Of a stretch of 64,000 bases of DNA, positions 1 to 64,000 are shown one piece after another (position 1 is the first letter of the stretch; every line of letters begins with the position of its first letter). The DNA is from Bacillota bacterium. Its GTDB lineage: Bacteria; Bacillota; Sulfobacillia; Sulfobacillales; JAIMBI01. The stretch covers positions 22,927 to 86,926 of the forward strand of contig JAJZWS010000005.1 of NCBI GenBank assembly GCA_021846565.1, written 5' to 3'. The notes beneath the pieces are model-generated. The model made no database searches and was not told where the DNA came from. It was given only the letters and a program-made list of their open reading frames with translations. The position numbers and the translations under genes are program-made.

Positions 1-97
1 CCCGCGATGGCGCGGGTCGCGAGCCGAGAGCCTATCCGAGCGGGCGTGTTTTGCGGGGTGCCACGACCGCCCTTGCACTGCGGCAACCGTCCCAACC

Positions 98-2056
98 TTA
101 CTGGGGGGTTCCCAGCTGGGTTCGCAGGCGGTCCAACACGTCTGGATCCTCCAGTCCCGTTATGTCGCCCGTAGCCGTGCCGGACACCACCAGTTCGCGC
201 AAGAGTCGCCGGACGATTTTTCCGCTCCGAGTTTTCGGCATGGCATCGATGACGTGAACCTGTGCCGGACGAGCAATGGGCGCAATGGTATCCGCAATGT
301 GCGCCTTGACGCGGTCGGCAAAGTCCACCCCCACCCGCGCGCCCGCTCGCACCGTGAGAAAGGCCACCGGCACCTGTCCCCGAATCGGGTCGGAGATCCC
401 GACGACGGCGGCTTCGGCGACTTCCGGCATGGTCAGGAGGGCACTTTCCATCTCCATCGTGGATAGACGGTGCGCCGCGACGTTGATCACGTCGTCAATT
501 CGTCCCAGAACCCATACGTGCCCGTCGCCGTCCAACACGGCGCTGTCGTACGAGCCGTAGAGGCCCGACTGGCGAAAGTACTCTCGGCGGTAGCGCTCAT
601 GGTCCTTCCAGATGGTGCGCGCCAAGGTCGGGAAAGGCTTGGTGATGACCAACTGTCCCACTTGGCCCGGGGCCACCGGCTGTCCCTGTTCATCCACGAC
701 GGCAAAGGCATGGCCCGGCAGCGCCATGCCGCATGAACCCGGCTTGGCGGGGGTGACTCCCACCGCCGAGGAGGTCCACGCACTACCCGTCTCGCTCTGC
801 CCGTAGGTGTTGTTGATCTCAATCCGCCCCTGGCCCATGTCCCGAAAGACCCACTCCCACGTAGTTTGGTCCAGGGGTTCACCCACCAGCGAAATGAGGC
901 GGAGCGAAGACAGGTCGTGCGGGGCGTACCATTCGGGTCCATAGCGGGCGAGCATGCGCAGGGCGGTTGGGGCCGTAAACACCTTGGTGACCCGGTGCTC
1001 GGCGACGATGCGGTAAAACCGATCGGGTTCCGGGAAGTCCAACGCTCCATCGTAAAAGACGTACGTGGCGCCGAATGGAAGGCCGCCCACCAGCTCAAAG
1101 ATCGGGAACGTCAACCAGCCCACGTCGGCCGTGCACCAGTACACGTCATCCGGTCCCAGGTCCAGGGCCCATTTCACATTGTGGTAAGCACCGGTCAGAA
1201 AGCCCAGTCCGGCGTGGACCAGTCCCTTGGGCTTTGACGTCGTGCCTGACGTGACGATGATGAAACCGGGGGCGTTGGCCTCGAGTGAGACCGGAGCCAA
1301 TTGTCCCGTCGTGGCCTTTAGTACGTCATCCCAGTACAGATCACGGCCCGGTGTCATCGGGACCTCCGCATCGGTGCGCCGCACCACCACCACGTGTTCG
1401 ACGCTCTCGACGCGTGCCACGGCTTGGTCCAGGGTGCGCTTGAGCGGCAGCCGCCGGCCGCGACGAACCGCCTCATTGGCGGTCACGACCACGCGTGGCT
1501 CTGTGTCGGCCAGGCGCTCATAGAGGGCGTCGACCGAGAAGCCGGAAAAGATGATGTTATACACAGCGCCCAGACGATAACACGCGTGGGTGGCGGCAAA
1601 CGTCTCCAGGAGATTCGGCAGGTAGATGGCCACCGTGTCCCCGGTGCGCACACCCATGTCATGGAGTGCCTGTGCAAAGGTGGCCGTCACCTGATGAAAT
1701 TCTCCCCACGACCACACCCGCTCGCCGCCCTCTTCCAGCACGTGTACGAGGGCGGGGCGGTCCCGCCGATTCGCCAGGTGGCGGTCAATGCAATTGACGC
1801 TGACATTGCCCCGGCCGCCCACAAAAAACTGGAACTCCGGGAAGCTTCCTGTTAAATCGTGCTGCCACGGCTCAAACCAGCTCAGCTCTCGTGCCACCTG
1901 CGCCCAATAGGCACCGGGATCCTTCTCGGACTGTCGGGACAGCGTCCGGAATCCGTCGAGTGTGTCGACCGGCAATCGCCCGGACGGCCGATTGGGGGGC
2001 GGGACCAGGTAACTCTGAGCGATGAGCGCCAACGCTTCTGCTTCTCCTTCAGGCAT
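98..2056 (-). CDS. AMP-forming acyl-CoA synthetase, AcsA-like, probably not acetate-specific
   Basis: Predicted to activate a carboxylic acid to its acyl-CoA through an acyl-adenylate in the cytoplasm. The 652 aa match the acetyl-CoA synthetase length and keep the family motifs: VTSGTTSKPKG (about 268-278), GEP (392-394), TYGQSETG (417-424) and the C-terminal catalytic lysine in TRSGK (K613). The start ATG is preceded by AAGGAGG at good spacing. In classical Acs the acyl pocket is closed by a Trp in the WWQTETG motif; here the aligned residue is Gly419, so a longer or branched acyl group than acetate is likely (inference from family knowledge). Propionyl- or acetoacetyl-CoA synthetase are alternatives. 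The gene is monocistronic and no partner gene is adjacent. Confidence 0.88.
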   Translation of the reverse strand: MPEGEAEALALIAQSYLVPPPNRPSGRLPVDTLDGFRTLSRQSEKDPGAYWAQVARELSWFEPWQHDLTGSFPEFQFFVGGRGNVSVNCIDRHLANRRDRPALVHVLEEGGERVWSWGEFHQVTATFAQALHDMGVRTGDTVAIYLPNLLETFAATHACYRLGAVYNIIFSGFSVDALYERLADTEPRVVVTANEAVRRGRRLPLKRTLDQAVARVESVEHVVVVRRTDAEVPMTPGRDLYWDDVLKATTGQLAPVSLEANAPGFIIVTSGTTSKPKGLVHAGLGFLTGAYHNVKWALDLGPDDVYWCTADVGWLTFPIFELVGGLPFGATYVFYDGALDFPEPDRFYRIVAEHRVTKVFTAPTALRMLARYGPEWYAPHDLSSLRLISLVGEPLDQTTWEWVFRDMGQGRIEINNTYGQSETGSAWTSSAVGVTPAKPGSCGMALPGHAFAVVDEQGQPVAPGQVGQLVITKPFPTLARTIWKDHERYRREYFRQSGLYGSYDSAVLDGDGHVWVLGRIDDVINVAAHRLSTMEMESALLTMPEVAEAAVVGISDPIRGQVPVAFLTVRAGARVGVDFADRVKAHIADTIAPIARPAQVHVIDAMPKTRSGKIVRRLLRELVVSGTATGDITGLEDPDVLDRLRTQLGTPQ

Positions 2057-2787
2057 TGGGGAACCTCCTTCGCTTTCTTGTCTTGAGACGGCAACGGCCG
2101 CATATCGGACTCAGCCGCGATGCGGGCGTCTATTGAACCAAGCGACGGGTCGCAAAGATCTGCCGACGGCCACTCATCCGGGACGTTGTGTCACAACCGC
2201 GGACATTGAACCCGGGAGCGATCCCATGAGCTAAGAACCGGACCGATGGCTGGCATTAGAGTATCCTGGAAGGCGGAAAGATCCAAGCTTGGTCGAGAGC
2301 CACCCGGGACGGAGTTGAAATTCCGGCATCCGCACGGGTTGGCGGCGTCCTCGTCGGGCGTGGTGCCGGCGAGTCGTCTGCCCGTGCCCATGTCCATTGG
2401 GCTACGGGCAATCAACGGTGCCGCAAGGACAGTCTGGTCCGGAACAGATTTCGGGTCTCGACGCACGCTTGGCGTGCGGAGTTCCGTGGCGAACATGGGA
2501 ACGACACGACATCGCAGACGAGAACAAGCGCCGCTGGACCCATGGCCATGTCGAACCCCGCCGCTGCTCTTGGCCGAGCTGTCCGCACACGGCCCGAAGG
2601 AGAGAGGGCCGCTGGGCGCTCATTAAGTCCGCGGAAGCCACGATGATTCACCGGGCGAGAGCGGGAAGACGCCCGAGGGCACCAGCCAGGCGGTCGTAGT
2701 GTTCGGCGATGGGGCGACTCGCAGTCCGTCCGCCCCTTGGGGGGGGCGACCCCGTTCGGCCTGGCCCCGGCAGGGCGCGGCGGTAAG
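2057..2787. other. gene-free stretch
   Basis: About 730 bp without a convincing gene. The ORFs on both strands are short, overlapping and low in recognisable motifs, and none has a good ribosome binding site. It should contain the promoter of the minus-strand acyl-CoA synthetase, but I see no consensus -35/-10 pair. Apart from the 2185-2197 palindrome I see nothing I can name. Confidence 0.5.
2185..2197. promoter_or_regulatory. perfect 13-bp palindrome, candidate operator
   Basis: GTTGTG-T-CACAAC is a perfect inverted repeat about 130 bp upstream of the acyl-CoA synthetase start. It could be a repressor site for that gene. No matching regulator is identifiable, and chance occurrence cannot be excluded. 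Confidence 0.25.
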
Positions 2788-2821
2788 TGGGCAGGGGGCG
2801 GGAGAGCCCGCCCCCTGCCCA
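2788..2821 (-). terminator. strong 15-bp GC hairpin after the merR-like gene
   Basis: TGGGCAGGGGGCGGG pairs perfectly with its complement across an AGAG loop, starting 12 bp downstream of the stop codon of the minus-strand regulator. There is no T-run on either side. It is a transcript-ending or mRNA-stabilising hairpin rather than a textbook intrinsic terminator. Confidence 0.6.
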
Positions 2822-2832
2822 CCCGGGCCCAC

Positions 2833-3534
2833 TCACGATGCATCGTGATTATCGGGGTGCAGCCGGATCCGTTCCGCAATCTCGGCGATCTGGTCCTCCA
2901 GGTCTGCCCGTTGGGTTTCCAGATGCCTCTGCGCGCGGCGCAGCATCAGCAGACTGGCATCGTCCCGCGGCCGGTCCGCCTCCGGCCAGCCGGCGCCCTT
3001 CTCCTCTCGGCCAGGGCCTCCGCGCCCGCGTGGCCCACATCCGCACCGCTCCCGCATCATCGGCCCCATCGGCCTGTCCCCCTCTGTGCCGTGCGGCCCC
3101 GAGCCGCACCGCTCCATCATCATCCTCATCGGTTTGTCCTCCTTCTCCTGGACGTGCTGCGTCGGGTCCGCCACCGCCGGCGTGGTGCCGTAGATCTGGT
3201 GTTCTAGATCTATCAAGTCCTCCCAGGTCATCCGCGCGCCGGTGGTGGCCGCCCCGGTCTCGATCAGGTAGCGCGCCGACAACCCGAGATAGTAGGCGGC
3301 CATGTCCAGCGTGACCGGCACCGTAGTCTCCCACCGCGGTTCCGCCGCCAGGAATCGTCCCGTCCGTCGCGCCACGGCTTCGATGTCCGCGTACCGGAAA
3401 CGGCGGTGCGCGACCTGTCCGCGGCCAACCCGGTACGTGGGCAGCCAGCCCTGCCGGGAGTACCAACGGATGGTCACCGGGGACACCCCCAGCAGGGCCG
3501 CAGCTTCTTGGACCCGAAGATAACGACCAGCCAC
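2833..3534 (-). CDS. MerR-type transcriptional regulator with Met/Cys-rich segment
   Basis: The N-terminal 70 residues form a MerR-like winged helix (LRVQEAAALLGVSPVTIRWY, then a wing with FRYADIEAVARR). Residues about 75-120 are an all-alpha linker. About 134-172 holds two imperfect copies of a Met/Cys/Gly/Arg-rich unit (MMMERCGSGPHG and MMRERCGCGPRG), and the last 40 residues (AQRHLETQRADLEDQIAEI) look like a coiled coil for dimerisation. The start is GTG with GGAGGT just upstream. Metal or thiol sensing through the Cys/Met/His repeats is inference: known MerR metal sensors put their ligands elsewhere, so the arrangement is atypical. The gene is followed by a strong hairpin and appears monocistronic. 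Confidence 0.75.
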   Translation of the reverse strand: MAGRYLRVQEAAALLGVSPVTIRWYSRQGWLPTYRVGRGQVAHRRFRYADIEAVARRTGRFLAAEPRWETTVPVTLDMAAYYLGLSARYLIETGAATTGARMTWEDLIDLEHQIYGTTPAVADPTQHVQEKEDKPMRMMMERCGSGPHGTEGDRPMGPMMRERCGCGPRGRGGPGREEKGAGWPEADRPRDDASLLMLRRAQRHLETQRADLEDQIAEIAERIRLHPDNHDAS

Positions 3535-3564
3535 ACCTCCACCTCCAGTTCATCGAGCACTAAA

Positions 3565-3594
3565 AGAATAACCTGTAGCAGATGCGTCTGTCAA
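3565..3594 (-). promoter_or_regulatory. promoter of the merR-like gene
   Basis: On the minus strand, TTGACA is followed after 18 bp by TATTCT, about 30 bp upstream of the GTG start. The perfect -35 and slightly long spacer are compatible with a MerR-modulated promoter, which would mean autoregulation (inference). Confidence 0.55.
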
Positions 3595-3999
3595 GGGGGA
3601 GAAGGGGCGCCTCGGGCAGGGGTCCTGGATGACTGCGGCGTGAGGCGCCCAGGAGTTCACAAGATTAGACCGGAGGAGGGGTCCGCAGGAGTGGTTGACT
3701 TCCGCGCGGGGGGGGATGGGCGGTCATGGAGACCCTTCGGGTGCGTGACGCCTGCCCGAGCCATGGGTTCGGGTCACGGGATGGGCTGGCGTGGGTCGTT
3801 TTACGGTGCGCCGTGCGGGGTGGTGTGGAGGTCGCGGCAGGCATCCAGGCCGCGGACGTCCATGGCCCGAGTGCCTTCGGGCCCGACGCTGAGTGGGCCT
3901 ATCAGTCCTGCTAGTTCTGAGCGCTTAGGCAGGAAGCCCGCAAATAACCGCGAAGATTGCGCCGATCACACCGGAGAGGTCGTTCGGGAGGCGATGGCA
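3595..3999. other. gene-free intergenic region
   Basis: About 400 bp between the divergent merR-like and luxR-like genes. The plus-strand ORF track runs through it, but the encoded sequence is low-complexity and unlike any family I know. A TTGACT at about 3693 lacks a convincing -10. Nothing further seen. Confidence 0.5.
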
Positions 4000-4626
4000 A
4001 TGGCTGATGCGACGACGCTGCGCACGAATTTGACGCCTCTCTTGGACGCCTTTGATTTCGATGTGGTGTACGCGAAGCGCCTGGGATCTGATGGCCGCTT
4101 CCGGATGATCGAGTGGGCGGGATTGCCCCCGAGAGGGCTGGATGAGCACATCATGGGATCAAGGGTGGGCCTGGGGGGGTACGTCTATGCCACCAGACGC
4201 ACGGCGGTCACGAACCGGTACCATGCCGACGGCCGTTTCGCACCCCAGGACCTGCTGGTGATGAGCGGGTTGGATCACCTGGTGTGCTGTCACCGGGAGG
4301 TGCACGGCAGCGTCACCCTGGTTTATGGCGGCAACTATCGCCGCGAGATCGCACCGGTGGCCGCCATGGGCTTCAGCCAGGTGGTGGCGAGAGCCCCCGA
4401 CATGCAGGCCATGGTGCCGGGCGGCACCGGCGCACGCGTATCGCCGCGCGAGCGAACGATTTTGTACCTGGTGTCGCACGGCTTCGAAGACCGCGAAATT
4501 GCCGAGATGCTGTTTGTGAGTCCTGCCACCATTCGCTTTCATCTACGCCACCTGCAAGCCAAATTTGGCTGCCGCAACCGAACGCATCTCGCTACAGAAG
4601 CATTGCGGCAGGGGCTGCTGTCGTAA
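4000..4626 (+). CDS. LuxR-family response regulator, GAF-like sensor plus HTH
   Basis: The C-terminal 65 residues are a LuxR/GerE helix-turn-helix (SPRERTILYLVSHGFEDREIAEML, then SPATIRFHLRHLQAKFG). The first 130 residues resemble a small GAF-type ligand-binding domain; there is no receiver domain. I chose ATG 4000 because GGGAGG lies 8 bp upstream; the ORF-track start at 3406 would add 198 residues of non-coding-like sequence, and ATG 3994 is too close to the ribosome binding site. The gene lies 63 bp before a three-gene catabolic operon in the same direction and is probably its regulator, perhaps sensing the substrate (inference). Confidence 0.8.
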   Translation: MADATTLRTNLTPLLDAFDFDVVYAKRLGSDGRFRMIEWAGLPPRGLDEHIMGSRVGLGGYVYATRRTAVTNRYHADGRFAPQDLLVMSGLDHLVCCHREVHGSVTLVYGGNYRREIAPVAAMGFSQVVARAPDMQAMVPGGTGARVSPRERTILYLVSHGFEDREIAEMLFVSPATIRFHLRHLQAKFGCRNRTHLATEALRQGLLS

Positions 4627-4689
4627 CCGCCTCCGTTTAGCGACGATCAACGAAACTAAAGTGAGCGAACCTACGAAGGAGGTAGCGCC

Positions 4690-5460
4690 GTGAGACTCGT
4701 GGACCTGAGCATCCCTATCGTCCACCAAGCCGACTTCGAGCCGTGGAAGCCGTCGATTCACTACATGACTCATGAGGCTGAGGGCTTGGACTGGGTCAAA
4801 GCCGAGTTCGGTGTAGCAGAATCGGACCTGGTGTGGTCGGAGGGCAAAGGCGCCGCCTTTGAAGAGGTGCACCTCATCACCCACACCGGCACGCACATCG
4901 ACGCGCCCTGGCACTACGGACCCACTTCCGGTGGCCAACCCGCGAGAACCATCGATCAGTGTCCGCTTGAGTGGTTCTTCGGCGATGGCGTGGTGATCGA
5001 CGTACGTCACAGGAAGCCAGGGGAGCTTGTCACCGTCGCCGATTTGGAGCAGGGGCTGGCCCGCATCGATTACCACGTAAAGCCGCTGGACATCGTCCTG
5101 ATTCAAACCGGATGCGATCACTGGCAGGAGGGGGCGAGCTACTTCGACCAGCCCGGCATGAGCCGAGAGGCCACGCTCTGGCTGACCACGCAGGGAGTCA
5201 AGGTGATCGGGATCGACGCATACGGCTTCGATCGCAAGTTTTCCGACATGCGTGAGGAATTTCTTTGTACGCACGACGGGCGCATCGTCTGGCAGGCGCA
5301 CTTTGCCGGCATCACCGCCGAGTACTGCCAGATCGAAAAGCTGGCCAACCTCGACGCCATCGGCGCGGCACACGGATTCAAGGTGTCCTGCCTGCCGGTC
5401 AAGGTGAGTGGGGCCAGCGGTGCTTGGTGCCGAGCGGCGGCCATCGTGGAGGAGGCCTAG
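4690..5460 (+). CDS. cyclase family protein (kynurenine-formamidase-like metal hydrolase)
   Basis: The 256 aa have the size and signature of the cyclase/KynB family: the metal-binding motif HTGTHIDAPWHYG (about residues 64-76, HxGTHxDxPxH) and a conserved C-terminal GASGAW region. Members hydrolyse amide or ester bonds of small aromatic or cyclic compounds using a divalent metal. The GTG start is preceded by AAGGAGG. It is first in an operon with an MFS carrier and an FAH-fold enzyme, so it probably opens a ring or hydrolyses an imported carboxylate (inference). The substrate cannot be read from sequence; tryptophan catabolism is not supported because no other kyn gene is nearby. Confidence 0.75.
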   Translation: MRLVDLSIPIVHQADFEPWKPSIHYMTHEAEGLDWVKAEFGVAESDLVWSEGKGAAFEEVHLITHTGTHIDAPWHYGPTSGGQPARTIDQCPLEWFFGDGVVIDVRHRKPGELVTVADLEQGLARIDYHVKPLDIVLIQTGCDHWQEGASYFDQPGMSREATLWLTTQGVKVIGIDAYGFDRKFSDMREEFLCTHDGRIVWQAHFAGITAEYCQIEKLANLDAIGAAHGFKVSCLPVKVSGASGAWCRAAAIVEEA

Positions 5461-5462
5461 CC

Positions 5463-6704
5463 GTGGCGCCCCAGATGAGACCTTCGGCGATGCGCTGGTG
5501 GATGTTGATGTTGTTGAGTTTGGGTTTTGTGGAGCTGACCCTGAACTGGTTCGACATCGCGGCGGCCTTTCCCCAGATTGGAGCTCAGTTTCGGCTTGGG
5601 GTTCCTGAGCTGGCGCTTCTGATCTCGCTATTCCTCGCCGGCTACGGCCTCTTTCACATTCCCACGGGATTCTTGGCAGCCCGGGTGGGGCTCCGGCGCA
5701 TCCTTCTGGCGGGACTGCTCCTGGAGTCCGTGTGTGGCGCGCTCAGCGGTCTCGCCCCCAACTATGCAGCGCTCGCCGTGCTGCGCCTCATCACCGGGAT
5801 TGGGGGTTCGTTGTTTGTCGGAACAGGTTTTGCTGGGGTGACTGCCTGGTTCCGCGGGCGCCAGCTGGCACTCGCTCAAGGCATCTCCGGCGGCGCCGGG
5901 TTTGCCATCGGCGCGGCCATCGGTCTCTATGTGTGGGTAGGTGTCATTCAGGCGCTGACGTGGCCCGGAGCCATGATGGCCGGGGGGGCCGTCGGCCTCC
6001 TGATCTGGCTCGTGAACGTTGTGTGGCTTCGGTTCCCAGCTGAGGAACGCGATCAATTGGCCGCGCAAAATTTGAACTGGACCTCGGTGGGCCGTGTGCT
6101 CAGAAACAGAAACCTCTGGCTGTATGGGCTGTCCACCCTGGGCGCTTATGGTGCCTACTTCACCGCGTCGCAACTGATGGCTGGGTACGCCGGCACCACG
6201 CTCAAGCTGGGCTCGGCGGCGGCGCTGCTGGCGGCCGTCATCGTTCTAGCCGGCATCCCGGGGTCGGTGGTCGGCGGCATTCTGTCGGATCGCGCTGGGA
6301 ACCGCAAGCTGTTCATCGTGGGTGCGGTGCTGCTGGTGGGGGTGAGTCTCTTGCTCGTGCCCGTGGCCGGTGTGGTTTTGATCTGGATTCTCGCCAGCGT
6401 CGTGGGCTTCTTCATGATATTCGGATTTGCCGCGTTCACGTCCGTGCCCGGCGATTTCCCGGACGCCATCCCCCCGCCGGACGTGGCCACCGCCGAGGGA
6501 CTGCTGCTGACCATCCTCGCCGTGGGCGGATTTCTGGTGCCCATTGGCTTTGGGCAGTTCGTGGCGGTCAGTGGGTACACCAGCGCCTGGCTGTTTTTGG
6601 GGGTGGTGACCGTCCTTTTTGGCTTGGTGGGTCTATTGGCTCGCGACCCCTTCAAGACTCTGCGAACGACGGGGCAGAGCACGGTGAAGGAGGTTCCCCG
6701 GTGA
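5463..6704 (+). CDS. MFS transporter, probable organic-anion importer
   Basis: About 413 aa with 12 predicted membrane helices of the major facilitator superfamily. The loop 2-3 segment is AARVGLRRILL and a corresponding SDRAGNRKLF lies in the second half. I start it at GTG 5463, with GGAGGAGG 7 bp upstream overlapping the end of the cyclase gene; the longer ORF-track start (5265) lies inside the cyclase. It overlaps the following FAH gene by 4 bp, giving translational coupling. From the neighbours, it likely carries the compound that the cyclase and FAH enzymes degrade (inference). Confidence 0.8.
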   Translation: MAPQMRPSAMRWWMLMLLSLGFVELTLNWFDIAAAFPQIGAQFRLGVPELALLISLFLAGYGLFHIPTGFLAARVGLRRILLAGLLLESVCGALSGLAPNYAALAVLRLITGIGGSLFVGTGFAGVTAWFRGRQLALAQGISGGAGFAIGAAIGLYVWVGVIQALTWPGAMMAGGAVGLLIWLVNVVWLRFPAEERDQLAAQNLNWTSVGRVLRNRNLWLYGLSTLGAYGAYFTASQLMAGYAGTTLKLGSAAALLAAVIVLAGIPGSVVGGILSDRAGNRKLFIVGAVLLVGVSLLLVPVAGVVLIWILASVVGFFMIFGFAAFTSVPGDFPDAIPPPDVATAEGLLLTILAVGGFLVPIGFGQFVAVSGYTSAWLFLGVVTVLFGLVGLLARDPFKTLRTTGQSTVKEVPR

Positions 6705-7678
6705 AGCTTGTCACCTTTGAAGTCAAGACGGCTGTCGGACCCCTGGAACGCGTGGGCATCTGGCTGGACGACGGCCGGATCGCAGATGCCAATCTCGTGG
6801 TGGCCGACTATCTTCGGAGTACGGGCAGGTCGCTCTACCCCCAGGAGGAGGCCCAGCACCGCGCCCCGACTCGGATGATCGAGTTCATCCGCCAAGGTCC
6901 TTTGGCGCTGGATCTGGTGCGTCAGGCGCTGGACCAGGCGCTGCGCGTCGGCAAGACCACCGGGCCGCTGGGCGAGGTGCTGGTGCATGCGCCCGACGGC
7001 GTGAGGCTTCGGGCGCCGATTCCCCGCCCACACCGCGTGCACGACTTCATGGTGGTGGAGGAGCATGTATTCAACGCCATGAAAACCGTGCCGTCGGAGT
7101 GGTACAATATGCCGGTGTGCTACAAGGGCAATCCGGATGCCATCATCGGCCCCGGCGACATCGTGCGTTGGCCGCGCTACACCGAGCGGCTCGACTACGA
7201 GCTCGAGCTGTGCGCCGTGGTTGGACGTCCAGGGCGCGATATTGCTCGGGCGGATGCACCGTCCCATATCTACGGGTACACCATCTTCAACGACTTCTCC
7301 GCCCGCGACATTCAGCTGCGCGAGATGTCGGTCGGGTTGGGACCGTTCAAGGGAAAGGACTTCGCCACCGCGCTGGGACCCTGCATCGTGACCGCGGACG
7401 AGTTCGACCCCCAAACCTCCGTGCTGGTGGCCCGCGTGAACGGTGAGGAGTGGTCGCGGGGCTCCATAGGAGCGATGCGCTTTAGCTACCCCGAGATCGT
7501 CGAGTATCTTTCGAATGAGGAGGATATTTTCCCGGGCGATATTTTGGGGAGTGGAACCGTCGGACGGGGGTGCGGCCTGGAACTGGACAGATGGATTCAG
7601 CCCGGAGACGTGGTGGAGTTGGAATCCGAGGGCATCGGCGTGCTGTCAAACCCCGTCGGACCCAGGCAGAGCGGGTAG
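6701..7678 (+). CDS. fumarylacetoacetate hydrolase (FAH) family protein
   Basis: The 325 aa carry the FAH fold signatures: DYELELCAVVG (metal-binding Glu residues), YTIFNDFSARDIQ, GKDFATALGP and the C-terminal GTVGRGCGLEL. Family members cleave C-C bonds in beta-diketo acids or decarboxylate/hydrate oxo-acids using Mg or Ca. The first 80 residues form the usual N-terminal cap. GTG 6701 overlaps the MFS stop codon, and AAGGAGG sits upstream. Being last in the operon suggests it performs the final carbon-carbon cleavage of the imported compound. It could equally be a hydratase or decarboxylase of this family; the exact substrate is unknown. Confidence 0.82.
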   Translation: MKLVTFEVKTAVGPLERVGIWLDDGRIADANLVVADYLRSTGRSLYPQEEAQHRAPTRMIEFIRQGPLALDLVRQALDQALRVGKTTGPLGEVLVHAPDGVRLRAPIPRPHRVHDFMVVEEHVFNAMKTVPSEWYNMPVCYKGNPDAIIGPGDIVRWPRYTERLDYELELCAVVGRPGRDIARADAPSHIYGYTIFNDFSARDIQLREMSVGLGPFKGKDFATALGPCIVTADEFDPQTSVLVARVNGEEWSRGSIGAMRFSYPEIVEYLSNEEDIFPGDILGSGTVGRGCGLELDRWIQPGDVVELESEGIGVLSNPVGPRQSG

Positions 7679-7869
7679 ATCCCCGGTCGTCATCCCGCGC
7701 GACAACGGCGCGTCTCCGCTGGGAGCGACGTGCGGCCGGGCATGTAGCGGCTTGCGCTCCCGCGGCTGCCCCAGGGCCGCGCCGCCGCCGGCCGTCCGTT
7801 GACCACTCCTCGCGAGGGCGCGTGGCGCACCCGCGGTCCGGGGCCGATGAATGGCTGGGGTCGCTTGGG

Positions 7870-7878
7870 TGGTACACT
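7870..7878 (+). promoter_or_regulatory. extended -10 promoter element before lepB
   Basis: TGGTACACT fits an extended -10 (TGn-TACACT) about 95 bp upstream of the signal peptidase gene. No clear -35 precedes it. The rest of the 7679-7970 gap is GC-rich with no gene. Confidence 0.35.
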
Positions 7879-7970
7879 CGCGGGGGATGGGGCCAGGGCG
7901 AGCCCGGTGCCCCTAGGCGCGGTGGACCACACAGGGACGCCGCCGCCTCCCGGCCGGAGGTGAATGGTAG

Positions 7971-8531
7971 ATGGCCATGAGTGGCGAGAAGGCAGCGGCC
8001 CCGGTGGGCCACGGCTCGGGCAGACCGACACGTCCGCTGTGGCGGGAAATTGTGCAGACGGTCGTGTTGGCCGCCGTGCTGGCCTTTTTGATTCGGACGT
8101 TTGTGCTAGAGTCCTTTCAGGTTCAGGGCCATTCGATGTTTCCGACGCTCACGACCGGCGACCGGGTGTTGGTGGACAAGTTGCTGTATCGCATCGAGGG
8201 GCCGCGCACCGGGGAGATTGTCGTGTTCCAGTCACCGGTGAAGGAGAACCAGGACTGGATCAAGAGGGTCATCGGGGTGCCCGGCGACACGGTGAAGATT
8301 GTGGCGGGGCAGGTGTACATCAATGGCCACCGGTACGCCGAGCCGTTCGTCAAGCTCAACTACCGGTACAACTACGGGCCAGTCACGGTAACGCCGGGGC
8401 ATTTGTTCGTGCTGGGCGACAACCGCACGAACAGCTACGACAGCCGCTACTTCGGGCTCTTGGCCGAATGGCGGGTGAAGGGTGATGCGTTCGTGGTGTG
8501 GTGGCCGCCCAAGGTCATTGGCGGCATCTAA
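7971..8531 (+). CDS. lepB: signal peptidase I
   Basis: Membrane serine protease that removes signal peptides from exported proteins. The 186 aa contain one N-terminal transmembrane helix (about 26-46), the catalytic serine in GHSMFPTL (S55), the general-base lysine in DWIKRVIG (K98), and the later box GDNRTNSYDSRYFG. The length is typical of the short Gram-positive type. The ATG is preceded by CGGAGGTG. It stands alone between the catabolic operon and the hyf-like operon. The identification is secure. Confidence 0.95.
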   Translation: MAMSGEKAAAPVGHGSGRPTRPLWREIVQTVVLAAVLAFLIRTFVLESFQVQGHSMFPTLTTGDRVLVDKLLYRIEGPRTGEIVVFQSPVKENQDWIKRVIGVPGDTVKIVAGQVYINGHRYAEPFVKLNYRYNYGPVTVTPGHLFVLGDNRTNSYDSRYFGLLAEWRVKGDAFVVWWPPKVIGGI

Positions 8532-8551
8532 CCGGAAACGGGCCCGGGCAT

Positions 8552-8580
8552 TTGACACGCAGGGTCGCGCAGGGTAGCAT
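8552..8580 (+). promoter_or_regulatory. promoter of hyf-like operon 1
   Basis: TTGACA, a 17-bp spacer and TAGCAT lie about 145 bp upstream of the first gene (hyfC-like). The -35 and following bases, TTTGACAcGCAGGGT, recur almost exactly at the promoter before the MFS-kinase fusion gene (15811). Confidence 0.65.
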
Positions 8581-8723
8581 GCCAACGCAACCAATACGGC
8601 GATGGAGACCGCCGGGGCTACGCCCGAACTGCCAGAGCATCTGGCTAATGACTCCTACCGTGCACGTGACGTTGACGTGGCGGTAGGGGTATTTTTTGTG
8701 CCGAAGCGGGAGAGGAGTTGCAC

Positions 8724-9656
8724 ATGCCAATCGTGGCACAGGGGCTGCAAGTGTTGTTTGTTCTGGCATTCGCGCCACTTTTAAAGGGCATCATGGATCG
8801 GGTGAAGGCTCGCGGCATGCGGCGACAAGGCCCTCCGTGGGTTCAGCCCTATCGGAATCTGTGGAAGTGGGCTCACAAGTCCATCGTGCGCACCCCATAC
8901 ACCACGGGCCTCGCGGACTGGGTTCCCGTGTTATATTTCACGGCGCCCCTGATAGTGACTCTGTTAATCCCGGTGTTGACCACCATGCCGCTGCCGCTCG
9001 CGTTTATGGCGGACATTTTGGGCGGCGGACTCATTTTGGCCGGAGCCGGCTTTCTGCTGTTGTTCTACGCCCTGGACTCGGGCAGCGCCTACGCGGCCAT
9101 TGGGGTGAGCCGCATCCGGCTCATCGGCACCCTGGGGGAACCACTGACGGTGATGGCCGTGTTCACGGCCGCCGCCGTGGGACACTCGACGATTCCCTAC
9201 ACGGTCAATCAGGCGTTCTTCGCCCAAAGTTTCTTCGCCCCGGTGCACCTGTTGGTGCTCCTGGCCTGGTTGCTGCTGCTGCTGGCCGAGGCCGGCCGCC
9301 TACCGGTGGACAACCCCGATTCGTCCCAGGAGCTGTCGCTCATCGACCCCAACCGGGTGTTTGAAGCCAGCGGCCCGGATCTGGCGCTGCTGGAGTGGGG
9401 CGGGTGGATGAAGTACACCGTGCTGTCCATCATTCTGGTGAACGTGTTGGGCTGGCCCGTGGGATTGGCGGCGATGCTGACGCCCGGCGCGCTGGCGCTG
9501 GCGATTCTGACGACGGCCGCCAAGCTGGTGGTGGTGGGGCTCGTGGTGGTGGGCATTGAGCTGTCTTTCGCCAAGCTCCGGCTGATGCGCATTGCGGAGT
9601 ACCTGACGCTCTCGGTGGCCTTGGCCGCGCTGGCGGCCTTGGCCGCCGGGCTCTAG
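8724..9656 (+). CDS. HyfC/HycD/NuoH-like membrane subunit, complex 1
   Basis: Multi-helix subunit (about 310 aa, 8 predicted helices) that in complex I and group-4 hydrogenases connects the electron-transfer arm to the ion pumps. The loop EAGRLPVDNP is the family signature. In typical members the following segment reads HLELTMIHEAMVLEYSG; here it is SQELSLIDPNRVFEASG, so a conserved His and an acidic residue of the ion-entry path are replaced. I choose ATG 8724 (GAGAGGAG 6 bp upstream) over TTG 8718. First gene of a six-gene operon with order C-E-F-G-I-B, identical to the minus-strand operon at 39.7-47.3 kb. Confidence 0.88.
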   Translation: MPIVAQGLQVLFVLAFAPLLKGIMDRVKARGMRRQGPPWVQPYRNLWKWAHKSIVRTPYTTGLADWVPVLYFTAPLIVTLLIPVLTTMPLPLAFMADILGGGLILAGAGFLLLFYALDSGSAYAAIGVSRIRLIGTLGEPLTVMAVFTAAAVGHSTIPYTVNQAFFAQSFFAPVHLLVLLAWLLLLLAEAGRLPVDNPDSSQELSLIDPNRVFEASGPDLALLEWGGWMKYTVLSIILVNVLGWPVGLAAMLTPGALALAILTTAAKLVVVGLVVVGIELSFAKLRLMRIAEYLTLSVALAALAALAAGL

Positions 9657-9708
9657 CGGCGGATTGGCGCCGATCCGGTTGCAGACTTTGTGTTGAAGGA
9701 GGAGCGCC

Positions 9709-10329
9709 ATGCCGGTGTGGTTGGTGCATCCCACGCTGATGGCCGAAGCGGGGGCGGCGGTGGTGTGGCTCGCGGCGAATCTCATTGCGCTGGCCCGCCG
9801 GCCCGCCACGGCCATCAGTTGGTATGCGATCGCGGGACTGGTCGAGGGGGGGCTGGCCGTGTTATGGGGGCTGGCCCACCACCAGGCCGCCTGGTGGAGC
9901 ATGGGGATTTTGTGGATGGCCGCCAAGGGCGTCGTGGTGCCGCGGTGGCTGTTGGCGGCGCTGCCGCCGGACCGGTGGGAACTGGTCGCGTCCGGCACCC
10001 CGCGCCTGCTGCTGGGCAGCGCGGTGCTGGTGGTGGTGACCGTGGCCGCCGGAGGATCGGCGGGGGTGGCGGTGGCGGCGCTGTTGACCCCGTTTTGGCT
10101 TTTGACCCAGCGGCGCGAGCTGTGGGTGGCCGCCATCCTGCTGATGGAGGCGGAAGTGGCGCTCGGCTTTGTCGCGCTGGGCGCGCACGTCGCACCGGCG
10201 ACGGTCGATGTCCTGGACGTGGCCGAGGTCCTGTGGGCCGGGGCCCTGCTGGCGTGGCTGCTGCGGCGGGGCCGGCTGGATTGGGATGAGCCGATTCACA
10301 CGACGGCGCTTCGGCGTCTGAGGGGGTAG
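9709..10329 (+). CDS. HyfE-like membrane subunit, complex 1
   Basis: Small hydrophobic protein (206 aa, 6-7 predicted helices), placed as hydrogenase-4 component E by size and position between hyfC- and hyfF-like genes; HyfE corresponds to NuoK plus part of the NuoJ region in complex I. Primary sequence is strongly drifted, with few conserved acidic residues in the membrane (EAEVAL near residue 148). AAGGAGGAG precedes the ATG. Only 5 bp separate it from hyfF. The assignment depends partly on synteny with the second operon. Confidence 0.72.
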   Translation: MPVWLVHPTLMAEAGAAVVWLAANLIALARRPATAISWYAIAGLVEGGLAVLWGLAHHQAAWWSMGILWMAAKGVVVPRWLLAALPPDRWELVASGTPRLLLGSAVLVVVTVAAGGSAGVAVAALLTPFWLLTQRRELWVAAILLMEAEVALGFVALGAHVAPATVDVLDVAEVLWAGALLAWLLRRGRLDWDEPIHTTALRRLRG

Positions 10330-10334
10330 GCGAC

Positions 10335-11663
10335 GTGGCGGTATGGGTTCCCATCGCATGGGTGATCGGGATGGGAGCATTGGCGTCCGGGCGGGGCCGC
10401 TGGCCACTGGTGGCGGCCGCCGGCACGGCCTTGGCGGCGGCACTGGACGTGTCGCGCGCGCTGGCGCACCCGGCCTGGACGGCCGAATATGGGGCGTTGG
10501 TCCTGGTGCTGGCCACCTTTGCGCTCATCATGTCGCCCGCCTATTTCCTGGGGGCAGCGGTTCACCACCCGTGGCCCGCGGCCCGCGAGCGCTGGTACTA
10601 CGCTTGGCTCGGGGTGTTTGCGGCGGCGCTCCTGGCGCTGGCGGCGCCGTGGCCGCTGGTGGATCTGTGGGTGGCCGTGGAAGCCACGACGCTGTCATCG
10701 GTGCTGCTGGTGGCCCTGCCCCCCGGCGCCGGGCCGTTTGAGGCTTCGTGGAAGTACGTGACGCTGGCCATGCTGGGCGGACTGCTGGCGTTGGGCGGCA
10801 TCCTGCTGATGCAAAGTGGCGCGGCGGCCGACGTGGCCGTGGGGGCGCTGTTGATGCTGGTGGGCTTTGGGATCAAGGCGGGCTTGGTGCCGTTCCACAC
10901 CTGGCTGCCGGACGCGCATGCCGAGGCGCCCGCCCCGGTGTCGGGCCTGCTGTCAGGGGCCGAGCTGGGGGGGATTCTTATCGTGGCGTGGCGCGGACTC
11001 ACGCTGGCTCAGGGGCTCCTGCACCAGCACTGGCCACTTCTGGCGCTTTTGGCGCTGGGGCTCCTGTCCCTGCTGGTGGGGGTGGCTTTGATATCTCGCC
11101 AGCACAATCTGAAGCGTCTGTTGGCGTACTCGTCCGTCGAGCACATGGGGGTCATTGCGGTGGGGCTGGCTTTTGGGGGGCCGGCTCTCTTAGGGGCGTT
11201 TCTGCACGTGTTTACCCACGGGTTGGCCAAAAGCCAGGCGTTTTATCTCTCCGGGTCGGTGCAGGCGCACTACGGGACCGTGGACACGCGGCACATTCAC
11301 GGCCTGGGCCGCCGACTCCCGTGGACGGCCGGGGGTCTCATGGTGGCCATCGGAGCTCTGGCCGGCCTGCCGCCGCTGGGGCCGTTTTGGAGTGAGTGGC
11401 TGGTCATTCAGGGAGGGTTGGCGGACAAGGGGATGGCGGTGTGGGCGGCTCTGACGGCGCTGCTGCTGGCTGGCGGCTTCGTGGCGCTCATGTACCGGCT
11501 GCCGCGGCTCTGGCAGGGCTCTCGGCCTCCGGTGCCCCCCGAGGGGGCGGGGCCGCCGGAGTCCAAATTCCTTTCCCTGCCTGTACTGTTGATGTCCAGC
11601 CTCACGATGTCGGCCGGGGTGGTCGTGCCCTGGGTGTTCCTGGGGTTGGGACGGGGGGTGTAG
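10335..11663 (+). CDS. HyfF-like antiporter-type subunit, complex 1
   Basis: The 442 aa, about 13-14 helices, belong to the NuoL/M/N (Mrp antiporter-like) ion-pump family. Key features are kept: TM5 glutamate in WVAVEATTL, TM7 lysine in GFGIKAGLVPFHTWLPDAH, and LKRLLAYSSVEHMG. GTG start 5 bp after the HyfE stop codon. HTWLPDAHAEAP is followed by the usual SGLLSGAELGG. With an intact pumping set, this subunit could still move protons or sodium, unlike its operon mate HyfB. The gene ends 1 bp before the hyfG-like start. Confidence 0.88.
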   Translation: MAVWVPIAWVIGMGALASGRGRWPLVAAAGTALAAALDVSRALAHPAWTAEYGALVLVLATFALIMSPAYFLGAAVHHPWPAARERWYYAWLGVFAAALLALAAPWPLVDLWVAVEATTLSSVLLVALPPGAGPFEASWKYVTLAMLGGLLALGGILLMQSGAAADVAVGALLMLVGFGIKAGLVPFHTWLPDAHAEAPAPVSGLLSGAELGGILIVAWRGLTLAQGLLHQHWPLLALLALGLLSLLVGVALISRQHNLKRLLAYSSVEHMGVIAVGLAFGGPALLGAFLHVFTHGLAKSQAFYLSGSVQAHYGTVDTRHIHGLGRRLPWTAGGLMVAIGALAGLPPLGPFWSEWLVIQGGLADKGMAVWAALTALLLAGGFVALMYRLPRLWQGSRPPVPPEGAGPPESKFLSLPVLLMSSLTMSAGVVVPWVFLGLGRGV

Positions 11664-11664
11664 C

Positions 11665-13047
11665 ATGGCCGACCGCATGATCGTGGGAATTCCGGAGTCG
11701 CACGCAACCGATCCGCTGTCCGATGCGCTGGGACAGATGGCGCGCGACGGCGCCGCCCTGCTGCACGCGTTCCTGAGCGCGCGCGGGCTCACGTTGGTCA
11801 TCGCACCGGCAGCCCGGGGCGCGCCGGAGGAGATGGTCCTGGGGCCCGGTCCGTTCTCGCGGCCCACTCGCGCGGGCCATCAGCTGTTTTGGGGGATCGA
11901 GCACACGCTGCCCCCGATCGTGTGGCATCATGCCAGCCGGCGGCGCCCCGTACGGGGGCGGGGACTGCACCTCATGCCGCTCGGCCCGGTGCGCGGTGAC
12001 GTGTCCGAGTCGCTCGCGTACCAGCTGGTGGTGCTGGGCGACGAGATTCACCAGGTGCGGCTGCGTGCCGGGTACAAGCGGCGGCACGTGGCCGAGGCCA
12101 TGACGGGGGCGGATGTGTCGGCCGCCCTCCAGGTGGCCGAGCGGGTGACGGGGACCTCGCGGGTCGCGCACGCCCTGGCGTTTTCCCTGGCGGTGGAACA
12201 GGCGCTGGGCATCGGGGTGTCTGCCGCCGACCAAGAGGCCCGGGTGGTGCTGGCCGAGTTGGAGCGCATCACGAGCCACGTAGGGGATCTGGCGCTGTTG
12301 GCGGCGTCGACGGGCACCGTGGCGGCCGCTGCCGACTGGTTTCGCCTCAAAGAGACCCTGCTCAGGTTTCAGGCGGCGCTCACCGGGCACCGGTATCTCA
12401 TGGGGGTGGTGGGGCCGGGTGGGCACCGCCGGCCGCTGTCCCGCGAGCTGTCGGCGCTGCCCGCGCTGCTGGCCGCGGTCCGGGCGCAGGTGGACGCCGT
12501 CGCCAGTGCGCTGGACGTCACCAACAGCTATCTGGATCGGCTGCACGGTGCGGGCCGCCTGCCCGAATCCCCGGACGGCGGGGTGTACTGGACGGGGTTT
12601 GTGGGCAAAAGTGCCGGACTCATGCGGGACACGCGCTGGGATGCCCCGTATGCCGCGTATGGGGCCCTCACGGCCGGTCTGGCGCCCGTGTCCGTCAATC
12701 GGCCCGATGCTTACGGCCGCGCCTGGGTGCGTCTGGGCGAGGTGCGCCAGAGCTTGCAGATGCTGTCGCGGGTGATGGATTTTAGGTCTCCGGTCGAGAC
12801 CGCGGCGCCCCCCGAGAGGCAGGGTGGCGACCGGGGGGTGGGCTACGGGATGGTGGAGGCGCCCCGCGGCCGCCTGTGCTACCGCCTAGCGGTGCACGCG
12901 GGGCGCGTTCGCGCGGCGTCGCTCACCACGCCGTCCCAACTCAACTGGCCCGCGGTGCCGCTGGCGTTGGAGCAGCGAAACATCCTGCAGGATTTTCCCA
13001 TCATTGACGCGAGCTTCTCCCTGGCTGTGTCCGCGTTGGACTTGTAG
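11665..13047 (+). CDS. NiFe-hydrogenase-large-subunit-like protein without Ni ligands, complex 1
   Basis: Homologue of HyfG/HycE/NuoD (460 aa). The usual first nickel motif ERVCGICSVAH reads ERVTGTSRVAH (residues 160-169), and the C-terminal DPCxxC motif is absent (the protein ends IDASFSLAVSALDL). All four cysteine ligands of the NiFe site are therefore missing, so hydrogenase activity is not expected. The first 130 residues occupy the NuoC-domain position but lack its recognisable motifs, such as the ERExxDxFG box present in the paralogue at 42.6 kb. The protein probably keeps a structural or quinone-like role next to the NuoB-type Fe-S subunit (inference). ATG follows the HyfF stop codon by 1 bp. 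Confidence 0.85.
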   Translation: MADRMIVGIPESHATDPLSDALGQMARDGAALLHAFLSARGLTLVIAPAARGAPEEMVLGPGPFSRPTRAGHQLFWGIEHTLPPIVWHHASRRRPVRGRGLHLMPLGPVRGDVSESLAYQLVVLGDEIHQVRLRAGYKRRHVAEAMTGADVSAALQVAERVTGTSRVAHALAFSLAVEQALGIGVSAADQEARVVLAELERITSHVGDLALLAASTGTVAAAADWFRLKETLLRFQAALTGHRYLMGVVGPGGHRRPLSRELSALPALLAAVRAQVDAVASALDVTNSYLDRLHGAGRLPESPDGGVYWTGFVGKSAGLMRDTRWDAPYAAYGALTAGLAPVSVNRPDAYGRAWVRLGEVRQSLQMLSRVMDFRSPVETAAPPERQGGDRGVGYGMVEAPRGRLCYRLAVHAGRVRAASLTTPSQLNWPAVPLALEQRNILQDFPIIDASFSLAVSALDL

Positions 13048-13102
13048 CGCCCACACAGACGCAACGCCCGGGAGAAGTTGCCACACGAGAAGGGAGCGCC
13101 GC

Positions 13103-13639
13103 ATGTTTTATCGACGATGGCTTATGCACTATCTGAAGCGGCCGGTGGTGACCAGCTTTCCGGGTCAAGTCGACCCGGCCGCTCCCGCGCGCGCCCCGCT
13201 GGAGCCAGCCGCCCATCCGCTGTTTCGCCAATCGCTCACCCTGCGTCAGGTGGATGGGGGGTCGTGCAACGGCTGCGAGGCGGAGATCCAGCTGCTGGCG
13301 AGCCCGGTCTACGATCTGTCGCGCTTTGGCTTCGCGCTCTCTCCGTCGCCCCGCCATGCGGACCTGCTGCTCGTGACCGGCGTCATCACCGAGGCGATGG
13401 TGCCCGTCATCCGCACCGCCTACGACGCCATGCCTGAACCCCGCCTGGTGGTGGCGGTGGGCGCGTGTGCCACCGAGGACGGCGGCGGGTTTCACGGCAT
13501 GCCGGGGGTGGTGGGGCGGCTGGACGGGGTGGTCCCCGTGGCCGTGCGCATTCCCGGATGCCCACCCAGCCCCAACGACCTCCTGGCGGGACTGCTGGCA
13601 GCGGTCGGGCGCCCCGCACGCACCGCGGAGGCCCGCTGA
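13103..13639 (+). CDS. HyfI/NuoB-like Fe-S subunit, complex 1
   Basis: The 178 aa are homologous to hydrogenase small subunits and NuoB. The four ligands of the N2-type [4Fe-4S] cluster are present: two in GGSCNGCEAEI, one in VGACA and one in PGCPPSP. No ferredoxin-type domain is attached, unlike the paralogue at 41.8 kb, and no separate ferredoxin subunit gene exists in the operon, so electron input must come from elsewhere. ATG 13103 has GAAGGGAG upstream; the ORF-track start at 13004 lies inside hyfG. The stop codon overlaps the start of hyfB (TGATG). Confidence 0.88.
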   Translation: MFYRRWLMHYLKRPVVTSFPGQVDPAAPARAPLEPAAHPLFRQSLTLRQVDGGSCNGCEAEIQLLASPVYDLSRFGFALSPSPRHADLLLVTGVITEAMVPVIRTAYDAMPEPRLVVAVGACATEDGGGFHGMPGVVGRLDGVVPVAVRIPGCPPSPNDLLAGLLAAVGRPARTAEAR

Positions 13640-15624
13640 TGCTCGCGGCCGCGCTCTTGGTGCTGCTGACCGCGATTGCCGCCGGGCTCGGCCTGCTGCA
13701 CGCGGGTCGGCCTCGGTCGCGCGCCGGGGCGCGCCTGGCGGTTGGCACCTGGTTCGCGCTGGCCATGGCGGGCGCGGTAGGGCTAATTTGGCGCAGTGGC
13801 ACGCTGCGTCTGGTCACGCCGGTGGGGTCGGTGGGATGGCACGTGGATCCGTGGGTGGCTGGCTGGCTCATGGTCGTGGGGCTGATGGGCGGTTTCGCCG
13901 TGAGTGCGCGGGCCGCGGCCGGGGCGGTGCCGGGAGAAATGATCGCGGTCAGCTGGCTGGCGGTGGGCGTGGCCGGCATCTTAACTGCTGCCGATGCCCT
14001 GACCCTGGTGCTGGCATGGGGTCTTTTGACCGCGTCCGCCTATGGGGCGGTGGTGGCCGGGGCGCACCGGGCACGGGTGCTGGCCGCGGGCTGGGTGCTC
14101 CTGGTGATGAATGAGCTGGGCACCGCCGCGCTCATCGTCGGCGCCATCCTGCTGACAACCCAAGTTGCGGTCGGCCCGGTGGCGGACGTCGCCGCGCTGT
14201 TGGGTCTGTTGGGCCTAGGTGCGAAGACGGGGCTGTTCCCCTTTCAGGTATGGCTGCCGGTGGCGGAACCCGAGGCGCCTGGGGTGGTGGCCGGTGTGTT
14301 GTCCGGGGTGACCACGGCGGTGGTGATGGTGGCACTGGGTCAGTGGTACGGCTGGACGCATCCGGACCTGACCGTGGGCTGGATCACGGTGGGGCTCGGG
14401 GTGGTGGGCGGCGCCCTGGGGGCGGTTCACGCGGCCCTGGACCATGACTTGAAGCGGGTGTTGGCGTACTCCACCGTCGAGTGGATGGGACTCGCCACCG
14501 CGCTGCTGGGCCTCTCCGTCGTCTTTCTCCGCACCGGTGCCCCCGCCCCCGCGGGTGTGGCGCTGGCCGCGTTTTATGCCGTGGCCCTCATGCATCTAGG
14601 CGCCAAGACGGCGGCCTTTGGCATTGCCGGGTGGGTAGAGCAGGCGGGCGCGGGGCGGCGGCTGGATGCCTTGGGAGGGCTGTATCGCCGAGCCGGGTGG
14701 CTCGCGCGGTGGGCGCTTTTGGCCGTGATTGCCCTGATGGCGCTGCCGCCCACCGGAGGGTATTTGGCGGAGTGGCTATCCCTGGAATCCGTCTTCATGG
14801 AAAGCGCCGGGCCGCTTAAGCCGCCGCTTCTGGTCGTGGGCATCCTGCTGGCGCTTTTGGCCGCCACGGGCGCCACCGCCATGCTGCGCTGGTATGGCGC
14901 CGTATTTCTGGGGCCTCCGCGCGGCCGCAAGCTGCCGCGCCGTCCCGACGCGGGGTCCGTCCGCCTGGTGGGGGCCGGTGCGGTGCTGGCCGCCGTGGCG
15001 GGTGTGGGGGTCGGGTGGTGGCTGCCATTTGCGGCGCGCTGGGCGCCCCCGCTCGTGGGTCAGCCCGTGCTGCGGCACCTGGTGGCCCGGACGTTTGGTG
15101 CGCATCCGGCCCCGGCGCTGCTGGTATCCCTGGGCGGGCGCGTGTTTGCCGGGCTGCCTGGCGCGCCGGGCGCCATCGTGTTTCCGGGTCCGGGATTCAC
15201 GGCCATCGCCCCTTGGTATCTGCTGTGGTTCGGCGGTGCGATGGTGCTCGGCGTGGCGTGGGCGCGCCGCGCGTGGATGCGGCGGCACCAACTGACCGTA
15301 CGCCGGGAGGCGCCTTGGTCCGGCGGGTCCCACTATCGGCGGGAACACGCGTGGACCGCCACCGCGCTGACGCACCCCTTGCGGCTGGCCTTTGCCCCCG
15401 TGATTCGTCTCACGCGCCGCCGGCAGGAGGGGGCGGTGGTGCGTGTGGACACGGACATCGCCGATCGCCTGCTGGAGCAGGGGATGCGGCCCGTGCAGCG
15501 ATGGGTCGGGCGCATAGCCGATGCGCTCGCCCAAACCGAGTCGGGGCTGGTGAGCCACTATGTCTTGTATGTGCTGGCGGCTCTTGCGGTGGGGCTTTTG
15601 GCGCTCGGCCTCCACGCCGGCTGA
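13639..15624 (+). CDS. HyfB-like antiporter-type subunit, TM5 glutamate lost, complex 1
   Basis: The 661 aa form a NuoL/HyfB-type subunit with about 14 pump helices, a C-terminal amphipathic stretch and a final helix (about 635-655). Lysines in GAKTGLFPFQVWLP and LKRVLAYSTVEWMG are kept. The TM5 signature WEL(M) reads WGLL (W127-G128), so the glutamate needed for proton transfer in this family is glycine; the paralogue has WELM. The start ATG overlaps the HyfI stop codon, giving tight coupling. The ORF-track start at 13465 lies inside hyfI. Either this channel no longer pumps or it uses another residue. Confidence 0.86.
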   Translation: MLAAALLVLLTAIAAGLGLLHAGRPRSRAGARLAVGTWFALAMAGAVGLIWRSGTLRLVTPVGSVGWHVDPWVAGWLMVVGLMGGFAVSARAAAGAVPGEMIAVSWLAVGVAGILTAADALTLVLAWGLLTASAYGAVVAGAHRARVLAAGWVLLVMNELGTAALIVGAILLTTQVAVGPVADVAALLGLLGLGAKTGLFPFQVWLPVAEPEAPGVVAGVLSGVTTAVVMVALGQWYGWTHPDLTVGWITVGLGVVGGALGAVHAALDHDLKRVLAYSTVEWMGLATALLGLSVVFLRTGAPAPAGVALAAFYAVALMHLGAKTAAFGIAGWVEQAGAGRRLDALGGLYRRAGWLARWALLAVIALMALPPTGGYLAEWLSLESVFMESAGPLKPPLLVVGILLALLAATGATAMLRWYGAVFLGPPRGRKLPRRPDAGSVRLVGAGAVLAAVAGVGVGWWLPFAARWAPPLVGQPVLRHLVARTFGAHPAPALLVSLGGRVFAGLPGAPGAIVFPGPGFTAIAPWYLLWFGGAMVLGVAWARRAWMRRHQLTVRREAPWSGGSHYRREHAWTATALTHPLRLAFAPVIRLTRRRQEGAVVRVDTDIADRLLEQGMRPVQRWVGRIADALAQTESGLVSHYVLYVLAALAVGLLALGLHAG

Positions 15625-15679
15625 CCTCAAGGGGTCCTGCACGGAGCGATGACCAAGACGTGAAGAGGACCGAAGCGCG

Positions 15680-15706
15680 GACGGGCGGCCACAGCGCCCG
15701 TCTTTT
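15680..15706 (+). terminator. Rho-independent terminator of hyf-like operon 1
   Basis: GACGGGCG pairs with CGCCCGTC over a 7-nt loop and is followed by TTTT, 55 bp after the hyfB stop codon. Confidence 0.8.
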
Positions 15707-15811
15707 GCTTGGGTGGCGTCGCCGACGAAATACGGTGCAGAAGCGGGCTGACGGGAGATACCGCGAGGCGAAAGGACGACGGGACGGGAATCCCTCTGGT
15801 GCACGGCCCGT

Positions 15812-15840
15812 TTGACAGGCAGGGTGTGAAACCGTACACT
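15812..15840 (+). promoter_or_regulatory. promoter of the MFS-kinase fusion gene
   Basis: TTGACA, a 17-bp spacer and TACACT, about 63 bp upstream of the GTG start. The stretch TTTGACAgGCAGGGT matches the promoter of hyf-like operon 1 (8551) at all but one base. Confidence 0.7.
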
Positions 15841-15903
15841 CTTGGTAGAAAGTTTATATAGCGAAATAAATCTGGCCGTTTCCACAAGCGAGGGAGGCGT
15901 CGC

Positions 15904-18201
15904 GTGTCACAGCGATCCATGAGCCCGGCCCAGTCATCCAACCGCATTGCTGACTCCAGGCGGTGGTGGGCGCTGGCCGCGGTGTTAATTACGATGTTTT
16001 TCTCGTCCATGGACCAGACGGCCGTGTCGACCGCCATGCCGTCCATCATCGGGCAGTTGCAGGGCCTGTCGCTGTACTCGTGGGTGTTCACGGCTTACAT
16101 GATGGCGTCGGCCGTCACCGTGCCCATCTACGGCAAGCTGTCCGACTCCTACGGCCGAAAGCCCTTTTACGTGTTTGGGCTCGTGGTGTTCATGGTGGGG
16201 TCGGCCATCTCGGGTCAAGCCTACAGCATGATGGACCTCATTATGGCCCGCGCGCTGCAGGGCATCGGGGCTGGTGCCATGCTTACTATGCCGCGCGCCA
16301 CCATCGGCGACATTTTCAACCCGCGGGAGCGCGGCCGCTGGATGGGCGTCATCGGGGCCGTGTTTGGGCTGGCGTCCATCGTCGGACCGACACTCGGGGG
16401 CTGGATCACCGACAGTTTTGGATGGCGTTGGGTGTTTTACGTCAACCTGCCCATCGCGGCAGTGGCGCTGGTGCTGGTGCTGGTAAGTCTGCCCACGGTG
16501 CGCGCAGCGCGGGCCGCGAGGGCCGACTGGCCGGGCATCGCGCTCCTGATTGTCGGGCTGCTGCCGATCCTCCTCGGGTTGACGTGGGCAGGATCTGAAT
16601 ACGCGTGGGGATCCTGGGTGGTGCTGTCGCTCTTTGGCCTGGGGGCGGTGGCGCTTGGGGCGTTTGTGCTGGTGGAGCTCCGGAGTCAGGATGCCGTGCT
16701 GGCGCCGGCGCTGTTCAAAAGCCGGACGTTTACCAGCTCGGTCGTGGTGCAGCTCCTGGTGTCGATGGCGATGTTCGGCGCCCTCATGTACCTCCCCCTG
16801 TATGCGCAGGGGGTCATTGGGCTGTCGGCGGCGGCCAGCGGCGCCATTATGACGCCCATGATGCTGGCCTTCATCGGGGCCAGCGTGGTGGCGGGACAAA
16901 TCATGACCAAGACCGGCCGCTACCGGTTGATGGCGCATGTCAGTGCCCTGGTGATGGCCGTAGGCATGTTTCTCTTGATGAGCATGACCGCGTCAACCAG
17001 CTACACGACCGCCATGCTGAACGTCGTGGTGATGGGGCTGGGCGTGGGTGGGGTGATGCCCATCCTGAATGTGGCCGTCCAAAACGCCTTTCCCTATGAG
17101 GTGATGGGCACGGTCAACGCGACGCAGCAGTTTGCGAGCTCGCTCGGCGGCGTGATTGCCGCACCGATTCTGGGCACCCTCATGACGCGCACATTTGCCG
17201 CCCGGCTGCCTGGGCTCATGCCGGTCCGCCTGACGGCGTTGCTGGCGCACCTGCCGGCGTCGGTGCGCAATGCCGTCACCAATCCGGCCAGCCTGACCAA
17301 CGCCGCCGCGCAAACGGCGCTGGGCCGAGAGTTTCGGACCCTGGGCCCGCTGGGCGGGCAGATGTATGGCAGCTTCCTGCACGCCGTGCGCGTGGCGCTG
17401 GCCGACGGCATGCACCAGCTGTTTTTAGCGGGGTTCGTGTTTGCGGTGGCGGCGCTCTTGGGCACGTTGGCTCTCCGAGAGGTTCCGCTCCGCACCAATG
17501 AGTACTTCACCGAGCCGACGGTGGCGGCGGACGAGGGACCAGACGTCGGCCGGCGGGTGGTGGTCACCCTGTCGGCCGCGTACGGCGCCGGTGGCAGTGC
17601 CGTGGGGCGGCAACTGGCCCAGGCACTGGAGTTGCCGTTTCTGGATCGCCTCATCTCCGAGGGGGCGCTGTTTGCCGACGAGGCGAGCCGCTGGCCGATG
17701 GCGGACAATCCGGCAGGCGCGCGGTGGGCGCGCCTCGCGCACCTGCTCACACTGGCCGGGGTCAATGTCCCGCTCGCGCCCGACGGCACATGGGAAGAGC
17801 AAAAGTTCCGGGCCGATACGGAAGCGGTCATGCGGGAGGCCGCCAGCGCGCGGGGGGCCGTGGTGGTGGGACGCGCGGCGGCCCTGGTGTTTGCCCGGGA
17901 CCCATCCGGCTTTCACGTGCGGCTGACGGGACCCGGGGAGGCGCGCTACGCCCGCGTGGCCAAGCGGCGGGCCGTGACCGCCGAGCAGTTTCGCGCAGTG
18001 GACCGCGCGCGCGAAGAGTATGTGCGTCACTTCTACCACGTGGATCCCACCGATCCGACGGGCTACGACCTCGTTGTCGACACCGGGAAGCTGTCGGAGG
18101 GCGAGGTGGTGGACCGCATTCGGGGCGCGCTGTCCGCCCACGCTCGCGACCCGCGCCGCACGGCACGCCCGGTGCCGCGACCCCTCACGGACCCCTGGTA
18201 G
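15904..18201 (+). CDS. DHA2-type MFS exporter fused to a cytidylate-kinase-like domain
   Basis: Residues about 20-535 are a 14-helix drug:H+ antiporter of the DHA2 type: D/E in SSMDQTAVSTAMP, motif A GKLSDSYGRKP, motif C GPTLGGWITD, and an extracytoplasmic loop before the last helix. Residues about 548-740 form a cytidylate-kinase-like domain (VTLSAAYGAGGSAVGRQLA, LPFLDR, VVVGRAA, YDLVVDTGKLS), a family whose members have the signature SREFGSGGREIG. The reading frame is continuous and starts at GTG 15904 with GAGGGAGG upstream. The domain should lie in the cytoplasm. Joining an exporter to a nucleotide-kinase fold suggests nucleotide sensing or substrate phosphorylation coupled to export (inference). 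Confidence 0.85.
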   Translation: MSQRSMSPAQSSNRIADSRRWWALAAVLITMFFSSMDQTAVSTAMPSIIGQLQGLSLYSWVFTAYMMASAVTVPIYGKLSDSYGRKPFYVFGLVVFMVGSAISGQAYSMMDLIMARALQGIGAGAMLTMPRATIGDIFNPRERGRWMGVIGAVFGLASIVGPTLGGWITDSFGWRWVFYVNLPIAAVALVLVLVSLPTVRAARAARADWPGIALLIVGLLPILLGLTWAGSEYAWGSWVVLSLFGLGAVALGAFVLVELRSQDAVLAPALFKSRTFTSSVVVQLLVSMAMFGALMYLPLYAQGVIGLSAAASGAIMTPMMLAFIGASVVAGQIMTKTGRYRLMAHVSALVMAVGMFLLMSMTASTSYTTAMLNVVVMGLGVGGVMPILNVAVQNAFPYEVMGTVNATQQFASSLGGVIAAPILGTLMTRTFAARLPGLMPVRLTALLAHLPASVRNAVTNPASLTNAAAQTALGREFRTLGPLGGQMYGSFLHAVRVALADGMHQLFLAGFVFAVAALLGTLALREVPLRTNEYFTEPTVAADEGPDVGRRVVVTLSAAYGAGGSAVGRQLAQALELPFLDRLISEGALFADEASRWPMADNPAGARWARLAHLLTLAGVNVPLAPDGTWEEQKFRADTEAVMREAASARGAVVVGRAAALVFARDPSGFHVRLTGPGEARYARVAKRRAVTAEQFRAVDRAREEYVRHFYHVDPTDPTGYDLVVDTGKLSEGEVVDRIRGALSAHARDPRRTARPVPRPLTDPW

Positions 18202-18325
18202 CGGGCCGCCCACAGGATCCGCCAGCCGGTGGGTCTGTTTGCTTGCGGGCGACGCCAACCAATGGCGCCTCGGCACGTTCAAGAGGGGAAGGCCAAAGGA
18301 CGCTCTTGGGGAGGAAGACGACACG

Positions 18326-18826
18326 GTGGGGACGATGCCGCCCGGCGATGAGGAGCTGGTCCGCTGGGTAAACGTGTGGGGCGATAGGCTGGTGGGGTTT
18401 GTCATGACCTACGTCCACGACGCCGAGGTGGCGCAGGACGTGGCGCAGGAGACGTTCTTGCGCCTCGTGGCCGCCAGGCGAGGGGCGCCGGCGCGCTCCC
18501 TGCACCCGGGCTGGCTGTTTACGGTGGCACGGCGGCTCGCCCTGGACCACCTCCGCCGCCGGCGGCGGGCCCCCCCGGACACCGCAGCCGACACGGCGGA
18601 CCCGCGGGCCGCAGGCGCCTTTCTTACGGTAGAGGTCGAAAGCGTGCTGCGGCAGCTGTCGCGGGCGGACCGGGAGTGCCTGTGGCTGTTTTACTACGGT
18701 GGGCTCACGCTCAGCGAAATCGCCGCCGAGCTGGAGGTGTCGCCGGACCGCGTCAAGGCGCGGCTGTTTCGGGCGCGCCGGCGCTTTGGCCAGCGGTGGC
18801 GGGATGACGAGGCGGCCCGAGGCTAG
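18326..18826 (+). CDS. ECF-type RNA polymerase sigma factor
   Basis: Region 2 reads YVHDAEVAQDVAQETFLRLV with the downstream PGWLFTVARRLALDHLRRR. Region 4 reads LSRADRECLWLFYYGGLTLSEIA and ends in SPDRVKARLFRARRRF. At about 166 aa it has standard ECF size. The probable start is GTG 18326 (GGGGAGG 11 bp upstream); ATG 18335 is the alternative, and the ORF-track start at 18020 lies inside the upstream gene. The following membrane-protein gene, 37 bp later, is the candidate anti-sigma partner. Which promoters it reads is unknown. Confidence 0.85.
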   Translation: MGTMPPGDEELVRWVNVWGDRLVGFVMTYVHDAEVAQDVAQETFLRLVAARRGAPARSLHPGWLFTVARRLALDHLRRRRRAPPDTAADTADPRAAGAFLTVEVESVLRQLSRADRECLWLFYYGGLTLSEIAAELEVSPDRVKARLFRARRRFGQRWRDDEAARG

Positions 18827-18863
18827 ATGACCTGACGGGCAAGATAGGGAAGGAGCGAGCGAC

Positions 18864-19856
18864 ATGGCGAAGCTAGGCCACCATGACCGAGAACCCGAAT
18901 GGACGGACGAACGCGAGCGCGCGTGGTTTTTCGCTCATGGGCTGCCCCCGGCGCCCGCCCCCGCGCCGTTTGACCGGAAGCGCTTTTTTTCGGCGGCGGC
19001 GCGACCGCAGGTCGGGCGACGTCCCGGTCAACGCGCAAACCTGGCGTGGAGCGTGGTCGCGGTCGCCGCCGCTGCCGTAGGGCTGCTCGTGGGCCCCCGC
19101 CTATTTGCGGGAGCAGGCACCACCACGCGGCCGGGTCCCGCGGAGGGGGTCGGGGGGAAGTATTTGGTGCCCCATTGGGGGGCCGCGACCCTTCTGAGCC
19201 TGACCAGCCAGGCGGCCCAGCAGGCCGGGAGCCTGGCGGCGCTGCACTACAGCTACGTGGCCACGACCGAGCGCCAGGCCCTCACCTGGGAGCCCAAGCT
19301 CGCCGTCAACCAAGACGGCGGCAGTCATCCGGTGTACGTGGCCGCCATCCCGGGCCACTTTCGGTACCGGACACTGCCCCCCAACGCGGCCGGGCGCCAG
19401 GGGCGCTGGCTGGTCGTGGTCGTGGGCCGCGTCAACGGGTCGGTGATTGCCACGGTCCTGCTGTCGCACCTGCCCGCGCCGCTGGCGCGCCTGGGGACGG
19501 TCACCCACGTGTATCTGCCTGCCGTTCGGTATCCACCGCTGACCGACGGCCCGGTCGTGTGTCCGGTGGCCTCCCATCTCAGCCCGCTGCCGCCGGGCGC
19601 CGGCGCGGCGGCACTCGCAACCTTGAACCAGTATCGGACGTCGATAAGCGATACCCCGCCGCTGGCCTCCCACAGCCTAGCCTACGATGGCCCGGCCGCG
19701 CAAAACCCCTACGGCGGGATTGTGGCGCGCACGTGCGGCGCGCCCGTGTTGGCCGATTCGTGGGCGATTACGTGGGGGAACGACCCTTCGCTGGCCACGA
19801 CGGCATTTTTGGCCGATCAGCAGGGCCACTGGCGGGCGTGGGCGTTCTATCCGTAA
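18864..19856 (+). CDS. single-pass membrane protein, candidate anti-sigma factor
   Basis: The 330 aa have a cytoplasmic N-terminus of about 60 residues, one transmembrane helix (about 61-82) and a 240-residue external domain with no motif I know. Position right behind an ECF sigma gene and the inside-out topology are typical of anti-sigma factors. The zinc-binding HxxxCxxC motif of the common ZAS anti-sigma domain is missing, so the assignment rests on context only. ATG 18864 follows GGAAGGAGCGAG. The extracellular part might sense envelope stress (inference). Confidence 0.6.
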   Translation: MAKLGHHDREPEWTDERERAWFFAHGLPPAPAPAPFDRKRFFSAAARPQVGRRPGQRANLAWSVVAVAAAAVGLLVGPRLFAGAGTTTRPGPAEGVGGKYLVPHWGAATLLSLTSQAAQQAGSLAALHYSYVATTERQALTWEPKLAVNQDGGSHPVYVAAIPGHFRYRTLPPNAAGRQGRWLVVVVGRVNGSVIATVLLSHLPAPLARLGTVTHVYLPAVRYPPLTDGPVVCPVASHLSPLPPGAGAAALATLNQYRTSISDTPPLASHSLAYDGPAAQNPYGGIVARTCGAPVLADSWAITWGNDPSLATTAFLADQQGHWRAWAFYP

Positions 19857-19948
19857 GGGCCTGCGCATGACGGTTTCCCCCCCGGCGCACCTCTGGCACA
19901 ATCAAGACAGATTGAGCCCCACCGGTGCCACCGGGGAGGAGGAGCCGG

Positions 19949-20848
19949 ATGCCGCGCGCAAGCTTGGGGCTCTTGGTGGCGGTGACCGCCATTTGGGGCC
20001 TCACGTTTGTCATGGTGCAGGATGCGGTGCGGATCATCCCGGTCCTGAGCTTTTTGGCGTGGCGCTTTCTGATGGCCGGGCTGGTCATGAGCCTGTTGAC
20101 GGCCCGGGCGTGGCGCCAGGTGACCTGGGGCGCCCTTGGCCATGGGCTTGTGCTGGGGATCCTCATCGCGGCCGGCTACTGGCTCCAGACGTTTGGACTC
20201 CAGGCCACCACCGTCGACCTGGCGGGATTCCTCACGGGACTCGCGGTGGTCCTCACCCCAGTGCTGGCGTTTGTCCTGTGGCGGCGGCCCACCCCTCCCC
20301 TGGTGTGGGCGTGCGCGGCGGCGGCGCTCGGCGGACTCTGGCTGTTGGCCGGGTCCGGAGGGACGCTGTCTGTGGGCGACTGGCTTGTCGTTGGGGGAGC
20401 CGGGGCGTTTGCGTTGCAACTGTTGGCCACGGACGTCGCCGTCCGGCGCCACCCGCTCTCGGTGCTGGTGGCCGTGGAGCTGCTGGCGACCGGGCTCCTC
20501 TCACTCGCGGGCGCCGCGGTGACGGGCGGGGTCGCGTGGCCGGCGGGCACCGTGGTGTGGGGGGCGCTCATCGTCACGGCGCTGTTGGCGAGCGTGGCGG
20601 CGTTTTGGGCGCAGGGCTATGCGCAGCAGCGGGCGACGCCGCAGGCGACGGCCACGGTGCTGGCGGCCGAGCCGCTCTTTGCCGCTCTGTTTTCGTATGT
20701 CCTGCAGGGCGCCGCCCTGGTGGGGTGGCAGTGGGTCGGAGCGGGCCTCATCACCGGCAGCATCGTGGTCTTGGGACGCGTGGCCCCCGCCGATGAAGGG
20801 CCGCCCGGCCTCGGGACCGTTGTGGCGATGGGGCCGCCGCGCGAATGA
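19949..20848 (+). CDS. EamA/DMT-family transporter
   Basis: The 299 aa form ten predicted membrane helices in two EamA repeats (SLGLLVAVTAIWGLTFVMVQD at the start of the first; LLASVAAFWAQGYAQQR and a PLFAALFSY segment in the second). Members export amino acids or other metabolites. I choose ATG 19949 with GGGGAGGAGGA upstream. The gene stands between the sigma-factor pair and panD; no regulator indicates the substrate. Confidence 0.8.
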   Translation: MPRASLGLLVAVTAIWGLTFVMVQDAVRIIPVLSFLAWRFLMAGLVMSLLTARAWRQVTWGALGHGLVLGILIAAGYWLQTFGLQATTVDLAGFLTGLAVVLTPVLAFVLWRRPTPPLVWACAAAALGGLWLLAGSGGTLSVGDWLVVGGAGAFALQLLATDVAVRRHPLSVLVAVELLATGLLSLAGAAVTGGVAWPAGTVVWGALIVTALLASVAAFWAQGYAQQRATPQATATVLAAEPLFAALFSYVLQGAALVGWQWVGAGLITGSIVVLGRVAPADEGPPGLGTVVAMGPPRE

Positions 20849-20918
20849 CGCGTGTCTCGGGCAGCCCGCCGGCGGGCGCTAAAGGGCTCTCCTCAGGTAT
20901 GACCACTTCCGGGTTCAG

Positions 20919-20927
20919 TGCTATGCT
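20919..20927 (+). promoter_or_regulatory. extended -10 promoter element before panD
   Basis: TGCTATGCT (TGn-TATGCT), about 35 bp upstream of the panD start; no clear -35 is seen. Confidence 0.4.
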
Positions 20928-20960
20928 GGGAGGGAAGTGAGGGAGAGCAGGAGGGTCAAG

Positions 20961-21353
20961 GTGCAATATCGGATGATGGCGGCCAAGATTCATCGTGCGA
21001 CTGTGACCGAGGCCGACTTGAACTATGTAGGGTCCATCACGTTGGACCGCGAGTTGCTGGATGCGTCGGGGCTGTTGCCCTATGAGATGGTCCAAATCAC
21101 GAACCTGTCCAATGGCATCCTGTGGCAGACTTATATTTTACCAGGGCCGGCGCACCGTGGCGACGTCTGCTTGAACGGCCCGCCCGCCCGCCACTTTCAT
21201 CCCGGCGATCTTATTGTGGTCCTGGGATTTCGTTGGGTGGACGACCGTGAGATGGAGACGTACCAGCCGCGGACCGTGTTTGTGGATCAGCACAACCACG
21301 TGACCAGTGTCGCCACCGCCGAGGAGCCGTTTACCCTGGCGCCCAACGCGTAG
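20961..21353 (+). CDS. panD: aspartate 1-decarboxylase
   Basis: Makes beta-alanine for pantothenate and CoA. The sequence has the self-processing site YVGSIT with Gly24-Ser25, exactly where the proenzyme is cleaved to create the pyruvoyl group, plus KIHRATVTEADL, the HPGDLI box and YQPRTVFVD. Using GTG 20961 (AGGAGGG upstream) gives 130 aa, close to the usual 127; the ORF-track start adds eight unconserved residues. No panB or panC is nearby. It may be cotranscribed with the TusA-like and TlpA-like genes. Confidence 0.95.
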   Translation: MQYRMMAAKIHRATVTEADLNYVGSITLDRELLDASGLLPYEMVQITNLSNGILWQTYILPGPAHRGDVCLNGPPARHFHPGDLIVVLGFRWVDDREMETYQPRTVFVDQHNHVTSVATAEEPFTLAPNA

Positions 21354-21404
21354 ACTCGCGCTGCCGGTGCCGCCACCCGTAGGACCATGCAAGGGAGGCG
21401 AGAC

Positions 21405-21671
21405 GTGAAGCTTGATCCGGTCGAGACGGAACCCGGTGGCGCCGTGGCCGCTGTGACTGTGGACGCCCGTGGCCTCAGCTGTCCGTTGCCGGTGATCCGC
21501 GCTAAGCGGGGCCTGTCGACGGTCGATAAGGGCGCCGTGGTCCATGTCCTGGCCACCGACCCCGGCTCGGTCGCCGACTTCACCGCGTGGACCAAAAGCA
21601 CGGGGCACGCGCTGGTGGCCGTGCGCCAGAATGCGGAGCTGTTTGAGTTTTGGATCCGCCGCACCCGCTGA
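21405..21671 (+). CDS. TusA-like sulfur-carrier protein
   Basis: The 88 aa contain the SirA/TusA core DARGLSCPLPVIRAKR with the persulfide-forming cysteine, and a C-terminal segment (GHALVAVRQNAELFEFWIRR) typical of the fold. These small proteins pass sulfane sulfur in thiouridine synthesis, molybdenum-cofactor metabolism or sulfur oxidation. GTG 21405 has GGGAGGCG upstream and is preferred over ATG 21387. It overlaps the following thioredoxin-like gene by 1 bp, so redox or sulfur handling is a plausible shared theme. Confidence 0.82.
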   Translation: MKLDPVETEPGGAVAAVTVDARGLSCPLPVIRAKRGLSTVDKGAVVHVLATDPGSVADFTAWTKSTGHALVAVRQNAELFEFWIRRTR

Positions 21672-22252
21672 TGACCCCCGCGGCGGGTCCCGCGACAGCC
21701 TTGCGCCGTTGGGATCCCCTGGCCATCCTGGTGTTGGCGGCGGCCGCGGCAGGCTATGTGGTGGCCCCGTATCTGTCTTTCCCTCCGGCGGCGTCGGGCC
21801 CGGTGCCCGTGGGACTCCGGGCGGGGGATCGGCCGCCCAACTTTACCCTCACGACGGTGACGGGCCACCGGCTGACGCGGTGGGCCCGCACCGGACATGC
21901 GGTGTGGGTGAATTTCTGGGCCACATGGTGCGTGTGGTGCAAGGCCGAGATGCCGGCCGGGGAGTCTGTCTATCGCCAGGAGCACGGGCGCCTCGACGTC
22001 GGGAGCGTGGACGTCCAGGAGAGCCCGCCCGCCGTGGCGGCTTTTTTGGCAGCGCACCGCATCACCTATCCTGTGGTGCGGGATACGACCGGACTCGTGT
22101 CCACGCGCTACGACGTCACCGGGTTGCCGAAGTCGATCTTCATTGCGCCGGGCGGGCACATTACCGCCGTGGTGACCGGCTCGCTCCTCTCGGCCCGGGG
22201 TATGGAGCCGGACGTGCGCCCGGCGATCAGCGGTGGGACGCGCGGCCGGTGA
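21671..22252 (+). CDS. TlpA/ResA-like membrane-anchored thioredoxin
   Basis: The 193 aa have an N-terminal signal anchor (about 18-36), the active site FWATWCVWCKAEMP and the cis-proline region VTGLPKSIFI. Proteins of this type reduce disulfides outside the membrane, for instance in cytochrome c maturation. ATG 21671 overlaps the stop codon of the TusA-like gene. The 3' end overlaps the convergent EAL gene by 26 bp. The active-site pair is CVWC rather than the more common CxPC, which should alter the redox potential. Confidence 0.82.
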   Translation: MTPAAGPATALRRWDPLAILVLAAAAAGYVVAPYLSFPPAASGPVPVGLRAGDRPPNFTLTTVTGHRLTRWARTGHAVWVNFWATWCVWCKAEMPAGESVYRQEHGRLDVGSVDVQESPPAVAAFLAAHRITYPVVRDTTGLVSTRYDVTGLPKSIFIAPGGHITAVVTGSLLSARGMEPDVRPAISGGTRGR

Positions 22253-24566
22253 CGCGCAGCAACTCCGGCTGGGGCAGCGTGTTTGCGAGTGCCAAGCCGG
22301 CGGTGCGGGCGAGGTCTTCGGTCAGGCGCCGCAAGTCCTGATCCAAGTCGTCCGTCAATCCGTACACGGCGAGCACCATGAGCGTGCGGCCCCGGGCCCG
22401 CAGGGGCACCGCGAGAAGCCAGCGAAAGCCAAACAGGTTCCAGGATGGCTCGCGGGGACTGTCGTGCAAGTCAAAGCTGTCCGGCCAGCCCGGCCGAATC
22501 CAGGCGGTCTCGCCGGTGCGATACGCGTTGGACACCGGCAGACCCCCGTCCGGGTCGTCCGGGTCGATGGAAACGCGCCAGTCGTGAAAGTACCCGGATG
22601 CTTCACCCTGGGTGCCCACAACCCGAAAAACCTTGTCAGGGCCCGGTTCCAGCACGGCCGTGAGGCCCGACGACAGCAAGCGGTGGACGGATTCCAAGAG
22701 CACCTGCAGCACCCGCTCCCGCGAGGTGGCATCCACCAAGTCATGCTGGCCAGCCAGCACCACGGCCTGACGCCGTTCCGCCAGTTTTGCGCGCGAATCG
22801 GCCTCCGTACGCTGAATCAGGGCGGCCGCTAATGCCGCCAGCCCCTCCAGTCGCGAACGGCGGCTCGGGTCCGACAGCGCCCCCTCCGCCCCGTGATACA
22901 CCTTCAAGAGCCCCAACAATGTCCCCTGCGCCACCAGCGGGACCGCAGCCGCCGACAAAATGCCGTCAGTCAGCAGCTCCTCCCGCCACGGCCGCATGCG
23001 GGCGTCCGTGCGCACATCGTCGGAGATGGACAGGTCCAATAGGCGGATGGCCTCGCCGTTGCACGACCGGCCGTCGTCGGTGGCCGGATCCCTGAACGAC
23101 GCAAGGTCCAGCTGGAATGGCTCTTTGTCGGCATCGACACAGAACAGCCGCTCGCGGGCGGCATCCGTATACCCAATGAAGCCGGTGTGACCGCCCGTGA
23201 GGCTCAAGGCCGCCATGAGCACATGCTGGAGGGAGGCCACCAGGCTGTCTCCCTCCAGCTCCGGAGGGGGAGCCGCCGGCGGTACCAGGGCCCGGGCGGC
23301 CAACAGCAACCCCTCGCCCGACAGCTCGGTGGCCGTGGGCGGTAGTGCATCGGCATCGGTGAGCACCCCCACCAGGGCCGCCAGGCCCGTGAGGGTCTCC
23401 ACCACGACGGGTCGAATGCGATTCGGCTCACGATAGGCCGCGACCAGCGCACCCCACGGTCGGTCCAGAGAAAATATAGGGAGCGCCAACAGAGAGCGTG
23501 ACTTCCACGGGCCCTGGTCCGAAAGTTCCTGTAAGGCGAGGGGACGTAAACGGCGGAACAATTCCTCGCCCAACTTCCGGTCTGCTTGGGAAAAAGTTTT
23601 TGGCCCCGTGATGCCCTGCGTCGCCAACCAGCGCCACTCCACACCGGTGTCCTCCACGGTCCGCTGCAGGAGAGCGACGGTGTCGGCCCCGCTGGCCTGA
23701 GCCGCCACCGTGACCAGCGCCTCGGCGGCGCCCTCACCCCGGTGCATCCCGCGCGACGCGAAGCGCAACAGACGAACCAGCGAGGACACGAGCACCTCTG
23801 GGGGCTGGGTCTTCTGGATTGCGAGGGGCGGCAGGGCGATGGCCGGGTCGGGGTTGGGATCCCAGTCCGGTCGTCCCAACAAGTAGCCCTGGGCCAGCTC
23901 AATGCCCAGTTCGCGCAGCGTGTTGAGCTCGGCCGGCGTCTCCACCCCCTCGGCGATCAGTTGAATGCCGTTCATGTGGGCGAATCGAGCCGTGGCTTCC
24001 ACCAAACTGAACTTCACCGGGTCCACATCAATGTGGCGCACCAGCGCCAGGTCAATCTTGGCAAAATCCGGGCGCACTTCGACGAGGCGCGTCAGGCTGG
24101 AGTACCCCGCCCCCACATCGTCCACCGCAATGCGGTAGCCGTGGCGGCGAAGCCGTGAGAGCCAGCGGCTCAAATGCGGGCCGGCGGCGGTTTCCTCCAG
24201 CAGTTCCAGCACCAGGCGTCGGGGCGGCACGTGGGTTTGGTTTAGCAGCCAATCCGTCACGAGCGGCAGGGAGATCGGGAGCACATTCAGAAAGAACGGG
24301 GTGTCCCCCGGGGGCCGTGCCGCCAACTCCGACAGGATGCGGTCCAGAACAAACTGGTCCAGCGCGTCCGCTTCGCCGCTGGCCCGCGCCCACCGGAACA
24401 GCTCGTCGGGTCGAATGGGCTCCCCCGCGGCGGTCATGGGACGGGCCAGCGCTTCGTGGCCGAACGCCTGGCCCCGCAACAGCGATACAATGGGCTGGAA
24501 GGCGATGCGGAGGAGCCCCGGTTGAAAACGTGTCCAGACGGACAAAGCGTGGGGCGGTTCGCGCAA
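22227..24566 (-). CDS. c-di-GMP phosphodiesterase, EAL domain plus GAF-like repeats
   Basis: Residues about 15-255 are an EAL domain with the catalytic set intact: GHEALAR, the Asn in FLNV, LELLEE, VDDVGAG, the Lys in AKIDL, IAEGVET and QGYLLG. It should hydrolyse cyclic di-GMP. The remaining 520 residues hold about three GAF-like sensor modules (about 265-400, 430-600, 620-765), here after rather than before the output domain. There are no membrane helices. The listed start is TTG 24566, whose ribosome binding site is poor (AAGGAGG lies 20+ bp upstream), so the true start could differ slightly. No diguanylate cyclase is in the window. Confidence 0.88.
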   Translation of the reverse strand: MREPPHALSVWTRFQPGLLRIAFQPIVSLLRGQAFGHEALARPMTAAGEPIRPDELFRWARASGEADALDQFVLDRILSELAARPPGDTPFFLNVLPISLPLVTDWLLNQTHVPPRRLVLELLEETAAGPHLSRWLSRLRRHGYRIAVDDVGAGYSSLTRLVEVRPDFAKIDLALVRHIDVDPVKFSLVEATARFAHMNGIQLIAEGVETPAELNTLRELGIELAQGYLLGRPDWDPNPDPAIALPPLAIQKTQPPEVLVSSLVRLLRFASRGMHRGEGAAEALVTVAAQASGADTVALLQRTVEDTGVEWRWLATQGITGPKTFSQADRKLGEELFRRLRPLALQELSDQGPWKSRSLLALPIFSLDRPWGALVAAYREPNRIRPVVVETLTGLAALVGVLTDADALPPTATELSGEGLLLAARALVPPAAPPPELEGDSLVASLQHVLMAALSLTGGHTGFIGYTDAARERLFCVDADKEPFQLDLASFRDPATDDGRSCNGEAIRLLDLSISDDVRTDARMRPWREELLTDGILSAAAVPLVAQGTLLGLLKVYHGAEGALSDPSRRSRLEGLAALAAALIQRTEADSRAKLAERRQAVVLAGQHDLVDATSRERVLQVLLESVHRLLSSGLTAVLEPGPDKVFRVVGTQGEASGYFHDWRVSIDPDDPDGGLPVSNAYRTGETAWIRPGWPDSFDLHDSPREPSWNLFGFRWLLAVPLRARGRTLMVLAVYGLTDDLDQDLRRLTEDLARTAGLALANTLPQPELLRVTGRASHR

Positions 24567-24726
24567 CGGAGAATCCGTCGTGACCGCCTCCCTCCTTAGC
24601 CAAACTGGGTCGCGACATCCCGGGAAGTCGCGAGAATATTGTCAGCATAAGCGGGTTCGGCGGGATAGCCAAGCCCGCGTGTCGAATTCAGGGGACCGAG
24701 GTTCCCAGGACGCGGAGGGATCCATC

Positions 24727-25683
24727 GTGCTGGTGGAGTGCGTGGCCAATTTCAGCGAGGGGCGTCGGCCCGACGTGGTAGCCGCCATTGTCGAGGCGGC
24801 ACGCGGCCCGGCCGTTCAGGTGTTGGACGCGTCCGCCGACCAAGATCACCACCGCTTTGTGTTGACCCTGGCCGGGGAGGGCGAGGCGGTGGCCGCGAGC
24901 GCCTTTCGCGCCGTGGCGGCGGCGGTCGCTCGCATCAACCTGACCCAGCACCGGGGGACGCACCCGCGCATCGGGGCGGCGGATGTAGTGCCGTTTGTCC
25001 CACTGGGCAACACGCCCATGTCCTATTGTGTAGGGCTGGCGGAGTCCGTCGGGGAGCGCATCGGGTCCGAGTTGGGGGTGCCGGTGTTTCTCTACGGCGC
25101 CGCTGCCCGCCGACCCATGCGTCGGGATCTGGCGCGCGTGCGCCGGGGAGAGTTTGAAGGACTGGAGGCGCGCATGCGCGAGCCCTCGGGGGCGCCGGAC
25201 TTTGGCCCGAGGGCTCCGCACCCCACGGCCGGAGCGGTCGCGGTCGGCGCCCGCCCTGCCCTGGTGGCCTTCAATGCCTGGCTCAGCACCGGCGACTGGG
25301 CGGTGGCCGATGCCGTGGCGCGGGCGGTACGCGGGTCGAGCGGCGGCTTGGTGGGCGTGAAGGCGCTGGCCATGGACACCGCGACCCATGGTCAGATGCA
25401 GGTGTCGATGAACCTGGTGGACTTCCGTGCGACATCCCTGCCGGCAGCGTTGGAGCTGGTGCGGCGTGAGGCGGCGCGCTTTGGCGTGACGGTGACGGAG
25501 ACCGAAATCGTGGGCATGGTGCCGCTGGCTGCCCTGTTGGCGGCGGCACAGTACTATCTCCAGGCGCATCACTTCTCGGCGGGCCAGGTGCTGGAGCTGG
25601 GACTTCTCGACTGGGCCCGCTTACAGCCCGCCACGGGAAATCCGGACACGACCGAGACCGCGACCAGAGGACCACGGGGATGA
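24727..25683 (+). CDS. glutamate formimidoyltransferase
   Basis: Transfers the formimino group from N-formimino-L-glutamate to tetrahydrofolate in the last stage of histidine degradation. The 318 aa begin with the typical VECVANFSEGRR, followed by DHHRFVLTLAG, THPRIGAADVVPFVP and the KALAMDT region. The cyclodeaminase half found in bifunctional FTCD is absent. GTG 24727 has GGAGGG upstream; the ORF-track start at 24580 is unlikely. It overlaps hutI by 4 bp (ATGA). Confidence 0.9.
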   Translation: MLVECVANFSEGRRPDVVAAIVEAARGPAVQVLDASADQDHHRFVLTLAGEGEAVAASAFRAVAAAVARINLTQHRGTHPRIGAADVVPFVPLGNTPMSYCVGLAESVGERIGSELGVPVFLYGAAARRPMRRDLARVRRGEFEGLEARMREPSGAPDFGPRAPHPTAGAVAVGARPALVAFNAWLSTGDWAVADAVARAVRGSSGGLVGVKALAMDTATHGQMQVSMNLVDFRATSLPAALELVRREAARFGVTVTETEIVGMVPLAALLAAAQYYLQAHHFSAGQVLELGLLDWARLQPATGNPDTTETATRGPRG

Positions 25684-26918
25684 GCGTACCGACGGGAGGC
25701 TCGGCGGACATGGTGATCCGGCACATTGGCCAACTGCTCACGATGGCGGGCGGGGTGGGAGCCGAGTTTACTGCCTCGGCCGACGCGGCGGTGTGGATCG
25801 CGGACGGTCGCGTGCGCTACGCAGGACCCGAGAGCGGCTTGCCGCTCGAGGCGGACGGTTTCGTGGTGGACGCCGGGGGACGTCTGGCCACGCCCGGGCT
25901 GGTGGATGCGCACACCCATCTCCTGTATGCCGGCCAGCGGGCCCAAGAAGTCGCGCTCCGTGCTAAGGGGGCGAGCTATCTGGAGATGCTGGAGGCCGGC
26001 GGCGGCATTTTGGCCACGGTGTCCGCCACGACCGCGGCGTCTGACGAGGATGTGCTGGCCGCCACGCGGCGGCGGCTCGAGGAGGCACTGCGGGCAGGCA
26101 CCACGACCCTGGAGCTGAAAACCGGCTACGGGCTGACGCCGACGGCCGAACTGCGCCTCCTCGGTCTGGCGGAGGTGCTCCGGGCCGAGGGGCCCCAGCG
26201 CCTGGTGCTCACCTTTCTGGGCGCGCACGCGTTGCCGCCATCTCACCGAGGGGACGCGGAGCGCTTTTTGGCGGAGATGGCTGCCGTGCACCCGGCGCTG
26301 GTGGGCCGGGCCGACTTCGTCGACATCTTTTTGGAGCCGGGGGTGTTTCAGGCCGCAGCGGCCGACGACTATCTCGCCCGGGCCCAGCAGCAGGGACTGG
26401 CCCTCAAGGTGCACGTGGATGAGCTCCAGGACGGCGGCGGGGCGGCGGTGGCCGCGCGCCGGGGCGCCGTGTCGGCCGACCACTGTGCCTACACGTCGCC
26501 CGCAGGCATCGCCGCGCTGAAGGCGGCGGGCACCGTGGCGGTGCTGTTGCCGGGCACCGCGGGCTATCTGCACCCCGAGCACATGGCCCCCGCGCGACAA
26601 TTTCTGGACCAGGGGGTGCCGGTCGCGATTGCCTCCGACGGGAACCCCGGGTCGTCGCCTACCAGCTGTTTGGGTACGCTGCTGCCGTGGGCGGCCGCGT
26701 GGCTGCACCTCACGCCCGACGAGGTGTGGACGGCGGTCACGCGGGGCGGGGCGGCGGCGCTGGGCCGGGGCGACGTGGGACAGCTTGCCCCGGGCGCCTG
26801 GGGCGACCTGGTCGTGTGGGACACCGACGACTATCGCGTGCCGTGCCATCGGTACGGCACCAACCTCGTGCAGGCGGTGTACGTGGGCGGACAGCGGGTC
26901 GCACCCAGGTGCCGGTAG
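25680..26918 (+). CDS. hutI: imidazolonepropionase
   Basis: Metal-dependent amidohydrolase that opens imidazolone-5-propionate to formimino-glutamate, which its operon partner then uses. The 412 aa show the zinc ligands in DAHTHLLYAG, LKVHVDEL, SADHCAY and the catalytic Asp in ASDGNPGSSPTS, plus the substrate-contact sequence LELKTGYGL. The start overlaps the formiminotransferase stop codon. No hutH or hutU lies nearby; they must be elsewhere or the pathway is fed differently. Confidence 0.95.
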   Translation: MSVPTGGSADMVIRHIGQLLTMAGGVGAEFTASADAAVWIADGRVRYAGPESGLPLEADGFVVDAGGRLATPGLVDAHTHLLYAGQRAQEVALRAKGASYLEMLEAGGGILATVSATTAASDEDVLAATRRRLEEALRAGTTTLELKTGYGLTPTAELRLLGLAEVLRAEGPQRLVLTFLGAHALPPSHRGDAERFLAEMAAVHPALVGRADFVDIFLEPGVFQAAAADDYLARAQQQGLALKVHVDELQDGGGAAVAARRGAVSADHCAYTSPAGIAALKAAGTVAVLLPGTAGYLHPEHMAPARQFLDQGVPVAIASDGNPGSSPTSCLGTLLPWAAAWLHLTPDEVWTAVTRGGAAALGRGDVGQLAPGAWGDLVVWDTDDYRVPCHRYGTNLVQAVYVGGQRVAPRCR

Positions 26919-26926
26919 ACGGCCCG

Positions 26927-27430
26927 CTACCGCGCGATCGACGGAGTGCCCGACGCCACCACCTTGAGCGTGTCCCACATCCCGAGTTGTTCGTGCCCGG
27001 GTACGAGGCACGCAATCCGATACGTCCCGGCTTTCGTGGGCGCAAACGTGAACGTGGCGGTCGATCCCGGAGCCACCCCCGAGGTTGCGTTGGGGCTCGG
27101 CACCGGGAAAGGCCCATGTGGTGCTGTTGGCCGCATTGGTTACAATGGCCGCAGAGTGGGGCAGGAGCCCCTGGTTGCTCAGGGTGACGGTCACCGTCTA
27201 CCCGGTGGGTGCGGTGATGACCGTGGCGCCCTTGCCCTCGCCGTTGTAGTTGTGTACCCAGCCACCAGCGTGATGGACACGGTTTTGGCGGCCGCCTGAC
27301 AGCTTAAAAACTTGCTGGGCGTGGCCAGGCCCGTCGCGGGTGCCGTGGTTTTGGGCAGGAGGCCCAGCGCGGCCGTCTCCTGTGCCTTGCCATTGCGCCC
27401 ATTGGCACTGAACAGGAATGCCGCCACGGT
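26927..27430 (-). pseudogene. sulfocyanin-like blue-copper protein, decayed
   Basis: Three reading frames together encode a cupredoxin of the sulfocyanin type. Frame 1 gives VSITLVAGY, then a shift (two extra bases) to NYNGEGKGATVITAPTG, an in-frame TAG where sulfocyanins usually have Trp, then TVTVTLSNQGLLPHSAAIV, and a second shift to TFTFAPTKAGTYRIACLVPGHEQLGM. The copper ligands (His of LPHS; Cys, His and Met of CLVPGHEQLGM) are still readable, but no intact product is possible. The usual N-terminal membrane anchor is also missing. It lies directly downstream of the broken cytochrome gene on the same strand, a likely former electron-transfer pair. Confidence 0.8.
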
Positions 27431-27444
27431 TGCTGGCCTGCTTC

Positions 27445-27752
27445 TTAAGTCAGCGAGCCGGGGTTCCGCTTGGGCATGCATTTGTAGATGAATTGAGCTA
27501 GCTGGTTCTGGGTGGGGTTGAGCCCCTTTAAGCGAATGGACGACGTGGCGCTGATAAGGGGCAGGTATACGCCCGGCACGCCCAAGCCCGTAGCTCCGTG
27601 GCACACGGTGCAGGTCGTTTTGTGCAGGGAGGCCCCTGCACGATGTTCCCGGTCGGAAAACTGGGGGTCGAAAACGTAGGGCCCTGCCCACAGCCGGTCC
27701 CCACCAGCGCAACCAGCAGCATTCCGCTGGCAATCGTTCCCCGCCTGCGCAT
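27445..27752 (-). pseudogene. lipoprotein c-type cytochrome, frameshifted
   Basis: The ATG at 27752 is preceded by GGAGGAA and begins a lipoprotein signal (MLLVALVGTGCGQG) running to GNIVQG. The heme-binding part (LHKTTCTVCHGATGLG, and the later YKCMPKRNPGSLT carrying a Met) is in another frame, so a frameshift near 27630 separates signal peptide and heme motif. Restored, the product would be about 100 residues, a small monoheme cytochrome c anchored outside the membrane. Start, ribosome binding site and stop are all intact, so the disabling event looks recent. Confidence 0.8.
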
Positions 27753-28071
27753 GCCTATTCCTCCTGCTGAGCGCTGGATGGATCAGGTCACGACGCAATC
27801 CCCACGGAATCCTCACCGCCATAGCGGTGCATTACGGGCGATATCTTCCTGACTTATAGTCACGCGAGAAGTGCGCGGCAACCGCTGGCCGCGATATTGT
27901 GCACGCGTGCGCGAGCGCGACTCCGCCCCACGTGAACGATCGGCGCGTTCGGTTCATCCTCGTCCCGGGCATCGTCGTCCCGAAAGTCCGTGGCGTTTGA
28001 TAGCATTGAGGTCCAGTGCCGGCCCCGCGGGACACCTCGGGCCGTACAGGGAACGCGAGGAGGGAGCATCC
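27753..28071. other. intergenic region between divergent genes
   Basis: About 320 bp separating the broken cytochrome gene and the methyltransferase gene. It must hold two divergent promoters, but no convincing -35/-10 pair was found on either strand. No gene or repeat seen. Confidence 0.4.
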
Positions 28072-28686
28072 ATGAAAAACCCTTGGGACAACCGCGAGCG
28101 CCTGGAATGGCTGCTGGCACCCCGGCGCCAAACCTGGTTTCCGCGTGCGCCGATTGTGTTGGCGCTGGAGTTGGGCGAAGGGGCGGCCGTGGCGGATGTG
28201 GGGGCCGGCAGCGGATATCTGGTGGAGGAGCTGGCCGTGGCGGTGGGCTTAGCCGGACGGGTGTGGGCCGTGGATCCCAGCCCCCAGGCCCGAGCCCTCC
28301 TGACCGAGCGGTTTCAGGACGAGGCCCATCGCCAGGTGGTGGTGCGCGACGGCACAGCGGCTGCCACGGGGCTCGTGGACCGGTCGGCCGACGGCATGGT
28401 CTGGCTGGCCATTTATCATGAGCTGCTGCACGCGACACCCGACGGCGAGGAACTGCATCGGAGCTTTGCGGAGGCGCGGCGCGTCTTGAAACCGGGCGGT
28501 CGGCTGGTCATTGGCGACTGGCGGCCGGTGCCCACCGAGGTGGGCCCGCCGACCCGGGAGCGCGTGGATCCGGAGAGGGCGGGGCAGGCGCTGACGGCGG
28601 CCGGGTTCACCGTGGCGTCCTCCACCAACCTGAGTGAGGCGGTGTGGCTGCTAACGGTCACGACCCCGGACGACGAGCCACAGTGA
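28072..28686 (+). CDS. class I SAM-dependent methyltransferase
   Basis: The 204 aa hold the SAM-binding motif ADVGAGSGYLVEEL, the acidic VDPS at the end of strand 2, and RRVLKPGGRLVIGDW in motif post-II/III. A substrate cannot be told. ATG 28072 has CGAGGAGGGA upstream; the ORF-track start at 27871 is unsupported. The stop codon overlaps the GTG start of acpS, making it the first gene of the acpS-nnrD-alr run. Confidence 0.85.
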   Translation: MKNPWDNRERLEWLLAPRRQTWFPRAPIVLALELGEGAAVADVGAGSGYLVEELAVAVGLAGRVWAVDPSPQARALLTERFQDEAHRQVVVRDGTAAATGLVDRSADGMVWLAIYHELLHATPDGEELHRSFAEARRVLKPGGRLVIGDWRPVPTEVGPPTRERVDPERAGQALTAAGFTVASSTNLSEAVWLLTVTTPDDEPQ

Positions 28687-29084
28687 CGGACGGGGGCGTG
28701 GGTCGCGTCTGGGGCGTCGGCGTGGATGCTGTGGACGTGGCGCGCTTTCAGGCCGCGGCGGAACGTCGGCCCCGTCTGGTGACGCACCTGTTCGACGACG
28801 ACGAGGTTCAATACGCGGGGGATGGGAGAAACCGGTGGGAGCGCCTGGCGGCGCGCTTTGCCGCCAAAGAGGCCATCGTCAAGGCCGCTGGGGGATTTCG
28901 GGGGTCCGCGTGGCGCCAGATCGTGGTGGGGGGCCGCCTGAATCAGCCGCCCCCGGTGGCGGTCGGCGGTCCTTTGGGCGAGTGGATCGAGGCCCACCAC
29001 CTCGTGGTCTTGGTGTCCCTGACCCATGAGCGCGCCGTCGCCATTGCGGTGGCGGTGTTGCAGACCGCGACAGGGGAGCCGTAG
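28683..29084 (+). CDS. acpS: holo-[acyl-carrier-protein] synthase
   Basis: Attaches 4'-phosphopantetheine to acyl carrier protein. The 133 aa contain GVGVDAVDVARF with the Mg-binding Asp and the second signature ERLAARFAAKEAIVKA. The start GTG 28683 overlaps the methyltransferase stop codon. It is followed after 1 bp by nnrD, the usual Firmicute order. Confidence 0.92.
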   Translation: MTDGGVGRVWGVGVDAVDVARFQAAAERRPRLVTHLFDDDEVQYAGDGRNRWERLAARFAAKEAIVKAAGGFRGSAWRQIVVGGRLNQPPPVAVGGPLGEWIEAHHLVVLVSLTHERAVAIAVAVLQTATGEP

Positions 29085-29085
29085 C

Positions 29086-30567
29086 ATGCACGTACCGGTG
29101 TGGACCGCTGAAGAAGCACGGGCGGCGGATGCGGCCGCCGCCGCACTTGGGATCGACGGAGCCTGGCTGATGGAGGCCGCCGGCGCTTGCGTGGCGCGCC
29201 GCGTGCGAGCGTGGAGGGCCACCCGTCCCCTGATTCTCGTGGGACCCGGCCAGAATGGCGGCGATGGTCTGGTCGCGGCGCGCCGTCTGGCGCTGGCTGG
29301 GGTGGCGACTCGCGTCTTCATGCCGGCGACCCCGCGGTTTGCCGGGGCCGCCGCGGTCGTGGCCAGCGCTTGGGCCGCCGGGGCGCGGCGCGTGGCGGAC
29401 GACGACCTCGCGGATGCGCTGGCCGCGTCAGACCTGGTGGTGGACGCTGTGCTGGGCACCGGGCAGAATCGGGCGCTGGGACCACCCTGGTCCCCCCTGT
29501 GGCCTCATTTAGCCGCCGCGCGGGTCTTGGCTGTGGACCTGCCCACCGGGGTCGAGGCGGATACGGGCCGGTGCTGGACCGACGGGCCGGTCATGGTGGA
29601 AACCATGGCGGTCGGCGCGCTGAAGCCCGCGCATCTGCTGGAGCCGGCGGCGTCACGGGTGGGACGCTTGACGGTGGCCGACATCGGGTTGCCAATGCAG
29701 CTCGGCGCGCGCTTTCGACTGGACTGGCCGGAGGATCGGCCTCGGGAGCGGGAGGCGGGGGCAGATAAATATGCCCGAGGCACCCTGGTGGTGGTGGGGG
29801 GCTCCGCCCAGTACACTGGCGCCCCCGGCCTGGCGGCCGCCGGGGGGATGCGGGCCGGCATGGGGTATGTGGAAATTTGGTGCGCTGCGGCTGGGGCGGA
29901 GCGCATTCGCTTTCTTCCCGCCGTGGTGCGGGTGCTGCCGGAGCACGAGGGGGCACTGACGCTGGACGAGGCCGCGGCGCGTGCCCTGGGGCGCGCGCGG
30001 GCGGTCGTGCTGGGCCCCGGAGGTACCGTCGCGGTGTCATTGGTGGAGGCGGTGCGGGCCACCGGTCTGCCGGCGGTGGTGGACGCGGGCGCGGTCGCGG
30101 CGTACGTCGCGGCCGGGCGGCCCCCTTGGCCCAGCGCGGTGTTCACCCCGCACGCGGCCGAAGCGGCCCGCCTGCTGGATCGCGAGCCCGCTTGGGTAGC
30201 GGGCCATCGGGAGGCGGCGATGCGGGAGATGGGGGATGTCACCGGCGGCGTGGTGCTGTTGAAGGGGCGTCGTACGCTCGTGGGTCGCGGAGACGGTCCC
30301 GTGTTTGTCAACTGGCCCGGGGGTCCGGAGTTGGCTACCGCCGGGACGGGGGACGTGTTGGCGGGCGTCATCGGGGGACTGTTGGCGCGAGGCCTGGATT
30401 CCCTGGCGGCAGCGCGCCTCGGGGCGTGGTGGCACGGTCTGGCGGGGGAGCGGATGCGGTGGACGCACGGGCCGTCCGGGGGCTCGGCCGCGGATCTGCT
30501 GGATGCCTTGGCGGCCGTGCGCCCCGAGGCCGGTGCCCCCGCCGACTGGCCGGAGTGGCTGTGGTGA
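29086..30567 (+). CDS. nnrD: bifunctional NAD(P)H-hydrate epimerase/dehydratase
   Basis: Repairs damaged NADH and NADPH hydrates. Residues 1-210 are the epimerase (YjeF-N) domain with GPGQNGGDGLVAARRL and AVDLPTGV. Residues about 225-485 are the ADP/ATP-dependent dehydratase (ribokinase-like) domain with GSAQYTGAPGLAA, FTPHAAEAARL, LKGRRTLV and the catalytic NWPGGPELATAGTGDVLAG. The length (493 aa) is standard for the fusion. It overlaps alr by 4 bp (GTGA). Confidence 0.93.
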   Translation: MHVPVWTAEEARAADAAAAALGIDGAWLMEAAGACVARRVRAWRATRPLILVGPGQNGGDGLVAARRLALAGVATRVFMPATPRFAGAAAVVASAWAAGARRVADDDLADALAASDLVVDAVLGTGQNRALGPPWSPLWPHLAAARVLAVDLPTGVEADTGRCWTDGPVMVETMAVGALKPAHLLEPAASRVGRLTVADIGLPMQLGARFRLDWPEDRPREREAGADKYARGTLVVVGGSAQYTGAPGLAAAGGMRAGMGYVEIWCAAAGAERIRFLPAVVRVLPEHEGALTLDEAAARALGRARAVVLGPGGTVAVSLVEAVRATGLPAVVDAGAVAAYVAAGRPPWPSAVFTPHAAEAARLLDREPAWVAGHREAAMREMGDVTGGVVLLKGRRTLVGRGDGPVFVNWPGGPELATAGTGDVLAGVIGGLLARGLDSLAAARLGAWWHGLAGERMRWTHGPSGGSAADLLDALAAVRPEAGAPADWPEWLW

Positions 30568-31724
30568 CCGGGCCCCTGCGGGCGACGCGCGCCCTGGTGC
30601 GGCTCGCCGCCATCCGGGCCAACGTGCAGGCGGTGCGCCGCGCGCTGGCACCCGCGACACGCCTTTGGGCCGTGGTCAAAGCCAACGCGTACGGACATGG
30701 GGCTGTGCCGGTGGCGACGACGGCGCTGGCGGCGGGTGCCGACGCCTTGGCCGTGGCGCTGCCGGAAGAAGGCTGGGAGCTTCGCCGAGCCGGCATCGCG
30801 AGCCGCATCCTGGTTTTGGGACCCATTCTGCCCGAGCAGGCGGTGTCCGTGGTGAGTGCGGACCTGGACGCCATCGTGTTCAGCCCAGCGGTGATCGAGG
30901 CGCTGGCGCGGGGCGCGGTAGACCTGGGCCGCCCGGCGCGGGTCCACCTGAAGGTGGACACCGGCATGGGGCGGGTGGGCGCACGACCCAACGAGGCGGC
31001 GGCCCTGGCCGAGCGCATTGTGGCCGAGCCATCGCTTCGGTGGGCCGGCCTCATGACCCACCTAGCGGATGCCGACCACGAAGATCCGGAGTGGACCCGC
31101 GGCCAGTACCGTCAGTTGGTGCGGGTGGTAGAGGATCTGCGCCGGCGGGGGTGGTCGCCGCCGGTGCATGCGGCCAATTCGGCCGGGGCGCTGCGGTTCC
31201 CCGGCCTGCAGGCCGACGGGGTGCGGGTGGGGCTGGCGCTCTATGGCGCGGCGCCGTGGGCGGGATGCTCGCCGCTGGAGCCCGCGCTCACGCTGGAGTC
31301 GGTGGTGACCATGGTGAAGCGGGTGCCCACTGGCTTTCGCGTCGGGTACGGGCACACCTATGAAACCCCCGGGCCGCTCACCATCGCCACGGTGGCCGCC
31401 GGGTACGCCGACGGCGTGCGGCGGGGCTTGTCGAATCGCGGGGCCGCCATCGTGGGGGGGCGTCGGGTCCCCATCGTGGGGCGGGTGTCCATGGATCAGC
31501 TGACGCTCGGCGTCCCGCCCGACGTGCCCGTGCACGTCGGCGACCCGGTGGTGTTGCTGGGCCGCGCGGGAGCCCTGGAGCTGTCGGCCCAGGACTGGGC
31601 CGGGTGGCTGGACACCATTCCCTATGAAGTGTTCTGTGGCATCGCGGCTCGGGTGCCGCGGCTGTACGCGCCCGGCAGTGACGCGTCGGGGCGGCCCACC
31701 GGGTTTTCGAGCTGGCCGACGTGA
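30564..31724 (+). CDS. alr: alanine racemase
   Basis: PLP enzyme supplying D-alanine for peptidoglycan. The 386 aa have the PLP lysine in VVKANAYGHG, the GRVG substrate-contact loop, GYGHTYETPGPL carrying the catalytic Tyr region, and RVSMDQL. GTG 30564 overlaps the nnrD stop codon; GTG 30561 is an equally possible start. The ORF-track version (615 aa) simply reads through nnrD in another frame. Confidence 0.94.
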   Translation: MTGPLRATRALVRLAAIRANVQAVRRALAPATRLWAVVKANAYGHGAVPVATTALAAGADALAVALPEEGWELRRAGIASRILVLGPILPEQAVSVVSADLDAIVFSPAVIEALARGAVDLGRPARVHLKVDTGMGRVGARPNEAAALAERIVAEPSLRWAGLMTHLADADHEDPEWTRGQYRQLVRVVEDLRRRGWSPPVHAANSAGALRFPGLQADGVRVGLALYGAAPWAGCSPLEPALTLESVVTMVKRVPTGFRVGYGHTYETPGPLTIATVAAGYADGVRRGLSNRGAAIVGGRRVPIVGRVSMDQLTLGVPPDVPVHVGDPVVLLGRAGALELSAQDWAGWLDTIPYEVFCGIAARVPRLYAPGSDASGRPTGFSSWPT

Positions 31725-31751
31725 TGGGAATGGACCGATGGATCGGCCCGG

Positions 31752-31780
31752 CTGACGGCTGCGCGCCGGAAGCCTATAAT
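31752..31780 (+). promoter_or_regulatory. promoter before endoAI
   Basis: CTGACG, a 17-bp spacer and a perfect TATAAT, about 85 bp before the antitoxin start. It allows the toxin-antitoxin pair to be transcribed independently of alr. Confidence 0.6.
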
Positions 31781-31864
31781 GGGCGGCGTCGAGAAATGTT
31801 CCATCGGGTTGGTGACCGAGCGAGCCGAGCCGAGCGACGATCGAAGTGGAAGAGGTGCATCCCC

Positions 31865-32146
31865 GTGGAACACGAGCATCGAGGGGACGTGGCCCGGTTG
31901 GTGGTGCGCATGCCGCGAGAACTGGTCGAAGCCTTGGATGACTTGGGGCGGGAGCAGCACCGCGGGCGCGCCGATTTGATTCGTGAAAGTGTGGCCCGCT
32001 ACGTGGACCAGCGGGCGCGCGAGCGGCTCCGCGATGAACTCATCGCCGGGTACCGCGAGTGGGGCGAGATGTACTGCCATTTGCGTGAGGAACAGTGGGA
32101 GCCGGAGGCATGCGAAGTGGACGCAGCGAGTCCCAACGACCAGTAG
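31865..32146 (+). CDS. EndoAI-type antitoxin (ribbon-helix-helix)
   Basis: The 93 aa have an N-terminal ribbon-helix-helix (RLVVRMPRELVEALDDL, then RADLIRESVARYVDQR) and an acidic, aromatic C-terminal tail (REEQWEPEACE) that should wrap the toxin. GTG 31865 (AGAGGTG upstream) gives the same length as the Bacillus protein. It overlaps the toxin gene by 37 bp. Position after alr is the classical Firmicute arrangement. Confidence 0.88.
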   Translation: MEHEHRGDVARLVVRMPRELVEALDDLGREQHRGRADLIRESVARYVDQRARERLRDELIAGYREWGEMYCHLREEQWEPEACEVDAASPNDQ

Positions 32147-32499
32147 GCGGGCAGGTCCGCCGGGGGGACATTTTCTTTGCGGACTTGTCGCCGGTGGTGG
32201 GGTCGGAGCAGGGAGGGGTCCGTCCGGTGCTGGTGTTGCAGAACGACATCGGCAATCGGTACAGCCCCACGGTGATCGTGGCGGCCATCACGTCGCAGCA
32301 CAGCAAGGGCCGCCTGCCGATTCATGTCACGGTGGCCCGCGAAGACTCGCCGCTGGGGCGCGAGTGCCTCATCCTGTTGGAGCAGGTGCGCACCCTCGAC
32401 AAGCGTCGGCTGAAAGACCGTGTCGGTCAGCTGGCCCCGCATATCATGGATCGGGTGGACCGCGCTCTCTCAATTTCGCTGGGGCTGTTGGACCTTTAG
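32110..32499 (+). CDS. EndoA/MazF-type mRNA interferase toxin
   Basis: The 129 aa carry the MazF fold signatures RRGDIFFADLSPVVGSEQGGVRPVLV, NRYSPTVIVAAITS and LLEQVRTLDKRRL; the conserved Arg and Thr/Ser catalytic positions are present. It should cut mRNA at a short U-containing sequence and be blocked by the upstream antitoxin. ATG 32110 lies in the antitoxin gene behind GGAGG. The protein has about 13 extra N-terminal residues compared with the shortest family members. Confidence 0.92.
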   Translation: MRSGRSESQRPVGGQVRRGDIFFADLSPVVGSEQGGVRPVLVLQNDIGNRYSPTVIVAAITSQHSKGRLPIHVTVAREDSPLGRECLILLEQVRTLDKRRLKDRVGQLAPHIMDRVDRALSISLGLLDL

Positions 32500-32586
32500 C
32501 GCCCGGTGGGGCCCGGCAGGTGCGGTTGGGGCGATGGAGTGTGTGCGAGTGAGGCAAGAGTGAGACAGAGGGGAAGCGCAAGCGGG

Positions 32587-33333
32587 ATGAAACCGGTGGT
32601 GGGAATTACGACACGGCACGCGGCAGGCGGCGCGTTGCCGTCTGATGGGGTGGCGGTGACGTACATCGAGGCGCTGGCGCAAAGCGGCGCCGCCGTGGTG
32701 CTGTTGCCAAACGTGCCGAATCCTGATGTCGTGAGGGTGCTGGACGGCCTGCTGCTGACCGGCGGGGGCGACTTCGCCCCCACGTTGTTCGGCGCGGCAG
32801 ACGAAGGCACGGACTGGGCGGGGTACTCGCCGGAGCGGGACGCCGCCGAAATTCTGTACCTGCGGGCGCTGCCGCCCGATGTGCCCGTGCTGGGCATCTG
32901 CCGCGGCCTGCAGGCCCTAGCCGTCGCGTTTGGCGGCTCGCTGGTGCAGGACATTCCTCGATCGCAGCCGGAGGCTTTGAACCACACCCAAGCGGAGCCT
33001 CGCGAGGCCACCACGCACACGGTGCGGTTGGACTCTACGTCCCGGCTGGCCCACATCGTGGGGCCAGGCCCGCTGGCCGTAAATTCCTTCCACCATCAGG
33101 CGGTCGACCGCATCCCCGCCGGCTTTCGGGCGGTCGCCCAAGCCCCCGACGGCCTGATTGAGGCCATCGAGGGGATGGAGATCGAGGGAGCGGGCGGGCG
33201 GTTCGCCATCGGCGTGCAGTGGCACCCAGAGACGCTGATGGGGCGGCAGGCGCATGCCGACCGCCTGTTTTCAGCGTTTGTGGCTGCCTGCGCGGCGCGC
33301 TCGTCGCTGGCGGGAGCCCGGTTCGTTGGCTGA
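32587..33333 (+). CDS. class I glutamine-amidotransferase-like gamma-glutamyl hydrolase (PuuD-like)
   Basis: The 248 aa show the nucleophile elbow GICRGLQAL, a TGGGDFAP loop, NSFHHQAVD and the catalytic HxE pair in QWHPE. These define the peptidase C26 family, which hydrolyses gamma-glutamyl amides such as gamma-glutamyl-GABA. ATG 32587 gives the usual length; GTG 32560 is a weaker alternative. It is followed, with slight overlap, by an asparaginase-type gene and then an amidohydrolase, suggesting an amide/amine nitrogen-salvage operon (inference). Confidence 0.85.
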   Translation: MKPVVGITTRHAAGGALPSDGVAVTYIEALAQSGAAVVLLPNVPNPDVVRVLDGLLLTGGGDFAPTLFGAADEGTDWAGYSPERDAAEILYLRALPPDVPVLGICRGLQALAVAFGGSLVQDIPRSQPEALNHTQAEPREATTHTVRLDSTSRLAHIVGPGPLAVNSFHHQAVDRIPAGFRAVAQAPDGLIEAIEGMEIEGAGGRFAIGVQWHPETLMGRQAHADRLFSAFVAACAARSSLAGARFVG

Positions 33334-34342
33334 GGGTGTCGTGGAGATTCGGCGCGGAGGGCGGGTGGAAAGCGTCGTCCGCGCGGATGGGGTGGTGGTG
33401 GACAGTGCCGGCCGCGTGGTGGCGGGGTTCGGCCATCCTCACCGCGAAACATACTGGCGCTCAAGCGCCAAGCCGTTCCAAGCCGTGCCCGTGGTGCTGT
33501 CGGGGGCGGCGGCGCAGTTTCAGATGGACGCCCGGGACGTGGCCATGGTGGCGGCCTCTCACAGTGGCGAGCCCCGGCACACGACGCGCGTGGAGCGCCT
33601 GCTGCAGCGGGCCGGGCTGACCGCGGCGGATCTCGCGTGCGGCGTGCACTGGCCCAAGCATGCGGCTACGGCCCACGCGATGCGGCGCGCCGGTCTCAAA
33701 CCCTCGCCTCTGCATCACAACTGCTCGGGGAAGCACGCGGGTATGCTGCTCACGGCCGCCGCGCGCGGGGTGGCCACGGCCGGGTACCTCGAACCGGACC
33801 ATCCCGTGCAGCAGACCATCCGCGACGTCGTGGCCCACTTTACGGGCATAGCCGCCCCCCGCCTGGCCACAGGGGTGGACGGGTGCGGCGTGCCGACCTT
33901 TTATCTGCCCCTGTCGCGGATGGCCTGGGCCTATGCCCGCCTGTACGACGGGCGGGGGCTGCCCGACGACGAGGCGGCCGCGGGCCAGCTGGTGGCGGAG
34001 GCGATGCGGACCCACCCGGAGCTGGTGTCGGGCGAGGGACGCCTGGAAACGCGGCTGGCCGAGGCGACGGAGGGCCGCATCCTGTCCAAGGGCGGTGCCG
34101 AGGGCGTGTACTGCGGGGCGCTGCCGGAACGCGGCTGGGGTGTGGCCATCAAGATCGACGACGGGGGGACGCGCGCCCGCGGCTCGCTGGTGGCGGCGGT
34201 GCTGAGCCTCTTGCCGGTGCTGGCCGAGGAGACGCGGACGCGGCTGGCGACCCTGGCGGTGGAGCCCATCCACAACGACGCCGGCCGACCGGTCGGTGAG
34301 ATGATGCCGATAGTCGAATTGCAATGGGGGCAGGTGAGGTGA
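33326..34342 (+). CDS. asparaginase (Rhizobium-etli type)
   Basis: The 338 aa belong to the thermolabile asparaginase family unrelated to the bacterial AnsA/B type. Two Ser-Lys elements expected in this family are visible: WRSSAKPFQ and, further on, AASHSGEP with ILSKGGAEG. Also conserved are NCSGKHAGML and VDGCGVPTF. It should release ammonia from asparagine or a similar amide. The start is uncertain: TTG 33326 (GGGAG 9 bp upstream) overlaps the preceding gene by 8 bp; GTG 33341 is an alternative. The 3' end overlaps the next gene by 4 bp (GTGA). Confidence 0.82.
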   Translation: MAEGVVEIRRGGRVESVVRADGVVVDSAGRVVAGFGHPHRETYWRSSAKPFQAVPVVLSGAAAQFQMDARDVAMVAASHSGEPRHTTRVERLLQRAGLTAADLACGVHWPKHAATAHAMRRAGLKPSPLHHNCSGKHAGMLLTAAARGVATAGYLEPDHPVQQTIRDVVAHFTGIAAPRLATGVDGCGVPTFYLPLSRMAWAYARLYDGRGLPDDEAAAGQLVAEAMRTHPELVSGEGRLETRLAEATEGRILSKGGAEGVYCGALPERGWGVAIKIDDGGTRARGSLVAAVLSLLPVLAEETRTRLATLAVEPIHNDAGRPVGEMMPIVELQWGQVR

Positions 34343-35505
34343 CAGAGACGACACCGTTTGCGGTGACGAATGTGAGGCTGTTGGACGGCGGAGATCTCGG
34401 ATATGTGGAGCGGGGAGGGTTCCTGGTCAATGCCGACGGCCGCATCGCGGCCATCGACGCCAACTACACCCCGGCTCCCGGCGTGAGGGTGGTGGATGGT
34501 CAGGGCTTGTGGTGCCTGCCGGGCTTTGTGGATGCCCACAGCCACATTGGCTTGTCGACGAAGGGCGAGTCCGGCGACTCGGCGGACGGCAACGAGGCCA
34601 CCGAGGCGGTGACGGCCGATGTGCGGGCACTGGATGGATTGAACCCGCGCGATCCGGCCATCCCGGAGACGCTGGCCGCGGGCGTGACCACCGCGTACGT
34701 GACCATGGGCTCCGCCAACGTGATTGGCGGGATTGGCTGCACCGTGCATCTCGCAGGACGTACGGTCGAAGAGATGGTCATGGTCCCGGCCGGGGGCATG
34801 AAGGCGGCCATGGGGGAGAACCCGCGCCGCGTGCACGGGGCCAACGCCAAGCGCCGCCCCGCGAGCCGCCCCGGGGTGGCCGCGGTGCTGCGCGAATGGC
34901 TGGAGCGGGCCCGTCGCTATGCCAACCAGCCCCCTTTGGGGGCGCGGGACTACAACCCGAAGCTGGAGGCGCTGGCCATGGTGGTGCGGGGGGATGTGCC
35001 CCTCCGCGTGCACTGTCACCGCGCCGATGATATCGCCACGGCGCATCGCATCGCCAGTGAGTTTGGGCTCAAGTGGGTTATGGACCACGCCACCGAGTCA
35101 CACTTTATTTTGGACGACGTGGTGGGTTGGGGCGTACCCGCCGTGGTGGGACCCTCGTTTGGGGCGGCCAACAAGGCCGAGACGCGCCACAAAAGCTTTG
35201 CCACGCCCGGCATCCTGGCTCGGGCGGGCGTGGCCACGGCCATCTGCTCCGACCATCCCGTGATTCCCTCGCAGTACCTGGCCATCTACGCAGGACTGGC
35301 GGTGCGGGCGGGCATGCCCGAGTCGCTGGCGCTGGCGGCCATCACCAGCGTGCCTGCCGACATCGTGGGGGTGGGGGACCGCGTCGGCAGCCTCCGTGTG
35401 GGACTCGAAGCGGACTTCTCGCTGTTTACCGACAACCCCATGTCCCATGTGCAGGCCACCACGCGGGCGGTGTACATCGGGGGACAGCAGGTGAGCGGTA
35501 CGTAG
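34339..35505 (+). CDS. amidohydrolase-superfamily metal enzyme
   Basis: The 388 aa form a TIM-barrel amidohydrolase with metal ligands in DAHSHIGLS, PLRVHCHRADD, DHATESH and CSDHPVIPSQ, and the C-terminal EADFSLFT/VYIGGQQV strand seen in imidazolonepropionase-like proteins. I prefer GTG 34339 overlapping the asparaginase stop codon; the ORF track starts at ATG 34324. The substrate is unknown; its neighbours suggest a small amide or cyclic amine. No signal peptide, so cytoplasmic. Confidence 0.8.
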   Translation: MTETTPFAVTNVRLLDGGDLGYVERGGFLVNADGRIAAIDANYTPAPGVRVVDGQGLWCLPGFVDAHSHIGLSTKGESGDSADGNEATEAVTADVRALDGLNPRDPAIPETLAAGVTTAYVTMGSANVIGGIGCTVHLAGRTVEEMVMVPAGGMKAAMGENPRRVHGANAKRRPASRPGVAAVLREWLERARRYANQPPLGARDYNPKLEALAMVVRGDVPLRVHCHRADDIATAHRIASEFGLKWVMDHATESHFILDDVVGWGVPAVVGPSFGAANKAETRHKSFATPGILARAGVATAICSDHPVIPSQYLAIYAGLAVRAGMPESLALAAITSVPADIVGVGDRVGSLRVGLEADFSLFTDNPMSHVQATTRAVYIGGQQVSGT

Positions 35506-35596
35506 CGGACCCGGGAGGGCGTAGACTCTTGTCCGGGTTGGCTCTACACTGAGAAAAATCGGTGGAAGCACGTGCCAAACCAAGGAGCGAAGCAGC

Positions 35597-36178
35597 ATGC
35601 CCGACGGAGTGGGACAAGTCCCAGCCGACTCGCTGGACGATGTCGCCCAGGAGGTGCGTCGCTGTGTGGCGTGCACCCTCTCTCAAGGCCGAACGCAGGC
35701 GGTCCCGGGCGAGGGCCCGGTCCATGCGCGCCTCATGGTCGTGGGCGAAGGGCCGGGCCAGCAGGAGGATGAGGCCGGCCGGCCGTTCGTGGGCCGGGCC
35801 GGCCAGCTGCTGACCGACATGCTGCGGGCCATTCACCTCGAGCGTCCCGAGGTGTTCATCGCCAACGTGGTGAAGTGCCGCCCCCCAGACAACCGCACCC
35901 CGACCCCGGCCGAGGCCGAGGCGTGTGCGCCGTTTCTGGCCCGTCAAATCGCGCTTGTGAATCCCGAGGTGATTCTGGTGCTGGGACGCACCGCAGCCGA
36001 AGCCCTGATGGGCCCGGGCGTGCGCATCACCGCCGTGCGCGGCGTGTGGACCACCCTCGGCACCCGAGCCCTCATGCCGACGTACCATCCGGCGTATCTC
36101 TTGCGCGACCCCAGAAAAAAGAAAGAAGCCTGGGAAGACTTGCAGCGCGTGGCGGAGCGGTTGGGCATTCCGGTTTAG
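35597..36178 (+). CDS. family 4 uracil-DNA glycosylase
   Basis: Removes uracil from DNA; typical of thermophiles and many Firmicutes. The 193 aa have four cysteines (C23, C26, C94, C110) for the [4Fe-4S] cluster, the catalytic loop GEGPGQQEDEAGRPFVGRAG and the C-terminal PTYHPAYLLR with the conserved His. The ATG is preceded by AAGGAGCGAAGC. Length fits the family. Monocistronic. Confidence 0.93.
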   Translation: MPDGVGQVPADSLDDVAQEVRRCVACTLSQGRTQAVPGEGPVHARLMVVGEGPGQQEDEAGRPFVGRAGQLLTDMLRAIHLERPEVFIANVVKCRPPDNRTPTPAEAEACAPFLARQIALVNPEVILVLGRTAAEALMGPGVRITAVRGVWTTLGTRALMPTYHPAYLLRDPRKKKEAWEDLQRVAERLGIPV

Positions 36179-36504
36179 CCACGGTCCCGCTTGGCCCGTC
36201 CGGCAGAGGCCCCATCGCGGTTTGTCCGCGCGGGTCTTTCGGCCACGGGTCGTATCCAAGGCGCCAAGGCGGCGGCCCCTTGGACCATTGCGATTCGCAA
36301 CGAATTGCGAGGAACTCACGGCGTGCGGCGGAGCGACTGGACGCCCCGCTTGGAGCGGGCTCAAACACGCCCACGAGTTCTCTACGCTACAAACCGCCGG
36401 GACCGTAGCTCTATCCCCCGGGGCGTCCCAGAAAGGCTCGGCCGTCAGCGCGCCCTTGTCTTGTAGTACCGAATGTTCTACGTTCCACCCTGCGGAGGAC
36501 GGCG
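36179..36504. other. gene-free stretch
   Basis: About 325 bp after the uracil-DNA glycosylase gene. The ORFs across it are unconvincing and lack ribosome binding sites. No terminator with a T-run, no repeat and no RNA gene recognised. Confidence 0.45.
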
Positions 36505-36761
36505 GTGGAACAGCAAGTCCCAGGATGGGAGCTCAACCAGCACACGAGTGCTGTGTTGGACCGGGTAGAGAAGGGCGTGGCGGTTGCGATTACCCGCGAC
36601 GGGCGACCGGTCGCACGCCGGTGCCCCTCTCTGAGCGGCTGGAGCCGGGTTTGCCTGCCCTGATCGCGATCGGTAGGGCTGTTGCGCCCACGGCTTTCGG
36701 GCCGTTGCCAGTGTCTCGGCCCGCGGGGACGCCGGAGGTCGATGTTGCGCTCTGCTCGTAA
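36505..36761 (+). pseudogene. Phd/YefM-type antitoxin, frameshifted
   Basis: GTG 36505 (GGAGGA upstream) starts a typical antitoxin: VPGWELNQHTSAVLDRVEKG and AITRDGRPVAR. Directly after VAR the frame must change to continue PVPLSERLEPGLPALIAIGR, the normal Phd C-terminal half; the original frame runs into unrelated sequence and stops. The N-terminal DNA-binding half may still be made, but the toxin-neutralising tail is out of frame. Confidence 0.75.
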
Positions 36762-36783
36762 GGGACCGCGAGCGGGAACGCTG

Positions 36784-37108
36784 GTGATTTACCTCGATTC
36801 GTCGGCCATTGTGAAGCGTCAGTCGGACAGCCTTCGAGCATGGGGCGAGGAACACCATACAGCCACGCTGACGCCGTGTTTGGTGGAGATCGAAGTTGTG
36901 CGTGCGCTCAGGCGATACGGGGCCCTGGCCGGCGCCGCTGGGCCTGCGGTGATGGCCCACCTGCTTCGCTTGGACATCGACGCCACGACATGGTCGGCTT
37001 GAGGACGTTGGATGCCATCCATCTGGCGACGGCTGAAGTGTGCTGCATGCGGACAGGTATGGCTTGGAGTCGTTTGTGGTCGAGCGGCGGCCGCGGCGGG
37101 TGGTTTGA
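36784..37108 (+). pseudogene. VapC-type PIN toxin, frameshifted
   Basis: GTG 36784 begins IYLDSSAIVKR with the first PIN acidic residue, followed by LVEIEVVRALRRYG. The frame then stops at 37002. The conserved LRTLDAIHLATA with the second acidic cluster is in another frame, and the last strand (LESFVVERRPRR) in a third. At least two indels therefore disrupt the toxin, in line with loss of its antitoxin next door. Confidence 0.75.
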
Positions 37109-37436
37109 CGACGGTATGCCCTGGCCTTGGGGACTCGAGATCCGACTGACAATTCATTCCCCCAAGGCCCGGACAGGGGCTGACGGCGCGGGGCCTCCCG
37201 ATGCACCGGAGACAAGTTTCGGACAGCAACGACCGGCCCAGTTGGCTGCAAGCCCGTGGTGATTTGGGTGGCGCCACCGAGAATGCTTTCGCACACGAAT
37301 CAGGGCCGCGCGGCGAAGTCGGCCCCCAGGAGCCGCCACCGAATCCTCCGTCAACGGGGACTTGGTCGACAGGGGCTGTGGGTGTTCAGTGCGGACTCAT
37401 CCCCTTGGGCGCGACCCCTCCCGCGTGCGGGGTCTG
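37109..37436. other. gene-free stretch
   Basis: About 330 bp between the broken toxin gene and the 3' end of the dipeptidase gene. No ORF with a recognisable product. No T-tailed hairpin for the minus-strand gene was found. Confidence 0.4.
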
Positions 37437-38804
37437 CTACCGCTTCATCACTTCGGCGACGCGGGACAACATTTCGGCGGTGGCCACGATCCCGCGGTAA
37501 AACAGATCCAGACGCATGTTCTCGTTGGGCGAGTGATTGGCCTCATCCTCGTTGGCATACGGAATGATGAACGATGGGATCCTCAGGATATGGGTGAAAA
37601 CGTAATCGGGCAGGCTTCCTCCCAGCGCCGGTTGGATGTATGGCGTGACCCCATGGGCGGCCGTCAGCCCATCGGCCAGGGCTTGTAATGCGGGGTGGTC
37701 GGGCGGTGTGCGCGACGGGCGCATGTGGCCATGGGACACGTACTCCACGTCGGGGGCCACGTCGGCCAGGTAGTCGCGGAGACGCTGGTCGATAACCACG
37801 GGATCCTGGTCGGCCACCAGGCGAACGTCGCATTTCACCGACGCGGTGGCGGGGATGATGGTTTTGTGTCCAGCGCCCTGGTAGCCAGCGGCCATCCCAT
37901 TGATCGAGAAACTGGGCGCGAGCATCAGGCGGCGATAGTAGTCTTCTTTGGGCCATGGCTCCACGGTCTCCAGCGGGAGTCCCAGGGTGCGCGCCACGAT
38001 GGCGGGGTCAAAGGGCAGGGAGGCGATGAGCCGATCCTCCAGCTCGCCGACAGGTCTGACTGCATCGTAGAACCCGGGAATCTTGATGTGTCCATGTTCA
38101 CCGCGGAGGGCCGACAGGGCGTGCACCAACGTCCAGGCGGGGTTGGGGACCAGGTTGCCCTTGTTTCCAGAGTGATTGTCAAAGAGGGCGCCCTGGGCGC
38201 GTAGCTCAAAGCTCAGGATGCCCCTAACGCCGAGGTTGATGACCGGATGGTCGCCAATCCCCATCGGGCCATCGGAGGTGATGGCCAGATCCGCGCGCAG
38301 GCGGTCCCGACAATTGGCGAACGTCTCCGCCAGATGGGGACTGCCGGACTCCTCTTCTCCTTCCAGCACCACCTTGACATGCAGCGGAAGGATGCCGTCC
38401 ACGGCACGGAGCGCCCCGATGCCCAGGATGTGGGCCAGGTGCTGCCCTTTGTTGTCGCCTGTACCCCGCCCGTAAAGTCGGCCGTCGCGAATGGTCGGCT
38501 CGAAAGGCGGGCTCTGCCAGGCATCCAGCGGATCCGCGGGCTGGACGTCGTAATGTCCATAAATCAGTACGGTGGGCACAGTGCCTTCAGGTCCGCCGGC
38601 TTCCGCCAGCAATACGGGGTAGCCCCGAGTGGGAAGCTTCGTGACGGAGAATCCGGTGTCATGGAGCATCCGGGTCACGAGGACTGCCGTTTCTTCGACC
38701 CGGGCGTGTTGGGCACTGATGCCCGCCTGCCGCACCTCGTCCATCCAGAGAGCCAAGAATGCATCCCGGTGCTGGTCGACATAGGGCCAAAAACGCGACG
38801 ACAA
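37437..38804 (-). CDS. M20-family dipeptidase/deacylase
   Basis: Zinc exopeptidase of the ArgE/DapE/CPG2 group. Metal and catalytic residues are visible: YGHYDVQPAD, GRGTGDNKGQ, the Glu pair in VLEGEEESGS, the Asp in ITSDGP, and the C-terminal His in EANHSPNENM. With TTG 38804 (ACGGAGG 7 bp upstream) the protein is 455 aa, the usual size; the 536-aa ORF-track version adds unconserved sequence. Dipeptides with free carboxylates are the likely substrates. Monocistronic on the minus strand. Confidence 0.88.
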   Translation of the reverse strand: MSSRFWPYVDQHRDAFLALWMDEVRQAGISAQHARVEETAVLVTRMLHDTGFSVTKLPTRGYPVLLAEAGGPEGTVPTVLIYGHYDVQPADPLDAWQSPPFEPTIRDGRLYGRGTGDNKGQHLAHILGIGALRAVDGILPLHVKVVLEGEEESGSPHLAETFANCRDRLRADLAITSDGPMGIGDHPVINLGVRGILSFELRAQGALFDNHSGNKGNLVPNPAWTLVHALSALRGEHGHIKIPGFYDAVRPVGELEDRLIASLPFDPAIVARTLGLPLETVEPWPKEDYYRRLMLAPSFSINGMAAGYQGAGHKTIIPATASVKCDVRLVADQDPVVIDQRLRDYLADVAPDVEYVSHGHMRPSRTPPDHPALQALADGLTAAHGVTPYIQPALGGSLPDYVFTHILRIPSFIIPYANEDEANHSPNENMRLDLFYRGIVATAEMLSRVAEVMKR

Positions 38805-39146
38805 GTCAAAACCTCCGTTGGTTGAATGAAGAGCAGTCAGCAACATCCGGACCGTGAACACCCGCAGGCATGAGTCACATCCCGCTTCGTTGCGAACAAC
38901 GAGGTCCAGCGGCTCCATGCGTCCACAGCGAGCGTAACCGACGCGCATGGCGGAAGGCAAGCGGCAAGGGGCCCGGGTTTCGTGGCGACGCTTCCGACGA
39001 GAAAGAACCGCGCCGGGTGGCGGTGAGCAGCGCACCGCGCGGACCAACGCCGGCCTGGCTTAGCGGGCAGCCGCTGACACTCGCCTTCGGGCGCCGGTTC
39101 TGATGCGTGGCGTCGCCACCGTGAGCGCCCCGGCTCACGGCCTGGC
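38805..39146. other. gene-free region with a perfect hairpin
   Basis: About 340 bp upstream of the dipeptidase gene with no coding signal. It contains the perfect inverted repeat CCGTGAGC/GCTCACGG (39119-39140, 6-nt loop). A second one, CCCCGCCA/TGGCGGGG (4-nt loop), follows at 39161-39180. Neither has a T-run. Purpose unknown; they may be remnants of terminators. Confidence 0.4.
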
Positions 39147-39640
39147 TCAGCATTGGGGTACCCCGCCACCTTTGGCGGGGCGCGGCAGTCTTTCCCCCCT
39201 ACTCGCGCCGGCTGCCGTCCTCACGGGAAGACGCGTGGCCAGCTGGCATCCGACCAGCGCCACAGGGCACTGACCCCTGACGGCGACGTCCCCCAAATCC
39301 CTGCCACGTGCGCGCTGGACATCACGACGGACCCCCGTGTGCACGCTCCATGGTCCTGAGGGGAGGCGCCTCGGATTGCGCGTAGGCAGGGTTTCGGGGC
39401 CGCTGGGTGCTTCGCGATGGGGGATGCTGGCCGCCATCCACGGGGCCCCCGCATCTTCGGTGAGGTACAACCGGGGGTCTGCGTCCCGGCTGGGTCCGCT
39501 GCTCGCCGTGTTGACCGTCATCCACCCGGCATCCGCCACGACCCAGACAATGCCGCACCGCCCTGGTGGACGGAGGAGATCGTGCCAGCGCGCGCGGGGC
39601 GCGGTTCTGGTGGAGGGTCCGAGCACCGAGAGCCATGCGC
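39147..39640 (-). pseudogene. possible remnant of a BNR/WD-like secreted protein
   Basis: The minus-strand ORF contains IVWVVADAGWMTVNTAS and PRLYLTEDAGAPWMAA, which resemble an Asp-box (BNR/YCF48-like) repeat (xDxGWxxx ... LYxTxDGGxxW). A second coding-like piece, VAGIWGTSPSGVSALWRWS, lies in another frame downstream (39221-39454). No start codon with a ribosome binding site is seen. The evidence is limited to this local resemblance. Confidence 0.3.
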
Positions 39641-39667
39641 GGCCCGCCCCGCGTTGCGGGTGGGGCC
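39641..39667 (-). terminator. hairpin after hyf-like operon 2
   Basis: A 12-bp stem with two mismatches and a 3-nt loop, starting 23 bp downstream of the last gene of the minus-strand operon. There is no T-run, so termination is only a guess. Confidence 0.35.
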
Positions 39668-39689
39668 AGGCAGGGCGGTGACGGCCTCG

Positions 39690-41798
39690 TCAGGTGATGC
39701 GGATCAGCAGCATAGCGACCAAGAGCGCCACGAAGGCGTAGCCCACGTACGCGTTGACACTGCCGCGATGCATCCGCGCGAACAGGTGGGCCAGCGCTCG
39801 CGCCCCACGGATGGAGGGATCCACGATGAGGCGGTCCACCACATAGCGCGAGCGATCTTCGCGCTGGACGCTGACCCGAAAGTGCTCGGCCACCACCTCC
39901 TCGCGATCCACCGTCTGTCCGGGGCTCAGCACGGCGCGAAACACCACCCAAATGGGGCGGGCCACGCCGGTGGCCGTGTAGGTGAGGCCCGCATCCACCG
40001 TGCGGGCACCACCGAGCCAGGGCCGTCCCCGGCGCACCCGCCCGTGACCCAAAAGCCTGGCCAGGGCAAACGCCAAGGCGAGCGCGATGCCGATGGCAAG
40101 GGCCAGATAGGTGGGCGACATCGCAAACACGACGCCCGCGTGCAGGCGGGTGCTGGGATGCATGAACACCACACCGGGCGCCGGCAGCACGTGCTGCCCG
40201 AGGGCCGCCCCCAGGGGATAGAACGCGGACGCGAGCGCGGGCGGGAGTGTGGCCGGCTGAAAGAACGTGGGGATGAAGGCCGCAAGGTCATGGCTCTGGG
40301 CCAGACTGGCCGCTACCCGAGCCAATCCGGTCGCCACGTACGTGGGGGCAATGCCTAAGCCCAGTGCCAGCGCCGCCAACAATCCCATGGCGATCCGCTG
40401 AGTGGCCGTCACGTCCCGGGCCTGCGCGGCGTGGTCGGATCGGTGCCGTCCCAGAAACGTCATGCCGTAGAATCGAATGAAAGCCGTGGCGGCCAGGCCC
40501 GCCGTCAAAGCCACGGTGACGCCGGCCAGCGCGAACGCTGTCTCCAGGGCCGGGTTGGCCATGGCGACGCTGCGCAGGAGGCTCTGCAGCAGCAGCCATT
40601 CACTGGCAAACCCGTTAAACGGGGGAATGGCCGCGATGGCCATCGTGCCCGCCAACAGAAACACCCCGGTCCACTTGAGCCGTCGCGCCAGTCCTCCGAG
40701 ATGGTCCATGTTAAGTTCGTCGGTCGCCTGGTCGATGGCGCCGGCACCCAAAAAGAGCAGGGTTTTGTACACCGAGTGATTCAGCAGCTGATACAGGGCC
40801 GCGATCCACGCCAGGAGGCCCAGGACCGGCAGGCCCACCCCATCGAACGTCATGGCGGCCCCAATCCCGATGGTGACCAGGCCCATGTTCTCGATCGAGC
40901 TATGAGCCAACAGGCGCTTGATGTGCGTGTCGGTGGCCGCATACAGAATCCCCAAAAACGCGGTCACAACGCCAATGCCCAGCACGATCACGCCGGCGGC
41001 CGGGCTTGGCGGCGGCAATAGCAGCACGTTGGTCAGAATGATGCCGTACAAACCCAGATTGAGGATAGCCCCCGACAAGACGGCCGACGCATGGGCCGGA
41101 GCGGCGGGATGGGCGCGGGGCAGCCAGCTCATCGCGGGAAACAGGCCCGCCTTGACGCCAAAGCCCAGGAACGAGAGGCCGAAGACGGCCCAGCGCACGC
41201 CGACCGTCAGCCGGTCGGGCCCCGCGGCCGCAATCGCGGAAAACCCGATGTTGTGGGCGGCCAGCACCAAAGGCAGCCATGCGGCCAGCACCATGAGGAA
41301 GCCCAGTTCACTGGCGCCCAGCATGGCGTAGGCGGCCCGGGGATTTTCGGGCGTCTCGTGGTCAAACACCACCGTGATGTACGACAGCACCGACATCAGC
41401 TCCCAGGCAATGAGAAAGGTGACGACATCGCCGGCCAACAGAATCAGCGCAATGGAACCAAGCAGGAGAGCCAGCGTGATGCCGAGCGGCCGCTGGTCGT
41501 ATCGGTCCTGGTATCGGGCCAGGTAGCCCGGGGAAAAGAGATAGACGGCCAGGAACACGACCGCCGTCACCATCAGCAGGAATCCGCCCAGGTCCGTGAA
41601 GGTAAGCCGCAGCATGCCCCAACCGGCGAGCGGCCACAGCAGCCACTCTTGTCCGGGATGCGTGAGAACGGTCCCGGCCAGCGCGAGCAGCGCCAGCGCC
41701 TGGGCCACCCCCGCCGGTGCGGTCCACCGACCGCGCCGGGAGAGCCCGGCCGCCGCCGCCACCAGGGTGAGCCCGAAAAACAACGGCAGCGCGATCAT
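39690..41798 (-). CDS. HyfB-like antiporter-type subunit, complex 2
   Basis: The 702 aa are a NuoL/HyfB-type ion pump with about 14 helices plus a C-terminal extension and last helix. The key residues are intact: TM5 glutamate in AWELMSVLSY (E133), TM7 lysine in GFGVKAGLFPAMSWLP, and IKRLLAHSSIENMG. The paralogue in operon 1 has lost the TM5 glutamate. ATG 41798 overlaps the HyfI stop codon (ATGA). Last gene of the minus-strand operon. Confidence 0.9.
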   Translation of the reverse strand: MIALPLFFGLTLVAAAAGLSRRGRWTAPAGVAQALALLALAGTVLTHPGQEWLLWPLAGWGMLRLTFTDLGGFLLMVTAVVFLAVYLFSPGYLARYQDRYDQRPLGITLALLLGSIALILLAGDVVTFLIAWELMSVLSYITVVFDHETPENPRAAYAMLGASELGFLMVLAAWLPLVLAAHNIGFSAIAAAGPDRLTVGVRWAVFGLSFLGFGVKAGLFPAMSWLPRAHPAAPAHASAVLSGAILNLGLYGIILTNVLLLPPPSPAAGVIVLGIGVVTAFLGILYAATDTHIKRLLAHSSIENMGLVTIGIGAAMTFDGVGLPVLGLLAWIAALYQLLNHSVYKTLLFLGAGAIDQATDELNMDHLGGLARRLKWTGVFLLAGTMAIAAIPPFNGFASEWLLLQSLLRSVAMANPALETAFALAGVTVALTAGLAATAFIRFYGMTFLGRHRSDHAAQARDVTATQRIAMGLLAALALGLGIAPTYVATGLARVAASLAQSHDLAAFIPTFFQPATLPPALASAFYPLGAALGQHVLPAPGVVFMHPSTRLHAGVVFAMSPTYLALAIGIALALAFALARLLGHGRVRRGRPWLGGARTVDAGLTYTATGVARPIWVVFRAVLSPGQTVDREEVVAEHFRVSVQREDRSRYVVDRLIVDPSIRGARALAHLFARMHRGSVNAYVGYAFVALLVAMLLIRIT

Positions 41799-42508
41799 GA
41801 CTCAGCCACCTCCCGGGTTTCCCGGCTCAAGCCCGTGACCAGCTCCAGCGCATGCAGGATCGCCAGCGGCGGCGGGGGACACCCCGGGACGGTCACGTCC
41901 ACCGGCACCACGCGACTGGCGCCGCCCATCACCGCAAAGCTGTCGGCAAACAAGCCGCCGTTCAGCGCGCACACGCCGACGGCCACCACCCGCTTGGGGT
42001 CGGGCATCGCCGCGTACGTCTCCTCCAGCGCTACGCGCATGCCGACGGTTACGGGCCCCACAACCAAGAGGACGTCGGCATCACGAGGAGTTGGGGAGAC
42101 GTAGATGCCATAACGGTGCAGGCTGTAGACGGGGCCCAGCAGCTGCCGCAGTTCGCTCAGGCAGCCGCCGCAGTCGCCGGCGTCCACGATGCGCACATGG
42201 ATGGACCGCTGAAAGCGGTGAGGCAGTGGCGGCGCAGCGGCCTGAGCCCACCGGTAGTCGTTCTGCCAGTGAACCGGGGCTTTGGGAGGTTGACAGCGCA
42301 TGCAGTGGATGCAGTGGTCAAAGTCCACGGCGACGCCCGCATCGCGTCCTGCCAGTGCGCCGACCGGACAGATGTTGGCGTCGAAGCGGTCTCGCGCCGT
42401 CACGGCCGTCGTGGTGGGTCGACCCGGCGTGACCCCCGAGGGCAGTCGGACAGCCCCCGGTCGGAGTGTGCGGACACCAGTCTTGAGTCCTTCCCAGAAC
42501 CAGGGCAT
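41795..42508 (-). CDS. HyfI/NuoB-like Fe-S subunit fused to half a ferredoxin, complex 2
   Basis: The 237 aa have two parts. Residues about 40-80 keep ICPVGAL (C47) and CIHCMRCQPP (C66, C69, C72): the fourth cysteine of one ferredoxin motif plus three of the next, which together coordinate exactly one of the two clusters of a 2[4Fe-4S] ferredoxin. Residues about 105-225 are the NuoB/hydrogenase-small-subunit fold with C113 and C116 (GDCGGC), C180 and C210 for an N2-type cluster. The complex 1 homologue has only the second part. Good ribosome binding site GGAGGGAGG before ATG 42508. Confidence 0.88.
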   Translation of the reverse strand: MPWFWEGLKTGVRTLRPGAVRLPSGVTPGRPTTTAVTARDRFDANICPVGALAGRDAGVAVDFDHCIHCMRCQPPKAPVHWQNDYRWAQAAAPPLPHRFQRSIHVRIVDAGDCGGCLSELRQLLGPVYSLHRYGIYVSPTPRDADVLLVVGPVTVGMRVALEETYAAMPDPKRVVAVGVCALNGGLFADSFAVMGGASRVVPVDVTVPGCPPPPLAILHALELVTGLSRETREVAES

Positions 42509-42560
42509 CGCGTCTCCTCCCTCCGTTTGCTCTTTCCTCGGCGGCGCGTCCGCGCGGAGG

Positions 42561-44108
42561 CTACCGATCCGCGTCGGCCACCGACAAACCCAAGGTGCTG
42601 ACGATAATGGGAAAGTCCTGAAAGGCGAAGTCGCGCACGGCGTCAGCCAGGCCGTGCCAGTTCAGAAAGGCCGGTGTCATGATGTGGCATCGGTCAACGG
42701 TTCCGGCGCTCCCGATCCGCACCCAGTACGCGAGCGCGCCCGATGGCGCCTCCACGGCGGCCAATCCCACTCCCGGGACCACCGGGACGGGAGTCTGGAC
42801 CGGGCCGGCGGGCAGGGAGGCGGCGCACCGCTGGATCAGGTCCACCGACGCCGCCACTTCCCGGCGAAACACACGGAACCGCGCGTACCCGTCGCCCTCC
42901 GACTCGATGACCGGCGTGACGGGATGCTGGTCGTACGCGGCATACGGGTGCCAGCAGCGCACGTCGGCCGGGGCCCCAGACGCTCGGCCCACCGGTCCCA
43001 CCAAACCCAGGGTGGCGGCCCGTGGGGGAGGCAGGATGCCCACCGCTTCCAGACGGTCCAAAAAGCTGTTGTCAAACGTTAGCCGATGGCAGACCGCCTG
43101 GACCGCCGCCACCGCCTCGACGCCGGCCTCGGCCAGGGCGTGGAGCGCGTCGTCTCCGGGATCCCGGGAGAGGCCACCCAGGGCCACCAGACCAAACAGG
43201 TAGCGATGCCCCAGGTACCGCGCCGACTGCTGCAGCAGGCGCTCCTCCACGGCGGCCAGGAGATTGGCGGGGACGGAGAGGCCGGTGGATTCCACGATGC
43301 CGGCGAGCGTGCCCACGTGGCTTCGCAGGCGCTCCCATTCGGCCAGCACGGTTCGGAGGGCACGCGCCCGGGGTGGGACGACGGCCGCGGCCACGGCCTC
43401 GACGGCTTGTGCGAAGGCGAGGCCATGGGCAAAGGCCTGCATGCCGTTTACGCGCTCGGCAACCAGCACCGCCCGGTTGGGCGTTTGCCGTTCCATGAGC
43501 TTCTCGAGTCCCCGGTACTTGTAAAACAGACGCACGTGCGCGTGCATGATTTCCTCGCCCACGGTCTCCAACAGGAACCGCACGGACTCCTGGGCCCCCG
43601 AAAACACGGGGCCGACCGGCATCACGAAGCGACCGGGCGCCTGCACGATGCGGGGCGGTTCGTACGGGTCCCGACCGCCGCCGTGGGCGGGAGGCTCCGG
43701 CCGCATGCGCATCGGTGCCAGACGTTCCGCCCAATCTTCATCGTGCAGGATGAAGTCGCCCAGTTGAGGGTGTCCCGCAAAATTGACGCCAAACAGGTCC
43801 TCAGCCTCCCGCTCGGCCCAGTCGGCGGCAAATACGGTGGGCGTAATGCTGGGCACGACCGCCCCGTCCATCGCGACGTCCACCAAAAGCCACCGCGCTT
43901 CAGGACCCATCCACACATACTGGAGGTGCGGCGGGGGCGACCCCGTCGGGTGTTCCACCACCAGCCCGATGAAGAGGGGATGGTTCTCTGCCATGAGCCG
44001 CCGCACCGTGTCCGGCAACGTGGCTTGGGAGGTGCTGACCATTTGCAGGGGCTCGCGGCCGGCGGGCGCGTCCGGCGCGCCCACTCTCGGCGCATCCGTG
44101 CGGTTCAT
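42561..44108 (-). CDS. NuoC-NuoD-type fusion subunit without Ni ligands, complex 2
   Basis: The 515 aa contain a complete NuoC-like domain (about 30-150; DWAEREAEDLFGVNFAGHP) followed by a NiFe-large-subunit/NuoD-like domain. The first nickel motif ERVCGIC reads ERVNGMQ (218-224), and the C-terminus DFPIIVSTLGLSVADADR has no DPCxxC. So the NiFe site cannot form. Other conserved family segments remain (YKYRGLEKLME, FDNSFLDRLEAVG). GAGAGGAG precedes ATG 44108. Likely an electron acceptor or quinone-type site rather than H2 chemistry (inference). Confidence 0.88.
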   Translation of the reverse strand: MNRTDAPRVGAPDAPAGREPLQMVSTSQATLPDTVRRLMAENHPLFIGLVVEHPTGSPPPHLQYVWMGPEARWLLVDVAMDGAVVPSITPTVFAADWAEREAEDLFGVNFAGHPQLGDFILHDEDWAERLAPMRMRPEPPAHGGGRDPYEPPRIVQAPGRFVMPVGPVFSGAQESVRFLLETVGEEIMHAHVRLFYKYRGLEKLMERQTPNRAVLVAERVNGMQAFAHGLAFAQAVEAVAAAVVPPRARALRTVLAEWERLRSHVGTLAGIVESTGLSVPANLLAAVEERLLQQSARYLGHRYLFGLVALGGLSRDPGDDALHALAEAGVEAVAAVQAVCHRLTFDNSFLDRLEAVGILPPPRAATLGLVGPVGRASGAPADVRCWHPYAAYDQHPVTPVIESEGDGYARFRVFRREVAASVDLIQRCAASLPAGPVQTPVPVVPGVGLAAVEAPSGALAYWVRIGSAGTVDRCHIMTPAFLNWHGLADAVRDFAFQDFPIIVSTLGLSVADADR

Positions 44109-44188
44109 CCTCGTTCTCCTCTCTCGGGCGAGCGTCTAATCACCGGGTCGCCCTGCTTTGGATGAGCATCGGCACCCCCGGCCCCCCA

Positions 44189-45634
44189 TCAGCGCAAGGT
44201 GGCGGCGGCCATGCCCAACAAGTGATAAAGTGGCAGGGGAAGGTAGATCCCCAGCACGACCACGGGAACAATCCCCACGAGCATCGCGGCCGCTACCGAC
44301 CGGGGGAGCCGTACTGGCCCGTGCGTGGGGTGGCCAAATATCATGCCCCCCGTTCGGCGCAGAATCCCCAGAAAGGCAATGGCCAGGAACACCAGCAGCA
44401 GCGCGAGCACCAAGTAATCCTGCGCGGTGGCGGCCGCACGGAAAATCGTCAGCTCGCTGAGAAACACCGCAAACGGGGGCGCCCCCGCAATGGCCAAGGC
44501 CCCCACGAACAGGGCCGCCGCCGCCACCGGAGCGCTTCGCAAGAGACCGCGGACGTCCCCGATGGTGCGGGTGCCGGTCGCCAACAGCACACTGCCGCTG
44601 CCATAAAAGGCGAGCGACTTGGTGAGGCCGTGGGTCGTCAGTTGGTAGACGCAGGCCAGCGCCCCCAATGGCCCCAAGCCCAGACACAACAGCAGCATGC
44701 CCATGTGTTCCACCGTTGAAAAGGCAAAGAGGCGCTTGTAGTCATGCACCTGGAGCAGCAGGAAGGCCGCCGTGCCCACCGACACCAGCCCCACGACCAG
44801 AGCCCACGACTGCGGCGACAATCCCGGCACGGCCGTGAACACTGGCCAAAGCCGCAGGATAACGTACAGCACCGTGCTCACCTCGACGCCCGACAGCAAG
44901 GCGCAGACCGGGGTGGGTGCTTGGGAGTGGGCGTCCGGCAGCCAGGTGTGCATCGGCACTAGGCCCACTTTGGCACCAAAGCCAATCAGGATAAGCACAA
45001 ACGCCAGCGCCACGACCCCCGCCGGCATGTGCGGTGCCGTCCGAATCAGCGCGCTCCACGTCTGAACCGTCACGTGGTTGCGCGTCAAGCCCCACAGCAG
45101 TAGGAAAATGCCGAACGCGGCCACCGTGGCCCCCATAATCGTGATGACCGCGTACTTCCATGCGGCCTCCAACGCTTCGCGGGTGTTGGCGAAGCTCACG
45201 AGAAAGATGGACAGGACGGTCGTGAGCTCGATGGCCACCCAGGTAAGTACGGGCTGCAGCAGCAGCGGCACCACAAACAGCGACGCTTGAAAGAGATTGA
45301 GGTTAAGAAAGTACCGCCGCTGACGCGCCGGGTCCCCCGGGGCGAGGTGAGGAATGTACCCCCAGGAGTAGGCGGCCGCGGTGAGGCCCACAAAGCCCTG
45401 CAACACCAGGATCAGGGCCGCAAGCGCGTTGACGCCGATCCATCCGGGCAGCAGCACCCCGCCGACGTGGCGCGTCACGTCGCTCGCGACCGCCAGCGAC
45501 GCGGCAAACGCCAGCAGGGCGGTTGCCAACGTGCTGAGCTTCGCCACCCGGACGTTCTTCACCACCAGGCAGAGCGCGGCGGACACCAGCGGGGCGGCCG
45601 GAATCACCCCCAGCAGCATGGCCGAAAGCCTCAT
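44189..45634 (-). CDS. HyfF-like antiporter-type subunit, complex 2
   Basis: The 481 aa belong to the NuoM/N-type ion pumps. TM5 glutamate (WVAIELTTVL), TM7 lysine (GFGAKVGLVPMHTWLPDAH) and the YKRLFAFSTVEHMG segment are all kept. ATG 45634 overlaps the HyfE stop codon (ATGA) and is preceded by GAGGGGGTG. It is followed by an 80-bp gap before the NuoCD-type gene. Confidence 0.9.
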   Translation of the reverse strand: MRLSAMLLGVIPAAPLVSAALCLVVKNVRVAKLSTLATALLAFAASLAVASDVTRHVGGVLLPGWIGVNALAALILVLQGFVGLTAAAYSWGYIPHLAPGDPARQRRYFLNLNLFQASLFVVPLLLQPVLTWVAIELTTVLSIFLVSFANTREALEAAWKYAVITIMGATVAAFGIFLLLWGLTRNHVTVQTWSALIRTAPHMPAGVVALAFVLILIGFGAKVGLVPMHTWLPDAHSQAPTPVCALLSGVEVSTVLYVILRLWPVFTAVPGLSPQSWALVVGLVSVGTAAFLLLQVHDYKRLFAFSTVEHMGMLLLCLGLGPLGALACVYQLTTHGLTKSLAFYGSGSVLLATGTRTIGDVRGLLRSAPVAAAALFVGALAIAGAPPFAVFLSELTIFRAAATAQDYLVLALLLVFLAIAFLGILRRTGGMIFGHPTHGPVRLPRSVAAAMLVGIVPVVVLGIYLPLPLYHLLGMAAATLR

Positions 45635-46296
45635 CGCGGCACCCCCTCGCCCAGCTGCTGCAGGCTGCTCACTTCCGTGCTGCCGAGGTGCTGCGCGATG
45701 GTGCGCGTCAGGATGGCGACCACCAGCACCACCATCACCCCTTCGAGCCCCGCGGCGGCTTCGACGATGGCCGACGAGGTGGTGATGGCCACGCCGGCAA
45801 AGAAGACGCCGTTATCTATGGCCATGAGGCTCAGCACCTGTGCCACCGCCTCGCGGCGAATGGCGAGCGTGTACACGCCAATCAGGAGCGCCGCTAATCC
45901 AAGCGGCAGGTTCACTGCCGCCCGCGCCGCAGGGGGCCCCAGCAGTGGGGCCACCAGAAAAAACGCCAACACCGTCAAGCCCAGCATGAGCAGCAGGGAC
46001 ACCGGCACGTTGACGGCCGACTCGATTTCCCGTCGGGCACGCAGCTCCTGGCCCAGGGTGCGCGTGAGGACGCCCGGAATGACAATGACTTTGGCCGCGA
46101 CGGTGATGAGGGCCACCACCGCCAGCTCGGTCGAGTGGTGCAGCAGCGCGAGCAGCACAGTCGACAGCACCAGAAGCAGCGACTGTCCCACGAACGCGCG
46201 CAGCACGGACTGAATCTGCCGAGACACCATGAGCAAGAACGTCATCAGAATAAACAGGGCGCCTACGACGGTATTTAGACTTGCCAGTGCCGCCAC
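45631..46296 (-). CDS. HyfE-like membrane subunit, complex 2
   Basis: The 221 aa (7 predicted helices) match hydrogenase-4 component E in length and features, for instance SLMAIDNGVFFAG and LITVAAKVIVIPGVL. I place the start at GTG 46296, which has GGGAGG 7 bp upstream, rather than the ORF-track start 23 codons earlier. It is better conserved than its complex 1 counterpart. Confidence 0.85.
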   Translation of the reverse strand: MAALASLNTVVGALFILMTFLLMVSRQIQSVLRAFVGQSLLLVLSTVLLALLHHSTELAVVALITVAAKVIVIPGVLTRTLGQELRARREIESAVNVPVSLLLMLGLTVLAFFLVAPLLGPPAARAAVNLPLGLAALLIGVYTLAIRREAVAQVLSLMAIDNGVFFAGVAITTSSAIVEAAAGLEGVMVVLVVAILTRTIAQHLGSTEVSSLQQLGEGVPR

Positions 46297-46395
46297 GTTG
46301 TTGCCTCCCACGTCGTTAAAACCTTCGCCAGCGCCACATATCGTCCGAAGACCACGGGACGGCAAAACCGGGGAGCGGACCTCAAAGCAGAGAGC

Positions 46396-47346
46396 TCAAA
46401 GATGAAACGGCTGCACCATCATGGCCAGCACCGCCACCACAAAGGCCAACCCTAAGAAATTCTCGATGCGAAACAACCGCAGCTTCGCCAGCGATGTTTC
46501 GATGCCCGCCACCACGGCGAGGAACACCACGAGCTTCAGCGAAACCAGCAGGACGCCGAGTGCCACGGCGCCAGCCGCCGGCGAGGTGGCCAGGCCCCAT
46601 GGCGTGACCAGGACGTTCAGGAGGACGAGGCTCAGCACCATCAGTTTGATGTGGCCGCCCCACTTGACCAGCGCCGCCGAGCGCCCGGAAAACTCGAGCG
46701 TTTTGGCCTCATCGATCATGGCCAGTTCAAAATGGCCGGACGGGTTGTCGACCGGGATCCGGCCCGTCTCCGCCAGGATGATCATGACGAAGGCGGCGAC
46801 AATCAGCAGATGGGTCGGCGACACCAGCGCAGCCGTTGACGTCACCCAGTGAGCCTGCACCACATATGGGATGGTGGAATTGGCCGCAAAGGACACCGAG
46901 AAAAACACGATCATGAAGATGGGCTCCACCAGCGAGCTGACCATCCGGGTTCGGCTGGTCCCCATGGGACCGTACGGATTGCCTCCGTCAATGGCGGCCA
47001 GGGTCAGAAAGAAGCCACCCAGCCCCAGGATGAAGCCGGCCGCCACCATGTCGCCCATGAACGCCCAGAACAGCGGGAAGTCCGTGAGGGCGGGAATCAG
47101 CATCGTCACCAGCAGCGGCGCCACAAAGTACATGAACGGCGCGAACCGGAAGATCCAGGTGGAATCTTCTGGGATCACCTCATCTTTGTGAAAGAGCTTG
47201 CCGAGGTCAAAGTACGGCTGCCAGATGCTGGGCCCCAATCGGCCTTGCAAGCGCTCCTCGAAGCGGTTGAGTATGCCGCGAAACAAAGGAGCGGCCGCCA
47301 GGACGAAGGCGACCTGGACAAGGTTGAGCACGAGGCCCTGGATCAT
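46396..47346 (-). CDS. HyfC/HycD/NuoH-like membrane subunit, complex 2
   Basis: The 316 aa, 8 helices, carry the NuoH-type loop ETGRIPVDNP and HFELAMIDEAKTLEFSG, in which the conserved His, Glu and acidic residues are present (contrast operon 1). ATG 47346 is the probable start; GTG 47352 is possible. It is the first gene of the minus-strand operon and follows a consensus promoter. The 99-bp gap to hyfE shows no ORF. Confidence 0.9.
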   Translation of the reverse strand: MIQGLVLNLVQVAFVLAAAPLFRGILNRFEERLQGRLGPSIWQPYFDLGKLFHKDEVIPEDSTWIFRFAPFMYFVAPLLVTMLIPALTDFPLFWAFMGDMVAAGFILGLGGFFLTLAAIDGGNPYGPMGTSRTRMVSSLVEPIFMIVFFSVSFAANSTIPYVVQAHWVTSTAALVSPTHLLIVAAFVMIILAETGRIPVDNPSGHFELAMIDEAKTLEFSGRSAALVKWGGHIKLMVLSLVLLNVLVTPWGLATSPAAGAVALGVLLVSLKLVVFLAVVAGIETSLAKLRLFRIENFLGLAFVVAVLAMMVQPFHL

Positions 47347-47500
47347 CTCCACCCGCCCCCCGTCCCAAAGTCCTCCGCAAAACAAAATGACCCCAGCAGC
47401 TTTAGTACTGCCAGGAGTCATTAACCGCTGTGCGGTAATTTTGGACGATTGTCCGCGGCGGATTCCATCGCCGCTCAGCCTCCATATCGCGTCTCCGAAA

Positions 47501-47528
47501 AGTTTAGCACGACAGAACTCCGTGTCAA
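47501..47528 (-). promoter_or_regulatory. promoter of hyf-like operon 2
   Basis: On the minus strand TTGACA, a 16-bp spacer and TAAACT, about 155 bp before the first gene. The leader contains a small inverted repeat ACCGC-ACA-GCGGT (47424-47436) that could be an operator. Confidence 0.6.
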
Positions 47529-47772
47529 TCGGATGTGGACTCTATAGGGAATCTTGGCCTGCGAGTGCCAGGGGTCAGGCATACGCGTGGCTCATGTTCG
47601 GGGGCTGCCCTTTCCCAACCCCCTTCGACGGTGTGGGCGATCCGCATGCAGAGGCGCGGCAACCAGGGAACCCTCCCCTTCTGATGCGAGGGGTGAGCTG
47701 CTACAGGATATGACGGCGAGATGCAGCAACCACCACCGGAGGCGACGCGGCCGCGCTCGCCCCCGGACGAAC

Positions 47773-48531
47773 TCAGGGTCGGACCGCCACCAGCAAGACC
47801 CGGTACTTCAAAAACGTGTCCTCGGGGAACAGCGCGTGACGAACGGCATCGGGCCACCGGTCCATCTGCTGGAAGGCGGCCTGCCCCTCTGAAGAGTTGG
47901 GGGTGACGGGGGCGAGCCACTCTTCGCGGGTCATCGGTTCCACGGTCAGCTCCATCCACTGCAGGCGCAAGTCCGCGCTCAGCAGATGGCCCACCCATTG
48001 GTCCACCGTCTGGGCGGCCACATGCGATCGGTCTCGGAGACGCTCTATCTCGTTGAGCGCGTCCATGCTGGCGGCCGGCGCGCTCAGGTCGGAGATGCCC
48101 AACCGCCCGCCGGGCTTCAGCACGCGTCGGCTTTCGCGCAGTACCTGTGGGAGGTCCGGAAAGTGGTGCGCGGCCCGCCGGCAGACGACCGCGTCAAACT
48201 GGCCGGCCTCGCACGGCAATCGCGCGGCATCGGCTTGGAGCCAGGTGATGGGATGCGGCAGCGCGCGCTCCTGCTCGGCCGCCCGGGCCACGGCCAGCAT
48301 TTCCGGGGTGAGGTCGGCCGCCGTCACCGTGAGCCCGCGATTCGCCAGCTGAAACGCGACGTGGCCAGGACCCGTCGCGAGGTCGAGGGCCTGCTGGCCC
48401 GGTGCCAGGTCGAGGGCGTCCAGGAGGCGCGCCAAGTCGGCTCCACGGGCATGGCGTTCACTGGTCGCATAGTCGCGGGCATGCTGCCCAAAGTACCGTT
48501 GCACATCCCGTCCGGTCCCGTTCGTGCTCAT
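47773..48531 (-). CDS. class I SAM-dependent methyltransferase (UbiE/Coq5-like)
   Basis: The 252 aa hold DLATGPGHVAFQLANRG (SAM motif I), ADLTPEMLAVAR, QADAARLPCEAGQFDAVVCRRAAHHF and SRRVLKPGGRLGISDL. The substrate is unknown; the sequence resembles methyltransferases acting on small molecules. It is divergent from a LysR gene, and the LysR-type palindrome sits at the right distance upstream of a TATAGT -10, so it is the likely LysR target. Confidence 0.85.
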   Translation of the reverse strand: MSTNGTGRDVQRYFGQHARDYATSERHARGADLARLLDALDLAPGQQALDLATGPGHVAFQLANRGLTVTAADLTPEMLAVARAAEQERALPHPITWLQADAARLPCEAGQFDAVVCRRAAHHFPDLPQVLRESRRVLKPGGRLGISDLSAPAASMDALNEIERLRDRSHVAAQTVDQWVGHLLSADLRLQWMELTVEPMTREEWLAPVTPNSSEGQAAFQQMDRWPDAVRHALFPEDTFLKYRVLLVAVRP

Positions 48532-48578
48532 GCGGCGTCAGCCTCCGTTTCGTATGCCAGATCGCTTTCCGCCGCTCC

Positions 48579-48642
48579 ACTATAAGGCAACGCCGCCGAC
48601 CATTGGCGTCGGGCATGCAAGTGTGGTTGCATAGATTGCAAC
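48579..48642. promoter_or_regulatory. LysR-type operator and divergent -10 element
   Basis: GTTGCA-TAGAT-TGCAAC (48626-48642) is a perfect T-N11-A inverted repeat. A further TGCAA half-site at 48616-48620 makes a second overlapping repeat. On the minus strand TATAGT (48579-48584) is the -10 of the methyltransferase gene. The palindrome centre is then near -62, the standard activator position for LysR regulators. Confidence 0.65.
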
Positions 48643-48655
48643 ACACCGAAGGGGG

Positions 48656-49558
48656 GTGGAGGTTCTGAAGCTCCCGGATCTCGACCTGAAAGACATGGTG
48701 CTGGCGACGGCGTTGGCAGACAGTCGGCACTTGGGGGCGGCCGCCCGGCATGTGGGGCTCTCCGTATCGGCGGCCAGTCATCGGCTGGCTCAGTTGGAGG
48801 GGCGCCTGGGCGTGCCGCTGTTTCATCGGACGCCAGCCGGCATGGAGCTGACAGGTCCGGGCACGCGCTTTGTGGCCGAGGCGCGGCGCGCGCTGGACGC
48901 GGCGGAAGCGGCGGCCGCGTCCGTACGCGGCGAGCACCCGGTCATCCGGGTGGGCTCGGCCTGGCTCATGGCCACCACCTGGCTGCCGCCGCTCTTAGCG
49001 GCGCTGGCCCACGCCCATGCCGATCAGATGGTAGAAGTGGCCACCGGACGGTCCCGAGAAGTGGCCCGCTGGGTGGAAGACGGTCGGGTGCGCGTGGGCT
49101 TGGTGCGAGCCACCGAGGCGCGGCCGGGAGTGCGGGCCTTTGTGGTGGGCGCCGATCCCGTGGTGTTGGTGGCGCCCGTCGGGCATCCCTGGCTACGAGA
49201 GGCCCCGCTGCCGGAACAACTGGATCGGGTGCCGTTTGTTGACGTGTCGCGTGACACCGGGTTCGGGCAGTTTGTCGCCGCGGCGCAGCGCGACCTGGGG
49301 ATCCACTGGCCCACCGCCGTTCGGGTGGACCACCTGGAGGCTGCGCTGGCGCTGGTGGAGGCGGGGGTGGGCCCGGCAGTGCTGCCGTTCTCGCTGGTGA
49401 ACCGACGGGCCGCGGCCGAGGTGGCACCCGTGGCCGTCTCGGGGCTCGTGTGGCCCCGACGGCCGCTGGCGCTCGTGATTCGGGCCGGGGATGCCCTGCC
49501 GCCCTGGGCCGCGGCGTGGCCGGCGCTGCTGCGCAGTTTGGTGCCGCGTCAGGGGTGA
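48656..49558 (+). CDS. LysR-family transcriptional regulator
   Basis: Residues 10-70 are the HTH (SRHLGAAARHVGLSVSAASHRLAQLEGRLGVPLFHR) and about 95-290 the periplasmic-binding-protein-like effector domain (IRVGSAWLMA, then AALALVEAGVGPAVLPFSLV). At 300 aa it has the family length. GTG 48656 is preceded by GAAGGGGG and lies just after the palindrome, in agreement with autoregulation. Effector unknown. Confidence 0.9.
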   Translation: MEVLKLPDLDLKDMVLATALADSRHLGAAARHVGLSVSAASHRLAQLEGRLGVPLFHRTPAGMELTGPGTRFVAEARRALDAAEAAAASVRGEHPVIRVGSAWLMATTWLPPLLAALAHAHADQMVEVATGRSREVARWVEDGRVRVGLVRATEARPGVRAFVVGADPVVLVAPVGHPWLREAPLPEQLDRVPFVDVSRDTGFGQFVAAAQRDLGIHWPTAVRVDHLEAALALVEAGVGPAVLPFSLVNRRAAAEVAPVAVSGLVWPRRPLALVIRAGDALPPWAAAWPALLRSLVPRQG

Positions 49559-49565
49559 CGGCGCC

Positions 49566-50387
49566 TCACGCCGGAGTGGGGTGGCGCTCCAGGAAGTCGA
49601 GCAGGAGATGGTTGACAATTCCCGGCGTTTCGATATGCGGCAGATGGCCCGCGTTCTCGATCACCGTTAGCTCTGCGGTGGGGACGCGCGCCGCCAGCAC
49701 GCGGCCGTATTCGACGGGGACAATCTGGTCGTGCCGGCCCCAGATGAGGAGAATCGGCATGGTGAGCCGCGGCAGCACTTCGGTGCGGTCCGGTCCCATG
49801 GGCGAGGCGCTCATGTACCGTCGGAAGGCGTCCCGGCCCCGGTTCAAGGCCTCGGCGTCTTCCATGGTCCGGTAGGGCGTCGTTCGCCGGTAGTGGTCGG
49901 GGTCGTGCACCAACTCCATCAGGTAGCGGTCGGGAGGAATGTCGAGCGGGTTCTTGGGGGCCAGCCCTTCGATGAGGACCGCCACGGCGTCCAACAAGAC
50001 CAGATGGGACAGACGGTCCGGACAGCGGATGGCAGCGGCCGTGGCCACCCGTCCGCCCATGGAGTTGCCGCCTAGCACTGCCCGCTCCAGTCCCACGCCT
50101 GCCATCCAGTCCAGCAGTACTGGGCCGAGATCGTCCACCGTCTCGACACCCGCCATCCACGCGGAACCGCCATGGCCCGGCAGGTCTGGCGCTAGCACCC
50201 GGAATTGGCTGGACAAGCCTTCGAGCTGGTACCAGAACGCCTTGCCGGTGCCACCGCCCCCGTGAAGCAGCACCAATGGGTACCCCGTGCCCGCCTCCAG
50301 GTGCGTCATCGGCACCCCGCGCACCGTGGTCGTGATTTGCCTGAGTTCACTTTGAGCTGTCCATGCATCCGTTGGATGTTTCGCCAC
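49566..50387 (-). CDS. alpha/beta-hydrolase-fold enzyme
   Basis: The 273 aa show the oxyanion region LLHGGGGTGKAFW, nucleophile elbow GGNSMGGRVA, the acid in WGRHDQIVPVE and the His in ENAGHLPHIE. The closest-looking families are meta-cleavage-product (C-C) hydrolases and esterases; which is not decidable. GTG 50387 has GGGAGGGGG upstream. A TTGACA at 50444-50449 (minus strand) may be its -35, with a weak -10 (TGTACG). Confidence 0.85.
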   Translation of the reverse strand: MAKHPTDAWTAQSELRQITTTVRGVPMTHLEAGTGYPLVLLHGGGGTGKAFWYQLEGLSSQFRVLAPDLPGHGGSAWMAGVETVDDLGPVLLDWMAGVGLERAVLGGNSMGGRVATAAAIRCPDRLSHLVLLDAVAVLIEGLAPKNPLDIPPDRYLMELVHDPDHYRRTTPYRTMEDAEALNRGRDAFRRYMSASPMGPDRTEVLPRLTMPILLIWGRHDQIVPVEYGRVLAARVPTAELTVIENAGHLPHIETPGIVNHLLLDFLERHPTPA

Positions 50388-50477
50388 GAGTCGGTCCCCC
50401 TCCCGTTGTGCCTCGTTGTCGTACAGTTGTCGGGTCTCCGTGCTGTCAATTGTACTGCATGAAGCGGCAGAGTGCGT

Positions 50478-50509
50478 GAAAACGGCGGGCCGATCTTATC
50501 GGCCCGCCG
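50478..50509 (-). terminator. Rho-independent terminator of hppA
   Basis: A perfect 12-bp stem CGGCGGGCCGAT/ATCGGCCCGCCG with a 3-nt loop, followed on the minus strand by TTTTC, 21 bp after the hppA stop codon. Confidence 0.85.
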
Positions 50510-50529
50510 CTTCCGATGACGCCGGGCCC

Positions 50530-52557
<2,028 letters not shown>

Positions 52558-52597
52558 AATTTAGGAGATGTCCTCCTCTCATCGGATGCCGCGACCA

Positions 52598-52626
52598 ATT
52601 ATGCGGAAGGGTCCGGAAAGCGTCAA
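52598..52626 (-). promoter_or_regulatory. promoter of hppA
   Basis: On the minus strand TTGACG, a 17-bp spacer and CATAAT, about 41 bp upstream of the hppA start codon. Downstream, AGGAG-GACAT-CTCCT (52563-52577) can fold back over the ribosome binding site. Confidence 0.7.
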
Positions 52627-52711
52627 CAAGGATAAGGAATGGAAGGGACTCGGACAAAGATGGAGAGCGCGCGTCATGCGGCCCGGTGCCTTGGCGGTCG
52701 GGTGCGAGGGC

Positions 52712-52717
52712 TATACT
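52712..52717 (+). promoter_or_regulatory. -10 element before thiL
   Basis: TATACT, 34 bp before the thiL start, with a TTGG-type weak -35 upstream at short spacing. Likely start of the thiL-tsaE-tsaB-rimI transcript. Confidence 0.35.
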
Positions 52718-52750
52718 GGAGTTGGGGAATCGGTCCGGCGGAGGTGGGAC

Positions 52751-53767
52751 ATGGCCACAGTGGCGGACGGGGGCGAAGCGTGGGTGATCGAGGCGGTGCG
52801 GCGCCGCATGGGGCCACCGCCGACCGGGGCCATCGGCATTGGGGACGATGCCGCCGTGCTCCCGGTGCCTCCGGGTGGTCGGATCTTGGCGTCGCAGGAC
52901 ATGCTGGTGGAGGGCATCCACTTTCGCCGCGACTGGATGCCCCCGGAGCGCATCGGTGCCAAGGCGGTGGCCGTGAACGTCAGCGACATGGCCGCGATGG
53001 GTGGTCGGCCGTTTGCCCTGCTGATGGCGCTCGCCCTGCCCGGGGCGCTGGATCGCGGGTGGGTGGGGCGCCTGCTGGACGGGGTCGCCGAGGCGGCAGC
53101 GGGGGCCGCGGCGCCAGTCGTGGGCGGGGACACCGTGGGCTCGCCCGCCGGAGTGGTGTTGGACATGGCCATCCTGGGCACGGCGGAGCGTCCCATCCTG
53201 CGAGCCGGTGCCCAGCCGGGGGACTGGCTGGTGGTGACTGGCCCGCTGGGTGGGTCCGCGGCGGGCCTAGCCTGCTTGGAAGGCGGTGCCGTCTGGCCGG
53301 GAGCCACCGCGCTGGAGACGGCCGCGCTGCGCCGACACGCCTGCCCGCCGGACAGACTGGACGCCGGCCGCGTGCTGGCCGGTTGCGCGCATGCCATGAC
53401 GGACATCTCTGACGGCTTCTGGACCGAGGTGGACGCCCTAGTGCAACCGATGGGCCTAGGAGCCGTCGTGGACCAGGAGCTCCTGCCGGTATGGCCCGAG
53501 GCGGCCGAGGTGGCGCGCCGGGTGGGCGCCCCGACTGACGCGCCGCTCCACTGGGCGCTCACCGGTGGAGAAGATTACGAACTGTTGGCGGCTGTGCCGG
53601 ACGAGCGGTGGCCGACCCTTCAGCGGGAGCTTTGGGCTATCGACGTCGAGGCGGTGGTGGTGGGGCGGGTCGAGCGAACCCCCGGGCTCCGGCTTGTGCG
53701 GGGAGGCCAGCGTGTGTCCTGGGACCCGGCGTCGCAGGGGGGGTTTGACCACTTTGGCCGGCGTTAG
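52751..53767 (+). CDS. thiL: thiamine-monophosphate kinase
   Basis: ATP-dependent last step of thiamine diphosphate synthesis. The 338 aa have GIGDDAAVLPVP, ASQDMLVEGIHFRRDW, AVNVSDMAAMGGRP, VVGGDTVGSP, MTDISDGFW and LTGGEDYELL, all Mg/ATP-binding elements of the PurM-like ThiL fold. ATG 52751 follows GGAGGTG. The end overlaps the probable start of tsaE, giving the Firmicute arrangement thiL-tsaE-tsaB-rimI. Confidence 0.95.
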   Translation: MATVADGGEAWVIEAVRRRMGPPPTGAIGIGDDAAVLPVPPGGRILASQDMLVEGIHFRRDWMPPERIGAKAVAVNVSDMAAMGGRPFALLMALALPGALDRGWVGRLLDGVAEAAAGAAAPVVGGDTVGSPAGVVLDMAILGTAERPILRAGAQPGDWLVVTGPLGGSAAGLACLEGGAVWPGATALETAALRRHACPPDRLDAGRVLAGCAHAMTDISDGFWTEVDALVQPMGLGAVVDQELLPVWPEAAEVARRVGAPTDAPLHWALTGGEDYELLAAVPDERWPTLQRELWAIDVEAVVVGRVERTPGLRLVRGGQRVSWDPASQGGFDHFGRR

Positions 53768-54218
53768 CTCGAAAGGCGTGTGGTCCGCCGCGCCCCGCGA
53801 TGCCGCCGCGCTCTGGACGCTGGGAGCAGCTCTGGCGGAAAAATTCCCCCCGCCGCGCGTGGTGTTGCTGTCGGGTCCGCTGGGAGTGGGCAAGACCACC
53901 CTCGCCCAGGGCTGGCTTAGCGGGCTCGGGGTGCAGGACCGCGTGAAGTCGCCAACCTTTGACCTAGTGCATCCGCACGCGTGGCCAGGCGGCATGGCGT
54001 ATCACGTGGACCTTTATCGGCTGACGCCCGCGCCGCCGCCTGAGGAGCTGGACGTGCCGGTGCCGCCGAAGGGCGGGGTGGTGCTGGTGGAGTGGGGAGA
54101 GCCATGGCGCCGCTACGCGCCCTGCCGGGTGGAGGTGGAACTGTCCTGGCCGTCCCCTGAGGGGGAGGGGCGGTTGGTCGTGGTCCGGGAGGTCGGGGTC
54201 GAGGGAGGGTGGTCGTGA
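53754..54218 (+). CDS. tsaE: tRNA threonylcarbamoyladenosine biosynthesis ATPase TsaE
   Basis: P-loop ATPase that, with TsaB and TsaD, makes the t6A37 modification of ANN-decoding tRNAs. The roughly 154 aa show SGPLGVGKTTLAQGW, VKSPTFDLVHPH, HVDLYRL and VLVEWGEPW. The start is uncertain: TTG 53754 (AGGGGGGG about 10 bp upstream) is my choice; TTG 53745 is close. The ORF-track start 53565 lies inside thiL. The stop codon overlaps tsaB (TGATG). Confidence 0.9.
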   Translation: MAGVSSKGVWSAAPRDAAALWTLGAALAEKFPPPRVVLLSGPLGVGKTTLAQGWLSGLGVQDRVKSPTFDLVHPHAWPGGMAYHVDLYRLTPAPPPEELDVPVPPKGGVVLVEWGEPWRRYAPCRVEVELSWPSPEGEGRLVVVREVGVEGGWS

Positions 54219-54892
54219 TGGGGGAGCGACCGCTGGTGTTGGCGCTGGATACGGCGTCTGGCCTGTCACTCGGTTTGACGCGGGGGTCGACCGTGGTAGT
54301 CCGCCACGGCAGTGGGGCCCCGCAGGCCGCGGACGTGGCGCTCCTGCCTACGGTGGCGGCCTGGGTGAACGCGTACGGGGTGCCGGATCGGCTGGTGGTC
54401 GGCACGGGCCCCGGCTCCTTCACCGGGACCCGCGTGGGCGTGGTGGCGGCGAAAACCCTGGCCTGGGCGTGGTCCGTGCCCTTGGTGGGCGTATCCAGTT
54501 TGGCCGCCGACGCGGCCGCCGCCGGGTGGCCCGGCGCGGTGGTGGTGGCCACGACCGAGCTTTTACGTGACGAACTCTATATTGGGGTCTATCGCTGTCG
54601 GCCGGACGGCGTGGATCCGGTGGTCGCGGACCAAGCGTGGCGGCTCGGGGACGTGCCCCGAGGGTGGGAGGGCGGAGGCCCGGTGCTGGTCACCGGGCCC
54701 CTGGCCGACCAGGCCCCCCTGATGGCGCAACTCGGCGCCACGCCCGTCCCGGCGGCGGCGGTGTTTCGCGCCGGGGGACTGGCGCAATTGGGCAGGACCG
54801 CCCCGCCGGTTGACCCGCTGGGACTGGCCCCGCAATATTTGAGGCCCGCGACGCGTGCGGCAGAAAGGAGCGTGGGGCATGGCCGTCTCTAA
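54218..54892 (+). CDS. tsaB: t6A synthesis protein TsaB
   Basis: ASKHA-fold partner of TsaD without its own metal site. The 224 aa contain LALDTASGLSLGL, VVGTGPGSFTGTRVGV, and ATTELLRDELYIGVY. The family C-terminus is short, as expected. ATG 54218 overlaps the tsaE stop codon with GAGGGAGGG upstream; GTG 54209 and 54215 are alternatives. It overlaps rimI by 14 bp. Confidence 0.92.
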   Translation: MGERPLVLALDTASGLSLGLTRGSTVVVRHGSGAPQAADVALLPTVAAWVNAYGVPDRLVVGTGPGSFTGTRVGVVAAKTLAWAWSVPLVGVSSLAADAAAAGWPGAVVVATTELLRDELYIGVYRCRPDGVDPVVADQAWRLGDVPRGWEGGGPVLVTGPLADQAPLMAQLGATPVPAAAVFRAGGLAQLGRTAPPVDPLGLAPQYLRPATRAAERSVGHGRL

Positions 54893-55397
54893 TCAGGGGG
54901 ACCCGTCCCCCGCCATCCTCGTCCGGGAGATGTACCTGGCGGACCTGGATGACGTGCTGGTCATCGAGCGCAGTTCGTTTCCCACTCCCTGGTCCCGACA
55001 ATCTTTTCTGTCGGAGCTGGTGGATAATACGTTTGCGGTTTATCTGGTGTTGGAATTCTGCGGCCGTGTCGCGGCCTATGGCGGAATGTGGCTCATCTTA
55101 GACGAGGCGCATGTGACCAACGTGGCGGTCTTGCCGGAGTTTCGTGGGCACGGATTTGGGCAAGCCATGATGGACGGGCTCATCGCGCGAGCGGCCGAAC
55201 GGCAGGCACAGCGCATGACCCTGGAGGTGGCACGATCGAACGTGGTGGCGCAGAAGCTTTACGCCAAGCTGGGCTTTGTGCAGTTGGGCATTCGGCGGGG
55301 TTATTATTCCAATCCCGTCGAAGATGCGCTCATCATGTGGCGTGACCCGCTGGTGGCCACCGCTCACGACGCGCCCGCCGCCCCGTCCTCCGAATGA
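54879..55397 (+). CDS. rimI: ribosomal-protein-alanine N-acetyltransferase (RimI-like GNAT)
   Basis: The 172 aa carry the GNAT core: IERSSFPTPWSRQSF, NVAVLPEFRGHGFGQAMM (acetyl-CoA loop) and LEVARSNVVAQKLYAKLGF. Position behind tsaB is the common operon order. ATG 54879 has AAAGGAG upstream. Its 3' end overlaps the convergent membrane-protein gene by 34 bp. Confidence 0.92.
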   Translation: MAVSNQGDPSPAILVREMYLADLDDVLVIERSSFPTPWSRQSFLSELVDNTFAVYLVLEFCGRVAAYGGMWLILDEAHVTNVAVLPEFRGHGFGQAMMDGLIARAAERQAQRMTLEVARSNVVAQKLYAKLGFVQLGIRRGYYSNPVEDALIMWRDPLVATAHDAPAAPSSE

Positions 55398-55852
55398 GCC
55401 TGGCGGACCGAGCGGCCGCCCCACCAGGCGGCCAGAAAGCCCACCCCGCCATAGAGAGCGGCGCCGCCGACGGCCGTGAGCACCACCCCGGCCACGAGGT
55501 TCAGGTGCAGGAGCGTGGTGGCGGCTTGAGGGGGTACGCCGCGCGGCGCGAGGTTGGCGACGAACGCGGCGGTGGCGCGGGGGGTGTGCATCAGCGCCTG
55601 GGTCCCGACGGCACCCAGCGCGCCGGTGGCAGCGCCGGCCCACAGGCCGGCGTGGGCGGCCCCGCGAGGCCGATGCCGACGCCATGCGCGACCCAGTGTC
55701 ACCAGCAGGAGGGTGGCCAGGACGAAGGCCGCCAGGTGGGCCAGCGACAGGTGGCTGTAGCCCAGGGGGGTGAGGGTCAGCAGCCCCGGAGCCGCCAAGA
55801 CTAGCACCAGGGCGAGGAGGATGCCCCCAAGCCGTCCGGTTGCTCTGGTCAC
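55364..55852 (-). CDS. small membrane protein of unknown function
   Basis: The 162 aa form about four hydrophobic helices (GILLALVLVLAAPGLL, HLAAFVLATLLLVTL, GAATGALGAVG, VAGVVLTAVGGAALYG) and no motif I recognise. GTG 55852 has GGGGGATGA upstream; the ORF-track start adds sequence opposite tsaD. It sits on the opposite strand between rimI and tsaD, splitting the usual tsa gene run, and no other gene fills the 500 bp. Coding potential is inferred from hydrophobic pattern and codon use only. Confidence 0.55.
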   Translation of the reverse strand: MTRATGRLGGILLALVLVLAAPGLLTLTPLGYSHLSLAHLAAFVLATLLLVTLGRAWRRHRPRGAAHAGLWAGAATGALGAVGTQALMHTPRATAAFVANLAPRGVPPQAATTLLHLNLVAGVVLTAVGGAALYGGVGFLAAWWGGRSVRQAHSEDGAAGAS

Positions 55853-55898
55853 GCGATCATCCCCCGGCGCTAGGTTTCGGGGATGAGGAGGAAAGTAT

Positions 55899-56990
55899 GT
55901 GTCACAGCGAGGGTTGGACGCTCCCGCCGTGTCGTCGGCACCAGGGACAGCTGCGCGCACGGCGGAACACACCCTGATCCTGGGCATTGAGACATCCTGC
56001 GACGAGACGGCCGCTGCGGTGGTGGCCGACGGTCGGGTCGTGCGGGCGTCCCAGGTGGCGTCGTCGGCGGCGCTGCAGAGCCGCTATGGCGGGGTGGTGC
56101 CGGAGTTGGCCGCGCGGCAGCATGTGCGCGCCCTGCCGCTGGTGGTGGCGGCCGCGCTGGACGAGGCGGGCGTGGTCCCCGCTGCGCTCACCGCCATCGC
56201 GGTGACGCAGGGGCCGGGTCTCTTGGGGTCCCTGCTGCTGGGTCTGACAGCGGCCAAGGCGCTGGCGCTGGCGTGGGGCAAGCCACTCTGGGCCGTGAAC
56301 CACCTGGAGGCGCATCTGCACGCGAATGCCGTGGCCGGTCCGTTGCAGTTTCCCAGCCTGGCGCTGTTGGTGTCCGGGGGCCACACCGGCTTGTTTTGGT
56401 GGGAGGGCCCGGGGCGCATGCGCCGCCTGGCGGAGACACGGGATGATGCCGCGGGCGAGGCGTTTGACAAGGGTGCACGGGTCTTGGGCCTCGAGTACCC
56501 GGGGGGCCCCGCGGTGGAACGGGTGGCGGCGGCGGCAATACCGCCGTGGCCCCCGCTGCCGGTGGCACGCATGGGCGACGGCACACTGGATTTCAGTTTT
56601 TCTGGGTTGAAGTCGGCTCTGCAGCGCGCGGTCGCCGCCGAGCCTGTGCTGGCGGAGGCCGACCAGGCCCGCTGGGCCGCCGCCCTGCAGGACGCCGTCG
56701 CCGCCCAGATCACCGATCGCCTGACGCGTGCCTGGCAGGCGGCGCCGGCCCGCCACGTGTATGCGGCGGGCGGCGTCGTGGCGAACCGGGCCCTGCGCGC
56801 CCGGCTGGACGCTTGGGCCCGGGAGCGCGGCGTGGGGTTGCACGTGCCCCCGGTGGCCCTGTGTACGGATAATGCGGTGATGGTGGCGGCGGCCGCGGCG
56901 GCTCACGGACCCCGGGCGCGCATCGGACTGGAGGCGTCGCCGCGCATACCCTGGGAGTTGGCGTCCGGCCCGGTGGATCCGCATCGATAA
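55899..56990 (+). CDS. tsaD: tRNA N6-threonylcarbamoyladenosine transferase TsaD
   Basis: Catalytic subunit for t6A37 formation. The 363 aa have GIETSCDETAAAVV, ELAARQHV and the metal-binding NHLEAHLHAN, then VSGGHTGLF, DDAAGEAFDKGARVLGLEYPGG, FSFSGLKSAL and CTDNAVMVAAA. GTG 55899 has GAGGAGGAA upstream. The first 24 residues are an extra N-terminal extension before the fold. It starts a second run on the plus strand leading to the gamma-carbonic-anhydrase-like gene. Confidence 0.95.
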   Translation: MSQRGLDAPAVSSAPGTAARTAEHTLILGIETSCDETAAAVVADGRVVRASQVASSAALQSRYGGVVPELAARQHVRALPLVVAAALDEAGVVPAALTAIAVTQGPGLLGSLLLGLTAAKALALAWGKPLWAVNHLEAHLHANAVAGPLQFPSLALLVSGGHTGLFWWEGPGRMRRLAETRDDAAGEAFDKGARVLGLEYPGGPAVERVAAAAIPPWPPLPVARMGDGTLDFSFSGLKSALQRAVAAEPVLAEADQARWAAALQDAVAAQITDRLTRAWQAAPARHVYAAGGVVANRALRARLDAWARERGVGLHVPPVALCTDNAVMVAAAAAAHGPRARIGLEASPRIPWELASGPVDPHR

Positions 56991-57048
56991 AGGACTGGAC
57001 GACCCAGGTGTTTTGGCGCATCGAACCGACTCAAGGAGGCGGCATAGC

Positions 57049-57558
57049 ATGTTGTTGCCCTATCGCGGGCGGGAGCCGGTGCTGGAGGGACCCTGTTTTT
57101 TGGCACCGGGTGCGTTTGTCATTGGAGATGTGGTGTTGGCGCGGGACGTGTCCATTTGGTTCAATGCCGTGCTGCGGGGCGACGAGGCGCCGGTGCGGGT
57201 GGGGGCGGGCTCGAATTTGCAGGATGGGGTGCTGGTGCATACCGACGTGGGCATTCCCGCCCAGGTGGGGGAGAATGTCACCGTGGGGCACGGGGCGATT
57301 TTGCATGGCGCCGTGTTGGAGGACGGCTGTCTCGTCGGCATGGGGGCCATCGTGCTGAATGGGGCGCGCATCGGCCGCGAAAGTTTGGTAGCGGCGGGCA
57401 CGCTCATTCCCGAAGGGCGGGTGATTCCGCCGTTCAGCATGGTGATGGGTTCGCCCGGCCGCGTGGTGCGCACTCTGCGGGAAGAAGAACTGCAACGCTT
57501 GCGTGAATCCGCACCGCAGTATGTGTCGTTGTGGAAAGAGAGCGGCTGGCGTCTGTAG
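57049..57558 (+). CDS. gamma-carbonic-anhydrase-like hexapeptide-repeat protein
   Basis: The 169 aa are a left-handed beta-helix: VVLARDVSIWFNAVLRGDEAPVRVG, NLQDGVLVHTD, NVTVGHGAILHGAVLEDGCLVGMGAIVLNG. The three zinc-binding His of the gamma-CA family (HTD, GHGAILHG) are present. ATG 57049 follows AAGGAGG. Activity is uncertain, since many family members are not active carbonic anhydrases. Confidence 0.88.
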   Translation: MLLPYRGREPVLEGPCFLAPGAFVIGDVVLARDVSIWFNAVLRGDEAPVRVGAGSNLQDGVLVHTDVGIPAQVGENVTVGHGAILHGAVLEDGCLVGMGAIVLNGARIGRESLVAAGTLIPEGRVIPPFSMVMGSPGRVVRTLREEELQRLRESAPQYVSLWKESGWRL

Positions 57559-57568
57559 GCACCGTCTG

Positions 57569-59119
57569 ATGGCGGTCAGACTTGGGACGGAAGCGAGTGA
57601 CGACGTGGCAAGTACAAACGCCAGCGATGGCACCGACCGAAACGACGCCCCGCCGAGCCGGGAGCGGGAGGAACTCCTGCCGTCGCCGCGGGGCGGGCCG
57701 GTGCAGCACGTGCATTTCATCGGGGTCGGTGGGGTGTCCATGAGCGCCCTGGCGGTGGCCGCGCAGGCACGGGGACTGGTGGTGACGGGGTCGGACGCGC
57801 GGCGCTCCGCGCGATCCGAACGCCTGTCGGCCCATGGCATTGCCGTGCAGATCGGGCATCGTGTGGACAATGTCGGGGCGGCGGACACCGTCGTGTACAG
57901 CACCGATGTGCCGGCGGACAACCCGGAGCGCCGGGTGGCGGCGGCGCGCGGACTCCGACTCTGGCACCGCGCGGAGATGCTGGCCTGGGTGATGGCCGGG
58001 CGGCGCGCGCTGCTGGTGACGGGTACGCACGGCAAAACCACCACGACGGCCATGGTGGCCGCCATCTGGAAGGCGGCGCACGAAAGCCCAACCGTGCTGG
58101 TGGGGGGTGACGTGCCCACACTCGCCGGCGGCAACGTGGAGCTGGGGGATGGCGCGTTTCTGGTCGCGGAAGCCGATGAAAGCGACGGGTCCTTTCGCCA
58201 CTACCAGCCGGAATCTTTGGTGCTGACGAATTTGGAGCCGGAGCACTTGGAGCACTACGCGGGGTCGTTTGACAACGTCCAAGCGTCGGTCGCCGACTTC
58301 GCCGGCCGTGTCGCGGCCGACGGGCCCGGCGTGGTGGTATGGGGCGCGGACGACCCCGTCCTGGCCCGCATGATGCCCACCGTGCCGGCGGCGCAGTTGT
58401 CGTTTGGCTGGGCCCAGCCCGGCCGGCGGCTGGACTTTGCGGCCGACGATCTTGACTTGGCCGCGATGGAATCGCGCTTCAGCGTCATCGGCGGCGGACA
58501 GCGCCTAGCCACCGTGGCGCTGCGGGTCCCCGGGCGCCACAATGTCCTGAACGCCCTGGCCGCTTTCGCGCTCGCACAGCACTACGGCGTCGCGCCCTCC
58601 ACGGCGGCGGCCGCGCTGGCCCAGTTCTCCGGGGTGCGGCGTCGCTTTGACGTCCGTTCCCGGGCCCGGGGGATTTTGCTGGTGGACGACTACGCGGTGC
58701 ATCCCACCGAGGTGGCGGCGGTTCTGACCACCGCTCGCCACTCCGTGGCGGGACGCGTGCTGGCCATCCTCCAGCCGCACCGCTATGCGCGCACGGCACT
58801 GCTGTGGCCGGAGATGCTGACGGCGCTGGGTCATGCCGACGACGTCGCCATTTTGCCGGTCTATGCGCCGCCGGGGGAACGGCCGCGTCCCGAATTCACG
58901 GGGGAGCGTCTGGCAGCGGCCGCGGCGGCGGCGCACCCCGAGCGTCGCATCAGCTACGTGGCGACGCTCGAGGCGGCCGTGGCGTGGGCGGTGGCATCGG
59001 CTCGACCGGGCGATGTGGTGGCGACCCTGGGGGCGGGTGATGTGTGGCAGGTGGCCAGCCGGTTGGCGGCGGCGTGGGCGGACGAAGGCTCTACACCAGC
59101 CGCGGGCGAGGGACGCTGA
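57569..59119 (+). CDS. murC: UDP-N-acetylmuramate--L-alanine ligase
   Basis: Adds L-alanine to UDP-MurNAc. HFIGVGGVSMSALA, TGTHGKTTTTAMVA (P-loop), VAEADESDGSF, LEPEHLEHY, RRFDVRSRARGILLVDDYAVHPTEV, and QPHRYART are all present. The start is uncertain: ATG 57569 has no good ribosome binding site; GTG 57605 and GTG 57700 (which would start right before the fold) are alternatives. The N-terminal 44 residues as drawn are unconserved. Confidence 0.93.
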   Translation: MAVRLGTEASDDVASTNASDGTDRNDAPPSREREELLPSPRGGPVQHVHFIGVGGVSMSALAVAAQARGLVVTGSDARRSARSERLSAHGIAVQIGHRVDNVGAADTVVYSTDVPADNPERRVAAARGLRLWHRAEMLAWVMAGRRALLVTGTHGKTTTTAMVAAIWKAAHESPTVLVGGDVPTLAGGNVELGDGAFLVAEADESDGSFRHYQPESLVLTNLEPEHLEHYAGSFDNVQASVADFAGRVAADGPGVVVWGADDPVLARMMPTVPAAQLSFGWAQPGRRLDFAADDLDLAAMESRFSVIGGGQRLATVALRVPGRHNVLNALAAFALAQHYGVAPSTAAAALAQFSGVRRRFDVRSRARGILLVDDYAVHPTEVAAVLTTARHSVAGRVLAILQPHRYARTALLWPEMLTALGHADDVAILPVYAPPGERPRPEFTGERLAAAAAAAHPERRISYVATLEAAVAWAVASARPGDVVATLGAGDVWQVASRLAAAWADEGSTPAAGEGR

Positions 59120-59189
59120 AGAACGCACGCGCCACATCGTGGGCCACCGGCTGCCATTTGTAGATTCCCGCCGTGTGGCCAAGCCCGAT

Positions 59190-59198
59190 TGGTATGAT
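59190..59198 (+). promoter_or_regulatory. extended -10 promoter before guaB
   Basis: TGGTATGAT (TGn-TATGAT) 93 bp before the guaB start codon; no clear -35. Confidence 0.45.
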
Positions 59199-59238
59199 AC
59201 TGTAGATCTAATCGCCCGAGGCGGTGCGCGGGCGGCTT

Positions 59239-59267
59239 GGGGGGCCGACGACAGCGGCCCCCCTTTT
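59239..59267 (+). terminator. intrinsic terminator or attenuator in the guaB leader
   Basis: GGGGGGCCG pairs perfectly with CGGCCCCCC over a 7-nt loop and is followed by TTTT. It lies between the putative extended -10 promoter and the guaB ribosome binding site, so it either ends murC transcripts or acts as an attenuator of guaB. Confidence 0.75.
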
Positions 59268-59290
59268 GGAATAGAAGGAGGTTGCCGTGA

Positions 59291-60763
<1,473 letters not shown>

Positions 60764-60834
60764 CGGACCGCAGAACGCCCGCAATGGGGCGGAGGCATGG
60801 GGCGTGAGAGGCTACGAGTGGAAGAGGGGCCGAC

Positions 60835-62109
60835 GTGGGAAAATTATTTATTGAAGGGCGCGTGCCCCTGTCTGGGACGGTGGCCGCCAGTGGGTCCAAA
60901 AACAGTGGGCTTGCCATTATCACGGCCGCCATTCTGGCCAGCGATGGCCGGGTCGTGTTGGAGAACGTAAACGCAGGCAGTGACTTGCAGGACTTGTGCG
61001 AAATTATATCGGCGCTCGGGGCCGACGTCCGATGGCTGGATGACACGACGCTGGAGATTGCCGCCGGAACGCTCAGCAGTTCTAAGGCGCCGTATGAATT
61101 GGCGCGCAAGCTGCGCGGGTCCACGTATATTGTTGGGGCGCTGTTGGCGCGTGTAGGGGAGGCGGACGTGGCGTTCCCCGGCGGGTGCCAGATCGGGTCG
61201 CGCCCGGTCGACTTTCACATTCGGGGCTTTCAGGCGCTGGGGGCCGACGTGGCGTTGGAGCACGGATCCATTCGGGCGCGCGCGAGCCGGCTCACCGGCT
61301 CGCGGATCTATGTGGAGCGGGCCTCAGTGGGTACGACGGTCAACCTCATGATCGCGGGTTCGCTGGCGGATGGCACCACGATTTTGGAAAACGCGGCGAT
61401 GGAGCCGGAGATTGTGGACCTCGCGAATTTCTTAAATGCCATGGGAGGCCGAGTGCGGGGGGCGGGCACCAACTTTGTGCGCATTGAGGGAGTCCCCTCC
61501 CTGCACGGCGTGCGGCATGAAATCATTCCGGATCGGATTGAGGCGTGCACCTATCTCATCGGAGGCGCCATCACGCGCGGCGAGGTGCAGGTGACCCACG
61601 TAATTCCGGAACACTTTCGCACGGTGTTGCTGAAACTGGAACAGACGGGGGCTGAAATCGCCGAGACGGATGACAGCGTGACGCTCCGAGCGTCGCGCCG
61701 TCCGGTGTCCGTCGACATTGAGACGATGCCGCATCCGGGCTTTCCGACCGACCTGCACCCGCCGATGGTGGCGCTCATGGCCGTGGCCGACGGGGTGTCG
61801 GTGGTGCAGGAGACGGTGTTTGACAATCGGTTCGCCTACACGCACGATTTGGCCCGGATGGGCGCCAGCGTGAAAGTCGACCGCGACACCGCGATTGTCC
61901 GGGGCACCGATGCCCTCACCGGCGCGCCGGTGGAAGCCCAGGACCTGCGCGGCGGTATGGCGCTGGTGCTGGCGGGGCTGGCTGCCGAGGGCACGACCGA
62001 ATTGGGCGGCCTGGAACATGTGGAGCGGGGTTACGTGGGGCTGGGTGACAAGCTCCGCGGGCTGGGCGCCCACGTGCGGGGCGGTGAGCGCCTGCCCATA
62101 CTCACGTAA
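60835..62109 (+). CDS. murA: UDP-N-acetylglucosamine 1-carboxyvinyltransferase
   Basis: First committed step of peptidoglycan synthesis. The 424 aa show SGSKNSGLAI (K22, usual AKNA), the PEP-binding catalytic loop FPGGCQIGSRPVD with C118 (so fosfomycin sensitivity is expected), and the C-terminal RGYVGLGDKLRGLGA. GTG 60835 follows AAGAGGGG. It lies 72 bp after guaB and 15 bp before the thiolase gene, so all three may be one transcript. Confidence 0.94.
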   Translation: MGKLFIEGRVPLSGTVAASGSKNSGLAIITAAILASDGRVVLENVNAGSDLQDLCEIISALGADVRWLDDTTLEIAAGTLSSSKAPYELARKLRGSTYIVGALLARVGEADVAFPGGCQIGSRPVDFHIRGFQALGADVALEHGSIRARASRLTGSRIYVERASVGTTVNLMIAGSLADGTTILENAAMEPEIVDLANFLNAMGGRVRGAGTNFVRIEGVPSLHGVRHEIIPDRIEACTYLIGGAITRGEVQVTHVIPEHFRTVLLKLEQTGAEIAETDDSVTLRASRRPVSVDIETMPHPGFPTDLHPPMVALMAVADGVSVVQETVFDNRFAYTHDLARMGASVKVDRDTAIVRGTDALTGAPVEAQDLRGGMALVLAGLAAEGTTELGGLEHVERGYVGLGDKLRGLGAHVRGGERLPILT

Positions 62110-62124
62110 GCAGGGGGCAAGGTC

Positions 62125-63324
62125 ATGACAGAGGCAGGCGGAGCGGCGACGGACACCGTGGTGGTGGGGTACAGCCGCACCCCGTTCGGCACATTTGGCG
62201 GCGGACTCAAAACCATCCCAGCGACCGAACTGGGTGCGCATGTGATTCGACACGCCTTGGACCGGTCGCGGGTGGCGGCGGGCGAGGTGGACTACGTGTA
62301 CATGGGCCAGGTGGTGCAGGCCGGAGCCGGGCAGATTCCGTCCCGCCAGGCCACGATGGCCGCCGGTCTGCCCGACACGGTGCCTTCGGATACGATTAAC
62401 AAAGTTTGTGCGTCCAGCCTGCGCGCCGTCAACCTGGCGGACATGGCCATTCGACTGGGCGAGTCCGCCGTGGTGGTGGCTGGCGGCATGGAAAGCATGT
62501 CGCAGGCCCCCTACCTGGTGCGGGGCGCGCGGTGGGGACTGCGGATGGGAGACGCGCCTTTGGTGGATGCCGTCGTGCACGATGGCCTTTGGTGCAGCTT
62601 CGGCAGCTGCCACATGGGCGTCTACGGCAGCCAGGTGGCGGCGGAGTACGGCATCGGCCGCGAGGCGCAGGACGACTGGGCCTACCGGAGCCATGTGCGC
62701 AGCGTGGCTGCCACCGACAGCGGTCGCTTCGCGGAGGAGATTGCCCCGTTCACGGTGCCCGAGAAAAAGGGCGCGCGCGTCGTGGAGCACGATGAGGGAC
62801 CGCGTCGCGACACGTCGCCCGAGAAGCTGGCCCAGCTGAAGCCCGTGTTTGTTTCCGACGGCACGGTGACCGCTGGCAATGCGCCGGGTCTCAACGACGG
62901 GGCCGCCGCCCTTGTCCTGATGAGCCGCGCCGAAGCCGTGCGCCGGGAGCTGCCGATTCTGGCGACGGTGGTGAGCCAGGGACAGGTCTCACAGGCGCCG
63001 CCGTACCTGCACACGGTGCCCGCGCTCGCGGGCCAAGCGGCCCTCAAAAAGGCCGGCCGGTCGGTGGACGATCTGGCGCTCCTGGAAATCAACGAAGCGT
63101 TCGCCGCCGTGACGCTGACCAGCATCCAGCTCTTGGGCGTGGACCCCGAGCGGGTCAACGTCAACGGGGGCGCGGTGGCGCTGGGACACCCCATCGGGGC
63201 ATCGGGCGCCCGCATCCTCATGACCCTGATTCAGGAGCTGACGCACCGCGGCGGGGGCTATGGGCTGGCTGCAATTTGCAGCGGGGGCGGGCAAGGCGAG
63301 GCCACCCTGGTGCGCGTCGGCTAA
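62125..63324 (+). CDS. acetyl-CoA C-acetyltransferase (thiolase)
   Basis: The 399 aa show the nucleophilic cysteine in NKVCASSLRAVNL (C95), the His in NEAFA/GGAVALGHPIGASGAR and the second Cys in AICSGGGQGEA. It interconverts two acetyl-CoA with acetoacetyl-CoA or acts in beta-oxidation. RBS upstream is weak (CAGGGGGCAAGGTC). Neighbours are cell-wall and purine genes, not lipid genes, so direction is not indicated. Together with the acyl-CoA synthetase near the left end it shows acyl-CoA metabolism. Confidence 0.94.
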   Translation: MTEAGGAATDTVVVGYSRTPFGTFGGGLKTIPATELGAHVIRHALDRSRVAAGEVDYVYMGQVVQAGAGQIPSRQATMAAGLPDTVPSDTINKVCASSLRAVNLADMAIRLGESAVVVAGGMESMSQAPYLVRGARWGLRMGDAPLVDAVVHDGLWCSFGSCHMGVYGSQVAAEYGIGREAQDDWAYRSHVRSVAATDSGRFAEEIAPFTVPEKKGARVVEHDEGPRRDTSPEKLAQLKPVFVSDGTVTAGNAPGLNDGAAALVLMSRAEAVRRELPILATVVSQGQVSQAPPYLHTVPALAGQAALKKAGRSVDDLALLEINEAFAAVTLTSIQLLGVDPERVNVNGGAVALGHPIGASGARILMTLIQELTHRGGGYGLAAICSGGGQGEATLVRVG

Positions 63325-63408
63325 GGCCCCGTTGGGGCGACTGCCGGCCGCGCATGTCACCTTCGCAGCTCAACTGTGTGACCCCAGAGTTTGTGACCCA
63401 AGAGGGGG

Positions 63409-63869
63409 ATGGCTGTGATTGTCCGTGAATACTTTCAGCCCGGGGTCCCCGGGGCCGACCGCGTGGCGTTCGTGGACGAGTCAGGCGGCGAGGCGCGCAC
63501 CTACCTGGTGGACGCCCCGGTAGGCGATGTGGTGTTAAAGGTCCAGCGGCCGCAGCAGTTGCGCACCTGGACCAGCCTGCCTACAGACGTCGCCGTTTTT
63601 GGAGCACATCGCCAGGGTGGCCCCGAGCTTCCCGGTGCCGCGCGTGCTGAGCCACGGCCATGACAACGATGACGTCGAGTACACGGTCATGACGCGCGTC
63701 TTCGGCATGCGGTCGTGCGGGCCTGCCTGACGCCGCACGCCCCGCAACCCTGCGCGCGCTGGGGGCGGTGATTCGCCGGGTGCACGAGGTACCCCCGGGC
63801 GGCGTTGGAGTCACCCGGGCTTTTTCCGCAAGAGTTCCCCATGCGGCTGAGCTGCACCCCGCCCCATGA
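63409..63869 (+). pseudogene. aminoglycoside-phosphotransferase-like kinase, multiply frameshifted
   Basis: The N-terminal frame gives VDAPVGDVVLKVQ (ATP-site Lys), then ends out of register. A second frame holds FLEHIARVAPSFPVPRVLSHG and YTVMTRVFGM, typical of APH-family kinases, and a third holds TLRALGAVIRRVHEVP. At least two shifts are needed to join them, and no catalytic HxD loop follows. The remaining 130 bp of the window shows nothing recognisable. Confidence 0.7.
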
Positions 63870-64000
63870 AAACCAGGGCTCCGGGCCGTCGATGGCGAAG
63901 GAGGAGCGGCGCTCCCGTGAGGAGGTCGGTATCTCTGTGGTCTTGCGAGGCCGCGTAAGAGTGTGACCCGGAGCGCCGTGGGCACCTCGCCTGGTCGCGG

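Follow-up and report, generated by a model that had tools for sequence, protein, structure and literature searches.

On the reverse strand of the window, the 64,000-nucleotide stretch of a Bacillota genome analysed here (the genome is denoted G000), motifs of a c-type cytochrome and of a blue copper protein lie close together, broken up by frameshifts and stops. Was this one gene or two, what did the product do, and why was it lost?

The remnant and its intact relatives

The features of the locus are as follows.

25680..26918, forward strand: hutI-like imidazolonepropionase, the intact convergent neighbour and a synteny anchor (93% to G002)
26927..27752, reverse strand: whole pseudogene of a fused lipoprotein cytochrome c-sulfocyanin, 826 bp, aligned end to end with the open reading frames of G002 and G003
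27445..27752, reverse strand: cytochrome c part, with the N-terminal lipoprotein signal GTGCGQ, CTVCH at 27612-27598 and the axial Met region MPK
Near 27637 and near 27448, reverse strand: lesions of the cytochrome c part, a frameshift and a frameshift/stop, respectively, from alignment to intact relatives
26927..27290, reverse strand: sulfocyanin (SoxE) part, from PF06525 matches in both pieces and alignment with intact relatives
Near 27253, 27200-27198 and near 27096, reverse strand: lesions of the sulfocyanin part, a 19-bp deletion, an in-frame TAG and a 2-bp deletion, respectively
27161-27147 and 27010-26978, reverse strand: copper motifs of the sulfocyanin part, PHS (PHSAA) and CLVPGHEQLGM, respectively
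27871..28686, forward strand: class I SAM methyltransferase, the intact divergent neighbour and a synteny anchor, with acpS, nnrD and alr next

The remnant runs from an ATG at 27752 to a TAG at 26927, and the intact relative measures 846 bp. Its motifs are scattered over three frames, with the class I cytochrome c tail (MPK, NPGSLT) preceding the copper pieces. The latter match Pfam family PF06525 (SoxE) with E values of 1e-6 and 3.6e-8 (28.8 and 33.5 bits), and the cytochrome fragment taken alone gives a sub-threshold match to PF13442/PF00034.

A search of 61 related genomes revealed that in the congeners G002 and G003 (Bacillota metagenome bins) both domains are covered by a single uninterrupted open reading frame, in matching synteny; their cytochrome parts are 85% and 80% identical to the window copy, respectively. 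In these intact relatives both the cytochrome c (PF13442/PF00034) and the SoxE domains score above the Pfam gathering thresholds, the G002 protein reaching 80.6 bits for PF06525 against a cut-off of 21. The heme domain has the CXXCH, the distal Met and the Pfam score of a class I cytochrome c; the type I copper ligands His, Cys, His and Met (PHS, C-x3-GH-x3-GM) are present in the remnant just as in the intact relatives. The TIGR03094 sulfocyanin equivalog cut-off (168.4 bits) is reached neither by the fusion (76.4) nor by the stand-alone sulfocyanin (78.5). An AlphaFold model of the intact fusion (six sequences) gave mostly 72-94 pLDDT for the copper domain blocks and below 50 for the cytochrome half, and was not used.

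Because G002 and G003 carry one open reading frame spanning both domains at this locus, 26927-27752 is, by comparison with them, the remnant of a single fused gene. Separate decay of neighbouring cytochrome c and sulfocyanin genes might be suggested by the two motifs, which are out of frame with each other and separated by stops, but it is almost inconceivable given that intact congeners and other genera of the order have both domains in one frame at the same locus. An earlier, sequence-only reading had seen the CTVCH, the lipoprotein signal, CLVPGHEQLGM and the frameshifts correctly and had taken them for two genes lying head to tail, which the G002 and G003 frames contradict. It had also placed a TAG at a likely Trp codon, and relatives indeed have Trp at 27200-27198; the intact copies that it proposed to seek in close relatives are those of G002 and G003.

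The fusion was found too in G004, G011, G027 and G029, the last being Sulfobacillus benefaciens AMDSBA4. The carrier locus is fixed, with hutI/ftcD on one side and the SAM methyltransferase, acpS, nnrD and alr on the other, an order retained in most genomes examined from three families of the order. A diheme cytochrome c occupies it in G005, G007, G016 and G028. The C-terminal domain of the carrier thus differs among genera, being either a sulfocyanin or another cytochrome c (L057, L059, L063, L064); judged from these loci, the variation is domain exchange at one fixed position. A description of the fusion protein was not found in the open-access papers searched, and a plasmid search returned nothing but a distant Deinococcus sulfocyanin domain. 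Comparison of window 27752-27960 with its G002 counterpart shows that about 50 bp 5' of the carrier (around CTCGCGTGACTATAAGTCAGGAAGAT) are shared by the pseudogene and the intact copy, while the sequence farther upstream is not conserved. The conserved stretch is possibly the old promoter.

Loss of the cytochrome c branch in two congeners

In G002 and G003, a caa3-type operon encodes a subunit II with both a CuA site (CAEFCGTGHADM) and a CXXCH motif (CSTCH), which passes the CoxB cut-off; the G002 operon is accompanied by CtaG and has a further CXXCH in subunit IV. Both genomes have an intact ccm operon, ccmE-ccmF-x-ccmA-ccmB-ccmC. In G000 the caa3 operon has been cleanly deleted, its flanks abutting at C16 with about 5.5 kb missing. 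Of the bc complex, qcrB lacks residues 1-176 and qcrC is fragmented over several frames. The ccm operon has lost about 4.25 kb (ccmE, ccmF and x), with ccmA and ccmB frameshifted and ccmC deprived of its N-terminus. The product of x is a 280-aa exported protein encoded between ccmF and ccmA (G002 L098:9294-10136; 87% in G003; deleted in G000) that has no Pfam or NCBIfam match and is possibly an unrecognised Ccm component.

These genomes are drafts with a completeness of about 96%, and genome-wide statements rest on family searches. CcmF protein is absent from G000 and from a fourth congener, G001, and ResB of System II from all ten genomes searched. A census by PF13442 and one cytochrome domain, which could miss unrelated c-types, turned up no other PF13442 cytochrome c in G000 or G001. 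As a control, 38 genes that G002 and G003 both have at full length were followed in the regions compared; 21 of the 38 are intact in G000, a proportion that is no estimate of the genome-wide pseudogene rate, the regions having been picked for cytochrome genes. Those truly broken or absent in G000 are cytochrome-branch genes and a single neighbour into which the ccm deletion extends; the rest are region-edge or start-site effects.

The same four modules are missing from G001. Its carrier orthologue, in the same synteny, is broken by 58-, 30- and 10-bp and smaller deletions and has no indel in common with G000; its qcrB and qcrC are also broken, by lesions that differ from those of G000. CcmF, CcmC and caa3 sequence were not found in G001, whose contigs end at the ccm and caa3 loci, so that absence is taken from whole-genome searches. 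In a tree of concatenated proteins the topology is ((G000,G002)96,G003)100, with G001 outside. Since the tree groups G000 with the intact G002 and leaves G001 outside, the losses in G000 and G001 are independent. A loss inherited by both from a common ancestor was considered and is ruled out by the lack of a shared carrier indel and by the position of the intact G002 and G003 between them in the tree. On this comparative evidence, loss of the branch is convergent, having occurred at least twice within this small genus of acid-loving Sulfobacillus relatives.

A similar pattern extends over the order. Among genomes at least 80% complete, CcmF is present in 27 (tallied by hand, with the contig-truncated CcmF of G028 counted as present), and every one of the 27 has a cytochrome domain match. 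Eleven lack CcmF, two of them with pseudogene remnants and nine without any match; the nine having neither are G014, G015, G018, G020, G022, G026, G030, G032 and G033. Two genera, g1 and g7, include genomes of both kinds, and loss of the cytochrome c system therefore appears recurrent in the order.

Function of the carrier and cause of its decay

Because the carrier, the bc complex, the caa3 oxidase and the ccm genes were lost together, the fusion protein appears tied to one specific branch. We consider it highly probable that the remnant is a pseudogene of an exported electron carrier of a bc-to-caa3 branch, which decayed when the branch and heme attachment were lost. On the strength of co-occurrence and co-loss, rather than of operon membership or experiment, the intact fusion most likely shuttles electrons outside the membrane from the bc complex to the caa3 oxidase. 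Electrons would pass from menaquinol to the cytochrome bc complex, from there to the fused heme/copper carrier, and finally to the CuA-containing caa3-type oxidase, the heme of the carrier being attached presumably by the Ccm (System I) machinery. Deprived of heme attachment or of the oxidase, the carrier would have been without function and would have decayed under relaxed selection.

Fe(II) could have served as the electron source of the carrier, in place of or besides the bc complex. Taken further, the carrier may have belonged to an iron-oxidising chain, in which electrons pass from Fe(II) through the cytochrome c-sulfocyanin to the caa3 oxidase and the bc complex runs in reverse, so that loss of iron oxidation caused the decay. 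We regard this as a serious possibility, albeit a somewhat improbable one. It draws on AMDSBA4 (G029), a genome with the fusion, whose bc complex and CuA oxidase, the latter bearing CXXCH in both subunit II and subunit IV, have been discussed in relation to iron oxidation (PMC4378227). Justice et al. called these two complexes unique in Sulfobacillus, and a role in iron oxidation or in reverse electron flow was proposed for them (PMC4378227); no mention of a fused cytochrome c-sulfocyanin was found in that paper. In S. thermosulfidooxidans, sulfocyanin expression is reported to be high on ferrous sulfate (PMC4062416). However, identical parts also form an ordinary menaquinol-to-oxygen branch.

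The window also contains two hyf/complex-I-like membrane clusters, at 8718-15624 (cluster 1) and 39690-47421 (cluster 2). The large-subunit homologues of both lack any CxxC NiFe ligands, and the clusters therefore resemble hydrogenase-related complexes devoid of a metal site rather than evident hydrogenases. The sequence-only reading had rightly described a lineage losing an ancestral electron-transport branch, in its view one that may have oxidised iron or sulfur, as the bc complex, the caa3 oxidase and the heme-attachment machinery are gone and relatives retain them. It had further supposed that the hyf-like complexes perhaps took over, which would have made the branch dispensable. Two such clusters in one window might seem to favour this, but cluster 1 is present both in G003, which has kept the cytochrome branch intact, and in G001, which has lost it. 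Moreover, both large-subunit homologues lack NiFe ligands, and complexes of this kind reduce no oxygen and cannot replace an oxidase. Takeover by these complexes is thus very unlikely.

What the genus has retained is a different oxidase and a different copper protein. A qoxABCD-like quinol oxidase, with a subunit II devoid of CuA ligands, has been kept in all four congeners; that of G000 best matches QoxA/QoxB, and its CuA Cys ligands are replaced (HSGQFSGREFEKM). A stand-alone sulfocyanin lipoprotein has likewise been kept in all four and is intact in G000 at C5, so the genome is not shedding sulfocyanins in general; a search for other intact copies in the genome had been among the checks suggested for this locus. 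Sulfocyanin requires no heme attachment. In QoxB (G000:C26, L104:8423-10417), 21 amino-acid states are common to the cytochrome-less G000 and G001 as against the intact G002 and G003. The alternative groupings share 2 and 0 states, third positions are unbiased (34/33/23), and the species tree differs. These shared states would reflect either parallel adaptation or gene-tree conflict.

The manner of decay can be read from the copy itself. Alignment to G002 reveals in the window copy two 1-bp insertions, deletions of 1, 2 and 19 bp and one nonsense change (TAG); one of the five indels lies in a homopolymer, a short G run. With G003 as the outgroup, substitutions at codon positions 1/2/3 number 14/16/22 in the window lineage; the corresponding counts are 6/2/19 for the lineage of G002 and 14/7/69 for the G003 side. 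The window-lineage pattern differs from that of G002 (Fisher p=0.03) and from that of the G003 side (p=6e-5): the window copy is under relaxed constraint, with near-neutral substitution. Compared with the intact orthologues in this position, it has several inactivating lesions, which mark it as a pseudogene. The start, the stop, the CXXCH and the copper ligands can still be read in it, and the decay is therefore recent.

A draft assembly of 134 contigs, with an indel in a short G run, might raise the suspicion that the frameshifts are sequencing or assembly errors and that the gene is intact in the organism. This is highly implausible, because only one indel is in a homopolymer, the adjacent genes are intact, and the functionally linked partner systems elsewhere in the genome are themselves deleted or broken. 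A 19-bp deletion and a nonsense change are among the lesions, and the substitution pattern bespeaks relaxed constraint.

Known systems and significance

The carrier resembles sulfocyanin (SoxE; PF06525, TIGR03094) in its C-terminal domain, which in intact relatives scores above the Pfam gathering threshold and has the His/Cys/His/Met motifs; it differs in falling far below the TIGR03094 cut-off, in being a lipoprotein fused to a cytochrome c, and, in the window, in being a pseudogene. With small class I monoheme cytochromes c (PF13442/PF00034) it shares the CXXCH, an MPK-type axial Met and an N-terminal lipoprotein anchor, whereas the fusion bears a C-terminal blue-copper domain. The diheme cytochromes c of G005, G007, G016 and G028 have the same synteny and a homologous N-terminal heme domain, but their second domain is a cytochrome c instead of a sulfocyanin. 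Cytochrome c-tethered three-domain copper nitrite reductases also combine a blue-copper fold and a cytochrome c in one chain; however, they contain a catalytic two-domain CuNiR, while the fusion has a single cupredoxin and lacks a type 2 copper enzyme. As for whole systems, G002 and G003 have the bc and oxidase layout of the electron-transport set of Sulfobacillus AMDSBA4 (PMC4378227), whose fusion is at the same locus; in the genome of the window this set has been lost.

A more far-reaching proposal, which we think unlikely, is that the fusion would be an undescribed heme-to-copper wire peculiar to one bc/caa3 branch found in acidophilic Gram-positives. Where all c-type cytochromes had repeatedly been lost, QoxB would have adapted in parallel, and the stand-alone sulfocyanin would have been kept as an external electron carrier without heme, in a bacterial parallel to what is seen in Sulfolobus.

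Loss of a respiratory branch is common. In this case its fossils lie at mapped loci, with the carrier, the bc complex and heme attachment in ruins and the oxidase cleanly excised; G002 and G003 serve as intact yardsticks, and the loss in G001 as an independent replicate. The co-loss yields a testable prediction of function for an undescribed heme/copper fusion protein. The genus is, moreover, a natural experiment on the fate of quinol oxidases and blue copper proteins after c-type cytochromes have vanished.
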